A stretch of 64,000 bases of DNA from Henricia sp. BOLD:AAB3569 (taxonomy: Eukaryota > Echinodermata > Asteroidea > Spinulosida > Echinasteridae): assembly GCA_037783545.1 (NCBI GenBank), contig JBBELK010000691.1:139001-203000 (forward strand), written 5' to 3'. The position numbers were made by a program, and so were the translations under genes. The notes under the pieces were generated by a model. It saw only the letters and a list, made by a program, of their open reading frames with translations. It had not been told where the DNA came from and did not search any database. Below are positions 1 to 64,000 of this stretch, one piece after another. Numbering within the stretch: the stretch's first letter is position 1; each line of letters starts with the position of its first letter.

Positions 1-23
1 ATTCATTCAGACTGATTAATCAC

Positions 24-231
24 TATAAGTCACTCACTTATTAACACCTTAAAATGTGCAATCTGAACACTTTTGGCTTCACAGAATATACTACACTGTA
101 TACAAGAAATACATAATGAAAGCAAGGAGATGATTAAATTACTAGCGTCCTTAGTTGAGATAAAGTGACAGTCACTTTTATTTTTAAGAATGGATAAGCT
201 TACACAAACAACATTAAATTTATAGTTTTAA
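24..231. other. Placeholder for gene A intron 4 left part (24-231)
   Basis: Intron DNA matching 45001-45236; no element or exon is recognised. Confidence 0.2.
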
Positions 232-248
232 AGAATGACCAGGAGCCA

Positions 249-699
249 ATGCATAGTTCCGAGTTTGCCTATTAGCCCCGCCCCCTTGGATATTGTTGCT
301 ATGGCTCACACGCTATCGTCAAAATGGCGACACACAATGCACAAAGCAATGGGACTTTCAACGGAAAGCACAGATTCAGTGGAGAAAACTCAAAGGTATT
401 CATGTTTCAGGGTCGACAGTTATCTTAGAACACACAGAGTAAAGGGCCAGTAATACAAGGATGTCATATCATGACGTACGTGCTTTCGTACTTTTGAACA
501 ACGAAACGACTGGCCTTGAAACAAAAAATTCACCCGGATCATCGCATACAACACTGTACAAATTGTATGGGGCCGGCAGAACATATGGCGTGATCATGTT
601 GTTGTGAGACAGTGCACTTTGACCTATGTGGGTGATGTCTGCTAGCTCTGTTGTGATTGGTCGGCAGGTTCGGTTGATTGACAGGTCGGAACTATGCAT
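249..699. mobile_element. MITE family M1, gene A copy only
   Basis: Termini GCATAGTTCCGA and its inverse are flanked by AT on both sides. The matching site in copy B (45241-45248) is empty. About 450 bp, no coding capacity. Confidence 0.75.
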
Positions 700-3070
700 T
701 TCATAAAGCAGTTTTTTTAATCCAAAATTTGTTTGCTTTATGAAAATGATTAGCAGTCAAAGTCTTATGTGATATGTGTTACAATTGACTGTGTTCTGCT
801 ATTCTCGCTAAGAACACAAGTTGACATACAATTTTGACTATTAAAGGAGCGTGGCCAGATCACATTTTTTTACCTATAATTCCCCGGGGCTTACCTCATG
901 GGTCATAAGATTTTTACATCATAACATACATCATATTTTTCTCATAACGAATCTGAAACTCCCACGCTTCTAGGGCGCATATTTCCGAAGATATCATCGA
1001 AAAACCAAATATTTTTTGTAAACTAATTTACCAGGAGCGGACAGCAGGGTGTTTAACAGTTATGAACACACCGCCACATCTGCGTCTGCATAAAAATTGG
1101 GGATGATTTTGACTTTTGGCGCAAAGCAGCCCGGTACCCCGGTTTTATTTACGCAAATAGCTACACAGCGCTCATGATGCACCTGACTATTTGTGTTGGT
1201 GGCGCTGTCCCGTTAGACCTGCGATTTAGACTGGTTTCCGCTCCACCTATTCCACATACAACGATTGAATATGAGAATCATTCGTAGTATATGGAATTTG
1301 TGGAGCGAAAACCAGTCTACTTGCGATTGGTAACGGGTTCCCAGCGAGCTTAGCGCGATGTAACACGGCGAATGAATGGGCACCAGCCAGTGTCTTCCAC
1401 AGATCGCACAAGTTCGTTTCAATGTCACTTAAAAAATAGGTCATTAAAAGTCTTTTTCTAGTCGAAATACTAATCTTGAGTATTCGGATGTTTTACATGG
1501 AGGTTCCAATGTGAGTGGAAATTATGCTACAGCTATTAGCACTATAAAATATAGTCGGAAAAGCCAACTTTAGTCATGTCAGTCCGATTTCGAATTCTGC
1601 TATGGAAGCGATTTCAATTTGTGTCACTATACTTACGATCAAGACGTTAACTCTCCAATTTCCACCTTAATTTTTTGTATTTTTTTTGTTTTCTTGTTAT
1701 GAATATTATTTTTGCGATGTATTTTATTTGTTAAGTTAGATCTAGATCAAATTTCCAGAAAATCTGGACACGTTCCTTTAACCCATTTTTATAAGCAAAC
1801 AAATTTTGGATTAAGCAAATTTTTCTGCTAAACAGCTTTATGAAATTACATGGCCCCAGCTGGCAGCTGCAAGATAAATGCTAGTTTGCTGTGCTTGCTA
1901 CCGGTATGTCTACCGTTCATACATGTACCATTAGTAATGACTTTACTTGACTTCAGAAGTACGGCCAAGGCCTATAGCCTAAGCTAAGCTAAGCCCATCA
2001 ACACTGCCAGGGCTCGGTTGTTGGTAGGACTGTGCTGTAACTTTTGAAAGGAGCGAACACAGAAGGCATATGAGAGTACAATGTATATATAGTTGTGTGA
2101 GCTACCCAACCATGCCATGTTTTAATCTGTTTCTATATTTTTTTACCAAAGCATTTCAGAGAAACGATGGATCTTATTCATCAATGGAAAAAGGTTTTGC
2201 TCGGTACGACAAATGAATGTGACATACGCATACACGACATCTTATATGGGATGTGTTTCGGACTGGTTTAAAGGCCCAGTGGATCATTTGCAATGACCCC
2301 AAAAAGTAATCGACGAGTTTACAGGGGAAAAGTTCTGAAAGTAAAGATTGAATTAATAGCAACTACCCAATGAAAAGTTTCCGCTTAAAATGATATAATT
2401 TTACCAGAAAATAATCCGTAAAGATGAAATTATTTAGATCGTTTGCAATCGATTTACTTATTTTGGGTTCGCATCTACGCGGTCCAAAATGCATGGGTGC
2501 TATGTACTGCGTGTGCGTGTTCCAACGCGATGCATTTTAAAGGTCGCGCGCTCACGCAGTATATGATGTGCGCCACAGAATGCATGACGCAAGCCACATA
2601 ACCGATCAATTGAGAACGAATATTTGAAACACCCCGCCAAGACCAGGAAAACGCATATGAATTTTAATGGTTTTTTAAACGTGGTACATTTGACAAAGCT
2701 GAAATTTCTTCGGATGAGTTTGTTGATGTCTTTCTTTTGATTTATAATGGTTTTTTTTCGCAGAATCGCTAAAAAACAGATCATCTACAGGGCCTTTAAT
2801 TAAGTCTGGTAAAAGAAAACAATTAAAATGGTGTATGTATGTACAACATTTGGAGCGTCCACAGGCTTTAATAAACCTTATCAACATTCTCAAGGCATCA
2901 TGGGATTGGATGACAAACTTGGCTGGCAATTTTCGTACAAACCTATGGGGCTCTGGGGACATGACAGTAAATCGATGTCATTCTCATTTCTGTGAAAAGG
3001 TGGATCCAGAATCCCATAAGCTCACGCGTGTCGCTTTTGACCATTTATACATATTTTGCAACTTTGTGTG
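700..3070. other. Gene A intron 4, rest
   Basis: Intron DNA matching 45249-47425. Copy A carries an extra ~70 bp near 2466-2537. No exon or RNA gene is visible. Confidence 0.4.
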
Positions 3071-3270
3071 GGGTGTTATGGCCGAGCGGTCTAGTGCGTC
3101 GAACTTAAGTTCCTGTGCTAGTACTAGAATGTAGGTTCGATTCCGGGCCGCGACGGGTTGTGGCACCTGTGCCCTTGAGCAAGGCACTCAACCACACTTG
3201 CTTCCCATTCCTGTAATTGGCGGTCCCTCCATATCCGCTGTTGGATGTGGTGAATAAATAAATCATAAAC
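3071..3270 (+). mobile_element. tRNA-derived SINE
   Basis: A box TGGCCGAGCGGTCTA and B box GGTTCGATTCC are followed by a tail with CTTGAGCAAGGCACTCAACC and a final AATAAATAAAT. Not a tRNA gene: no intact acceptor stem. Confidence 0.7.
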
Positions 3271-3502
3271 TTCAAATGCTCATTATAGTTTCCTAAATAC
3301 GGCACATATCAAGATTTGTTTGCGCCATGTTATTCCTTTTTCTGTGCTCTTTATCAGCTCATATCATTTATATTGATCTTGGTTAATTTTGAAATTTGTT
3401 TGTAACATACCCAATAACAGTCACAATAAGTGCTAAAATGTTATATGTACGTGATATAAATTTGCAATTAAATTCAGGAGAAGTACATAAATAATATCTT
3501 AC

Positions 3503-3745
3503 CACTTGCTGCAACTTCTGCTTCATCTATGAATTCCTCCACCATGACTTCAGCCATGTGGAGGTATTTTTTGGTTCCATTGAGATAGACTCCCACGTAG
3601 CGAGCAGTGATGGGTGTCTCAGCTATGAACTGAATGACTCGAGTTAAAGAAGTCACTTGATCAGAAGAGACTGTCCATTTCACCTCTGATGGGTCATAAT
3701 AAGGATTCAATCCAACCTGCACTTCTGCACCTAATATTTTAATAG
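3503..3745 (-). CDS. Gene A exon 4: F-type lectin domain 1, C-terminal part
   Basis: Eighty-one codons include ILGAEVQVGLN and TARYVGVYLNG, the usual fucolectin C-terminal strands. Acceptor TATTTCAG, donor GTAAGA, phase 1. Protein identical to gene B exon 4. It is the last gene A exon inside the window. Confidence 0.85.
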
Positions 3746-6700
3746 CTGAAATATAAATATAAATACATTTACTATGATGTTATGATTTACATTTTATTTA
3801 CGATTATTACAACAACTGTATTGTCGTCTCCACAGTGGCATTGAAATATTTGCAGCAATATATCAGATGTGGTTATGGAGGCAAAGATTAGCACTGTATG
3901 GTTTTGGAATGCTGCTTATACAGTGGCATACAGCATCAATAAATTGATAAATAGGGGGTGAAATGTACCTGGGCTATGGAAGCCAGGATGTATGCTCCCA
4001 AAACAATCTTGAAATATTTGAGCTATTTTTCTGCAAATGTGGGATCTGATCTCACTATTTGAACAAAAAAGCAACTAAACAGGTTTTTTCCCTTGTGATT
4101 TTTGTTTAACGTCATTTGCTAGCAATAAAACATTCATGCGCATTGTCTATTTTTTTGTCTGGAAACCCGACTTAACTAAATGCCTGTTATCTTTATGAAG
4201 TGGCATGGCGTAGACATATCCCATAATGACATACACGTTGTGACCCAACAGCGTTACATTTGCAAAAACATGCCAAGTTTTGAACGTGTCGACCGACAAA
4301 TCGTAACCAAATCGCCATCAGAATGCATCTCAAAACACGTACACCTTGTGATTCAACTGCACAACATGTGCTAACGTGACCTGATCACGGACGAAATGTA
4401 AGGTGTACGGCCGGCTTATAATGCATTTGGGCATTTTCACGAAAAGTGGGACATAAATAACTATTTTGCTCATGGAAATTCTAAAAACTGTCTTTTCGTG
4501 TTTGGAGGAGGGCATAATTTTCTCTCAATTTTTGTTTATTTCAACCATTTTGAACGTTGCACCAATGAGTGATGATAATGTCTGAGGCGCGAGGTCAAAA
4601 TACAAACAGTTTATATACCGGTAAACGGTTCGAGATAATACCTCTTGGAATTGTCTGTGGGCAGAAGACCGTTTGTTCACGGGTGGGTTGAACACTGCCA
4701 ATCACTACCGTTTGGCCAGACCAGCTGAACCAATTGCTTGCTCACTCAGAACCATGCAACGGTGTATCATTTATGTACTGTTTCCTTGTTATATAGACCG
4801 TTTCTATTTTGACCTCGCGCCTTACCACCAGGGGCCCATATTAGTCGGTTGATTATCGTAATCTTTCTAATGCAGTAGACCGCCTGCAAGTCCAAGCTCC
4901 ACCATGGGTTCCAGTAGGAGGATTCCCAGGGTTGTCCATTATCATGGTTTGCAGGATAATCTGTGATTAAAATAAATTCAAAGATTTAATTAAACACAAG
5001 GTTTTCTGGACATTTTACTCAATGGGTCATTCTCAGCCACTTTGGTTATTAAACTTTGTGTGCAAATCAAAGAAGCTGACTACTACAAATAAAATCGTAA
5101 ACTCAAATTTATTTTTATAATTCATGAGCAAATGGGTCATATTCCATGCCAAATCAACTCAGAGTCCAAGTCCTAACTGACCAAGTCCGAGTCCCAGTCC
5201 GAGTCCTTGAAAATCGGGACTTGAGTCAGGACTCAAGTACTACAGTGTTGATGGTCACCTGGGAACTAATTGGAAAATTTGTTGATATTTGGCATGGAAT
5301 GACTCCCTGGGGTGTGTGTAAAATCATATTGATTTTGGATGATTGATGAGGAGTGTTAGGGTTATGATTCAACTAACACTCCTCAATCTCATTCCTCCAA
5401 AATCAATACGATTTTGCATACAACCTAGAGAGTTAAAGTTGAAAAGGCAAAGTCTCAAGGTGGCTACAAGGGTATTGTGGCTATCCTGCGGGCGCCTTAG
5501 CATTCTTTTCTCGCTGTAGGGCGCATCGGGAGCTTTTAGCACAGAGTTAAAAGTTCCTGATGTGTCGTCGAAATCTTTACTAGTCTTAAGCCCATAGACA
5601 AGTCATAGACAGCATCAAGCGGGCCCAGTACGGCCCCTGTAGCAGACTCCGCGTTTGCGCAGACGCCATGCGATTGATCTTTAATCGTAAGGGGCACCAC
5701 AGGAGCACAGCAGGAATGCTGTGCGGCATCTGCAGGATTATCCTGCATTACCCTAGCAGCTTGAACACGGGTGCCTCATGATTGGAGTCGAGAAAACTTC
5801 AAAGGTCACCACGCAGGCCCCGCCAAATATGTGACATCTGCACACGAAATCGTACAGTTCTGCCGTAGAAATTTTTTTTTACGGGGCCCGGTGAATGTCA
5901 CTTAAGCAAGAGTTGTCGTTAAACAAATCCAAGAGCAAACGCACTTACAATTATACCTCAAGTATAAATAAACACATTCAATAATTTGGTATTAATCAAC
6001 AATCTGGATCTTACAAACACTTTTTGGTTATCTTACCACTGTGTGAATAAGTAGCTAAATTTCCATCCACAGCATTGCCTGGTCTTCCAAGAGCCTTTCC
6101 AGCTGTAGTACTCTGGCTGGCTGGTTTGCCTCTCACATCTAGGGATACTCCTGTAGAAAACACCAATGTCTCGTTATTAAAATTAATAACACGATCATAC
6201 ATACATATTATTGATAACAGCATAGTGCAGCAATGAAAATTACTGAGAATCTCCCCTAACCCCTGAATTGTTATCTTTAACCCTTTCAATACCAATGTCG
6301 AGTTTACTCGACAGCGCAACGCAGTGTGCTTCCGTACCAATGTCGAGTAAACTCGACAACAGAAGGCCGCTGTATTCAAGAAGCTGCATTATTTGCGTTT
6401 GCTGCCCTCTGTTGTTGAAATTCATATGTTGTTGAATTTGGTATCATATAAAAGACTATTTCATTGCCTACAAATAATATACACAATGAATTTCTGTAAA
6501 ACGAATTCTTCAAATGGAAAATTCAGGTTTACAAATAGTAAACATTGCAAGTTGCATAAAACAGTGCGTTGTGAGAAAGAATGCGGTACAGGGCAGTGTG
6601 ACCCCATAAAACAATGCGGTATTGAAAGGGTTAAGCTTACTTGTTATCAAGATGGTAATGGTAGTAATCATCCTGTGAAATTATTTCGTCTGATTGCCCT

Positions 6701-8905
6701 TATTCTTTGAAGCCATTCATTCATGCACAAAAACTGTACTTGGATTTTTCATGTTTTCTGAAGTATTGCTGCATCTATGTGGCTGAAATGTCTACAAAGT
6801 AGTTTTCTTGACCTATGCTTTCAACCTCCATCCAGGCTTGTCTGCCATAGCTCCTTCCAACTCATCAAACACCAATCCTGTATCTCTTGCGATGGTATCA
6901 CTATCAGGGAAGGTCATGGGTGTGGTACCTCTGCTTGCACAAGGTAGTCTCCACATCTGGTCCTTGGCTCTGTAACAGTGGCCAGCAAACTGCATGTTAC
7001 TCTCCTCTGTGCAACCACTGTAGAGATGGGTGGGATATCTCCAATGGCTTTGGTAGGGTGTATTTTCCATGATAGATTCTGTACATGCATACGATAGGGA
7101 CTTGGAAATCCGTGACATCATCAGTCGTGCAGTCGTGACACTATTATTGGTCAAATCCGTAACTGAAGTTTGCAAGCTTAATAAACCGCTGTATGAAGTT
7201 GCACTGTAAATTATGTCGTCTTTATAGTTTCTGTCATTTAATCTGCCAGGCTGATTTCTTTTTGGTGCAGGTCTAATGCGCTGGGGCTGGTTTTCTTAGT
7301 ATTTGTGCCAAATATCACGCAAATCCACCTGTGCAGTGATAAGATTTTCTGCCCCAAAATATCACCAAAATCGGCAGTTGGCAGCTAGGCGCCGTCAACT
7401 ACCTAGTCTTGATTCAAGACACCAATACGGGCATGACTATACTGATAGGCATAACAAAGCCTGCGCCTATGTATAGCGGGCCTTGACTTTAAGACTAACC
7501 AAGAAAAAATAACGTGCTTTGTGACAAGGAGGGCGCTTTGCATCACATCACAATTTTTAAAGTTGGTGTCTATTCATTTTCATTGACGATACCACACGTA
7601 AATTTGACACATTTTAACAAGCATAAAACAGGAACTGCTTGATGAATTTTTGCAACAAAAGTATTTTCGATATCTGTTGCAACTTGTCTGTTGTGTGAAA
7701 ATGGTTTTAACTCAAAATAGAAAGTTTTAATTTTGTTTCCAAGTCGCTACATAAGAAGTCTTGTATATGTCCCTTCAAGGCGTTTTTCAAGCTCTTGTTT
7801 CCATGTCCAAGTTTCAGCCCCATAAAGTAGAATACTTTCCACACATGCCCTGAAGAACCTAATTTTAGTTGCCTTAGAGATACTGGACTAGCCATACATG
7901 ATGCAGTTTGTTGCATGCAGAGCATGCCTGAGCTTTTCTTGAAGAGAAATCTTTTTTACTGTCGACTAGATACTTTGATTTTGGAACTGTCTTTAGCAAT
8001 GATAGCTTGATGAACCAAAATGCATTGCTGCTTCCTCAAGTGTGTTAAGAAGCTCTTGAGCTGACTCAATGAGGTCAGCAGTAAGGGCAAGATCATCCGC
8101 ATAGTCCAGGGGCCAATTTCATAGAGGTGTTTAAGCACAAAAAATTGCTTAAGCACAAAAAACTCTTGTTTAGTAGAGAATGTTACAAGTGAAATCCTCA
8201 TGTGATATGAATAGTGTATAACCAGTGTTATAAGACTGTTTCATTAAAATGGCAATCATGTAAAATGTTTGCTGGTAACCTCATTTTATCAAGCAAGGTT
8301 TTTCATGCTTATAAGCAGCTCTATGAAATTGGCCCCTGATAGTCAACAACAATGACGAATAGCATACGGTAGTATGTGGGCGTTCTAAACTGCACATCCA
8401 TTTGAAAGTAAAGAATTCGAGGCACCAGCCATTATGCAAACATTGAAAAAACTACCACACACGTTCGCCAGTTGAGACTCCATGCACTAAGTCTATGGAG
8501 CATGACATAAAAACCCTAGGTTTTCAAAGAAAAACTTGATACATGTATTTTCTCATTGCTGAAATCATATTTCCTAACCAAATTTACACTTTCTGGCAGT
8601 TTCTGGGGCAATATCATATCATATTAGTGGCAAACGTGTACGGTATATATCCTTTTCACCAAACTTGGCAGAAAGATTACCGGGGATACTATCACTAGTT
8701 AATTTTCCCCTTTATGGCCAAATAATATTCAATCCTGATGATCAAGATCCTAAAAAAACTTTTTTTTATCATCTGGAAGAAAACCAGCTATTATGTCCAA
8801 ATTAGAATTTGTAGTTTAGATGTATTTACCTTTGTTGACAAGAACCACGATGACTAGAAGAAGCAATATGTTCCAGTATTTGGTATGTGATCTGCACGCT
8901 GCCAT
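3503..8905 (-). CDS. Gene A: 5' part of a second lectin-type receptor tyrosine phosphatase (continues left of window)
   Basis: Four exons (8830-8905, 6037-6150, 4826-4960, 3503-3745; 568 nt) encode the signal peptide and first F-type lectin domain, with exon sizes and phases identical to gene B. The protein differs from gene B by three residues, all in exon 3. The last exon ends in phase 1 at a good donor, so the gene continues. The corresponding fifth exon of gene B lies about 120 bp beyond the point matching window position 1, so the next exon should sit just outside. It may be a true tandem paralog or the other allele of gene B misjoined in assembly. Its introns carry a TTAA-flanked element and a MITE that gene B lacks. 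Confidence 0.85.
4826..4960 (-). CDS. Gene A exon 3: F-type lectin domain 1, middle part
   Basis: Forty-five codons include NPWWSLDLQAVYCIRKITI, matching the conserved WW-x-(V/L)DL core of fucolectins. Acceptor AATCACAG, donor GTAAGG. Three residues differ from gene B: Asp for Glu in HDNGQPWE, Glu for Asp in the same motif, and Ala for Pro near the exon end. Confidence 0.85.
6037..6150 (-). CDS. Gene A exon 2: F-type lectin domain 1, N-terminal part
   Basis: It encodes 38 residues including GKPASQS and GNAVDGN, the usual first strand and calcium-loop region of F5/8-type-C/fucolectin domains. Acceptor TTCTACAG, donor GTAAGA; phase 1 in and out. Protein identical to gene B exon 2. Confidence 0.85.
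6277..6634. mobile_element. piggyBac-like non-autonomous element, gene A copy only
   Basis: TTAA|CCCTTTCAATACC ... GGTATTGAAAGGG|TTAA: perfect 13-bp inverted ends with a TTAA target duplication. Copy B has a single TTAA (52599-52602). The 350-bp interior holds GTCGAGTTTACTCGAC palindromes and no gene. Confidence 0.8.
7705..8107 (-). mobile_element. LINE reverse-transcriptase C-terminal fragment
   Basis: Minus strand shows DYADDLALTADLIESAQELL, the YADD active site, then frameshifted FRACVESILLYG and TWKQ-like segments typical of endonuclease-reverse transcriptase LINEs. A different family from 10389-11330. It is cut at 8108 by a MITE. Confidence 0.65.
8108..8337. mobile_element. MITE with AGGGGCCAATTTCATAGAG ends
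   Basis: Inverted ends AGGGGCCAATTTCATAGAG and CTCTATGAAATTGGCCCCT. Inserted into the LINE fragment, with adjoining LINE sequence resuming after it. Confidence 0.65.
8830..8905 (-). CDS. Gene A exon 1: start codon and signal peptide
   Basis: The ATG lies in GTATCATGG (A at -3, G at +4). Twenty-five codons give a basic N-region followed by a hydrophobic core (ILLLLVIVVLV), a typical signal peptide. The donor is AAAG|GTAAAT, phase 1. The protein sequence is identical to gene B exon 1. Confidence 0.85.
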
Positions 8906-9040
8906 GATACTCCAAACATGTACTGATAGTGTGATACAGAAGACAGAATACAGAACATCAGCTAATGATGAACCGACTTATGGCACCAGAACTGCCAGGC
9001 ACAGGTCACAAAGCACTAGTCGAAAACCTTTTATGTAAAT

Positions 9041-9150
9041 GTTCGCATAGTTGCCAGGTCCGTGATTTCGTAATCCTATTGTTAAGAACAATGGCTAATG
9101 ATTAGAACGGCGACCTCACGGACCTGGCAATAAACCGTGTGACGATCGTG
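9041..9150. mobile_element. Inverted-repeat element with CCAGGTCCGTGA arms
   Basis: GTTGCCAGGTCCGTGA and TCACGGACCTGGCAA face each other around GAACAATGGCTAATGATTAG. It lies about 140 bp upstream of the gene A start; copy B is at about 57580-57680. Confidence 0.6.
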
Positions 9151-10208
9151 ATCTTACCGCGTTTGTTTTTATAAGCGCTTTTGAAACACCAATAAATGAA
9201 AGGGCACCTTAAAATCAAAATAAAATGATAAAATTACCGCATAAAGTAATGCACGAAATGACGTGGCGAGCGGTCTGTGCATAAACGCGACAACAGAGGC
9301 CGCTGCGGCCGCGCTTGAATGGTTATCTTGTGCACTAACTGAAGGAAATTTTTGAAGAAGAAAACGTGATTTTTCTACAGAAAAGCAACATTTGCGACAA
9401 AAGTGCAAGTGGGAAGTATATCTTAAAGTTACATTATGTGTTGATTCCAGGAGGTAATTTCCTCAAAATCTTTGTTCAATGTATACGAACAAAATACCAT
9501 TATTATTATTTAATACCTTTCATGCCTTTAGAGATTTCCCCAGACGATTCCTGACTGCTTCTTAAATACGGTTCCGCTCCTGATGACGTGCAATATGGAA
9601 AGCTCAATTCACTGCTTCGGATGAACCCGTACCCCCAAGTGGCCCAACAAATTGACAACGCATTGCTAGTGTAGCCTACATCAACATCATATATAGGCAT
9701 GCACCCTATGTACTATAATAAACACGATGACGAATAAGGCTGAAGCGGTTCCGTTATGTTACTCCTCGTGTAATGGACAATTCGATGAGGAAACGAACAA
9801 TCGGCTATAACTGCAGCTTTAGTTAGACCATGTTTCCTTCCTCCATGGTTACATAGGTTGACAAGGGAAAAACGTGTTTTGAGTACTACTTCAACATGGC
9901 CTATAAACCTACTACATGTTGTACAAACATAGGCCTACGTGTTTTATTTTAGCTCAACAAGCATGACAAGGAAACAAAAAGTCGGAAAATATTGTGAACT
10001 TTTACCCGGTTGTTCTGTGTGTGCCATCCACGGAAGTATCAGTATCATATTCATATACATGTACAGGTGTAGTTGGCAATTAAAGCAGCCGGGGGAAAAC
10101 ATCACACCAACTTGTTGTGCATCGCGTCAAATTATAATACCCTAAAATTATCTTTTAGCATGACAACTTTTATGAAGTTCCTTCTTGAATGAGTCTAATG
10201 ACGGTGCA

Positions 10209-10329
10209 GCAGCCGATTTCACGAAACTTTACGCAATTGCGCAATTCTATACTTACGCCATAAATTATTGCGCAAGTAATGGCGTAAGTGGACTTGCGCA
10301 ATTGCGTAAAGTTTCGTGAAATCGGCTGC
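10209..10329. mobile_element. Near-palindromic element, 36-bp arms
   Basis: GCAGCCGATTTCACGAAAC ... GTTTCGTGAAATCGGCTGC; arms continue into GCAATTGCG. Related sequence at 25487-25635. Confidence 0.75.
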
Positions 10330-10388
10330 TGATATACTGCAGATGAAGTTAAGTTTGTTTCAATCTCTTATCTTGAGAAAAAGCTATT

Positions 10389-11330
10389 TTATAAATTTTT
10401 AGTCCGAGTGCGAATTTGCCGAAATTGCTGTTGGTTTCCTCTCGTTTCTCTTAAATTTGGGGTTATGTTGTTCATTGGTATGTCGACCATTCCCTTAATT
10501 ATCTTATTCATGATTAATCTGTTGTTTTTTCTTCGAGTTTCCAGGGGTGCCCAGTCCAATCTATGGAGTAGGTTGGTGACTGTTCCAGAATGATGCTTGA
10601 CTATATTCCCCAAAGATAAACCTTGCCGCTTGCCTTTGCACTTGTTCTAAGCAGTAAATATCACCCTTTAAGTGTGGATCCGAGGCCGATGATGAATATT
10701 CCAACAAAGGCCGCACCAGCATACAATATGCAGACTATGACCTCAGACCCGCAGCTCCAAAAGTTTCTCCCCAGGATTCCCAAAATCTTCCTTGCTTTTT
10801 TACATGTTTGTGTTGTGTGTTTCTTCTAAGACAAAGTATTGGTAAGGTACACCCCGAGATATTTTTGATAAACAATGCTTTGAAGATCCTTTCCACAAAA
10901 GTTATAAGTAGTTTTTACTGGTTTACGAAGACCAATTGAGACTGTGCTATATTTCGAAGGGTTGAATTTCATTTTCCACCTTTCCTGCCATGACTCCAAT
11001 TTATGAAGATCCTGTTGAAGTTGAATCATCGGCGAAAAGGCGGACATGTATCGGAAGACAGATTTTGTGGCAGATCATTTATGTAAAGTAAAAATAATAG
11101 AGGACCTAGGACGGATCCCTGTGGGACTCCAGATGTTACTGGGGCAAGTGTGGACGATTTTCCCTCAACTACCACCTTTTGGGAACGCCCAATCAGAAAG
11201 TTCTCTATCCACCGGTGGTACCCACGAATCCATAATAAAGAAGCTTTTTCAAAAGCAATTTATGTGAAACCTTGTCATAGGCTTTTGAGAAGCAGTCCTG
11301 AAGCATAAGAAAGTTATTCTGTAATTAGTG
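10389..11330 (-). mobile_element. LINE reverse-transcriptase fragment, frameshifted
   Basis: Minus strand encodes, with frameshifts, [35 protein letters not shown], an FADD catalytic motif, then LQQDLHKLESWQERWKMKFN and KYLGVYL. This is the C-terminal half of a non-LTR reverse transcriptase (Jockey/CR1 type). 5' truncated and dead. Confidence 0.75.
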
Positions 11331-11472
11331 TGCATGTACAAATACAATTTCATTTGAATTTGTTTTTCAATATGCGAAAAAAATCTGTATAGCTCTGAAT
11401 ACAATAATTCCACTGCAAAATATTACACAAATTATCCAAAGTCTATATAATAGTACAGCTTATAGGCCTATA

Positions 11473-11620
11473 TAGATCTTATGCGTAGCGGCCATGATAG
11501 AGGGCAGTCACATTGTCACAGTGCATCATGCACGAGTAGGCACATTGCAGATCTATTAATTGTCACATCATTTAAATATGAAAACCTGTCCTCCATCATG
11601 GCCGCTACGCATAAGGTCTA
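11473..11620. mobile_element. MITE family M10 (CATGATGGCCGCTACGC ends)
   Basis: Ends TAGATCTTATGCGTAGCGG and CCGCTACGCATAAGGTCTA are inverted. This family supplies the spacer of array 1. Confidence 0.75.
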
Positions 11621-11786
11621 TTGGTTTTTATAGAAGTTTGTAAAACTCTGTTTACCATACATGTATTTTACGAACTGTTACATCCGAATAATGCAAATAC
11701 TATTATGCTAAGTACTTGAGAGAACAAGATAACCAAAATTGGCAATTACAATCTGTTTATGGCATCACACTATTTCATTCATTAAA

Positions 11787-12018
11787 TCCATTACACAATG
11801 ACTCCAAGAATGCCACACAAACACATTTTCATGGGTGGCATTTTTCGTCAACCTTTACTATTTGTTCCCCCATTGTGTCTCAAACATCCAAGGAGTTTCC
11901 AAGGAATTCCTTTCAGTTTAGGGGGAGTTGGTACACTCGTTAACAAAAGGGAAAAGTGTGTTGAGGTATAGGGGCGTTGGGGGAGGTGGTGTCCCTTCGC
12001 CACATATCATGCTGGGTA
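11787..12018. repeat. Dispersed 200-bp repeat
   Basis: Shares CAAGGAATTCCTTTCAGTTT and a CATATCATGCTGGGTATA end (inverted) with 33393-33590 and 17521-17735. Copy B at 60212-60445. Confidence 0.55.
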
Positions 12019-15000
12019 TATAGAAAATACAAGAGGTTTATTAATCGTCTGCCGAAATCTCCAATATTATAAGTTCATATGGACCTCAACATATAGTATT
12101 GGTTTCAATTAAAATCCACAGACTGACCATAATCAATCTTAATTTGGGAAATTCAGACCTTTTTACCATTTCAAACCCTGTTCCTGCTTCACATGTTCCT
12201 CTGCTCACATCACCACAAAATTGACGACTTTCTATCCAAAACGGTGGTATTACTAGTTTCCTCAAAAATATACAGTAACAAAATCAATATTCATCAGAAA
12301 TATTCAAAATGTTGCTTTGTAAAAATAGATGTTGCTCTGTAGAAAAAAATAGAAGTACAAAATTAAATCTTAGAAATTTATATCTTACTTCTAGTACTAA
12401 ACCAAATGCTATAAACATTTATAAAAATAATGCCAGTACAAAAGTTAAGAGTTGTTTGGTAAGCATGAAGTGGTACAATACTGGTAAGAAAAAATAACAA
12501 ATTTGTGTATATATGGTAAATATGATTAAATATAAACTTCTCAATGCTTGCCGTCTTATATCTGCTAAGATTAAGAGTACCAAATTTCTTTTACAGACAA
12601 GTAAATTAAAAAAAAGGCTTATTATCCCAACTCCTAGTTCCTTTCAAATATATGCCTTTTCAACCTATAATTAAAGAGTTTTATCGCAAAACATGATAAA
12701 CGCCAAATCCAAAAAATTGAGATAATTGTGTCAGTACATTCTCCATTGGTGGTACTATACATTTGTCAAATAGATTATTGGCAAACTATGTTATATCCCA
12801 CAAAAACTGTTTTACATTTAGGAATTTGCCATTGACTGCAGTGCTTTGTTGTAATACAAAAGAGAAGTTTTCTCAAAATGCCAATAATTGATATATAGCG
12901 ATGAAACTCTTCAATTTCTTCTGAAAACCATTAAATGTCTCATTGTTGATCAACAGTAAAGTTGGCCAGATGGTCGGGTATGGAAGCTCATATGTGTCAT
13001 ATCAACAATTGAGATGCAAAAATCAACTGCAATTTGTCATTCGATAACTTAGTAAACTTTTTGCTCATTTGCTTAGCAAGGAAGCATCAAGTTTTCACAA
13101 TCATACTAAGCTACTAAATGTCTTAAGATGGTTTTAATTTACCCATTTCTTAGTTGCTTCTTTGCAAAATCATGTCCTCAATGCAAGTTCCCCTTAACAT
13201 GTCAATAAATTGCCTTAAATACAAATTATTAAAGAGCTAGAATCCCCTTGACGAAAAATCCACCATTTGCACCTTTTTCGATAGTCGACATAGGCCTATC
13301 CCTCCAGCCAACTTACACCTCTGTTTATTTCAAATCGCAAAAAGTGCGGTTTCGAAAATGAAATTTTCGCGATTTCTAAAACGCTCATTAGGTATTAATG
13401 ATATGCGCGTGACCCCGTGACACAATCCTGAGAAACATGAGTAAACACGATCGGCAGTTCCATACGTTTACACGAAAAAAAACTCTGAAAACCGTCTCTA
13501 TTCGATGGTGTTTTTTTAAGGATTTTTCTCGTGCAAAAAGCCAGAGTTGTGCCCAGTAGTTGTGTGGTTGTATGCTTTACCAGAAAAATGAGTCGCTCTT
13601 TCTAACTTGTACCGGCCGATGTTCAAATACGTGGGAACTACGGCCTGCAGGGACCGTTCCCACTGCTGTACACAGACCGCTGTGAATGCCGTTCGTTCCG
13701 TGACAAAACCACCCGTCGCAATGCACCATATTTACTTCAAAAAAGAGCTTTATTGTGAGCCACAATTTCACTGTATTTTCACAAAACAGGTAATAGTAGA
13801 TTATTGTCATATTACATGAAGTGTTTTTCACGTTTGTATTTTGAATTACAAGGTCAAAACAGGCATGATAAACATTCACTACGTATATTTTCCATTCAAT
13901 ACTGCACAGGCCGTTTTGTGTTCTTCTCAGGATGACGTCAAAACCCTGTTTATCAGCAAACCAAGTGACCTCGAGCGTTTCAGAATTTCGGGTGAAGAGG
14001 GTCGGAACTGCGTTTTAAGCAAAAGCCCGTCGATTTTTTGTGGAAAACAAATTGTGATGGTGTTGTAGACACATTAAAAAATGTGGACGGGGGATACTAG
14101 CTGTTTAAAAAAAGTGTTCAAGTAACGACATCTGGATTATATATTGCACTCACCATAATTACAAACTATGCATTAACAAGCAGAAAACAATAATGTACAG
14201 AAATACATCTTTAAAGTGATGTGGAAAAGGTTGAAAAAAAAACCACAATTATTGAATGCAATTCGCAGAAAATACATGTACACCTTTAAGTTAAGTGTGG
14301 AACAACCCACAACTACTGTATGCAAGTCTGGTTAGATATTACCAAGCAGTAAAACACAGTAAGCCAATTGAAAATCCACATCTGCTAAAAAATTGCAAAG
14401 GCTGAAAGACAAGTATGACAACATATGTATGTACAACTCGACCAAAGAATGCTTCAATTAAAAACTTTAACATTTACAAATCCATAATTCAGTTTCTGGA
14501 ATTTGATGGATTCAGTCCGAGTATTATGCAAAAGAAGCTCATTAAATTAATTGTTTTTAAGTTTATAATTATTTTATTATTCGGAAAGTCAATTTAGCCA
14601 TTTGTCCATACATTTTCACCCAACAAAGATCATGGTTCATGACAGTCACAAGAAAATTCAAAACATTCACGAACCTCCAAAACTCTATAAAAATTTTTTA
14701 AAAACTACTCAAAATGGGGTTTTCATTTGCATTATCGCTAGAAGTTATCTTGCCTCCGATATATTAATTTCAGTTCAATCTTTTGTCCAAATCTGGGAGC
14801 AAGTTAAATTCATGACCATAGCTAACCATAGTTCGACTTTTTGCAACCAAACGCAGGCTAGTCAACGATGGTTAGTCATGTCTGGTTGACCATTTGGAAC
14901 CACCCCACATGGCACGGTTGCGCTGGTCACTGGTACCCATCGTGTATAGAGTTGATGCAGTGTTTTGCGCGGAACCAACTGACTAACCAAAAGCATTCGG

Positions 15001-15147
15001 ACTTGCACGTTAATGCGCATGCGTGTTGCCAGGATGCCGTTTAACCAGTGGTTGACTAGTCGTGAATGGAACTTGCTCTTAGTGGCTGCTTTCTTACAAA
15101 ATCCAAGTGCATTCAAATTCTCTCACAAACAATTTATTGCAGTGACA
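12019..15147. other. Intergenic DNA without recognisable genes
   Basis: AT-rich, only short unrelated open frames; same in copy B (60446-63705). Nothing resembling an exon, RNA gene or TE protein was found. Confidence 0.4.
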
Positions 15148-15583
15148 ATGCATAGTTCTGACCTGTCCATCAAGCCGAACCCGCCGACCAATCACAACAG
15201 AGCTAGCAGACATCGCCCACATAGGTCAAAGTGCATTGCCTCACAACAACACAACAACATACAGTTTGTACAGTGTTGTATGCGGTGATCCGGGTGAATT
15301 TTTGGTTTCAAGGCCGGACGATTCGCTGTTCAAAGGTAAGAAAGCATGTATTTCATGATGATATGACATACCTGTATTTCTGGCCCTTTACTCAGTGTGT
15401 TCTAAGATAACTGTTGACCCTAAAACATGAATACCTTTGAGTTTTCTCCAATGAATCTGTGTTTTCTGTTGAAAGTCCCATTGGTTTGTGCAGTGTGTGT
15501 GGACATTTTGAGGGATAGCGTGTGAGGCATAGCAACAATATCCAAGGGGGCGGATTTAACTGGGCAAACTTAGAACTATGCAT
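15148..15583. mobile_element. MITE family M1 next to gene B 3' end
   Basis: Inverted orientation relative to 249-699; ends ATGCATAGTTC and GAACTATGCAT. Also present at the paralogous place from 63706, so it predates the duplication. Confidence 0.75.
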
Positions 15584-15605
15584 TAACATCGTTCTCTGGA
15601 TCAAG

Positions 15606-15611
15606 TTTATT
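15606..15611 (-). terminator. Gene B polyadenylation signal AATAAA
   Basis: AATAAA on the minus strand, 97 bp after the stop codon, in TTCAATAAACTTG. A MITE boundary follows 23 bp downstream, so cleavage would fall in or at the edge of that element. Confidence 0.6.
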
Positions 15612-15707
15612 GAATAATCAGGAAGTCACTTTATCACTTTGTTCATTTTTCAAGTACTTTCAAATAATGTACCTTTGCTTGGTCTTGGTGTCATGTGACT
15701 TGAACAA

Positions 15708-15836
15708 TTAAACACCTGTCTGGAAGTTGGCATAGAGAGTCGCTGAGTCGTCTTCGGTGACTTGTTGGTTTTCGTAGATGGTAGTCGCTGAATCAATGTG
15801 ATATTGAATCACTTCATAACACATTCTGTAGTGGTC
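15708..15836 (-). CDS. Gene B exon 38: D2 end, C-terminal tail and stop
   Basis: Residues 1775-1816 and TAA. DHYRMCYEVIQYHIDS ends D2; the tail contains TIYENQ and TLYANF. The YANF motif near the end resembles the regulatory C-terminus of vertebrate RPTP alpha/epsilon. Acceptor CTAACAG. Confidence 0.9.
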   Translation of the reverse strand, partial: DHYRMCYEVIQYHIDSATTIYENQQVTEDDSATLYANFQTGV

Positions 15837-17663
15837 CTGTTAGGAGAGAATTTACCAAAATATACACAACTATAATTGTCATGACATTGGCACTGTAAAA
15901 ATAGAAATTCAGTCACTTATTAGATTTAACAATATAAAATAAAACAATATCGCTAACATATTTTAAAAAGTTTTCTACAAAGCCAAAATTCATCTTCATG
16001 ACCCTAATCACCTTACAGTAATTACTATAATAATTGATAACATCAAGAAATGAGGTTTCAGAGTCAATCATCTTAAAAAATATAATCATAAATACCTTAG
16101 ACAGTTTACACATCCCTATTGGCTGAGAGCACATCATGTGGGCAGTCTTAAACTAGCGATAATGACCAGTGATAATGCCCAGCCGGCTGGCCCGCGTTTG
16201 TGCCCTAGTCAGCAGTATACGGAACATGCACATGCACACAGAAACTGCACGCGCCCCCGGTCGTGTGCATGTGCGTGCAACACGCCTGCATTACGAGTGC
16301 AATCGAACAAAAACAACTTGATGCACAGCTAGCAGTTGTACGAACGCGGTGTTGACACTGTAGGTGTAGGAAAGTAAATGCAAAATGACGAGCTAATTTT
16401 TGGTGAGTTTTACCGATTTACACAAAAAAGGTATTTATGAATGGGATTAAAAGTGGGTTTGGCCGGTCTTAAACAATCCGTTTAAAACCGGATAGGGGCC
16501 TGGACGCTGATAATGGCCCACGCCGAAGGCCTCTATTTTAAACGTATGTTTAAGACCATTCAAACCCACTTTTAATCCCTAAACATTACTTAGCAACATG
16601 TAGTAACACTGATGACTGTATACAGTTTGGACATTCACACTATTACATCCAAATAGCCATGAAGTCTATTTGTGTAAACGTAAACTTACCAACGAGTACA
16701 TCATATCGCGATTTACAATGCGAAGACGCAGAACTGCTTGGAAGATATCAACCACCTTCTCCTTAGTGCATTGTTCCAGTACCGACATGAGAGTGCAATA
16801 GACTGCACTACGGCCCAATCCATCTCTAGGGTAGAATGAAAATAGTATACAAATATGTACTGCTCATGAGGGTGATGATACAAACTATCGTCCTGAGGAG
16901 GCCTGCCATCTCAAGATCACCGAGGGACAGTAGTTTGCCTGAATAAAAAGCAGTCAATATTTGTTATATATACCTCGTACATTGATTTTGTTTGTGTCAA
17001 ATGATTGGTATTTCAGGACAAAATTAACTTTTCCCAAGAGCCAACATAATGCAGGCCTGCCGTCTTATTAAAGATCACCACTACTTCATGCGCTAGCACA
17101 CGTACGCGCGATACTCTGTACGCACTGGGAAATAGTACTTAAAAATGTACTATCTAAGCTTTGACCTATGACGCAAAAGGTCAAACAATAGTACTTTTTT
17201 CAGTTGCGCACAGAAATGGTTGAACTAATCCGCATGATCTGCTTTTAACCAATCATTGAACAGAATCAATGTATAAGGTATATAAAATTGAATAATTTCT
17301 CATTGCACTGTTCCAGTACCTGAGAGTGCAATAGACATGAGAGTGTAATAGACATGAGAGTGCAATAGAAGGAAAATAGAATTGAACAGTGCTAAATAGA
17401 AAGCTTTCTACGGCTGAGCTAGTAGAAAGCTTGTATAAAGAGTCTAAATATATATAGACTGTATCGAATAGCTGCCATCTTGTAGGGAAACTTTTTACAT
17501 TTAAATTGGTCAACAAGTAAGCTATACCAAGCATGACATGTGACAAAGGGACTCCCCCAGCGCCGCTATGCCTCAAGACACTCTTCCATTTTGTTAACAC
17601 ACTAACCCCAACCACCCCACCCACCCCCCAAAAAAATTAAACAAAATTCCTTGGGGAAACAAT

Positions 17664-17703
<40 letters not shown>

Positions 17704-20700
17704 CCCTCTGTCACATATCGTGCTGCATATGACTTAAGCACCAAATTTGCAACCATGTTTGTCCTCACGGACTGCCCTACAATATGGTCTATACTCACAA
17801 GCAGTGAACCACGATGGGGTATTTCTCTTCATGCCACTTCAGAGTGAGTTCCATAAGAGTCAACATGCCTTTCCAAGAGTTGGGAATCTCTTGATCAGAA
17901 TTCCAGTCCTGGTATTGGAACTGACAGATGGTTCGTGGCGGCTCAGACTGAAATAACGTGAACAAAAATAAAATAATTATCCTACAACTTTCTTTATCAT
18001 GTTATTGTATTGGAGAGTTTCTAATTGGGAATTAATGGAGAAATAGATTTGTTTCATTATCAATCACAATCATTGTTATTAATTCTTTGTGGTACTGAAA
18101 CCAAGGAGTTTCTACCGGATCTTTCTTGTTTCTAAGTTTGAAGGTGTGGCTCAAGATGCCTTTGTACTGTGTCGTCTGCATCGGCTCAACAACAAGCGAT
18201 CCAAATGCCATTGGTCCATCTTCGGGCCAATAGCGCTCCATCGTCTGTATAAAGGAAACAAAACCAATTAGGGCGCGTATGTTTCGGACGGAACTCGTTC
18301 ATTTTGTGCAGATTCTGATCGACATCTGTGATCTCAGCGACCCTTCTCATGAGGTGTTTCAGTGCAAAATTCAAAGTATTGCAAAGACTTTCGTGTGAGT
18401 TAACTGTTTGGTTCCAATTCTCAATAACAACACACAATACAAACAGATTGAGGCTGTTCGTTTATTTTCAATAAATGTCATGGGTGAAATTTGATTCAAA
18501 AATTTGACACATCTCAAGATCTAGATTCGAATCTGTGACACAAACACTGTACCGACCAAAATGACCCAAGGACTCTGTTTTTATTGATTCTTCATTGGTG
18601 AATACAATGTATTACAATGTAAAACAGCCTCTTCAATGGGTACCAAGCTCACTCTTTGTTACGAGGTTAACAGCATTAACAACGTACTTTCAGAGAATGA
18701 GAGAATAAAGGTATGGCTAGCAGGTCTTATACTGTACGTTTAACACCACATCAAAAGGTTAACTTGCTGCAAGTTTGACTGCCAAATGCAACTCCTGGTT
18801 ATGAACTTTGAGAAGAGAGTTGAGAATGTAATAAGCCAATAGACCCTATGCAACGGTGGCTATGACAGGGGCAGGTTTTGATATTTAATTTATGTGACAA
18901 CGGATCCACAAAGTGCCTACTCGAGCATAAAGCAGGATGACAAATTGGCTGCCCTCGTCATGGCCAGTGGATTCAACATGACAATACAGATCGCTCTATT
19001 ATCATACGTCATGCGCCACATGGGCATTGGCATCTGGGTGGTGATGTAACGCTGCTTATTGTAATATCCCTGCGACTGCCACCTGTCATGGCCGCCTATG
19101 CAAAGAGTCTATACTTACCACATCGCTAGCATCAAGTGGATTCAGCATGACAATACAGGTAGCTTTATTATCATACACCATGCGCCAAATGTCTGCCACT
19201 GTGTTGGGCATTGGCATCTGGGTGGTGATGTAACGCTGCTTCTTGTAATATCCCTGCGACTGCAACCTGTCATGGCCGCCCATGCAAAGGGTCTATACTT
19301 ACCACATCGCTAGCATCAAGTGGATTCAACATGACAATACAGATCGCTTTATCATCATACGTCATGCGCCACATGGGCATTGGCATCTGGTGGTGATGTA
19401 ACGCTGCTTCTTGTAATATCGCAGTGACTGCCCCCTGTCATGGCCGCCCATGCAAAGGGTCTATACTTACCACATCGCTAGCATCAAGTGGATTCAGCAT
19501 GACAATACAGGTAGCTTTATTATCATACACCATGCGCCACATGTCTACCACTGTGTTGGGCATTGGCATCTGGGTGGTGATGTAACGCTGCTTCTTGTAA
19601 TATCCCAGTGACTGCCCCCTGTCATGGCCGCCCATGCAAAGGGTCTATACTTACCACATCACTAGCATCAAGTGGATTCAGCATGACAATACAGGTAGCT
19701 TTATTATCATACACCGTGCGCCAAATGTCTGCCACCGTGTTGGGCATTGGCATCTGGGTGGTGATGTAACGCTGCTTCTTGTAATATCCCTGACAAACAA
19801 ATTTAATTAAAATATCAGTAAAATAATGATGATGTCACACAAGGCAATTTACAAGCAATCAATTCCAAGCAATCTCCAAGAAGCAAATGCATTCGCATTA
19901 CAATTTTCACATTGTTTTCTTTGTAATATCAATACATTGTCACAAAAAATGTCTTTGTGCTACTCAAGCATTCCTGTAGCCTACAGTGCTGTAAGTTGCC
20001 TCCAAGTTGCCTGTAAAAATTGCCTCGTGTGACTAGGGCCTTAGTGGACATAATATGATTGTGTTTGCGTGCTGTACACTGCACAATATATTAGTTTTAT
20101 GGAACCCATTGGTCAAATTACATGAAGCTTCCACCTAAACATTGAGAAATGTACAGTGCTGGGATTTGGGATGCTCGATGGTTCAATGGTTAAGACATCT
20201 ACCTCGTAAGCAGGAGGTCATGGGTTCGAGTCCAACCCAAGCATGCTACATGTTTTTAGCACGTTTCTTGGGACAAACACTTAGTACCAGGTATATAGTG
20301 CACATCGTATATTGGAAAATCTCTTCAGCATCATACATACTAAGGCAATAATTCTCTTATTTATTGTTGGTTGGTTGTTTGTTTGTTTACAAATCCTGTA
20401 ACCATGGCACGTTACAAAGTGGACTTAAATATCTTACCGGCAGAAAGTGTGCATTTATGTAGTTTGTGTCATCCGCATACGCCTTCGTCATTAAGTATGG
20501 TCTTGAACGATCAGCTGAAACAAAAAAAGTAGTGGGAATAACCATTAATAGCCAGGTAGCTGATACAAAAAGGTATTTATGAATGGAAATAATTAAGTGG
20601 TTGGCCGGTCTTAAACAGTACATTTTAGACTGGCTGAGGCCATTATCGGCGTCCGGGGTTCGATTTCACAAAGCGTTATGATGCATCGCAACAGCAGCTG

Positions 20701-23700
20701 TGATTGGTAAGCCACTATTATGTGCATCTCACGTAACATGCATCTCGAGCAGTTTCGAGTTATAAATCGTTGTACAATATAAGAACAGCCAACTACACAT
20801 TTAGTCCCTCATTAGTGGCCAAGTAGTTGATAATACAAAATCTGTGATTAGCAAGTGGCACTTTTGCAGCAATATTAACTACTTTTTTTGGAGGTCGTTG
20901 TATGAATTTAGATGTCATGTTTCATGAGTTGACGTGAGCAATGCAATCTACCGTTTTATGGAAACAAAATGGTGATTATAGAATACTAAAGATGGTTAGG
21001 GACCATCCATACAGTATATACACACGAAGGGGGCAAAGGGGAGTCAGAGCCAATGCTTATGCCAATGTTAAAGTCAATGGATGACGTCACAAACTTTGCC
21101 AAATAAATGGGTAGGGGTGGGGAGTCTAAAAAGTCGGCATTTCGTGTGTATGTACTTAATGGATGGCCCCTTACTGGGTCTACACATAAACCAGTGAACC
21201 GTTTCCTTGCACTTGAACGCTTCAATGCAATGGACGCTGCAGATTACCAGCGAAAGACTAAACCCAGTGTAACTCTGACGTCACACTTTAGCAGTCTATT
21301 AAGTAGGCCTAGGATTTTGAGCATGATATAATGAAATGATAACTGATGGACTTTACATGGGATGAAGTCGGGATAACGATTCTTGTCTGCATTCTCGGGA
21401 AGTTGTCCTGATTTGGAGCTTTCGTTGCCACGTCTCATGCGAAGTTTCACCAATGTCTGAATTATGCACCAATCACACAATCAACATGAAATGTAAGCAC
21501 ACTGATTGTTTGTTTAAATTGAGGCATCTATAACATGTACATGATCATGGTTCCAATTCCACCGGCGATGCCTATGCAGCTTTCTTTTAATTTACACTCA
21601 AGTGTCAAAATTCAGTGACAAGTTGTGTTTTTCAGGATCTTCTGTTAAAGATTAAATTCTTTGTGAATGTGGCACTCTCAGTATTACATAAAATACTCTA
21701 TTATTGATACCCAAAGAAAGCCTCAGAAAATAGTTTCACCAAATCTTAAACACTTAGAATGAGGAATGAAAATACTGAAAGCTGAATAAAACAAAAGCCA
21801 TGGCATTGATAAATTGTTTTTGAATTGGATTCGAGTACATGGATTGCAATAGACAATTTAAAAGCAAACATAAAGCATACACAGTGGCTGCAAAAGACAA
21901 ATCCCATAAACCATTCTGGAATCACTGGAATCATTTACCTTGAACTGTTTCTCCAAGCCCGTCTCAGTGGAGCCATGTTCAGTCTTTTTTAGAGCCATGA
22001 GTCGAGTATGAAGGTCTTGGATTTCGTACGTTGTGACACCACTCAAATAGGAGGCCAAAACCGCATCAAAGATGAACTTGTATTGCTCCTAGAAATGAAT
22101 TCAGTAAAGTAAAACTCAAAATCAATCATAAATGATGCAGTATTCAGGTCAGGATTATATAACGTAAATGTCGGCATAGTCGCCAGGTCCGCGAGGTCAA
22201 CACCCTATTCATCAGCCATTGTTCATCAACAGGGTGGCGAGGTCATGGACCTGGTGACTATACCGACATTTACGTTAGAAGTAAAACACATACTTGATGT
22301 AGATGTGGTCTCCAGAGAATGCACAGTGTGATGCAGCAATATTGAGTGCACGCTATTTCTAAATTTAATTTAAAAAAATTAAAACAAATGCAGTCCAGAT
22401 ATAAAGGGTGCTATCACAACCTGGTACCCCATGATGTTGCTTCAAGTGTAAATAATCACACACCCAATTCATCTGGAGCCAATGCCTAGCAGCCAACCGT
22501 CTGGTTGCTTTATGCCATTATCTTCTACCGCAAACACGGTATTGATTCTGCACTTCACACTTGCCGCATGCACCACATAGCAACAACAATGTATTCTGGT
22601 CAAGTGGATACTAAGTGTGCATGTGAAAAAAAAGCATGTCACCTTACAAGACGATATTCACGTGAAAAAAAGGCTAAATAAGTGAGGACTTACCGGTGTC
22701 TGTACCATCATGATGCGTTTCTGTCTCATGAAAGGAAGCATGTCAGCACACCAGACGCTATTTATGTGAAACATGCCAAAGGCTAATCAACTTAAGACTT
22801 ACCGGTGTCTGTACCATCATGATGCGTTTCTGTCTCATGAAAGGAAGCATGTCAGCACACTAGACGCTATTTATGTGAAACATGCCAAAGGCTAATCAAC
22901 TTAAGACTTACCGGTGTCTGTACCATCATGATGCGTTTCTGTCTCATGAAAGGAAGCATGTCAGCACACTAGACGCTATTTATGTGAAACATGCCAAAGG
23001 CTAATCAACTGAAGACTTACCGGTGTCTGTACCATCATGATGGGTTTGTGTCTCATGAAAGGAAGCATGTCAGCACACTAGACGCTATTTATGTGAAACA
23101 TGCCAAAGGCTAATCAACTTAAGACTTACCGGTGTCTGTACCATCATGATGCGTTTCTGTCTCATGAAAGGAAGCATGTCAGCACACTAGACGCTATTTA
23201 TGTGAAACATGCCAAAGGCTAATCAACTGAAGACTTACCGGTGTCTGTACCATCATGATGGGTTTGTGTCTCATGAAAGGAAGCATGTCAGCACACTAGA
23301 CGCTATTTATGTGAAACATGCCAAAGGCTAATCAACTTAAGACTTACCGGTGTCTGTACCATCATGATGCGTTTCTGTCTCATGAAAGGAAGCATGTCAG
23401 CACACCAGACGCTATTTATGTGAAACATGCCAAAGGCTAATCAACTTAAGACTTACCGGTGTCTGTACCATCATGATGCGTTTCTGTCTCATGAAAGGAA
23501 GCATGTCAGCACACCAGACGCTATTTATGTGAAACATGCCAAAGGCTAATCAACTTAAGACTTACCGGTGTCTGTACCATCATGATGCGTTTCTGTCTCA
23601 TGAAAGGAAGCATGTCAGCACACTAGACGCTATTTATGTGAAACATGCCAAAGGCTAATCAACTTAAGACTTACCGGTGTCTGTACCATCATGATGGGTT

Positions 23701-26700
23701 TGTGTCTCATGAAAGGAAGTATGTCAACACACTAGACGCTATTTATGTGAAATATGCCAAAGGCTAATCAACTTAAGACTTACCGGTGTCTGTACCATCA
23801 TGATGCGTTTCTGTCTCATGAAAGGAAGCATGTCAGCACACCAGACGCTATTTATGTGAAACATGCCAAAGGCTAATCAACTTAAGACTTACCGGTGTCT
23901 GTACCATCATGATACGTTTGTGTCTCATGAAAGGAAGCATGTCAGCACACTAGACGCTATTTATGTGAAACATGCCAAAGGCTAATCAACTCGAGACTTA
24001 CCGGTGTCTGTACCATCATGATGCGTTTCTGTCTCATGCGGTAGATGAAGCCCAACACATCAATTTGTCCCTCTGCTTTCAACTGTTCCAGCATAGCATC
24101 AAGAGCTATGAAGGTGCCTGTGCGACCAACCCCAGCACTGCAAACAACAAAATCAAAGCACAATGATCAAACATGTGCATGCATTCCTGACCATATTCAT
24201 TTTCAGACAAAGCCTTCCCGACCCAATCAGGTGTAAAATGAATATTTAATTTAATGTCTTAAAGGCTTCAATAAACTTCAATGTACAGCCCGTAGGATAA
24301 ATTGCATGAAGCTAAGTGGCTTCCACCTAAACATCGAGATACATAGGTAGCTATTGCAAGTTAACGACCCAAACCAATGCATAGTTCCGAGTTTGCCTAG
24401 TTAGCCCCGCCCCCGTGGATATTGTTGCTATGGCTCACACACTATCGTCAAAAATGGCGACACACTACGCACAAAGCAATGGGACTTTCAACGGAAAGCA
24501 CAGATTCATTGGAGATAACTCAAAGGCATTCATGTTTCAGGGTAGACAGTTATCTTAGAACACACAGAGTAAATAGGGCCAGTACAGGGATGTCATATCA
24601 TGACATACGTGCTTTCGTACCTTTGAACAACGAAACGACAGGCCTTCAAACCAAAAATTCACCCGGATCATCGCATACAACACGTACAAATTGTATGGGG
24701 CCAGCAGTACATTTCGCGTGATCATGTTGTTGTGAGAAAGAGCACTTTGACCTATGTCAGTGATATCTGCTAGCTCTGTTGTGATTGGTCGGCGGGTTCG
24801 ATTGATTGACAGGTCGGAACTATGCATTGGCCATGATACCTATCTTATTTTCCGAATTGGTTTAAACAAAATAATTTCTCATTAGATGAGAATACACCAA
24901 AACGGTTGACTTGAAGAACTTGCTAATGAAAATGGAAAGACAATTGGTGGCACTTCCAGAAACAACAGAAAGGTTATCCAATCACATTGCCTAATAGGTA
25001 GCCTTGTAGTAAATGTATCATTGATTTCTTATAAACAGTCTAGGGTATGATTTACCATTTACAATGGTACAACCTACTTACCTGCAATGAGTGAGAGTGC
25101 GTCCTGTATTTTGTTCAGCATCAACTACACGTTTGAAATTCAGCAGTGGGGTTGGATACTCCGGTGGTTTCATGTCAGGCCATGTGGTGTAATGATAGTT
25201 CTTCACTACTCGAATAGTCTCCTCATCATCGGTCTGTGTAAGTAACAATACAGAGTTAAATATTTGAATGGTTAAAGCTGGTAGTAATTAGTCTTTGCAC
25301 AATGACTGGCGGCTTAAATTCTTCACCTTCAAATGGAAATGCAGTTCAGAAAGTCCACATTCTATGTTGTTGTTGCTAACTGGTGCATGTCATGGACTAG
25401 CCTGTTGGTTGCTTTGTGCCTTTCTATCCTACAATGGACATTGTATTGATTCTGTATTTTACACCTGCCGCGTGCACCAGCAGCCAATTTTACAAAACTT
25501 ACGCAGTTGCCTAAGCCCACTTGCGCAACATTTTATTGTGTAAGTTGCGCACCATTCTTCCAAAGATAACACGCAAGCTATGGGCTTGCGCCATTTGTCA
25601 AAAGTTGCGCAAGCTGCGCAATGTTTCGTGAAATCACAATATATATGGCAACAAAAATTTAATCTGGTCATCTCAATAGTAAGTGGACATGTGAAAGGAA
25701 GTACTTCAGTATATCAGGGGCTATTCACATGAAACACTTAAAAGGCTAATTCAGATCAGCTCTCTGAAATGCTGGCTTCGTACCTTGGTTATCTTGAAGA
25801 GGCGAATCGAGTAGTCCAGAAAATGCTGTTCATCGACAATGGTTACATTGATATCAGAGTACGCGGTTGTTCCAGTATCTGGCCAGTACTGAAGACATTT
25901 CATCTGTAGGTTAAAAATTACAAAACATGTTTATTGTTACTAAATTTTTCACCATTATTTTCCTGGGGGAAAAAGGGGAGGACCTCTTCATGTCTACTTT
26001 TGAAATTATTCTTTTGTTTTTTGGGTAAATGTTGATTATTACTGTTATTACACACATTTCTTATGGTGTCTCATCACTATGGAAATGAAATCACCAAACG
26101 TGGGATGAGAGAAATCACATTGTTCTCATCAGGAATCGAACCCAGGACCTCTGGCACCTTTGCTATGCTCTACTCACTAAGCTATGAGACAGTTTTCCCC
26201 CCAACCTTTCTCCAGGAGTTGCATGGATGTGGTATATTTGAGCTCATCCATGTTTAGTAATTTTAAGCAACTTTTCCCCAGCAAGCTAGTTTGGGTCTTT
26301 ACTCTTAGAAACTGCACCTGCCTCTACAAATTATCCACAAAAGCTGTATCATTTTAAACCCACCTAAGTCCTGAAACGATGGATATAAATACTCATATTT
26401 TAAGCCCAATGAATAATTATACCTTTCCATTTTCCACTGGGTTGGTGAGCATGACAATCTTATCCACACCCAGCTGCCAAACCATTCGCCAAATGTCCTG
26501 CAGGGAGCCTTTGTTGGGACCTACAGGGGACAAGAAAATGTGTTCAGTGCACAGATATTTAGCTTTTTATAGGCAAAGGTTTATCCAAGTTTACAATCAA
26601 GAAATAAAAACTTTAATACTGAGAAAGGTTTATAACCCAAAACAAGTGTCATTGACTCAAAGACTGATTGTTTTTCCTTCAGTACGATTCACACGTTGAA

Positions 26701-29700
26701 TAAATGTAACTTTTGTATGTTAGCAGTAGAAGTTATACATTATACAACATTTAGAAGGAGAAATACTGGTTTTGAATCATACCTAAGTCAGATGAAGGGG
26801 TTTCATGGCATTGTCTTGGGGAATGAAGTATTTGACTAGCTATGCTATAGGGATGATTAATATTAAAATAACAATATTTTTGGACTTTTAAATTTCTTGA
26901 CTCTTGCCAATTGTATAAGCACTTAATAAGGTGCTCAGAGTAAAAACCTGGTAAAGCCTCAATAATTACCTTGGCTTGCAATGTACTTGTCCTTCTCCTT
27001 GTACCCCTGAAGATAAACATCAATGCAGATATTGGTGAATTAAAATTTACATTAAAACGATGTCAATACAGACCAGTCAATGATACAAATAGGGATATTT
27101 CTCATTGTCAAGAATGAGAAACAGTAAACTTACATCGATGTAGCAGGCATTTATGTAGTCCGAGTGTGGGTCATGTTTCAGCGGCTCCAACACAACACGA
27201 GAATGGTCATCTGCATGTCACAAATGGAAAGTCGTGTACAAGTGCATGGCAATGTGTCATGGTTCAAACTTCCTATTTTCACATGTTCGAAAACACAAGT
27301 GCAATCACTTCACACATTGATTCATGTTGGCGTTTTAAATGGATTAATGAAATGAGCAATATGGAAGAATTCTGGACATTTTATCTCTGTACATAAAAAA
27401 ATTTCTTCAAGCATGTTGGTTAAAATGTTATGGGTCACAGTACACTGAAATAAACAACTTGAAACTTACAGGCAATGACATTTCCAAATCGGTTCTTTTG
27501 CTTGTTTTGTGATTTCCTGGCCACAGTCCACGGATGCATCTGACCATCTGGCAACGTCTTTACACAACACAAAAAATAACTTATTACGTGCACTACAAAG
27601 CACAATATATTAACAGAAAAAGCTCGATGTAAGTTTGCACTGTTGTTTCAAAATGAATAATAAGCATACAAAGCGAATTGATCGAGTTACGTCGGTAACA
27701 GGCCTGTACCTTGGCCGTTGACCGTCCTGGCTGGCGGAGGATTAAAACGGGATGTGGCCTCAACGCCTCACCGGCATGAGCTTTGATGATGATGATAGTA
27801 AGAGCAAAAACACACCCTAATTAACGCAAGCTAAGTCACCTTCCATCAACATACCTTATAATCCGCTTTGAATCCCAATTCTCCTGCAGCGTCCTTCGTC
27901 TTGATGTAATTCGCCAGCTCACCGATCCGTACCGGGGGTGGATGAGTGAACGGTTGAACTTTGATCTCTTCCGACAATGATTTGGTGGCAGATGCTTGTT
28001 CAGTAGACATTGCACCATTCCCTCGCAACTCAATCGACTCCAGTGGCACACTCGAATCGCCATTGTGTGTTTGACCTAGGCAAATCAACATCAAGTTGAA
28101 GAAACTATGAATATACATGACCACAACATTACAATGCGCATAATCAGTGCCTGATTAAAACATCGTAGTGGTGGATGCTTGTTCAGTGGACATTGCACCA
28201 TTCCCTCGCAACTCAATCGACTCCAGTGGCACATTAAGCCCGCCGTACACCTTGCGTTCTGACTACGTTGCAACTGCACAGACACGCCAAAATTTGAGAA
28301 TGTTCGAAATTCTGTGATTCCATTGCGACGGACACGTACACAAAATCGTGACCACATCGCCATCGGAACGCATCACAAAACCCGCACACCTTGTGATGCG
28401 ACTGCACAACATGCGCTATCATGATCGGATCACGGACGAAACGCAAGGTGTACGGCCGGCTTTAGAGTCACCATGCATTGTGTATTTGACCTGGGAAAAT
28501 CAAAATCAAGTTGAAAAATACACTAATAACACAAGACTGCAACAACATTATAATGCGCATAATTAGTGCCTGATGAGATGTTTAAATGCATGAGTTCTAG
28601 ATACAACTGTTTATTAGACAGAGTATCACATTTAGGAGTTCAGATAAGTCAAGCGCATTTTGGGGGACTTGGGGGATTTGTACATATTTTAATTAAATTT
28701 AAAGTTGTACTTGGTACACACCATGTAATGTATCTACTTCACTGCATATATGACCCTTGCATCAATTGAGGAAGTAATTGAACAATTATCAGGTTTCATC
28801 ATATTGACATAACTTTGTAACCAACTCATTTCTAAACCAAAGCACCCTGAACCCCAACTATACATTACAGTCTTTGATGAGTTGTAATTTATGGAATACA
28901 AGATCCATAAAGAGCATACCTGCTGCACCATCCTGGTATCTCTTCTCAAGAGAGTTGTCACTGGGACGTTTCACTAATTGATTGCTGCCACCTGCTGGTG
29001 TTGCACTGGTTCTCCTGGTCAATATAAAGCAAACTCCCTCAGTGTAATAGATGGTAAAGGTACACAAAGTCTTAAATTAACATGTAATAGACTACTCAAG
29101 TGTAACATCAGTTGCTTGGGTAACTGGTTCTAATCATTCACTGGTAATCTACAGGAAAATGGTTCACTGGTGTTAGAGTAGACCCAGTAACCTTTCCAAC
29201 ACACAAAGGGTGACTTGTTCACTTTAGTACTCTGTAAACCCACACAATTAGCTGGCGCAAATCTATGCATCTTCAACAATTAACCCAAGATTTTCAACTC
29301 AATTGCCATCAGCTAAAAAGTAAGAAAGAAATACCTCTTATAGACAATGATGGCTAGAACGATGGCAATTAAGACAATGACTAAGATGACAATGCCCACA
29401 ATAATGCCTGTATTGCTGCCGCTGGATTGAGGTGTCATCACTGCAAAGGAAATTGAAAAAAATATGACAGTACGTTAGATAGTTGCCAGCAAGTTCTTGC
29501 TTGGGGAGACATACACTATGAACATCTAACAATGGAAATTGGGCACACACCATTGTTACTAACAATGGGGTTACAATGAACATGTACATGTTCTTGCTCA
29601 TAGTGATAGCTCAGTTCAATAAAAGAAGGCCATCAAGGAGAACAAAAATGTCCAATTACAAAATCCCTCAAATTCGCCTTATTGTTAACCGGTCAAATAA

Positions 29701-32700
29701 TGGACTATGCGTATGTTTAGACAATGTGCTAAACGAGATATAGCTTTGGTTCAACTAAAAATGATTTTTTTTTCAGTCACGTCTAGAGTTGGCCTACATA
29801 AACCTCTTTTAGCAATAAAATTTAGAGTGCGTTACCATTACCTAACACACTGGACCAACGGCTTTACATCCCTTCCGAAGGATGGAGCAAGTGTGGTTGA
29901 GTGCCTTGCCCAAGGACACAGGTACCGCAGCCGGATTCGAACCCGCAACCCCAAGTTTTCACCCATGATTGCGAGTCAATGGCCCTAACCACTCGGCCAC
30001 GGTACCCCCAATACATCATGGTACCAGTACAAAATTAAAATGCATGGTTGGTTGGTTGGTAGCTAATATTTTTTAAGAAGCTGAAAATTACCTTTAACAT
30101 TTATTTCATCAGAGTAGGTCACATATCGTTCCTGTGATTGAAAAAATAAAGTGATAAACTTTGAAACATATGCAGCAGACTCCACATGGTAGAAGCTTAG
30201 AGATGGGTCAACACAATGACTACCTTAATGGACTCATTCTTCACAAGATGTCTTCCTTGTGTCACCCTAATGGCCATTATGTGGGTTGTAGTTGTCTTAA
30301 CGTTTATATGAACTCTAACCTTGCACTTGCTGTACGTAACTCCGTGTCAATTTTTTTGTATAGTGTAATTAAAATAACATTTAGTGAGTCTGCCGGCCTC
30401 CTCTTGTGGTTATACCATTGTTACTGTGGTGTATGTCTATTGTGACGTCAAGTAAACGCATTGGAGATACACCACACTTTTCGTTTGTTAGATTAGTCTA
30501 TACAGTAATTGGCCCATCCACTGAAACCTTGTGATATGTACAGTAGTAGCTTTATAATAGAACACTGTTGATACAACATGCATCTTAAAACAAGGACAAT
30601 TTTAGGTCCCAATCAGGCGCGGATCCAGAGGGGGGGTTTTGGGGGTCAAAACCCCCCCCCCCCCTGCTCCGACACCAAAAAATATAATGTAATGCATTTT
30701 TTGCGTGTCCGCCTGTCCGAAACAAGCAGACATAAAAATCTGATGGGCAAAACCCCTCCCTGGTGGCAAAACCCCCTCCTGGAAAAATTCCTGGATCCGC
30801 CCCTGCCAATCCTTTGTTCTTCATTGTTTTCATTCCTAATAATACATGTACAAGGTTCCAGTTAAAAGGTAATTCTGCAAAGTCTCAAGGACTTGAGAAT
30901 CGACTTTAGTAAAAATGTATACATGTACTCTTTGTTTATATCTATTAAACACCATCTGTTGAAAATTGGTCGTCATTAAGCGTGCATCCTGTTTTGCACA
31001 AATTTGGTTTGTTAATGATGCTGAAGGTCACAAAATTCAAAGACGATTTGGCATGCGACCTCGTTCTTGAACCAAATTTATGTAAAACATGATGCATGCG
31101 CATAACGCCGGGCATGTTTCGGTTTGTTGTGACGTCAGAGGGCACATTGTCAATACCCACCGTGCCATTGCCCGTGGTGACCGATCCAACTTTCAAAGTA
31201 TAGTTCCCATTAGCCTGAAGCGGTGCATTGTAGTAACCTCCATACATTTGACCATCTCCAACTGTGAATGTTTCAGGTACATTGCCCTTAGGTATCGCGG
31301 CAGCGATGTAGTTATCAGGTGAATCTTCATAGCGTCTTGGCTCAAGGGCATCCCGCTTTGACATGGGAGTGAGTTTCTTAACATCGATGACGAAGGATCT
31401 AAAATGGGAACATGATTGTATCGTACGGGTCTTCAAAGCACCATTACTTGATTTGATTGGGAGTTGATTACTTTTTTAATGTTTGGCAAAGTGATATTTA
31501 AAGCAGGTACCAGAACACTCATCTTCCGTCTCACAATGTGGTTAGCAGACAACATTGCTGACCGCATTGTGTCCATTATTCCTGTGGCAATACCGTCTTT
31601 TGGACCATCCACTCATTGAGCATTTGATTATCTATAACCACACGCATACCGGCAACTTCTACTTACGTGGCAAAGGTGACGTCATTTCCTGTGAGTAAAC
31701 TGCTGAGGTCGATAGTCACGGTAGTTTCAGTCGTTTTGTCAGGCAACGTTTTGGGTGAATTTGGTTTAGGAGGATCTGAAGAAATGTTGCGCAAAATGAT
31801 CAAGTTAGTTAGGAATTTACTCTCTTTCTTTCTATGTACATACCATTCTTCAAAACTTGGGCTTTTTAGGAGACATCCAAAATTGTCAACATTTTCACGG
31901 TCGTACAAAGCATACGGAAGGAGGGGATCAAAGGCCGTGTATGACTTTACATGCAATGTAAAATGATGACATTTGATGATACTGGCAGGAAAAATATGGA
32001 TCAGTTCCATTTCAGGGGGAGAGAGGTCGTCTTGAAAATACTACGCTCTCTACATCCATCCAAATGTTGACAAACTTTGCACTAATTCACATTGCAAACA
32101 ATTTCCTAAGGTTATACATGTATATGCCAGGTCTTCAAAATTGTAATGATCTTGTCTACTTACTTGTTAACACTTCTGTATACTCCACGGCAACTGAGTA
32201 ATTTCCTGTAAATCTGTGGTTCTTAGCCGCAACTCTGAACTCATATTTGCTCCCTGGATCCAGTAAATCTTGTGTATATGGTGGATTGTCAGCGTCAATT
32301 GTCACATAGTCATTCTCTGGAGTAAAATCGGGGATGTGACGTTTCTCCAGGGCTCGGTACTCAACCTACAATATGAGAGAATTACAGTTAAACATCATAG
32401 AGCACGTGGGAGCACGTTTGGTCTAGTGGGTACACAGCCGTGCTCGTAATCAGAGGGTTATGGGTTCAAGCCCCACTTGTGCCAACGTGTCTGTGGGCAA
32501 GACACTTAGTCTCAATTGCCTCATCAACCCAAGCGATATCTGGGGAGCTGTTAGGGGGAATGCCACAATCTAAATGCTGATAGAGTTGTGCGCCTTGGCC
32601 GGCTGCCGGCCTAGTTGAAGCGAAATGGTTCTGATGATTTCCTGACGGCAGCGGTAATTAATGGTAACAGCGTCATGATCTATATGGAATGGCGCTATAT

Positions 32701-35700
32701 AAAAACCTGCTGTTATTATTATTATTATAGCACAGTGGCCACTTTTTAAATAGGATATCAAGCATTTTTATTTATTTATCTAGTTTTCCAAATTTAAAGC
32801 CTAAATATGATATGAAGGTTCTTTTTGACAAGATGTTACTCAACATTATTATTAGTGACGTTTCACTGCTTAGCTAGCAGCTTCTTCAGACTGGCAACCC
32901 ATACCACTCAACGCCATCCTTTTATAGCTGATTTGCATGAATGTCATTTATGTGACGCACTCTTCAAAAATGAGATTGCACAGGCCGGGTCAAGTTTTCA
33001 TGAACAAACCTGTTGCATTGTTTAACTTTGTAAATATTTTTATCAAATTTATTCTCGTGTTTCTAAATTCATCTCCGATTGTCAATCCTATCATATACCC
33101 CATTATGTACAAGAAATTATAATTAATACAATTGTGATTTCTTACAAGGTAACGAGGAAGTGGTCCTCTAAGGTCAAGCGGCGATTCCCAGTTGAAGGTT
33201 AAGAACCTCTCACCCTTGTTGGTGACGCGCAAATTGCGAATTAATCCAGGAACTGTGGCGATAAGAACATCCCAAAATGTTGACAGAAATGATGGCATAC
33301 ATATGCATAGACGAGAGTAGACTGAATTGGTAATTGTAACTTAAGTAGCAATTGCCGACCTGCAGAAATTACAGCTAGAATCCACTTGCACTTATACCCA
33401 GCATGATATGGGGCCTAAGGACTCTCCCTAATGCCCCTATGACTCAACACACTCTTTCCTTTTTATTAATGCACCAACCCCCCTAAAAACTGAAAGGAAT
33501 TCCTTTGGAGGAATTCGATAGACACAATGGGGGAACAATGGTAGGGGGAGGGGCGTACCCTGGCCCCATATCGTGTTGCATATGCTTGCACTTGGCCACG
33601 TTTGCGATTCTAGCTTTCCAAAGCCTTAAAATGGCCTTAAAAGGGACCTTAAAATATATCCGAATGTGTATGAATTGCATTACTCATCAAAGCCTATCTG
33701 CAGAACCCACTGGAGTCCACTTGGACCTGGCTAAGTTTAAAATAATAAAAAGTATATGCTGGCAATCAAAAAGTCCCAACACGACCGTACAAAAAAAGCT
33801 TAAAATGTGCAGTATATACAGGTGGTCAAGACTTCTGGTCACTTCTCGATACACACAGCCCACTAAATTTGAGATTATAATTCCCTGTATTGAGCTTTAG
33901 GTCTGTATTACAAAAATCGTTGTAAATAACAATTACATCAGTTTACAGCACATTTATTATGCTTTATCTAGAGACAAATATGTGTCAGTCCAGGAAACTG
34001 TCTTACCTCCTACTACAGTGTCATTAATGGCGTCACTCCAGGGACCAGCTCCCACTGATGTTATGGCTCGTACCTGCAATGACAACATACATGTAAAAGC
34101 TTTAAACCATCTGAAATATACTATACATCTAAAATATTTATACCAAGCATCTAAACTTTTAAGTAAAGTATGATGTAACATCTCTTGCAAAGATAACTTG
34201 ACAGAAAGAAAAATTTCAGGTCGAAGAGCAGCTCAAATAGACAGACTACTCGTACTACAGTTTGAGTTATGAAAATAAATTACTTAAGTGTTTTTCTGAA
34301 TATGGAAAACTGGAGCTTATTGTAATTACCTGAATAGAATAAGTAGCATTTAGGGTCAGGTCGGATATTTTATGACGCAGTGGTGTATTGCCAATGGGAC
34401 GAGTCACACTTTGCAACACAGCATCACCTTGAATCTTCTGATACCAAACATCATAGTCGATTATAACGCCCTGTGGAGGATTAGGCTCCGCCCACACAAT
34501 AGTGAGTGATGTTTCATCGCCTGATTCAACCATGACATTCAGAGGTTTTGTTGGCTCTGTGAAATCAAAAGAAACAATGCAACATTAAAGCCCAATACAA
34601 CATTTGGAGTTTAAAAAAAACAAACAGTGAAAACAAACAGTGTTGACAGCAATTGTAACAAATGCAACATGATTTTTTTCCTGTGAAAATGCACAAAAAC
34701 CATGCATGGACTTTTTAAAGGTTTTCTGAAGTATTACTGCATTTATGTGGCTGAAATTTCTACAAGGCAGTTTACCAACATTATTCTTAAGTTGTGTAAT
34801 GTTTTGAACAGTTTTCCAATCACGTACCGTCTTTAAAAGAAACTTACAAATATAAATAGAAAAGAAACAATGACATTCCCCAATCCCATTATGTAAAATG
34901 GATAACTGTGCCCCTACATGTATAAAAACTGGCAGATTTGTACTATGTACATCCTTACCTTATATACTACACACAATTTGCCAAGAGTCACCAATATTTT
35001 GATACATAGTTTAATTGAAGGTAATATATAAAATTCTTTATGGTAGATGTCTCATTGATTCTTTATGTACAAAAACAGATTACAAAACATTAACATCTTG
35101 CATTCAGAAATTAAAATATCCTTTTCCACAAATGCTAACATAAAACTTAGGCATTCGTCGCAGTATACCAAGAAATGCAAAAAGTGGCCCCTTACCCGCT
35201 TCTGAAGTCCTCACAATGACGCCTTCGCTGAATGGTCCAACGTCCTGTGCCGTTTTGGCAGCTACTTGAAAGCTGTAGTCCGTGTATGGAACCAAACCAG
35301 TAATTTTAACGGATGTCACAACAGTATTTGATTGGTTAGATATTATTTGAGATTCAACCCCAGTCAGTTTGTACTGGTAGCCAATGATGACACCAACTAC
35401 GCTTTTACAAGGAGGTTCCCTCCAGGTGAATGCAAGCACACGCCTCACAACAGAGGTTGCTGCTATGTCAACAGGGGATGTTTCCTGTCCTGAAAATTAA
35501 AAAAATAAGATTGAAAAATCTGATAAAAAGGAATAAAACAGTCATCATTGGTCACCTTGCTATGGAGATAATGTTTATCATTTCTGTACCTGTAGGCTAC
35601 TGCACAATCACCTATGATGGGGCTATTACGTGCAGGTGATGCTGCCATGGTGCTGGTCGGTAATTAAATTGTGAGTTGCGCACAATTATAAATTTAGCCG

Positions 35701-38700
35701 ATGTTTACCTTGTCAAGTTGGGTTTTGAAGGCATTCAGTGTGGATTGTTTTTTTAACAGAATCAGGAAGAAGATTCCATTCAGAGACTGTCCATGGATAT
35801 AATGAGTGGAGGTAATTATTTTTGTTGTCCCAGATACATTGAAGATTCAAGGTGCTGTTAGCTTGTCTTGTAGTTCGTCTGGTGGCTAATTGCTCACTAG
35901 ATAGATGATTTTGCAGTTGGGAAATATTACTCGGGATTAGACCATGATTTTCTTTGTAGACGACACACAGTACAGACGAGCTCTAGTAAGTATATCTTCC
36001 AGAGGGTCCCAACCTACCGGTATCTCACTGAACATTGCAGTGACTACACTTATGAACGACTGTAATCCCTTAAAACAAACCTAGCTGCACGTCCCTGGAC
36101 TTTTTCAAGCACGCTAATGGTATTACATTTCTGGAAAACATCTAACTTATTAAGATTTCTTTTTTGGGGAAAAATTTGTTGATATACATGTAGGTAACTG
36201 CATCATGCTCCCTTGCACGTTCAATGGGCAAGGGAGGAGTGATGTACTGCCAGTGAAAAGATCCATGGTTTTCACCGGGCGTGTGAATTGAGTGCATAGC
36301 AACCGATAAAAAAGAATGACGCACCGAGTCTGGGATGTCCACCCTCGCCCATGAATGTACAAATTTAAAGTCCTGAGATTTACGTTTCAGTGGAAATGCA
36401 TATTGTACTTGTATACTGTACAACACATTTTAATGTTTGTGATTATTTCTTTGTCTGGCCATCTAATGTAAGACAATTAGTTACAATTTTTGGCATTTGG
36501 TATAATTATAATTTATAACATTATCAATTAAGCCAGTTCGGGGTTAGCTTCTGCGCATGCGTCAGATCCCCGAACAAACTTTTGACAAAGATCGTTTGTA
36601 CATTAACGCATGATCCACAATGAAAAAACTTGTATGATGCGGTGAATTTGTGTTTTTGACACCAAATGATAACTGATAATATAGAGCTCGGATACTGATT
36701 CAACCTACTGTAGATCTGTTTTGGGGTTATATGGGCGTCTAGGGGTGGAATTTTTGAGATAAAAGTCGAAAATCTGTGGTTACGGTATTGCGTGAAGCCG
36801 AGCGTAGTTGGCGTCGCAAGTCATGGGACTCACTACCCATGCCTGGCAACGCAATGCATGCTCGGTTTCACGCAACCACAGATTTTCGTCAGTTATCTTA
36901 AAAATTCCACCCCAGACGCCCATATAATCCCAAAACAGATCTACAGTAGGTTGAATCTGTATCTGAGCTCTATATTACCAGCATGTCAAAAACACAAATT
37001 CGACGCGTTTTTTGAGTTTGAAGCGGAGAAGAACTTCAGAAGTTCTCATCTTATTTGACATTTTTCTCTTCTATGTGCAAACGACATTTGACCAATGACA
37101 TATCACAACGCTCCATGGGCTAACACCGAACTGGCTTATTAACCATTCCATTCCAAAGCATATAAAACATTTAAGTTACTGCAGCTGATAGTTTAAGAAG
37201 TCAAAGGACTGCCAAAATCTTACTTGTACACTGGCAATTACTTCCCAAGTACTGGGAATCACAGGCGCCGTTTAGACATTCCCCAGTGTCCTTGTTGCAT
37301 GCTACTCCCGATGCACAATGACAAGTCTGCTTACAGTCAGCTCCATACATCCCCATAGAACATTCTGTTATTTAGAAGATGGCATACATCATTAGTCTAG
37401 AGCAACAGGAGCTAGCAGAGGTCATCATGCATGTTCATTGAGTCACTCTCCATGCACAATGACAAGTCTGTTTACAGTCAGCTCCATACATCCCCACAGA
37501 ACATTCTGTTATTTAGAAGATGGCATACATCATTAGTCTAGAGCAACAGGAGCTAGCAGAGGTCATCATGCATGTTCATTGAGTCACTCTCCATGCACAA
37601 TGACAAGTCTGCTTACAGTCAGCTCCATACATCCCCACAGGACATTCTGTTATTTAGAAGATGGCACACATCATTAGTCTACAGCAACAGGAGCTAGCAG
37701 AGGTCATCATGCATGTTCATTGAGTCACTCTCCATGCACAATGACAAGTCTGCTTACAGTCAGCTCCATACATCCCCACAGGACATTCTGTTATTTAGAA
37801 GATGGTACACATCATTAGTCTAGAGCAACAGGAGCTAGCAGAGGTCATCATGCATGTTCATTGAGTCACTCTCCATGCACAATGACAAGTCTGCTTACAG
37901 TCAGCTCCATACATCCCCACAGGACATTCTGTTATTTAGAAGATGGCACACATCATTAGTCTAGAGCAACAGGAGCTAGCAGAGGTCATCATGCATGTTC
38001 ATTGAGTCACTCTCCATGCACAATGACAAGTCTGCTTACAGTCAGCTCCATACATCCCTACAGGACATTATGTTATTTAGAAGATGGTACACATCATTAG
38101 TCTACAGCAACAGGAGCTAGCAGAGGTCATCATGCATGTTCATTGAGTCACTCTCCATGCATAATGACAAGTCTGCTTACAGTCAGCTCCATACATCCCT
38201 ACAGGACATGCTGTTATTTAGAAGATGGTACGCATCATTAGTCTACAGCAACAGGAGCTAGCAGAGGTCATCATGCATGTTCATTGAGTCACTCTCCATG
38301 CACAATGACAAGTCTGCTTACAGTCAGCTCCATACATCCCTACAGGACATTCTGTTATTTAGAAGATGGTACGCATCATTAGTCTACAGCAACAGGAGCT
38401 AGCAGAGGTCATCATGCATGTTCATTGAGTCACTCTCCATGCACAATGACAAGTCTGCTTACAGTCAGCTCCATACATCCCCACAGGACATTCTGTTATT
38501 TAGAAGATGGTACGCATCATTAGTCTACAGCAACAGGAGCTAGCAGAGGTCATCATGCATGTTCATTGAGTCACTCTCCATGCACAACGACAAGTCTGCT
38601 TACAGTCAGCTCCATACATCCCCACAGGACATTCTGTTATTTAGAAGATGGTACACATCATTAGTCTAGAGCAACAGGAGCTAGCAGAGGTCATCATGCA

Positions 38701-41700
38701 TGTTCATTGAGTCACTCTCCATGCACAACGACAAGTCTGCTTACAGTCAGCTCCATACATCCCTACAACAGGACATTATGTTATTTAGAAGATGGCATAC
38801 AACATTAAGCTGCCTTTCCATAGGTCCGTTTTTCATCTGCATTGCGTGAGCGTTGCAGTTGCATCACTCCATAGACATGATACACATGGACGAGTGCAGT
38901 GCAAAGGCAACGTACGCAAGACAGATGAAAAAATGACCTATAGAAAGCTGTTTTTAGTCGACAGCAACAATAGCTAGCAGAGGTCATCATGCATGTTTAT
39001 CAGGTCACTACATACATCCCCACAGGACATTGTCATATTAAAACTATAGACCGTATCAAATAGCTGCCATTTCGTGGGGCAGTTTCTTTGTTCCTTGAGG
39101 ACATGCATATAGTTGCATATTGTGCTTCCATTGTTGAATGGTTTAAGTAACAAAAGGTGCCCCACAAAATGGCAGCTATTCGATACGGTCTATCAGTGCC
39201 AATGCTGGACATGTCAAATTCATTGTGTCATGGTCACTTTGCTTACTCTCTGTGCAGTCTAGTCCCATATAACCAGCAGCACATGAGCAGCCATAAGGAT
39301 CAGGGAGACAGAACAATCGTCCTCGGCAGGCGCTGTCGTGTGGATCGGTGGTGTTCTCTGAGCAATGGAAACTAGCACCTTGCCCAAACACGTTACGGCC
39401 GTGAACTGTAGGTACATGTATCAGGCAAATTGAAAATAAATTAAGCTAGAATAAAATAAAAAAAAGCAAAATATGACAGTTTCACCATGTAAGTGTACCT
39501 GGTTAATTGCCTTAGAATGTGAGAAACTGTACACGTACATTAAAAACAATTTCATTTTCTTCTCAATTTAATATGGTAATTATTCCGTGATAAAAACTTT
39601 ACCTTTTTCACAGTATATTCCACTGAATCCCGGAGCACAGATACAAAAACCACTCTGGTCATTACACACACCACCATTGTAACATTGACGACAAGTAATT
39701 GAACAAGATGGGCCCCACATACCCGCAGGACAACCTAGCAGAGAGAAACAGCAAAAGCAAAAGATTTTAAAAAGAAACCAAACAAAAAGCTTCGTATCCA
39801 GCAGTAATTATTTATAATTTTGAGAGTGCTGTACTTGTGTGATGCATGTTTATTATCTATGTGTAATTTAATACAAGTTGAGATCGAAAAAGAAAAGCGT
39901 GAGGGGTGGGGGTGCAGGGAAGAGCTAGAGAGAGGGAAGAACACACTCCCATTTCAATAGTTCATGGGAGTATAGTCCAGGTGGCTTCATGGACCCTAAA
40001 TATCACATTTTTAACATTGGGATGGGCGTTTTGAGAATTTTAGAATCTCAGTCCCAAAAAAACATATTCTGGATCCGCCTATGTTACCTCTGACAATAAG
40101 TCTCATGATGCCGTGAAGTGGCTGGTTTTCTTGGCCGTCTATGAAGCAGCTATACACTCCTGCATCTGACGTAGTAACATCAGCGATAGACACACTCAGA
40201 TGGTCATCCCAGAGTGGCATGGCAGATTCGTCATGCTTCCATCTGTAGTTGGTGTTTGGTGAGTTGACATTCCTCATCTCTAGAGCCACTGAATCACCGA
40301 TATTTGCTGTCTGTGTGCGCTGAGCGGGTCGAATGTGGACTACAGTGTCTGCAGTGACATTTTGGTAATATTATTGATTTGTAAACACGTCTATTCTCCA
40401 TCATTATTCATTGACCAATGAATGAATGCTGCTAGCTAGTATCCTGCATCTACCAAGTGAGACTTACATTTAAGGAAATGTACAATTTTTGAAAGGGTCC
40501 AATTTTTTATTTGTGGGCAACTTCTTTCGGGCATCAAATGCTTGACACAAAATGTCACTCATGAAAAAAATGTATAAAATAAACAACCTATATAGTGCAT
40601 TTTTGTTACAGTTTGTGAAAACTGCACAGCCGGGGACAAGTTTTCACGAACTGACATCGGAGTGTACGCACGTACTCCGTACTCAAAACGCTGGACTCAA
40701 AACGCATGAATTTCGTTTTCCAAAAACTGACACCCAAGTAAACGTTGAATTTATTTGAAAAAAAAATAGCTTTAAAAATGCTTGACAAGAATGATATCAT
40801 CCTTATACTTGTGGAATATGGTTAACATTTGACCGAAACACTCCCTAATTTGTTAATTTACGACAGACGTTAGTTTGTGAAAACAAAAATGTTGGGTGTC
40901 AGTTTGTGAAAACACAATTTATGTGCTGACGTCATTTTGTACCCGAGGCGAGCACTGAAGTGCCACTGTATGTCAATTCGTGGTGTACACCAAAAATAAG
41001 CCTTATTTAAGTGAACATTCAAGTCATACCATCTTTTGGTAGTATAATGGCTTGAATCCTTGTAGCCACAGTGCCTTCGCCTTCCTTCTTATCTTGCCAT
41101 GCATCAAAGTAGAACACCCCAGTCCTGTCAATTCCACCTGTAGCTGGTAACAGAAGACGTCTGCCTGCACATCCCAAGGATGAGTCACTTTCCTCCACTG
41201 ATCCTTGAGGAAGTCCAGAGCCGCCTCCTGTTGCTAACTGCCGACCGAATGACACACCAGCCCCAATATCAGTGGGTCCTTTATACGCTGTGAGGGCGGC
41301 ATTATCGTCTCCGGTTGAACCAAGGAGGGCGGGAGAGGCCACAAAGGTGAAATCATCTGTACAGTGCATATACAAAAATCAACCTTGTACTGCAATATCT
41401 TTGAAAAACTGGACTGTGTCAGGCCAATAGACCTTTATCACGGTGCGTCCATCTTTGTCTTGTTCCCCATATAACGTATGCGCGACCGCACGATAGCACG
41501 TGTAATCTCCCGTTGTTTTGAGCAAAGATTAGTACCGCGTATATATATGGAGTACAATGGTTTTGAGAGAATAACTGTTTGCGCTGCGCGTTTTGTGCGC
41601 ACATGTCATTGTGATGCACACAATGAACATTTTCAACACCGGGCCAAACTATTTTTTCTGCAAGCCTATGGTTTGGTTGCGTTCATTTTAATAGGAGAAA

Positions 41701-44700
41701 AAGGAAGATGGCCGCACCATTATAAAGGTCTATAGACCCTATTCACATTTGAACAGTTTAATCGTATCCCATTAATGAGTTCTTTAGAATACAAAGCCTC
41801 AACTTGAAGACGAGGCTTGGAATGCATAAGTAGTCTTGCACCTTTCCAGTCAGCATTTTGCATTCAATAAAAGTGATTCTGGATGTCCGATTAAAGCGTT
41901 CAAACGCGTGAATTGGGTCTATGGCAAATTGGAAATCATGTCAGGTGACAACGTACATGCAACCCTTTAATCTGACAGTTTAAATGAGGATGTACCAACA
42001 GTTGATAGCTTGAGGCGTCAAGCTTTCCCTCATCTCTTGCAGGAGATACTGATTACTTTAAAGATGTCCACGCGTTTTGGGTAGGCACCTCAAAATTAGT
42101 TTTTTTGGAATTTGTATTTTTCTAGAAACCTAAAAGTTATTCACTTTCAAATGAGTCATCAACGAGAGAAAAAAAAGGAAAAACAAGAAAAACAATTGAC
42201 CAACACTTAGTTATCGTCCGCAACATGCAGTGCCCAGCGCGCCCTTCGATCCGAGCGGGCGGCCTGTCGAATCTCCTTTCTTCTGTTTTTTCTGTCTCAG
42301 AAAGTCTTCAGAGACAGAAGAAAAAAGACTTGACAGGCCACCAGTCCAGAGGGCGCGGCGCACCATAGACCAAACACAGGAAGTCAGACTTGGGCAAGTC
42401 TAGGTAAGGTGCAAAAATGGCCGTATAAAAACGGCGTTTTTCACAGGGTTGCCGATGTGTAAAATACAAAGTATGATTTTTTGTTGTTGACATAAAGTAA
42501 ATGCTTTAAAAATTCATTTGGAGAAAAAAAAGTCAAACCACGGACAATATAACTTGAATGTATCACACATGCAATAGGCCTCTTTCTCGTGACATTGCCT
42601 GGTGAAGTTTGATTTTTATGGTTGGGATTCATTTTGCATACTATTGTGGTCATTAAGAGCACCCTATGTATGCATAGAATCTGCATATACATACAAAAAC
42701 CCCTATCTAAACACATACAAGTACATGGAGTACACTATAGGCTGTGCCCTATTCCAAGTTTGCAACATCCCTTTAATTAAACATAATTAAGTCACCATCC
42801 TGACTGCTTTACATGTACTGGCATACCTTCTGGTAGATCACATGGTAACGGGATGACTTCACACAGAGAAAGGCTCGTTGTTCTGTCGATGTTGATACTG
42901 ATGTATCGTGCAGTCACACCATACGGCGGGTTGCAGTCAAACTCTATCCAGTTGTTTGCAATGGCTTGGTATTGGGTAACTGCACGTTCACACACTGTAT
43001 TCAGAGTCGGGTCTGTGCTCAAGCCTACTCGTACAGTGGCACCTACGTACCTTTCCCTAACAGTAGCTGTGTGTGGGCAGTTCAACAAGAAACTCATTAC
43101 TGCATACCTTTACAACAATAAACAGCTTTAAAATGCATAAAAATTTCCTGTAATAAACTACTATAGGGCGGGTTGCAGTCAAACTCTATCCAGTTGTTTG
43201 CTACGGGTAACTGCACGTCCACACACTGTATTCAGATTCGGGTCTGTGCTCAAACTTAAATGTACAGTGGCACCTTCAAATCTTCCCCTCTCACCAGCTG
43301 TGTGGGTGCAGTTACAAGAAACTCATTACTGCATACATTCACATATTAATATTACAATAACAAACTGCTTTAAAATGCATAAAAAACTGCCTGTAATAAA
43401 CAACTATAAAACCAACTATTTTCCACTCAAGTGGCAACCTTTATAAAAAATAATGTTAACATTATGTATTTTAAGTAGGCCCAATGTATTCAGAAAATGA
43501 TGTCTATAACAGTGAGTATGATATTTAATAAACAAGAAGTAAATTATTTCAATGGTGATTGTACTGTAACTAAGGATGGGAATTTACGGTTAATTCAGAA
43601 TCCGGTTATCAATTCTTTCAAGTGTCGGTTAACCGTTCGGCCGACACTAAAGATTGTTGCTGGTGTTTATAGATGCATGTGCAATATGTACACAACACCC
43701 CAATATAATCGTTGAGCCTTTATCTGGTCAAAATTTTACTACGACCCCATATAAATTTATTTCAATTTCATGAAGTTATTACAGATAACCCTCTGAAAAC
43801 CATTGTAAATTCTTTAAAATTGGGTTTCATTTAAACGTTCGGCAAAACCGGTTTTTAAATTTTGTTTGGTTCAACGTCCCATCCTTAACTGTAACTGTAC
43901 ATGCATCAGTGTGAAAAATATTAAATTTTGCTACTGGTATAATGTACAGACAGCGCTTTCACAAATTACTACATTACAAACTTCACAGAGCTCATAAGAC
44001 ACTGGACGTATAAACTGGCCAGTGTTGACTGGCTAGTTTGAATCATTTAAAAGTGAGTAATATAACTATTGCCAAAGTAACAATGGGAAAAGGGCAAACA
44101 ATTCTCATTTTTTCCATAAACCTTGACATGAGACAAAGAAATTTCATCTTACTGTAGTCTGCATCTCTTCCCTTGACAAGGATTTTCCTAACGCACTGAT
44201 TGGACGTCAGCTCCATTCTCCACCACGGGCTCCATTCAGATTCTGATAAATGAAAATTGTAACTTTAGTATATAGAATGATTATTCCTGAACAAATCAGA
44301 TAGGATTAGCTCTACTTTTCCAACAGTAAGGCCCGTTTCAAATGTCGCGCTTATGCAGTGTCAAACACAATTTAATTTAGCACGACGGTAGCACGGCTTA
44401 AGCACAGCAGTGGTTTCAAATGTCAAACTTATTACAAACTCCCAGTCGAACTTAAATACATCCAACATGGCGGATGAGTCGTGTGCACGTCATGGACCTT
44501 GTGCCATTGTAGGTTGCCATTTTTATTTTTTTGATGTGCTTGTTTGTTGGTCATTTTTTTGCTCGCAAACGCGCTGTGAGCATGTGCATTTCTAATTGTG
44601 AAAACAATTGCGGACCAACTTTTCTATAGAAAGTGTTAGGCATATGTAGTATTAAGGGGAGAAATCAAGAATTGAATCAGCCTCTACTTACAGTCATCAC

Positions 44701-47700
44701 TGCATTTACATACATAATGTTTGCTCATTTTTAATTACAAACAAACAACATGTACTTACCAGTTTCACTACAATCTGGGAAAACATATTTAAAAGCTCTG
44801 TTCACTGCTTTAGATGCACTCCGACCACTGTATGTAGAAATCTGTGTAATTACAGCATTATCTACACTGATAGCTGTAAAACAAGCAAAAACAGAATATG
44901 CCACAAACTCAATACGACACACTGATCATGATTAAGTGTTACCTACATGCTAGTCAATTAAAACGTATTGCAATATTCTTACTACATTTATCAATAGAAA
45001 TTCATTCAGACTCATTAATCACTATAAGTCACTTATTAACAACTTAAAAAGTTGCAATTTGAACACTTTTGGCCTTACAGAATTACTAATATACAATAAA
45101 TAAATAATGAAAGCAAGGATATGATTAGATTACTAGCGTCCTTAGTTGAGATAAAGTGATCGCGACAGTCACTTTTATTTTCAAAATGAATAAGCTTACA
45201 CAGACAACATAAAATTTAAAGTTTTAAAGAATGACCAGGAGCCAATTTCATAAAGCAGAACAATTTGTTTAATCTAAAATTTGATTAGCAGTCAAAGTCT
45301 TATGTGATGTGTGTTACAATTATTGACTGGTGTTCTGCTATTTGCGCTAAGAACACAAGTTGACATACAATTTTGACTATTAAAGGAGCATGGCCAGACC
45401 ACATTTTTTTACCAATAATTCCCCGGGGCTTACCTCATGGGTCATAAGATTTTTATATCATAACATCCATCATATTTATCTCATTACGAACGCTTCCAGG
45501 CAGCATATTTCTGAAGATATCATCGAAAAACCACATTTTTTGTAAACTAATTTACCAGGAGCGGACAGCAGGATGTTGAACATTTATGAACAGACCGCCA
45601 CATCTGCGTCTGTATAAAAATTTGAGGACGATTTCGACATTTGGCGCAAAGCAGCCCGGTACCCTGGCTTTATTTATGCAAATAGCTACACAGCGCTCAT
45701 GATGCACCTGACTATTTGTGTTGTTGGTGGCGCTGTCCCGTTAGACCGGCGATTTAGACTAGTTTCCGCTCCACCTATTCCACATACAACGATTGAATAT
45801 GAGAATCATTCGTAGTATATGGAATTTGTGGAGCGAAAACCAGTCTACTTGTGATTGGTAACGGGTTCCCAGCCAGCTTAACGCTGTGTAACACGGCAAA
45901 TAAATGGGCACCAGCCAGTGTCTTTCACGGATCGCACAAGTTTGTTTCAATGTCACTTTAAAAATTGGTCATTAAAAGTCTTTTTCTACATGTAGTCAAA
46001 ATACTGATCATGTGTATTCGGAAAAGCCAACTTATTTAGTCGTGTCAGTCCGATTTCGAATTCTGCTATGGAAGCGAAACAGCGCGATTTTGATTTTTGT
46101 CGCTACTTACGATCAAGAAGTTAACTTACTCTCCAATTTCCACCTTAATTGTTTTTATTTTTTTGTTTTCTATAGTTATGAATATTATTTTTGCGATGTA
46201 TTTTATTTGTTAAGTTAGTCAGGACAAGCAAACAAATTTTTGATTAAGCAAATTTGTCTGCTAAACAGCTTTATGAAATTGGCCCCAGCTGGCAGTGCAA
46301 GATAAATGCTAGTTTGCTGTGCTTGCTACCGGTACGTCTACCGTTCATGAATACATGTACCAGACTTTACTTGACTTCAGAAGTACAGCCAAGGCCTAGC
46401 CTAAGCTAAGTTAAGCTCAGCCCATCAACACTGCCAGGGCTCGGTTGTTGGTAGGACTGTGCTGTAACTTTTGAAAGGAGCGAACACAGAAGGCATATGA
46501 GAGTACAATGTATATATAGTTGTGTAAGCTACCCAACCATGCCATGTTTCAATCTGTTTCTATATTTTTTGACCAAAGCATTTCAGAGAAACGATGGATC
46601 TTATTCATCAATGGAAAAAGGTTTTGCTCGGTACGACAAACGAATGTGACATACGCATACATGACATCTTATATGGGGTGTGTTTCGGACTGGTTTAAAG
46701 GCCCAGTGGACCATTTGCAATGACCCGAAAAAGTAATCGACGAGTTTACAGGGGAAAAGTTCTGAAAGTAAAGATTGAATTAATAGCAACTACCCAATGA
46801 AAAGTTTCTGCTTAAAATGATATAATTTTACCAGAAAATAATCCGTAAAGATGAAATTATTTAGATCGTTTGCAAACAATTTACTTATTTTTTAAAGGTC
46901 GCGCGCTCACGCAGTATATGATGTGCGCCACAGAGTGCATGACGCAAGCCACATAACCGATCAACTGAGAACGAATATTTGAAACACCCCGCCAAGACCA
47001 GGAAAACGCATATGGATTTTCATGGGTTTTTTTAAACGTGGTACATTTGACAAAGCTGAAATTTCTTCGGATGAGTTTGTTGATGTCTTTCTTTTGATTT
47101 ATAATGTTTTTTTCGCAGAATCGCTAAAAAACAGATCATCTACAGGGCCTTTAAGTCCGGTAAAAGAAAACAATTAAAATGGTGTATGTATGTACAACAT
47201 TTGGAGCGTCCACAGGCTTTAATAAACCTTATCAACATTCTCAAGGCATCATGGGATTGGATGACAAACTTGGCTGGCAATTTTCGTACAAACCTATGGG
47301 GCTCTGGGGACATGACAATAAATCGACGTCATTCTCATTTCTGTTAAAAGGTGGATCCAGAATCCCATAAGCTCACACGTGTCGCTTTTGACCATTTGGT
47401 ATAGAGATTGGGCAACTTTGTGTGGGGTGTTATGGCCGAGCGGTCATGCGTCGAACTTAAGTTCCTGTGCTAGTACTAGAATGTAGGTTCGATTCCTGGC
47501 CGTGACGGGTTGTGGCACCTGTGCCCTTGAGCAAGGCACTCAACCACACAGTTGCTTCCCATTCCTGTAATTGGCGGTCCCTCCATATCCGCTGTTGGAT
47601 GTGGTGAATAAATAAATCATAAACTTCAAATGCTCATTATAGTTTCCTAAATACGGCACATATCAAGATGTTTTTTGCGCCATGTTATTCCTTTTTCTGT

Positions 47701-50700
47701 GCTCTTTATCAGCTCATATCATTTATATTGATCTTGGTTAATTTTGAAATTTGTTTGTAACATACCCAATAACAGTCACAATAAGTGCTAAAATGTTATA
47801 TGTACGTGATATAAATTTGCAATTAAATTCAGGAGAAGTACATAAATAATATCTTACCACTTGCTGCAACTTCTGCTTCATCTATGAATTCCTCCACCAT
47901 GACTTCAGCCATGTGGAGGTATTTTTTGGTTCCATTGAGATAGACTCCCACGTAGCGAGCAGTGATGGGTGTCTCAGCTATGAACTGAATGACTCGAGTT
48001 AAAGAAGTCACTTGATCAGAAGAGACTGTCCATTTCACCTCTGATGGGTCATAATAAGGATTCAATCCAACCTGCACTTCTGCACCCAATATTTTAATAG
48101 CTGAAATATAAATATAAATACATTTACTATGATATCATGATTTACATTTTATTTACGATTATTACAACAACTGTATTGTCGTCTCCACAGTGGCATTGAA
48201 ATATTTGCAGCAATATATCAGATGTGGTTATGGAGGCAAAGATTAGCACTGTATGGTTTTGGAATGCTGCTTATACAGTGGCATACAGCATCAATAAATT
48301 GATAAATAGGGGGTGAAATGTACCTGGGCTATGGAAGCCAGGATGTATGCTCCCAAAACAATCTTGAAATATTTGAGCTATTTTTCTGCAACTGTGGGAT
48401 CTGATCTTACTATTTGAACAAAAAAGCAACTAAACAGGTTTTTTCCCTTGTGATTTTTGTTTAACGTCATTTGCTAGCAATAAAACATTCATGCGCATTG
48501 TCTATTTTTTTGTCTGGAAACCCGACTTAACTAAATGCCTGTTATCTTTATGAAGTGGCATGGCGTAGACATATCCCATAATGACATACACGTTGTGACC
48601 CAACAGCGTTACATTTGCAAAAACATGCCAAGTTTTGAACGTGACCGACAAATCGTAACCAAATCGCCATCAGAATGCATCTTAAAACACGTACACCTTG
48701 TGATTCAACTGCACAACATGTGCTAACGTGACCTGATCACGGACGAAATGTAAGGTGTACGGTCGGCCTTAAATGCATTTGGGCATTTTCACGAAAAGTG
48801 GGACATAAATAACTATTTTGCTCATGGAAATTCTAAAAACTGTCTTTTCGTGTTTGGAGGAGGGCATAATTTTCTCTCAATTTTGGTTTATTTCAACCAT
48901 TTTGAACGTTGCACCAATGAGTGATGATAATTTCTAAGGCGCGAGGTCAAAATACACGGTTCGAGATAATACCTCTTGGAACCGTCTGTGGGCAGAAGAC
49001 CGTTTGTTCACGGGTGGGTTGAACACTGCCAATTATCTACCGTTTGGCCAGACCAGCTGAACCGTTTGCTTGCTCACTCAGAACCGTGCAACGGTGTATC
49101 ATTTATGTACTGTTTCCTTGTTATATAGACCGTTTCTATTTTGACCTCGCGCCTTACCACCAGGGGGCCATATTAGTCGGTTGATTATCGTAATCTTTCT
49201 GATGCAGTAGACCGCCTGCAAGTCCAAGCTCCACCATGGGTTCCAGTAGGAGGAATCCCAGGGTTGTCCATTCTCATGGTTTGCAGGATAATCTGATTAA
49301 AATAAATTCAAAGATTTAATTAAACAAGGTTTTCTGGACATTTTACTCAATGGGTCATTCTCAGCCACATTGGTTATTAAACTTTATGTGTGCAAATCAA
49401 ATAAGCTGACTACTACAAATAAAATCGTAAACTCAAATTTATTTTTATAATTCATGAGCAAATGGGTCATATTCCATGCCAAATCAACTCAGATTTGGCT
49501 TAAAACGTGACAAAGGGTGTAATGAAAAATACCCCAAAGTTTCAGTGGAAAATTCCAAGGGGTTTCAGAATTACGACTCTTTAAATTTTAGGTGCAACAC
49601 ACCTTTTTTGCAGTTTGTGAACTGCCGTGTCCTGATTTGAGAGGGTTTTTGAAAGGTCATAACTTCAATTCTAAACATGATAGGAAGCTCAAAATTGCTA
49701 AGTGCGACTAATTACTGTCCACACTTTTAGAATTTAGCATCACAATTGGGCTTTTATAAAGTATTAAAAAGTTATGAGCTTCTCAAAACTGCATTTTGGT
49801 TAAAGATATACAGTCTGTGCATTTTGGGTGCAACACCTCGAAAAATTAAGTTTTTTTTAATTAATATTTTTCTAGAAAGAAAAATTATTTGCTTTCAAAT
49901 AAGACATCAAACAAATAACAATTATTTAAGGCATATATTATGTCTCATGTCTGGCCGCACAGCGCACATCACGCCCTCCGTACCAATGGCATGTCAAATC
50001 TTATTTCTTCTGTCTTTCGAGGCAGAAGAAAAGAGATTTGACAAGGTGCAGAAACGGTTGTATAAAACTGCATTTTTTCACAGGGTTGCCGATGTCAAAA
50101 GTTCAAAGTATTATTTTGTTTTGTTAAAATAAAGTAAAAGCTTAAAAAATTTGTTCAGAGAAAACAATTTGCCGAGAACCATGAACTGTACGTCTTTAAG
50201 CAGAAAGCACTTTATGCAGATTTTGAGCCTGAGCTTGGTTCAATTGTGAGCCTAGACCAAATATTCCAATGGATTATCATATTTGGGGACAAAACTACAG
50301 GTAGGTAACAGATTGTTTTATAGGTATTTGAAAATAGTCACAGCTCAAAAAACACCTGCCATATCCCTCTCTTCGAGGGGCTGAATAAATGCATGGATAA
50401 TTAGCAATGAAAATGAAACTTGCACAGCTGAAAAATAGGGGAGAGTGGGATTAGTTGGAAACATTTTCACAAAATCGTGTACAAAACACCAACAGAAGAA
50501 AAACTTACCACTTTAAGCATACATACATGTGGGATACAAATGGAACCAATAAAATATTAGGACTCATTGATGGTTTCTCGTATAATCCACCTTGAACATG
50601 ACTATGTCTGCTGTTTCGACTTACCCAACCTATGAGGTAAGTTGAAACATGGTACATGTACGTACCATTTTACATGATTCTTAGGTAAAAACGAAATCCA

Positions 50701-53700
50701 TTTTCTCAAAAAAATCTGAATATATATGCTCCTTTAAAGTGAACAGCAAAATGTGATCCCCCTTGCACAAAATGTGAGAAAGTAAACTAAAAGGCACTAC
50801 CTTCACCTATGTTCCATCTATCCCCCTGATTTTGTTCTAACTAAACCCACTGGCATGTTTGACATTTGCAAGATTACTTAGAAAAACGGACTACAATTGA
50901 CGTTTTGTTAACCTCATTTTGTACCTTGAAATACTCAAAAACTAGTTTAGTGAATCTATTATATACATTATTTGCATAATGCAAAATTTCTGAAAGGTGA
51001 AAAAATTACTCGGAATAGGTAAAAAAACCAAAAATTCCTTTCTCATTTTAATAGGGTTGTAGCACACATGCTGTGGATAATATGGTGGATAGCTGTTGCT
51101 AATAGCAACATACATGTGTATGAGTGGCAGGATTCTATAAAATATAACCGCTGTATAGAAAAAAATATCAATGTTTTAATATACCCACTGTTCCAACTAT
51201 TAAGCGCAAGTGTTTTTGTGAAATGCAACTATACCGGTATAAAAGCCCATCGTTAACTTACGAAGGTTCACATATGCTCAACATTTTTGGGGCTTCAAAA
51301 TAAATTTGTAATAGTCACTTGAAATAATTTCGGGTACTCGTAATAATGTAAAATGTACGTTTTGTAAAAAAATGTATATACATGTATTTATTTTGTTTCA
51401 CTGGACTCGGATGGACTCAGCCCAAATCTCTTAATCCTTTCAGTCAGAGTCAAGTCCAAGTCCTAACTGACCAAGTCTAAGTCCCAGTCAGAGTCCTTGT
51501 AAATCGGGACATGAGTCAACTAGGACTCAAGTACTACAGTGTTGATGGTCACCTGGGAACTTATTGGGAAAATTGGTTGATATTTGGCATGGAATGGGGT
51601 GTGTGTAAAATCATATTGATTTTGGATGATTGAAGAGGAGTGTTAGGGTTATGATTTACATCTAACACTCCTCAATCTCATTCCTCCAAAATCAATACGA
51701 TTTTGCATACAACCTAGAGAGTTAAAGTTGAAAAGGCAAAGTCTCAAGGCGGCTACAAGGGTACCGTGGCTATCCTGCAGGCGCCTTGGCATTCTTTTCT
51801 CGCTGTAGGGCGCATCAGGAGCTTTTAGCACAGAGTTAAAAGTTCCTGATGTGTCGTCGAAATCTTTACTAGTTTTAAGCCCATAGACAAGTCATAGACA
51901 GCATCAAATGGGCCCAGTACGGCCCCTGTAGCATTCGTACGGATGCCGTACAATCTTAGGATGGAATTTCGGGCCCCTCAAAACGTACGGCACCCCACAC
52001 AGACTCCGCGTTTACGCGGACGCCATGCGATTGATCTTTAATCGTACGGGCACCACAGAAGCACAGCAGGAATGCCGTGCGGCATCTGCAGGATTATCCT
52101 GCGTTACCCTATAGCAGCTTAAACATGGGTGTCTCATGATTGGAGTCGAGAAAACCACGCAGGCCCCGCCAAATATGTGACATCTGCACACGAAATCGTA
52201 CAGTTCTGCCGGGTGAATGTCACTTAAGCAAGAGTTGTCGTTAAACAAATCCAAGAGCAAACGCACTTACAATTATACCTCAAGTATAAATAAACACATT
52301 CAATAATTTGGTATTAATCAACAATCTGGATCTTACAAACACCTTTTGGTTACCTTACCACTGTGTGAATAAGTAGCTAAATTTCCATCCACAGCATTGC
52401 CTGGTCTTCCAAGAGCCTTTCCAGCTGTAGTACTCTGGCTGGCTGGTTTGCCTCTCACATCTAGGGATACTCCTGTAGAAAACACCAATGTCTCATTATT
52501 AAAATTAATAACACGATCATACATACATATTATTGATAACAGCATAGTGCAGCAATGAAAATTACTGAGAATCTCCCCTAACCCCTGAATTGTTATCTTT
52601 AAGCTTACTTGTTATCAAGATGGTAATGGTAGTAATCATCCTGTGAAATTATTTCGTCTGATTGCCCTTATTCTTTGAAGCCATTCATTCATGCACAAAA
52701 ATGTACTTGGATTTTTCATGTTTTCTGAAGTATTGCTGCATCTATGTGGCTGAAATGTCTACAAAGTAGTTTTCTTGACCTATGCTTTCAACCTCCATCC
52801 AGGCTTGTCTGCCATAGCTCCTTCCAACTCATCAAACACCAATCCTGTATCTCTTGCGATGGTATCACTATCAGGGAAGGTCATGGGTGTGGTACCTCTG
52901 CTAGCACAAGGTAGTCTCCACATCTGGTCCTAGGCTCTGTAACAGTGGCCAGCAAACTGTGCTCTCCTCTGTGCAACCACTGTAGAGATGAGTGGGATAT
53001 CTCCAATGGCTTTGGTAGGGTGTATTTTCCATGATAGATTCTGTACATGCATACGATAGGGACTTGGAAATCCGTGACATCATCAGTCGTGCAGTCGTGA
53101 CACTATGGCTGCGTTCGGGCGTGCAGTTCTTGTTACTCGGGAGTACTGCGTGCGCATTGCACTCGGGTCACATCACGCGAACGGCAAGTCCGCAGTCCGC
53201 GTGCGCGAATGGCAATCAGTGAAGATGGCCGTCTCTTGCCATCACTGCACAAAAAAATGCCGTTTCACTGCTCACAAGAAACTGAGGAAATACAGGCCGT
53301 AAGTCGTGAGGACCTTTTATGCCGTCTAAAACAAACCTTAGTGAGTTATTGTTTCAGTTATTGAGTTGACACGTTGAGCAAATTCACAAAAAATCCCACC
53401 CATATTCCACCATCTTCGTACAAATCACATGACACTTGACAGGAGTACGAGCACACTTCCCATTTGTTGGGGAGTAGTGAGAGCATACTCTCACTGACCC
53501 GAGTGTCGTTATTCTTGCCGTTCGCGCGCTCAGGAGTATACTCGTGTTAACACGAGTACACGCCCGAACGCAGCCTTTTATTGGTCAAATCCGTAACTGA
53601 AGTTTGCAAGCTATAAACCGCTGCATGAGGTTGCACTGTAAATCATGTCGTCTTTAGTTTCTGTCATTTAATCTGCCAGGCTGATTTCTTTTTGGTGCAT

Positions 53701-56700
53701 CCACCTGTGCGGTGGTAAGATTTTCTGCCCCAAAATATCACCAAAATCGGCAGTTGGCAGACGCCGTCAACTACCTAGTCTTGATTCAAGACACCAATAC
53801 GGGCATGACTATACCGATAGGCATAACAAAGCCTGCGCCTACATGTATAGCGCACCTTGACTTTAAGACTAACCAAGAAAAAATAACGTGCTTTGTGCCA
53901 AGGAGGGTGCTTTGCATCACATCACATCACCATTTTTAAAGTTGCTGTCTATTCATTTTCATTGACGATACCACACGTAAATTTGACACATTTTAACAAG
54001 CATAAAACAGGAACTGCTTGATGAATTTTTGCAACAAAAGTATTTTCGATATCTGTTGCAACTTGTCTGTTGTGTGAAAATGGTTTTAACTCAAAATAGA
54101 AAGTTTTAATTTTGTTTCCAAGTCGCTACATAAGAAGTCTTGTATATGTCCCTTCAAGGCGTTTTTCAAGCTCTTGTTTCCATGTCCAAGTTTCAGCCCC
54201 ATAAAGTAGAATACTTTCCACACATGCCCTGAAGAACCTAATTTTAGTTGCCTTAGAGATACTGGACTAGCCATACATGATGCAGTTTGTTGCATGTGTA
54301 ACCGGGAAAATTTACACACTTAAATTTGCTATGAAATTTGCACTCCTTATTAAACACGGTGGGGGGAACTCGCCAAAAAGGTAAATAAATCAATGAATTT
54401 TCAATCTATTAACAACAACAACAAAATAATAAATTTGTCTAGGTAGGGAGAAGACGCAAGATATCTGAATAAATAGACGGGCGAAGAACTGGTAATTTAG
54501 TTGGTCAACAAAAAAAGAAAGATTTATTTATTGAAATTATATCTAAAGCTCTAGACAAAAAAAGAATTAGGAACAGGCAAGATAGACTTTAAAATTGGAA
54601 CTAGCCAGGAAAACTATTTGTAATGAAATAAATTCCTTTAAAACAAAACAAAACAACCCTTTTGAAAACCTTATAAAAAAAAAGGACTTTACTAAAAAAA
54701 AAACCAAAACCAGCACAGCACCTAAGAAAAGTTACATTTACATAAACTCAAGCTCTAACAACCTGTAGATAAAGAAAACAACAGAAAGAAATATATAAAG
54801 AATAGATGAAAAATAAAAACACAGAGTAAACCCCTATAATAATACACTAACCAAATACACTAATGTCCGCACATAGGTACAGTACTGATCACTGCCCCAC
54901 ATACAGTACACAAGGTCAGTTAACTTCATGGAGTTCCAGGGTAGCAAAACAAAGTCATAAATCTTGGTGTGTCTACTTAATGGCTTAATCCCTGGCTGAA
55001 AACCACATGTGGCCAGAACTCTGGCACCATGCACTGGGCATTACGTAAGGGGACCCATGTGGGTGAGAACAAAAGATTCTCAGAGCACATGGCCCTACAT
55101 GTACATGTTGTATATGAATACATGTACACAACTTTAAAAATGTTAAAGGAACTGAACTATAAAATGAAATTATCTGAAGCAAAAAAAGAACAATTTACTT
55201 GATTTAAATCTACCACGAAACACACATGATTTTGGTTTACAAAACTAACAAAAATCACAAGAAGAGTCTATTTACCCATATTAATTATTCGGCCTTTTAC
55301 GATGAAACAAAGTAGATAAATACTGGACTAAAACAGTCTTTTACTTTTGCACTAGATGCAAGAGGTTTCTCGACCATTATGTCCACTTGGTTGGTAATAA
55401 ACGAGTAAACCAATGAATTATAAAGTTATAAAAGTAAATATTTTAGTCAAAATGACCCAAGTCATCAAAAGTCACACAAACTGGGTCAGTCTCTTCTCAG
55501 TCAAAGTAAGATATGTTAATTTGCAGTAATTTAAGAAATTCACTTTCAACAGGTAGTTGTTTAGCACATCAGAAATTAACCAGTATACTTAGTTTAAAAA
55601 ACAAGAAAGCAGAACTTACCAAGCCCACCGCAGGCCTTTTCCTCCAGGCAGAACTTAATAACACATCTTAACAGCAATCTGCCAGCCTGCATACTGATCA
55701 GCCTGCTCAATGCCTCAGGGCAATGAACTAAACTGGGCAGCACCACTAATTTTATGGGGGTGACTAAAACAAAGTTAGGAGGGACATACACTATATGACT
55801 ATGTGTAGGGCTACCAATTTGCCCTGCCACACATGCAGAGCATGCCTGAGCTTTTCTTGAAGAGAAATCTTTTTTACTGTCGACTAGATACTTTGATTTT
55901 GGAACTGTCTTTAGCAATGATAGCTTGATGAACCAAAATGCATTGCTGCTTCCTCAAGTGTGTTAAGAAGCTCTTGAGCTGACTCAATGAGGTCAGCAGT
56001 AAGGGCAAGATCATCCGCATAGTCCAGGGGCCAATTTCATAGAGGTGTTTAAGCACAAAAAATTGCTTAAGCACAAAAAACTCTTGTTTAGTAGAGAATG
56101 TTACCAGTGAAATCCTCATGTGATATGAATAGTGTATGACCAGTGTTATAAGACTGTTTCATTAAAATGGCAATCATGTAAAATGTTTGCTGGTAACCTC
56201 ATTTTATCAAGCAAGGTTTTTCATGCTTATAAGCAGCTCTATGAAATTGGCCCCTGATAGTCAACAACAATGACAAATAGCATACGGTAGTATGTGGACG
56301 TTCTAAACTGCACATCCATTTGAAAGTAAAGAATTGAGGCACCAGCCATTATGCAAACATTGGAAAAACTACCATACACGTTTGCCAGTTGAGACTCCAT
56401 GCACTATTAGTCTATGGAGCATGACATAAAAATCCTAGGTTTTCAAAGAAAAATTTAATTGATACATGTATTTTCTCATTGCTAAAATCATATTTCCTAA
56501 CCAAATTTACACTTTCTGGGGCAATATCATATCATAATAGGAAGAATTAGTGGCAAACGTGTACGGTATTTATATCCTTTTCAACAAACTTGGCAAAAAG
56601 ATTACCGGGGATACTATCACTAGTTTTCCCCTTCGTGGCCAAATAATATTCATGGTTGCCACATACAGTCCTGATGATCAAGATGCAAAAAAAACTTTAT

Positions 56701-56811
56701 GTCCAAATTATAATTGATAGTTTAGATGTATTTACCTTTGTTGACAAGAACCACGATGACTAGAAGAAGCAATATGTTCCAGTATTTGGTGTGTGATCTG
56801 CACGCTGCCAT
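15708..56811 (-). CDS. Gene B: complete F-type-lectin receptor tyrosine phosphatase, 38 coding exons
   Basis: Predicted single-pass membrane receptor with an extracellular adhesion/lectin region and two cytoplasmic tyrosine phosphatase domains; D1 should dephosphorylate phosphotyrosine proteins at the plasma membrane. I joined 38 exons by GT-AG sites and phase: total 5451 nt, 1816 residues plus stop, with no in-frame stop. Domains by residue: signal peptide 1-25, lectin 1 26-189, lectin 2 190-337, unassigned 338-446, Ig 447-533, EGF-like 534-677, FN3 678-775, 776-873 and 874-976, membrane-proximal module 977-1105, TM about 1117-1138, D1 about 1240-1500 (WPD 1404-1406, Cys1436, Arg1442), D2 about 1533-1790 (Cys1728, Arg1734). 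RPTPs with an N-terminal lectin domain are, as I recall, described in sea urchins (PTPRLec). The ligand is unknown. The gene has a near-identical neighbour (gene A). Exon 34 could be replaced by one of its local copies. The start has A at -3 and G at +4. Confidence 0.9.
16445..16577. mobile_element. MITE with GATTAAAAGTGGGTTT ends
   Basis: GATTAAAAGTGGGTTTGG and CAAACCCACTTTTAATC are inverted. A one-ended relative lies at 20575-20690. In the intron between exons 38 and 37. Confidence 0.65.
16690..16825 (-). CDS. Gene B exon 37: PTP D2, P-loop
   Basis: Residues 1729-1774: LDGLGRSAVYCTL completes HC-LDGLG-RS, then VDIFQAVLRLR. Cys and Arg are kept, but Ser-Ala-Gly is replaced by Leu-Asp-Gly. 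Acceptor CTACCCTAG, donor GTAAGT. Confidence 0.88.
17521..17735. repeat. Dispersed 200-bp repeat containing a G34 run
   Basis: Relative of 33393-33590; bases 17667-17700 are 34 G. It lies just downstream of the exon 36 donor in transcript sense. Confidence 0.55.
17799..17947 (-). CDS. Gene B exon 36: PTP D2, degenerate WPD loop and Cys
   Basis: Residues 1680-1728. At the WPD position it reads DWNSDQEIP, so the general acid motif is lost; VVHC ends with Cys1728. Acceptor TTATTTCAG, donor GTGAGT. Confidence 0.88.
18116..18244 (-). CDS. Gene B exon 35: PTP D2
   Basis: Residues 1637-1679: TMERYWPEDGPMAFG and SHTFKLRNKKDP, the D2 QYWP block. The donor is GTAGAA; reading through it stays open for a while but lacks the exon-36 continuation expected in PTPs. 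Acceptor TTATACAG. Confidence 0.85.
18841..18966. mobile_element. MITE family M10, truncated, fused to exon copy e1
   Basis: Matches the reverse complement of 11473-11620 from TAGACCCTATGC to CTGCCCTCGTCATGGCC; the right terminus is cut where exon copy e1 starts. Confidence 0.7.
18965..19078 (-). pseudogene. Broken D2 exon copy e1, fused to a MITE
   Basis: A copy of exon 34 lacking NTVADI and its last codons and donor; after AATCCACTG the sequence runs straight into the MITE at 18841-18966. It is the most distal unit of the array. Confidence 0.7.
19119..19253 (-). CDS. Alternative D2 exon copy e2 (intact)
   Basis: A 135-nt copy of exon 34 with open frame, acceptor CAGTCGCAG directly before the first codon and donor GTAAGT. 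It encodes ADIWRMVYDNK, matching the family motif WRM better than e5. The gap to e3 is under 50 nt. Confidence 0.5.
19303..19429 (-). pseudogene. Broken D2 exon copy e3
   Basis: A copy of exon 34 with donor intact but with one base missing in the run encoding TTQ, the NTVADI segment deleted and the first GG lost. It cannot encode the domain. Confidence 0.7.
19471..19611 (-). CDS. Alternative D2 exon copy e4 (intact)
   Basis: A full-length copy of exon 34 with in-frame extension Ser-Leu, Val-Asp-Met-Trp-Arg-Met in place of Ala-Asp-Ile-Trp-Arg-Thr, and donor GTAAGT. The ancestral acceptor AG is mutated; a CAG supplied by the adjoining MITE end (GGGGGCAG) restores phase. The gap to e5 is only 43 nt, too short for an ordinary intron, so e4 and e5 could not both be included. 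Confidence 0.5.
19655..19789 (-). CDS. Gene B exon 34 (copy e5 of the duplicated D2 exon)
   Basis: Residues 1592-1636: GYYKKQRYITTQMPMPNTV then DIWRTVYDNK and IVMLNPLDASDV. It has the only conventional intron acceptor of the set (TTTGTTTGTCAG) and donor GTAAGT. It carries Thr where the family motif is WRM; copies e4 and e2 carry Met. Which copy is spliced into mature mRNA cannot be decided here. Confidence 0.8.
20160..20300 (+). mobile_element. tRNA-derived SINE head
   Basis: GATGGTTCAATGGTTAAGAC and GGTTCGAGTCC are A- and B-box like; the flanks do not pair into an acceptor stem. Different family from 3071. Confidence 0.5.
20438..20514 (-). CDS. Gene B exon 33: PTP D2
   Basis: Residues 1566-1591: SDRSRPYL and DTNYINAHFLP, the D2 version of DYINA. 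Acceptor TTTCAG, donor GTAAGA. Confidence 0.88.
20691..21356. other. Intron between exons 33 and 32
   Basis: Nothing recognised beyond the one-ended MITE relative at 20575-20690. Confidence 0.35.
21357..21456 (-). CDS. Gene B exon 32: PTP D2 start
   Basis: Residues 1533-1565: LPENADKNRYPDFIP, the D2 counterpart of the KNR loop. Acceptor AATTCAG, donor GTAAAG. Confidence 0.88.
21939..22088 (-). CDS. Gene B exon 31: PTP D1 end and D1-D2 linker
   Basis: Residues 1483-1532: EQYKFIFDAVLASYLSG carries the conserved Q-loop EQY, followed by the linker. Phase 0 both ends. Acceptor TTTCTAG, donor GTAAAT. Confidence 0.9.
22161..22276. mobile_element. Palindromic element, about 30-bp arms
   Basis: AACGTAAATGTCGGCATAG and CTATACCGACATTTACGTT are inverted; same family as 9041-9150. 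It lies 73 bp upstream of the exon 31 acceptor. Confidence 0.65.
22440..22687. repeat. Dispersed repeat adjoining array 2
   Basis: Matches 25360-25753: both hold GGTTGCTTT, TATTGATTCTG and the ending GTGAAA...AAAAGGCTAA. The array-2 spacer derives from its end. Confidence 0.5.
22688..23996 (-). repeat. Array 2: 12 copies of exon 30 tail plus 5' splice site (about 109-bp unit)
   Basis: Every unit contains the last 36 nt of exon 30 (MRQKRIMMVQTP) and the donor CCG|GTAAG, followed by about 70 bp resembling the end of a dispersed repeat at 25690-25753. Donors lie near 22688, 22798, 22907, 23015, 23125, 23233, 23343, 23452, 23562, 23668, 23778 and 23888. Units 4, 6, 10 and 12 have an ACAC variant in place of ACAG. 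Confidence 0.85.
24002..24137 (-). CDS. Gene B exon 30: PTP D1, P-loop and Q-loop start
   Basis: Residues 1437-1482: SAGVGRTGTF completes the C-x5-R loop (Arg1442), then RMRQKRIMMVQTP leads to the Q-loop. Acceptor TGTTTGCAG, donor ACACCG|GTAAG. Twelve copies of its last 36 nt plus the donor follow in the intron. Confidence 0.92.
24377..24827. mobile_element. MITE family M1 in gene B intron 29
   Basis: Same orientation and length as the 249-699 copy, with matching inverted ends and AT flanks. It lies between exons 30 and 29. Confidence 0.75.
25082..25233 (-). CDS. Gene B exon 29: PTP D1, WPD loop and catalytic Cys
   Basis: Residues 1387-1437. WPD at 1404-1406 provides the general acid Asp, and TLTHC ends with the nucleophile Cys1436. 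The exon ends two bases into the following Ser codon. Acceptor CTTACACAG, donor GTAAGT-like. Confidence 0.92.
25360..25753. repeat. Dispersed repeat related to the array 2 spacer
   Basis: Same family as 22440-22687, interrupted at about 25487-25635 by a relative of the 10209 palindrome. In the intron between exons 29 and 28. Confidence 0.5.
25784..25903 (-). CDS. Gene B exon 28: PTP D1
   Basis: Residues 1347-1386: MKCLQYWPD and RLFKITK, the usual C-x-QYWP block. Phase 0 both ends. Acceptor CCTACAG, donor GTACGA. Confidence 0.9.
26085..26205 (-). mobile_element. tRNA-like SINE fragment
   Basis: On the minus strand, CATAGCTTAGTGAGTAGAGC and GGTTCGATTCC match A and B boxes. It lies in the intron between exons 28 and 27. 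Confidence 0.5.
26423..26520 (-). CDS. Gene B exon 27: PTP D1
   Basis: Residues 1314-1346: GPNKGSLQDIWRMVWQ then KIVMLTNPVENGK. The DxWRMxW motif is intact. Acceptor CCTGTAG, donor GTATAA. Confidence 0.9.
26970..27006 (-). CDS. Gene B exon 26: PTP D1, 37-nt exon
   Basis: Residues 1302-1313 (GYKEKDKYIASQ), leading into the conserved ASQGP motif across the next junction. Acceptor ATCTTCAG, donor GTAATT. Confidence 0.88.
27134..27210 (-). CDS. Gene B exon 25: PTP D1
   Basis: Residues 1276-1301: YDHSRVVLEPL and SDYINACYID, the universal DYINA motif. Acceptor ATGCAG, donor GTAAGT. Confidence 0.9.
27470..27557 (-). CDS. Gene B exon 24: PTP D1, substrate-loop start
   Basis: Residues 1247-1275, ending KQKNRFGNVIA, the D1 KNR phosphotyrosine-recognition region. 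Acceptor GTGTAAAG, donor GTAAG. Confidence 0.88.
27855..28075 (-). CDS. Gene B exon 23: juxtamembrane segment and D1 wedge
   Basis: Residues 1173-1246. It ends with VRIGELANYIKTK, the helix that begins RPTP D1 domains. Acceptor TTGCCTAG, donor GTATGT. A partial copy of its 5' half, broken by a MITE, lies at about 28165-28575. Confidence 0.85.
28165..28575 (-). pseudogene. Partial copy of exon 23 interrupted by a MITE
   Basis: The 5' half of exon 23 (cf. 27988-28075) is repeated at 28165-28230 and, after a MITE at 28231-28466, resumes with the acceptor-side flank to about 28575. The copied exon has no usable donor. Intron sequence ending in ATAATCAGTGCCTGAT is shared by both copies. Confidence 0.7.
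28231..28466. mobile_element. MITE with TTA flanks inside exon 23 copy
   Basis: TTA|AGCCCGCCGTACACCTTGCG ... CGCAAGGTGTACGGCCGGCT|TTA; a 3-bp TTA duplication suggests a PIF/Harbinger-type MITE. A partial relative lies at 4180-4425 and 48535-48772. Confidence 0.65.
28920..29014 (-). CDS. Gene B exon 22: cytoplasmic juxtamembrane segment
   Basis: Residues 1141-1172; polar and basic (RRTSATPAGG, SDNSLEKRYQDG), no known fold. Phase 2 in, 1 out. Acceptor TTGACCAG, donor GTATGC. Confidence 0.8.
29335..29440 (-). CDS. Gene B exon 21: transmembrane helix
   Basis: Residues 1106-1140. A Ser/Gly stalk precedes about 22 aliphatic residues (IIVGIVILVIVLIAIVLAII) and a basic stop (YKR). Acceptor CTTTGCAG, donor GTATTT, phase 2. 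Confidence 0.9.
29830..30006 (-). mobile_element. tRNA-derived SINE
   Basis: Minus strand: GGCCGAGTGGTTAGGGC (A box), GGGTTCGAATCC (B box), then CCTTGGGCAAGGCACTCAACC as in the 3071 family. Lies between exons 21 and 20. Confidence 0.65.
30092..30131 (-). CDS. Gene B exon 20: short membrane-proximal exon
   Basis: A 40-nt exon, residues 1093-1105 (ERYVTYSDEINVK), like the conserved strand just before the membrane stalk in RPTPs. Acceptor AATCACAG, donor GTAATT. Confidence 0.75.
30615..30805. mobile_element. hAT-like MITE
   Basis: CAGGCGCGGATCCAG and CTGGATCCGCCCCTG ends, typical of hAT MITEs; includes a G/C homopolymer-rich hairpin (30636-30664). A single end relative is at 40065-40083. Confidence 0.65.
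31161..31398 (-). CDS. Gene B exon 19: membrane-proximal extracellular region, part 2
   Basis: Residues 1013-1092. NYIAAAIPKGNVPETFTVGD, then YGGYYNAPLQ, closely resemble the membrane-proximal part of type IIB RPTPs (mu/kappa class). The donor is probably GTGGGT, chosen because exon 20 needs phase 0; GTATTG 4 nt further would break the frame. Confidence 0.8.
31667..31775 (-). CDS. Gene B exon 18: membrane-proximal extracellular region, part 1
   Basis: Residues 977-1012: NPPKPNSPKTLPD followed by VTIDLSSLL. Phase 1 in, 2 out, matching exon 19. Likely the start of a divergent fourth FN3-like module. Donor GCCAC|GTAAGT. Confidence 0.8.
32164..32365 (-). CDS. Gene B exon 17: fibronectin type III domain 3, second part
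   Basis: Residues 910-976: VEYRALEKR, then DPGSKYEFRVAAKN and a closing strand. Acceptor ATTGTAG, donor GTAAGT. Confidence 0.88.
32405..32731 (+). mobile_element. Full-length tRNA-derived SINE with ATT tail
   Basis: GGTCTAGTGGGTACACAG and GGTTCAAGCCC boxes, a 300-bp body ending GCGCTATATAAAAACC, and a TTATTATTATTATTAT tail. Lies between exons 17 and 16. Confidence 0.7.
33146..33252 (-). CDS. Gene B exon 16: fibronectin type III domain 3, first part
   Basis: Residues 874-909: PGLIRNLRVTNKG, LTFNWESPLDLRGPL and RYL. Acceptor GCCACAG, donor GTAAGA; phase 0 out. Confidence 0.88.
33393..33590. repeat. Dispersed 200-bp repeat
   Basis: Reverse-oriented relative of 11787-12018; ends CAGCATGATATGGGGC and GCCCCATATCGTGTTGC are inverted. 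Confidence 0.55.
34007..34073 (-). CDS. Gene B exon 15: fibronectin type III domain 2, end
   Basis: Residues 852-873: VRAITSVGAGPWSD, the typical FN3 F-G segment. Acceptor CATTGCAG, donor GTAAGA. Confidence 0.9.
34330..34556 (-). CDS. Gene B exon 14: fibronectin type III domain 2, first part
   Basis: Residues 776-851: PTKPLNVMV, IVWAEPNPPQGVI, YDVWYQKI and LTLNATYSIQ. It ends in phase 0 just before the G strand, as in many split FN3 exons. Acceptor TTTCACAG, donor GTAATT. Confidence 0.9.
35196..35489 (-). CDS. Gene B exon 13: fibronectin type III domain 1
   Basis: Residues 678-775 on one phase-1 exon. FN3 marks: FTWREPP (B-strand Trp), IIGYQYKL, LVPYTDYSFQVAAKT and GPFSE. Acceptor ATTTTCAG, donor GTAAGG. 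Confidence 0.9.
36529..37138. mobile_element. Large fold-back element (about 610 bp)
   Basis: TAAGCCAGTTCGG and CCGAACTGGCTTA at the ends; an inner arm pair of about 120 bp (around 36675-36800 and 36865-36985) shares CTACTGTAGATCTGTTTTGG and its inverse. In the intron between exons 13 and 12. Confidence 0.65.
37224..37364 (-). CDS. Gene B exon 12: EGF-like module 3 (Tie-like)
   Basis: Residues 631-677: CSMGMYGADCKQTCHCA, then CNKDTGECLNGACDSQYLG, a laminin/Tie EGF pattern. Acceptor AATAACAG, donor GTAAGA-like. Ten copies of its first ~53 nt with the acceptor lie upstream at 37365-38786; only this copy continues into a full exon with a donor. Confidence 0.85.
37365..38786 (-). repeat. Array 3: 10 copies of exon 12 head plus 3' splice site (about 141-bp unit)
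   Basis: Each unit carries TTCTAAATAACAG (acceptor), about 53 nt of exon 12 (CPVGMYGADCKQTC) and about 85 bp of intron-like sequence. All units reach an in-frame TGA soon after the exon match and have no proper exon end. Two units (near 38070 and 38778) have lost the acceptor AG. A further fragment sits at 38960-39040. Confidence 0.85.
38808..38950. mobile_element. MITE at the edge of array 3
   Basis: AAGCTGCCTTTCCATAGGTC and GACCTATAGAAAGCTG inverted ends, 143 bp; it separates the last array unit from the 38960-39040 fragment. Confidence 0.65.
39046..39193. mobile_element. MITE with ATAGACCGTATC ends
   Basis: ATAGACCGTATCAAATAGC and GCTATTCGATACGGTCTAT inverted ends, 148 bp, 53 bp from the exon 11 donor. 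A single related end occurs at 17450-17490. Confidence 0.7.
39247..39405 (-). CDS. Gene B exon 11: EGF-like module 2 (Tie-like)
   Basis: Residues 578-630: NVFGQGASFHC, CRGRLFCLPDPYGCSCAAG and GLDC. The FGQ start and final C-x-C-A-x-G match Tie-type EGF modules. Acceptor CCTACAG, donor GTAAGC, phase 1. Confidence 0.85.
39603..39734 (-). CDS. Gene B exon 10: EGF-like module 1 (Tie-like)
   Basis: Residues 534-577: GCPAGMWGPSC, then CYNGGVCNDQSGFCICAPG, with a closing Cys in IYCEK. The G-x-x-G-x-x-C spacing resembles EGF modules of Tie and MEGF-like receptors. Acceptor CTGCTAG, donor GTAAAG, phase 1. Confidence 0.85.
40088..40348 (-). CDS. Gene B exon 9: Ig-like domain
   Basis: Residues 447-533 on one phase-1 exon. 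Shows GDSVALEMRN (B strand), YRWKHD (C strand Trp) and DAGVYSCFI (F strand Cys). The usual B-strand Cys is absent, so the canonical disulfide cannot form. Acceptor CACTGCAG, donor GTAACA. Confidence 0.85.
41030..41356 (-). CDS. Gene B exon 8: unassigned extracellular module
   Basis: Residues 338-446, one 327-nt exon, phase 1 both ends, so a self-contained shuffling unit. Visible features: DDFTFVASPALLG at the start, a Gly-rich middle, and GVFYFDAWQ then VATRIQAIILP at the end. Its place before an Ig and Tie-like EGF modules suggests a divergent N-terminal Ig/Tie-type domain, but I do not recognise a family. Confidence 0.75.
41428..41732. mobile_element. MITE with TAGACCTTTAT ends
   Basis: Inverted ends of about 28 bp (TAGACCTTTATCACGGTGCG / TATAAAGGTCTA side). 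Lies in the intron between exons 8 and 7. Its ends resemble M10. Confidence 0.65.
42060..42550. repeat. Dispersed repeat with inner hairpin
   Basis: Shares long stretches (for example CACAGGGTTGCCGATGT) with 49600-50165. An inner inverted repeat pairs TTTCTTCTGTTTTTTCTGTC with GACAGAAGAAAAAAG. Confidence 0.55.
42827..43066 (-). CDS. Gene B exon 7: F-type lectin domain 2, C-terminal part
   Basis: Residues 258-337, including RYVGATVRVGLS and TARYISINID, typical of fucolectin C-terminal strands. The acceptor CACACAG has a weak pyrimidine tract. Donor GTATGC. A degraded copy of the exon and its flank follows at 43155-43410. Confidence 0.8.
43155..43410 (-). pseudogene. Degraded copy of exon 7 and its flank
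   Basis: Sequence 43166-43320 matches the middle and start of exon 7 (GCGGGTTGCAGTCAAACTC is shared), followed by the same upstream intron. An 11-bp deletion breaks the frame, and the distal part of the exon is missing. Confidence 0.7.
43411..44152. other. Intron between exons 7 and 6, rest
   Basis: Nothing recognised; only unrelated short open frames. Confidence 0.35.
44153..44242 (-). CDS. Gene B exon 6: F-type lectin domain 2, middle part
   Basis: Residues 228-257, including SPWWRMELTSNQCVRKIL, the second copy of the WW-x-x-(D/E)L core. Acceptor TTTATCAG, donor GTAAGA. It is 45 nt shorter than the matching domain-1 exon. Confidence 0.8.
44760..44873 (-). CDS. Gene B exon 5: F-type lectin domain 2, N-terminal part
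   Basis: Residues 190-227, including QISTYSGRSASKAVN, which aligns with the domain-1 segment QSTTAGKALGRPGNAVD. Same length and phase as exon 2. Acceptor TTTTACAG, donor GTAAGT. Confidence 0.8.
45237..46286. mobile_element. Possible 1.05-kb inverted-repeat element
   Basis: Ends read GGAGCCAATTTCATAAAGC and, inverted, GGGGCCAATTTCATAAAGC, like the ends of the 8108-8337 element. The same region in gene A is about 242-1862 and contains the M1 insertion. No protein is recognisable. Confidence 0.4.
47426..47625 (+). mobile_element. tRNA-derived SINE, copy B
   Basis: Counterpart of 3071-3270 with a 3-bp deletion in the A-box region. Same position relative to exon 4. Confidence 0.7.
47858..48100 (-). 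CDS. Gene B exon 4: F-type lectin domain 1, C-terminal part
   Basis: Residues 109-189, containing GAEVQVGLN and ARYVGVYLNG. Acceptor TATTTCAG, donor GTAAGA. It is the last exon inside the duplicated region; everything from exon 5 on is present once in the window. Confidence 0.85.
49158..49292 (-). CDS. Gene B exon 3: F-type lectin domain 1, middle part
   Basis: Residues 64-108, including NPWWSLDLQAV. Acceptor TTTAATCAG, donor GTAAGG. The stretch INRLIWPPGAIK, at the position where fucolectins carry Arg-x-Asp and a Cys pair, has no Asp and no Cys, so sugar binding by this domain is doubtful. Confidence 0.85.
49493..51440. mobile_element. 1.95-kb insertion present in copy B only
   Basis: Gene A (near 5160) lacks this block. 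Its left third is the repeat also seen at 42060-42550. One open frame (49746-50132, 128 codons) resembles nothing I know. Termini are not defined; deletion from copy A is also possible. Confidence 0.5.
52359..52472 (-). CDS. Gene B exon 2: F-type lectin domain 1, N-terminal part
   Basis: Residues 26-63; contains GKPASQS and GNAVDGN. It is 114 nt long, the same length as exon 5, which starts lectin domain 2; this shared structure supports an internal domain duplication. Confidence 0.85.
53107..53575. mobile_element. 469-bp inverted-repeat element, copy B only
   Basis: Ends GGCTGCGTTCGGGCGTG and CACGCCCGAACGCAGCC are perfect inverted repeats. Gene A (near 7144) lacks it. The target duplication is not clean. 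CpG-rich compared with its surroundings. Confidence 0.7.
54084..56025 (-). mobile_element. LINE fragment, copy B, split by a 1.5-kb insertion
   Basis: Parts 54084-54296 and 55832-56025 match 7705-8107; the element at 54297-55831 lies between them. The YADD motif is in the right-hand part. Confidence 0.65.
54297..55831. mobile_element. Insertion with LTR-like ends (possible solo LTR), copy B only
   Basis: The element begins TGTAAC and ends CCACA and is flanked by CATG on both sides (54293-54296, 55832-55835); the paralogous site in gene A has one CATG. The 1535 bp are A-rich with no open frame. TG...CA ends and a 4-bp duplication fit integrase-type insertion. Confidence 0.55.
56025..56257. 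mobile_element. MITE with AGGGGCCAATTTCATAGAG ends, copy B
   Basis: Counterpart of 8108-8337, a few substitutions. Confidence 0.65.
56736..56811 (-). CDS. Gene B exon 1: start codon and signal peptide
   Basis: Residues 1-25. A basic start is followed by the hydrophobic stretch ILLLLVIVVLV. Donor AAAG|GTAAAT, phase 1. The 5' UTR and transcription start are not identifiable. Upstream DNA differs from gene A by about 650 bp beginning 38 bp before the ATG. Confidence 0.85.
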
Positions 56812-57047
56812 GATACTCCAAACATGTACTGATAGTGTGATACAGAATTACGATGTTCATGTACTACTTGTCATAGGCCTTTGGTCGTAGCCACATGTAC
56901 TCATACATCTGGCTGAAATGAGTTCTTGAACAATCAGGAAGTAGTCACAAACTGCCAAGAAACAGTCAGAAAGTGTCACACTAGGTTTACACATTCTTAA
57001 TATTATACCACAAATGGTGGTTACGACGTAAGAAATCTTAGTGCATG

Positions 57048-57272
57048 GTAGTCTTGCACCAAGACTGAGATTTGTTAATTGTCCCCCTACTTATGTACAT
57101 TGTATGCATTAGGCATTAGGCACCACTCACACCGCGCTGAATAAGGGGGACAACTATTAGCCCAGGTTGGACTCCAGGAATTTATAACCTGGACGTCAGT
57201 CGTAATAATGCAATGAAGACGACGTCCAACCTGGGCTAGGGGACAACAATCTCAGTCATGGGGCAAGACTAT
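57048..57272. mobile_element. Nested inverted repeats upstream of gene B
   Basis: Outer arms share GTCTTGCACCAAGACTGAG and its approximate inverse; inner arms TAGCCCAGGTTGGAC and GTCCAACCTGGGCTA are perfect. Absent upstream of gene A. Confidence 0.6.
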
Positions 57273-57421
57273 AATTTATAACTAAAATGTATACGTTGTG
57301 GCGGGCCATTGAAATCATGGCTATAATTTGAGAATGACTTGTGTGCCTGGCAGAAGAGCACATAAGCAGTTTGGTGCCAAAAATGTTATGCCCTTCTGCA
57401 AGGCACATGATGAACTAGCTA

Positions 57422-57499
57422 ATGTTACCTTAGCCTTAACTTTATCATGTGGTTATTTCATGAAATAACCACATGATAAAGTTAGGGCTAAGGTAACAT
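57422..57499. repeat. Spacerless 39-bp-arm palindrome upstream of gene B
   Basis: Arms meet at TTCATGAA (centre 57460/57461); one mismatch in 39 bp. It lies about 610-690 bp before the gene B start, absent in gene A. Confidence 0.8.
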
Positions 57500-57579
57500 C
57501 AGCTAATGATGAACTGACTTTTGGCACCAGAACTGCCAGGCACAGGTCACAAAGCAGTCGAAAACCTTTTATGTAAATG

Positions 57580-57680
57580 TTCGCATAGTTGCCAGGTCCG
57601 TGATTTCGCCATCCTATTGTTCATGAACAATTGCTATAATGATTAGAACGGCGACCTCACGGACCTGGCAATAAACCGTG
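57580..57680. mobile_element. Inverted-repeat element with CCAGGTCCGTGA arms, copy B
   Basis: Counterpart of 9041-9150, about 770 bp upstream of the gene B start because of extra upstream sequence. Confidence 0.6.
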
Positions 57681-58699
57681 TGATGATCGTGATCTTACCG
57701 CGTTTGTAAGCGCTTTTGAAACACCAATAAATGAAAAGGCACCTTAAAATCCCAATAAAATGATAAAATTACTGCATGAAGTAATGCACAAAATGACGTG
57801 GCGAGCGGTCTGTGCGTAAGCGCGACAACAGAGGCCGCTGCGGCCGCGCTTGAATGGTTATCTTGTGCACTAACTGAAGGAAATTTTTGAAGAAGAAAAC
57901 ATGATTTTTCTACAGAAAAGCAACATTTGCGACAAAAGTGCAAGTGGGAAGTATATCTTAAAGTTACACAATGTATACGAACAAAATACCATTATTACTA
58001 TTTAATACCTTTCCTGCCTTTAGAGATTTCCCCAGACGATTCCTGACTGCTTCTTAAATACGGTTCCGCTCCTGACGTGCAATATGGAAAGCTCAATTCA
58101 CTGCTTCGGATGAACCCGTACCCCCAAGTGGCCCAACAAATTGACAACGCATTGCTAGTGTAGCCTACATCAACATCATATATAGGCACCCTATGTACTA
58201 TTAAATAAACACGATGATGAATAAGGCTGAAGCGGTTCCGTTATGTTACTCCTCGTGTAATGGACAATTCGATGAGGAAACGAACAATCGGCTATAACTG
58301 CAGCTTTAGTTAGACCATGTTTCCTTCCTCCATGGTTACATAGGTTGACAAGGGAAAAACGTGTTTTGAGTACTACTTCAACATGGCCTATAAACCTACT
58401 ACATGTTGTACAAACATAGGCCTACGTGTTTTATTTTAGCTCAACAAGCATGATAAGGAAACAAAAAGTCGGAAAATATTGTGAACTTTTACCCGGTTGT
58501 TCTGTGTGTGCCATCCACGGAAGTATCAGTATCATATTCATATACATGTACAGGTGTAGTTGGCAATTAAAGCAGCCCGGGGGAAAACATCACACCAACT
58601 TGTTGTGCATCGCGTCAAATTATAATACCCTAAAATTATCTTTTAGCATGACAACTTTTATAAAGTTTCTTCTTGAATGAGTCTAATGACGGTGCTGCT

Positions 58700-58820
58700 G
58701 CAGCCGATTTCACGAAACTTTACGCAATTGCGCAAGTCTACTTACGCCATAAATTATTGCGCAAGTAATGGCATATTATTGGACTTGCGCAATTGCGTAA
58801 AGTTTCGTGAAATCGGCTGC
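58700..58820. mobile_element. Near-palindromic element, copy B
   Basis: Counterpart of 10209-10329. Confidence 0.75.
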
Positions 58821-58869
58821 TGATATACTGCAGATGAAGTTAAGTTTGTTTCAATCTCTTATCTTGGGA

Positions 58870-59755
58870 AAAAGCTATTTTCAAATATTTTAGTCCGAGT
58901 GCGAATTTGCCGAAATTGCTGTTGGTTTCCTCTCGTTTCTCTTAAATTTGGGGTTATGTTGTTCATTGGTATGTCGACCATTCCCTTAATTATCTTATTC
59001 ATGATTAATCTGTTGTTTTTTCTTCGAGTTTCCAGGGGTGCCCAGTCCAATCTATGGAGTAGGTTGGTGACTGTTCCAGATGCTTGACTATATTCCCCAA
59101 AGATAAACCTTTCCGCTTGCCTTTGCACTTGATGAATATTCCAACAAAGGCCGCACCAGCATACAATATGCAGACTATGACCTCAGACCCGCAGCTCCAA
59201 AAGTTTCTCCCCAGGATTCCCAAAATCTTCCTTGCTTTTTTACATATTTGTGTTGTGTGTTTCTTCTAAGACAAAGTATTGGTAAGGTACACCCCGAGAT
59301 ATTTTTGATAAACAATGCTTTGAAGATCCTTTCCACAAAAGTTATAAGTAGTTTTTACTGGTTTACGAAGACCAATTGAGACTGTGCTATATTTCGAAGG
59401 GTTGAATTTCATTTTCCACCTTTCCTGCCATGACTCCAATTTATGAAGATCCTGTTGAAGTTGAATCATCGGCGAAAAGGCGGACATGTATCGGAAGACA
59501 GATTTTGTGGCAGATCATTTATGTAAAGTAAAAATAATAGAGGACCTAGGACGGATCCCTGTGGGACTCCAGATGTAATACTGAGGCAAGTGTTGACGAT
59601 TTTCCCTCAACTACCACCTTTTGGGAACGCCCAATCAGAAAGTTCTCTATCCACCGGTGGTACCCACGAATCCATAATAAAGAAGCTTTTTCAAAAGCAA
59701 TTTATGTGAAACCTTGTCAAAGGCTTTTGAGAAGCAGTCCTGAAGCATAAATAAG
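58870..59755 (-). mobile_element. LINE reverse-transcriptase fragment, copy B
   Basis: Counterpart of 10389-11330 with one internal deletion near 59130. The same motifs are visible ([11 protein letters not shown] broken by an indel, FADD, YLGVYL). Confidence 0.75.
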
Positions 59756-59912
59756 TTATTCTGTAATTAGTGTGCATGTACAAATACAATTTCATTTGAA
59801 TTTGTTTTTCAATATGCAAAAAATCTGTATAGCTCTGAATACAATAATTCCACTGCAAAATATTACACAAATTATCCAAAGTCTATATAATAGTACGGCT
59901 TATAGGCCTATA

Positions 59913-60060
59913 TAGATCTTATGCGTAGCGGCCATGATAGAGGGCAGTCACATTGTCACAGTGCGTCATGCACGAGTAGGCACATTGCAGATCTATTAAT
60001 TGTCACATCATTTAAATATGAAAACCTGTCCTCCATCATGGCCGCTACGCATAAGGTCTA
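59913..60060. mobile_element. MITE family M10, copy B
   Basis: Counterpart of 11473-11620. Confidence 0.75.
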
Positions 60061-60211
60061 TTGGTTTTTATAGAAGTTTGTAAAACTCTGTTTACCATAC
60101 ATGTATTTTACGAACTGTTACATCCGAATAATGCAAATACTATTATGCTAAGTACTTGAGAGAACGAGATAACCAGAATTGGCAATTACAATCTGTTTAT
60201 GGCATCACACT

Positions 60212-60445
60212 TTCATTCATTAAATCCATTACACAATGACTCCAAGAATGCCACACAAACACATTTTCATGGGTGGCATTTTTCGTCAACCTTTACTATT
60301 TGTTCCCCCATTGTGTCTCAAACATCCAAGGAGTTTCCAAGGAATTCCTTTCAGTTTAGGGGGAGTTGGTACACTCGTTAACAAAAGGGAAAAGTGTGTT
60401 GAGGTATAGGGGCGTTGGGGGAGATGGTGTCCCTTCGCCACATAT
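60212..60445. repeat. Dispersed 200-bp repeat, copy B
   Basis: Counterpart of 11787-12018. Confidence 0.55.
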
Positions 60446-61311
60446 CATGCTGGGTATATAGAAAATACAAGAGGTTTATTAATCGTCTGCCGAAATCTCC
60501 AATATTATAAGTTCATATGGACCTCAACATATAGTATTGGTTTCAATGAAAATCCACAGACTGACCATAATCAATCTTAATTTGGGAAATTCAGACCTTT
60601 TTACCATTTCAAACCCTGTTCCTGCTTCACATGTTCCTCTGCTCACATCACCACAAAATTGACGACTTTCTATCCAAAACGGTGGTATTACTAGTTTCCT
60701 CAAAAACATACAGTAACAAAATCAATATTCATCAGAAATATTCAAAATGTTGCTTTGTAAAAATAGATGTTGCTCTGTAGAAAAAAATAGAAGTACAAAA
60801 TTAAATCTTAGAAATTTATATCTTACTTCTAGTACTAAACCAAATGCTATAAACATTTATAAAAATAATGCCAGTACAAAAGTTAAGAGTTGTTTGGTAA
60901 GCATGAAGTGGTATACAATACTGGTAAGAAAAAATAACCAATTTGTGTATATATGGTAAATATGATTAAATATAAACTTCTCAATGCTTGCCGTCTTATA
61001 TCTGCTAAGATTAAGAGTACCAAATTTCTTTTACAGACAAGTAAATTAAAAAAAGGCTTATTATCCAAACTCCTAGTTCCTTTCAAATCTATGCCTTTTC
61101 AACCTATAATTAAAGAGTTTTATCGCAAAACATGATAAACGCCAAATCCAAAAAATTGAGATAATTGTGTCAGTACATTCTCCATTGGTGGTACTATACA
61201 TTTGTCAAATAGATTATTGGCAAACTGTGTTATATCCCACAAAAACTGTTTTACTTATTGGAATTTGCCATTGACTGCAGTGCTTTGTCGTTTTCTCAAA
61301 ATGCCAAAAAA

Positions 61312-61332
61312 TTGATATATATATATATATAG
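61312..61332. repeat. TA microsatellite, expanded in copy B
   Basis: About nine TA units against three in copy A (12891-12898). Confidence 0.7.
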
Positions 61333-63524
61333 CGATGAAACTCTTCAATTTCTTCTGAAAACCATTAAATGTCTCATTGTTGATCAACAGTAAAGTTGGC
61401 CAGATGGTCGGGTATGGAAGCTTATATGTGTCATATCAACAATTGAGATGCAAAAATCAACTGCAATTTGTCATTTGATATAAACTTAGTAAACCTTTGG
61501 CTCATTTGCTTAGCAAGGAAGCATCAAGTTTTCACAATCATACTAAGCTACTAAATGTCTTAAGATGGTTTTAATTTTCCCATTTCTTAGTTGCTTCTTT
61601 GCAAAATCATGTCCTCAATGCAAGTTCCCCTTAACATGTCAATAAATTGCCTTAAATAAAAACTATTAAAGAGCTAGAATCCCCCTTGAACAAAAATCCA
61701 CCATTTGCACCTTTTTCGATAGTCGACATATCCCTCTTACGCCGACTTACACCTCTGTTTATTTCAAATCGCAAGCAAAAGTGCAGTTTCGAAAATGAAA
61801 TGTTCGTGATTTCTGAAATGCTCATTAGGTATTAATGATATGCGTGTGACCCCGTGACGCAATCCTGAGAAACACGAGTAAACACGGTCGGCAGTTCCAT
61901 ACGTTTACACGCAAACAACTCTGAAAACCGTCTCTGTTTGATGGTGTTTTTTTAAAGGATTTTTCTCGTGCAAAAAGCCAGAGTTGTGCCCAGTAGTTGT
62001 GTGGTTGTATGCTTTACCAGACACCATGAAAAAAAAGAGCAGAAAGATTTTCTTTTCCATTACCAAGAGAGAGAAAAATTAGTCGCTCTTTCTAACTTGT
62101 TCCGGCCGATGTTCAAACACGTGGGAACTATGGCCAGCAGGGACCGTTCCCACTGCTGTACACAGACCGCTGTAAATGCCGTTCGATCCGTGACAAAACC
62201 TCCCGTCGCAATGCACCATATTTACTTCAAAAGAGCTTCATTGTGAGCCACAATTTCACTGTTTTTTTCACAAAACAGGTAAAAGTAGATTATTGTCATA
62301 TTACATAAAGTGTTTTTCACATTTGTATTTTGAATTACAAGGTCAAAACAGGCATGATGAACATTCACTACGTATATTTTCCATTACTGCACAGGCCGTT
62401 TTGTGTTCTTCTCAGGATGACGTCAAAACCCTGTTTATCAACAAACCAAGTGACCTCGAGCGTTTCAGAATTTCGGGTGAAGAGGGTCGCAACTGCTTTT
62501 CGTTTTAAGCAAAAGCAAACAAATTGTGATGGTGTTGTAGACACATACACCTCCATGATAAACAGGAAAACTTTAAAAATGTGGACGGGGGGACACTAGC
62601 TGTTTAAAAAAAGTGTTCAAGTAACGACATCTGGATTATATATTGCACTCACCATAATTACAAACTATGCATTAACAAGCAGAAAACAATAATGTACAGA
62701 AATTTATCTTTAAAGTGATGTGGAAAAGGTTGAAAAAACACACAATTATTGAATGCAATTCGCAGATAATACATGTACAACTTTAAGGTAAATGTGGAAC
62801 AACCCACAACTACTGTATGCAAGTCTGGTTAGATATTACCAAGCGGTAAAACACAGTAAGCCAAATGAAAATCCACATCTGCTAAAAAATTGCAAAGGCT
62901 GAAAGACAAGTATGACAACATATGTATGTACAACTCCACCAAAGAATGCTTCAATGAAAAACTTTAACATTTACAAATCCATAATTCAATTTCTGGAATT
63001 TGATGGATTCAGTCCGAGTATTATGCAAAAGAAGCTCATTAAATTAATTGTTTTTAAGTTTATAATTATTTTATTATTCGGAAAGTCAATTTAGTCATTA
63101 GTCCATAAATTTTCACCTAACAAAGATCATGGTTCATGACGGTCACAACAAGACAATTCAAAACATTCACGAACTCTATACAAAAAAATACAAAAACAGT
63201 ACTCAAAATGGGGTTTTCATTTGCATTATCGCTAGAAGTTATCTTGCCTCCGATAGATTAATTTCAGTTCAATCTTGTATCCAAATCTGGGAGCAAGTTC
63301 AATTCATGGCCATAGCCAACCATAGTTTGACTTTTTGCAACCAAACGCAGGCTAGCCAACGATGGTAAGTCATGACCATTTGGAACCACCCCACATGGCA
63401 CGGTTGCGCTGGTCACTGGTACCCATCGTGTATTGAGTTGATGCAGTGTTTTGCGCGGAACCAACTGACTAGCCAAAAGCATTCGGACTTGCATGTTAAT
63501 GCGCATGCGTGTTGCCAAGATGCC

Positions 63525-63618
63525 ATTTAACCAGTGGTTGACTAGTCGGTTTAACCAGTGGTTGACTAGTCGGTTTAACTAGTGGTTGACTAGTCGGTTT
63601 AACCAGTGGTTGACTAGT
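63525..63618. repeat. 24-bp tandem repeat, four units
   Basis: Unit CGGTTTAACCAGTGGTTGAC+TAGT; copy A (15039-15060) has one unit. Confidence 0.8.
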
Positions 63619-63705
63619 CGTGAATGGAACTTGCTCTTAGTGGCTGCTTTCTTACAAAATCCGAGTGCATTCAAAATCTCTCACAAACAATTTATTGCAG
63701 TGACA

Positions 63706-64000
63706 ATGCATAGTTCTGACCTGTCAATCACAACAGAGCTAGCAGACATCGTCCACATAGGTCAAAGTGCATTGCCTCACAACAACACAACAACATACAG
63801 TTTGTACAGTTTTGTATGCGGTGATCCGGGTGAATTTTTGGTTTCAAGGCCGGACAATTCGCTGTACAAAGGTAAGAAAGCATGTATTTCATGATAATAT
63901 AACATCCCTGTATTACTGGCCCTTTAGTCAGTAAGTTCTAAGATAACTGTTGACCCTAAAACTTGAATACCTTTGAGTTTTCTCCAATGAATCTGTGTTT
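63706..64000. mobile_element. MITE family M1, cut by window end
   Basis: Counterpart of 15148-15583. About 35 bp around the polymorphic GAACCCGCCGACC part is missing. The right end lies outside the window. Confidence 0.7.

Follow-up and report, generated by a model that had tools for sequence, protein, structure and literature searches.

Tandem repeats that extend across 5' or 3' exon-intron boundaries have been described in amphioxus, where they are called mirages, in Adh3, in the globin genes BflGb6 and BflGb9, and in TnC (PMC3087553). Mirages are minisatellite-like, with units of 10-160 bp, many of which keep the AG or GT of the splice site; their copy number varies among haplotypes, and regular splicing is reported to be undisturbed (PMC3087553, PMC3902484). 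The later account likens to mirages the 60- and 108-bp repeats that lie over splice sites in lancelet PGBD5 (PMC3902484). The original prediction for the starfish locus described here held that no system of this kind was known. Mirages had in fact been published for amphioxus, and the statement holds in a narrower form: in the open-licence PubMed Central literature, we found no report of boundary-spanning repeats in an echinoderm or in a receptor-type protein tyrosine phosphatase (RPTP) gene. The human interferon-induced gene 6-16 (IFI6) carries a minisatellite whose short unit supplies multiple splice donors, and use of these decoy donors has been reported. Its unit contains a donor site, as do units of the starfish arrays, but the IFI6 unit is short and its decoys are reported to be used, whereas the starfish sites are known from sequence only. 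A third relative is intron gain by tandem genomic duplication, the Rogers model, in the form in which it is set out for potato RdRp (PMC4974935). The likeness to the starfish case lies in tandem duplication of splice-competent sequence; the difference is that the starfish introns were lengthened, and no new intron was seen.

The starfish locus lies in a window of 64,000 nucleotides (positions 139001-203000 of contig C691) from a 740.7-Mb assembly of 2104 contigs. The features of gene B below are on the minus strand and are given in window coordinates. Gene B, in which the repeats were noticed, is probably an RPTP gene, judging from its predicted product, in which Pfam recognizes two F5/8C-type stretches, three fn3 domains and two PTP domains (E 3e-119). 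No Pfam EGF model was matched in gene B and an Ig-like match stayed under its cut-offs; EGF-like modules and a membrane span were assigned by eye. We placed 34 exons with AG and GT at their borders, a set that leaves aside exons 6 and 22 of the earlier numbering. Since each placed exon is matched, some of them partially, in both of the paralogues A and C, the boundaries of gene B are taken to be real. Joining at native sites gave 986 codons with 0 stops for exons 1-18, and 0 stops for exons 20-36 through the first PTP domain (D1) and most of the second (D2); these two sets were translated separately because the donor of exon 19 is uncertain and the frame breaks there. Genes A, B and C are tandem paralogues on C691 that share their boundaries and differ in the copy numbers of the repeats. 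A search of the genome for other PTP genes, in which 150 of the 187 candidates were scored, gave at least 133 Pfam matches. Among the matches listed, tandem copies of one PTP exon were seen by eye on C691 only, in an inspection that pieces as small as those of array 2 would escape.

Three boundaries of gene B have become tandem arrays. At the first, native exon 34 (19655..19789; in D2, GYYKKQRYITTQ...DASDV) keeps its acceptor and donor and an open frame with exons 33 and 35, and is accompanied by four extra copies (18966..19654), the last truncated and without a donor, for a total of five exon-34 heads. The unit, of 184 bp with one of 168 bp, joins exon 34 to GTAAGT and some 40 bp from a dispersed MITE-like element, the rest of which (18841..18965; terminal repeats TAGACCCTTTGCA and GGGTCTA) adjoins the array. 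Tandem Repeats Finder (TRF), run on the window, placed this array at 18966-19790 with a period of 184/352 bp. At the second boundary, native exon 30 (24002..24137), which encodes the end of D1 (SAGVGRTG...MMVQTP), is joined by 12 further copies of its tail and donor in 109-bp units (22694..24001), making 13 donors in all; TRF reported 109 bp x 12.6 at 22669-24038. Each unit comprises 36 nt of exon and 73 nt of intron, and its final 58 nt are the start of a dispersed element. The native start of intron 30 (22478..22693), which contains a diverged element of this kind, is near-identical in paralogue A, which lacks the array. At the third, native exon 12 (37224..37364; EGF-like by eye) has 10 further copies of its acceptor and exon head in 141-bp units (37365..38807; TRF, 141 bp x 10.6 at 37304-38807), each of which runs from the end part of intron 11 through the acceptor some 54 nt into exon 12; the number of exon-12 heads is thereby 11. 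Upstream of this array an older, decayed fragment of the same unit (~38954-39058) lies beside a short inverted-repeat element (39046-39193). TRF and copy-by-copy counts thus bore out the predicted numbers of 4, 12 and 10 extra copies, and the single partial copies predicted for exons 7 and 23 were both found. The exon-7 copy (43160..43408) includes the exon head and acceptor region, lies 242 bp upstream of its native counterpart (42827..43066), is 79% identical to it, and was seen in B only. That of exon 23 (native exon, 27855..28075; copy, 28168..28574), likewise of the head and acceptor, has offsets of 183 and 415 bp and is interrupted by a repeat (about 28343-28464) that also occurs elsewhere. 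Both copies are old.

In structure, the three arrays fit the definition of mirages. Their units span an exon-intron boundary, two at the 5' splice site (one with the whole exon) and one at the 3' splice site; the full native exon is retained at one end of the array; splice signals persist in many copies, including in gene B 13 of 13 array-2 donors, 4 of 4 array-1 donors and 9 of 11 array-3 acceptors (natives included); and copy number is unstable, in the starfish between paralogues. As for splicing, the starfish gene is known here from its DNA alone, with a frame that is open at the native sites. The published cases that we found are cephalochordate and this one is from an echinoderm, a difference of taxon and not of structure. 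New here, besides the echinoderm case itself, are the presence of three arrays in a single gene and a copy-number series among paralogues that reaches 49; in two of the starfish units, moreover, part of the sequence is the end of a dispersed element. We favor, with a probability of roughly 0.8, the view that the arrays are mirage-type minisatellites that arose by tandem duplication across an exon edge, changed in length by unequal exchange, and are tolerated by-products. A short segment across one edge of an exon would first have been duplicated in tandem, probably through microhomology-mediated or replication-slippage repair; the junctions look simple by eye, with about 2 bp (CA) at array 1, 2 bp (CA) at array 2 and TATRGT at the exon-7 copy. 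Unequal exchange between units may then have lengthened or shortened the arrays. Because duplication of one edge spares the full exon and both of its splice sites, such a change can be tolerated; all of the added sequence would be intronic, and native splicing would still give an intact RPTP.

The original prediction also described arrays of extra splice sites. We scored these sites with a splice-site matrix built from 31 other exons of gene B. The description holds for the donors of array 2 and the acceptors of array 3, which equal the native sites, and for the donors of array 1. Array-2 donors, natives included, score 11.7 in 13 of 13 cases in B and in 31 of 32 in C (11.6 for the remaining one); the median native donor of gene B scores 8.7, a value reached by 0.47% of 1693 other intronic GTs. 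In array 1 the donors are intact in complete copies (native plus 3 in B, native plus 5 in C) and score like native ones, and the complete copy in A has an altered exon end. The array-3 acceptors that keep their AG score 3.2-4.3, and the native acceptor is itself weak (3.9). The copied array-1 acceptors, by contrast, score from -8.3 to 2.9 against 6.7 for the native site and are broken or weak. This last result bears directly on the idea that exons were duplicated in tandem to serve as mutually exclusive alternatives, which array 1 brings to mind since it copies a whole exon together with its donor. With mutually exclusive exons, every copy should be complete, with its own acceptor and donor and a frame that is open; here the copies lack a strong acceptor, one in B has a net 16-nt deletion, the last is truncated, and arrays 2 and 3 duplicate only part of an exon. 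We consider this explanation extremely improbable.

Retention of native strength by all 13 (B) and 32 (C) array-2 donors could also be read as a sign of function, with copy number tuning splicing toward intron-retaining or truncated receptors such as D1 without D2. A transcript read on beyond the donor of exon 30 or of exon 34, or entered at an exon-12 decoy, would meet a stop within about 10-23 codons, and extension past exon 30 or 34 would halt soon after D1 or within D2, in line with such tuning. A specific form of this idea, in which at least a dozen native-strength donors after exon 30 would hold U1, slow or divert splicing and cause some transcripts to end just past the first phosphatase domain, so that the level of truncated receptor would differ with 1, 13 or 32 donors, strikes us as a long shot, and the general idea as hardly more promising. 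Closely related paralogues have anywhere from 1 to 32 donors, the array-1 acceptors are broken, and the exon halves of array 2 appear unconstrained: nucleotide diversity is 0.030 in the exon halves and 0.022 in the intron halves among 12 units of B, and 0.036 and 0.025 among 31 units of C. Exon halves thus vary no less than intron halves, and show no sign of selection as exon. Splicing presumably ignores the decoys, and the copies, given the early stops and the variation of their exon halves, have the features expected of unused sites; the arrays look like structures without an established role, and the decoy sites like by-products. A 27-nt microexon within array 2 (KRIMMVQTP, in frame, using a CAG in the exon tail) was also considered; its acceptor scores 3.9 where the AG is kept, but the AG is lost in 4 of 12 copies in B, and use of this microexon is only remotely conceivable.

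Comparison of the array-2 exon halves with the native exon gave identity for A and B and 2 of 36 differing sites for C, whereas the intron halves, set against the native intron, show 15-17 mismatches and 10 gap columns. This difference between exon and intron halves speaks against the plain scenario above; it calls for conversion by the native exon, or else for an origin that was less simple. The consensus of the unit is the same in B and C, and the unit types CAGAAACGC and CACAAACCC are common to both, so a single origin of array 2 is most likely.

The original prediction went on to propose a shared mechanism, in which the end of a transposon that lands beside a splice site would set off the copying of the exon edge in tandem. 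Its factual basis was confirmed, in that dispersed elements do begin beside the donor in units 1 and 2. The array-1 element starts at intron position +8 and belongs to a MITE-like family with 1204 first-look candidates, 40 of which were scored, yielding at least 38 other places at 80-85%. The array-2 element is of a different family and starts at +16; its 3264 candidates include the array units themselves. Its portion of the unit differs from an eight-copy consensus at 5 of 58 sites, compared with 15-17 of 58 for the native intron. The proposed generality did not hold up. Arrays 1 and 2 have an element end in their units; array 3 and the exon-7 copy have none. The exon-12 unit makes up the largest family, with as many as 49 copies, and is no dispersed element (12 first-look candidates, with matches only on contigs C691, C1875, C230, C221 and C384), and neither is the exon-7 copy (7 candidates in a genome search); elements are therefore no cause common to all arrays. 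Dispersed repeats are also abundant in the genome, so that two coincidences are unsurprising. A transposon trigger is in our judgment unlikely.

A preference of repeats for exon edges is weak. Gene B has six local repeat loci, five of which reach an exon edge; a random unit of 109-184 bp in this gene would cover such an edge with a probability of 0.18-0.28. Post hoc, the placement of 3 of 3 long arrays at edges in B has P of about 0.011; for the five edge loci alone, with the sixth excluded, P is 0.001. Such strong enrichment weakened to P of 0.04-0.11 after addition of the repeats of A and C. With the 7 loci of A, 6 of B and 8 of C collapsed to 14 independent ones, 5 lie at edges against 2.5 expected (P = 0.08); for segments of at least 100 bp the fraction is 5 of 8 (P = 0.037); and for arrays of at least three copies it is 3 of 8 (P = 0.11, as in a 7-array version that omits a 25-bp array of gene C). 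In these tests loci were collapsed and lengths chosen by hand, and the null used the exon layout of B only. In scanned flanks free of gene models, the 23 kb beyond C contained 4 loci and the 33 kb beyond A contained none. The mild excess of edge duplications could mean that edges are favored.

The paralogues form a graded series. Exon-34 heads number 3, 5 and 7 in A, B and C, respectively (truncated last copies included, with those of A counted as two fragments), exon-30 donors 1, 13 and 32, and exon-12 heads 7, 11 and 17, with 6 more at a fourth place, D. Elsewhere, contig C1875 has 49 exon-12 heads in four blocks over 14 kb, C221 has one, C384 has one at each of two places, and C230 has one full exon 12 with degenerate copies upstream (by eye). 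Copy numbers rest on the assembly, and one amphioxus mirage is reported to have been mis-assembled in a draft genome (PMC3087553), which brings a false expansion to mind. Several paralogues, though, have these units in common while differing in their variants and in higher-order structure, and since A, B and C contain the same units in different copy numbers and with different point variants, a single mis-assembled spot does not explain them. We regard an assembly artefact as very improbable.

In A, exon 30 runs straight into the native intron that follows the last unit in B and C. The flanks of array 2 diverge by 2.3% and 1.3% between A and B and by 7-30% from C, making A and B sisters there. 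Over exons 31-33, unlike these flanks, B is nearer to C (2.2%) than to A (6.5%), which points to exchange among the paralogues. Either A would have lost array 2 by contraction, or B would have received it from C. If the single state of A reflects loss, this paralogue suggests that arrays can collapse to a clean single boundary. Read as mirage-type minisatellites, the arrays extend to an echinoderm a rare class of repeat known from lancelets. The copy series in these closely related genes, from 1 through 13 to 32 donors and from 1 to 49 acceptor-side heads, lets one ask how many perfect decoys an intron can hold before splicing fails, and if such arrays seed new introns.

Also in the assembly is a concatemer of mitochondrial DNA that repeats every 16,221 bp and whose code and gene order fit a starfish. 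In it, AAA reads sensibly as Asn (code 9). Its 16S, nad2 and nad1 form a block on the strand opposite cox1 (protein genes named by eye), an arrangement that we take to be the starfish gene order.

Exon 12 (window 37224-37364) of gene B, a receptor-type protein tyrosine phosphatase gene, was compared by eye with its paralogous counterparts, the comparison taking in A, B, C, C221 and C230. The uncopied tail of the exon diverges far more than the copied head (its first 54 nt), and the low divergence of the head could reflect either conversion from the array or selection. Further copies of the head lie in other paralogues. The paralogue on contig C1875 holds 48 extra exon-12 heads, grouped in four blocks (G000 C1875:15674-29603), and its intron 11 is apparently swollen to approximately 14 kb. 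An old copy of the head was also seen by eye on contig C230 (L066, 967900-969100), where an insertion with CCTGTGGG-like flanks looks to interrupt it.

Across exons 31-33, gene B differs from C by 2.2% and from A by 6.5%, whereas nearby the order is reversed. This switch in relatedness suggests either gene conversion or exchange between paralogues.

Gene B is flanked by a large direct duplication (window approximately 4000-15400 and 48000-63900), which by eye contains the 5' exons of A and B, themselves tandem paralogues, together with upstream DNA in which there are apparent non-LTR reverse-transcriptase remnants. Outside their placed exons, paralogues A and C carry minisatellites (for example at C691:131690-132356 and 241325-242268), among them arrays of 34 bp x 19 and 323 bp x 3. 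Unlike the exon-edge arrays, each of these minisatellites was found in just one of the paralogues. Inverted repeats occur in gene B introns (window 22160-22277 and 36673-36981), and a run of 34 G residues lies close to the gene's 3' end (window 17667-17700).
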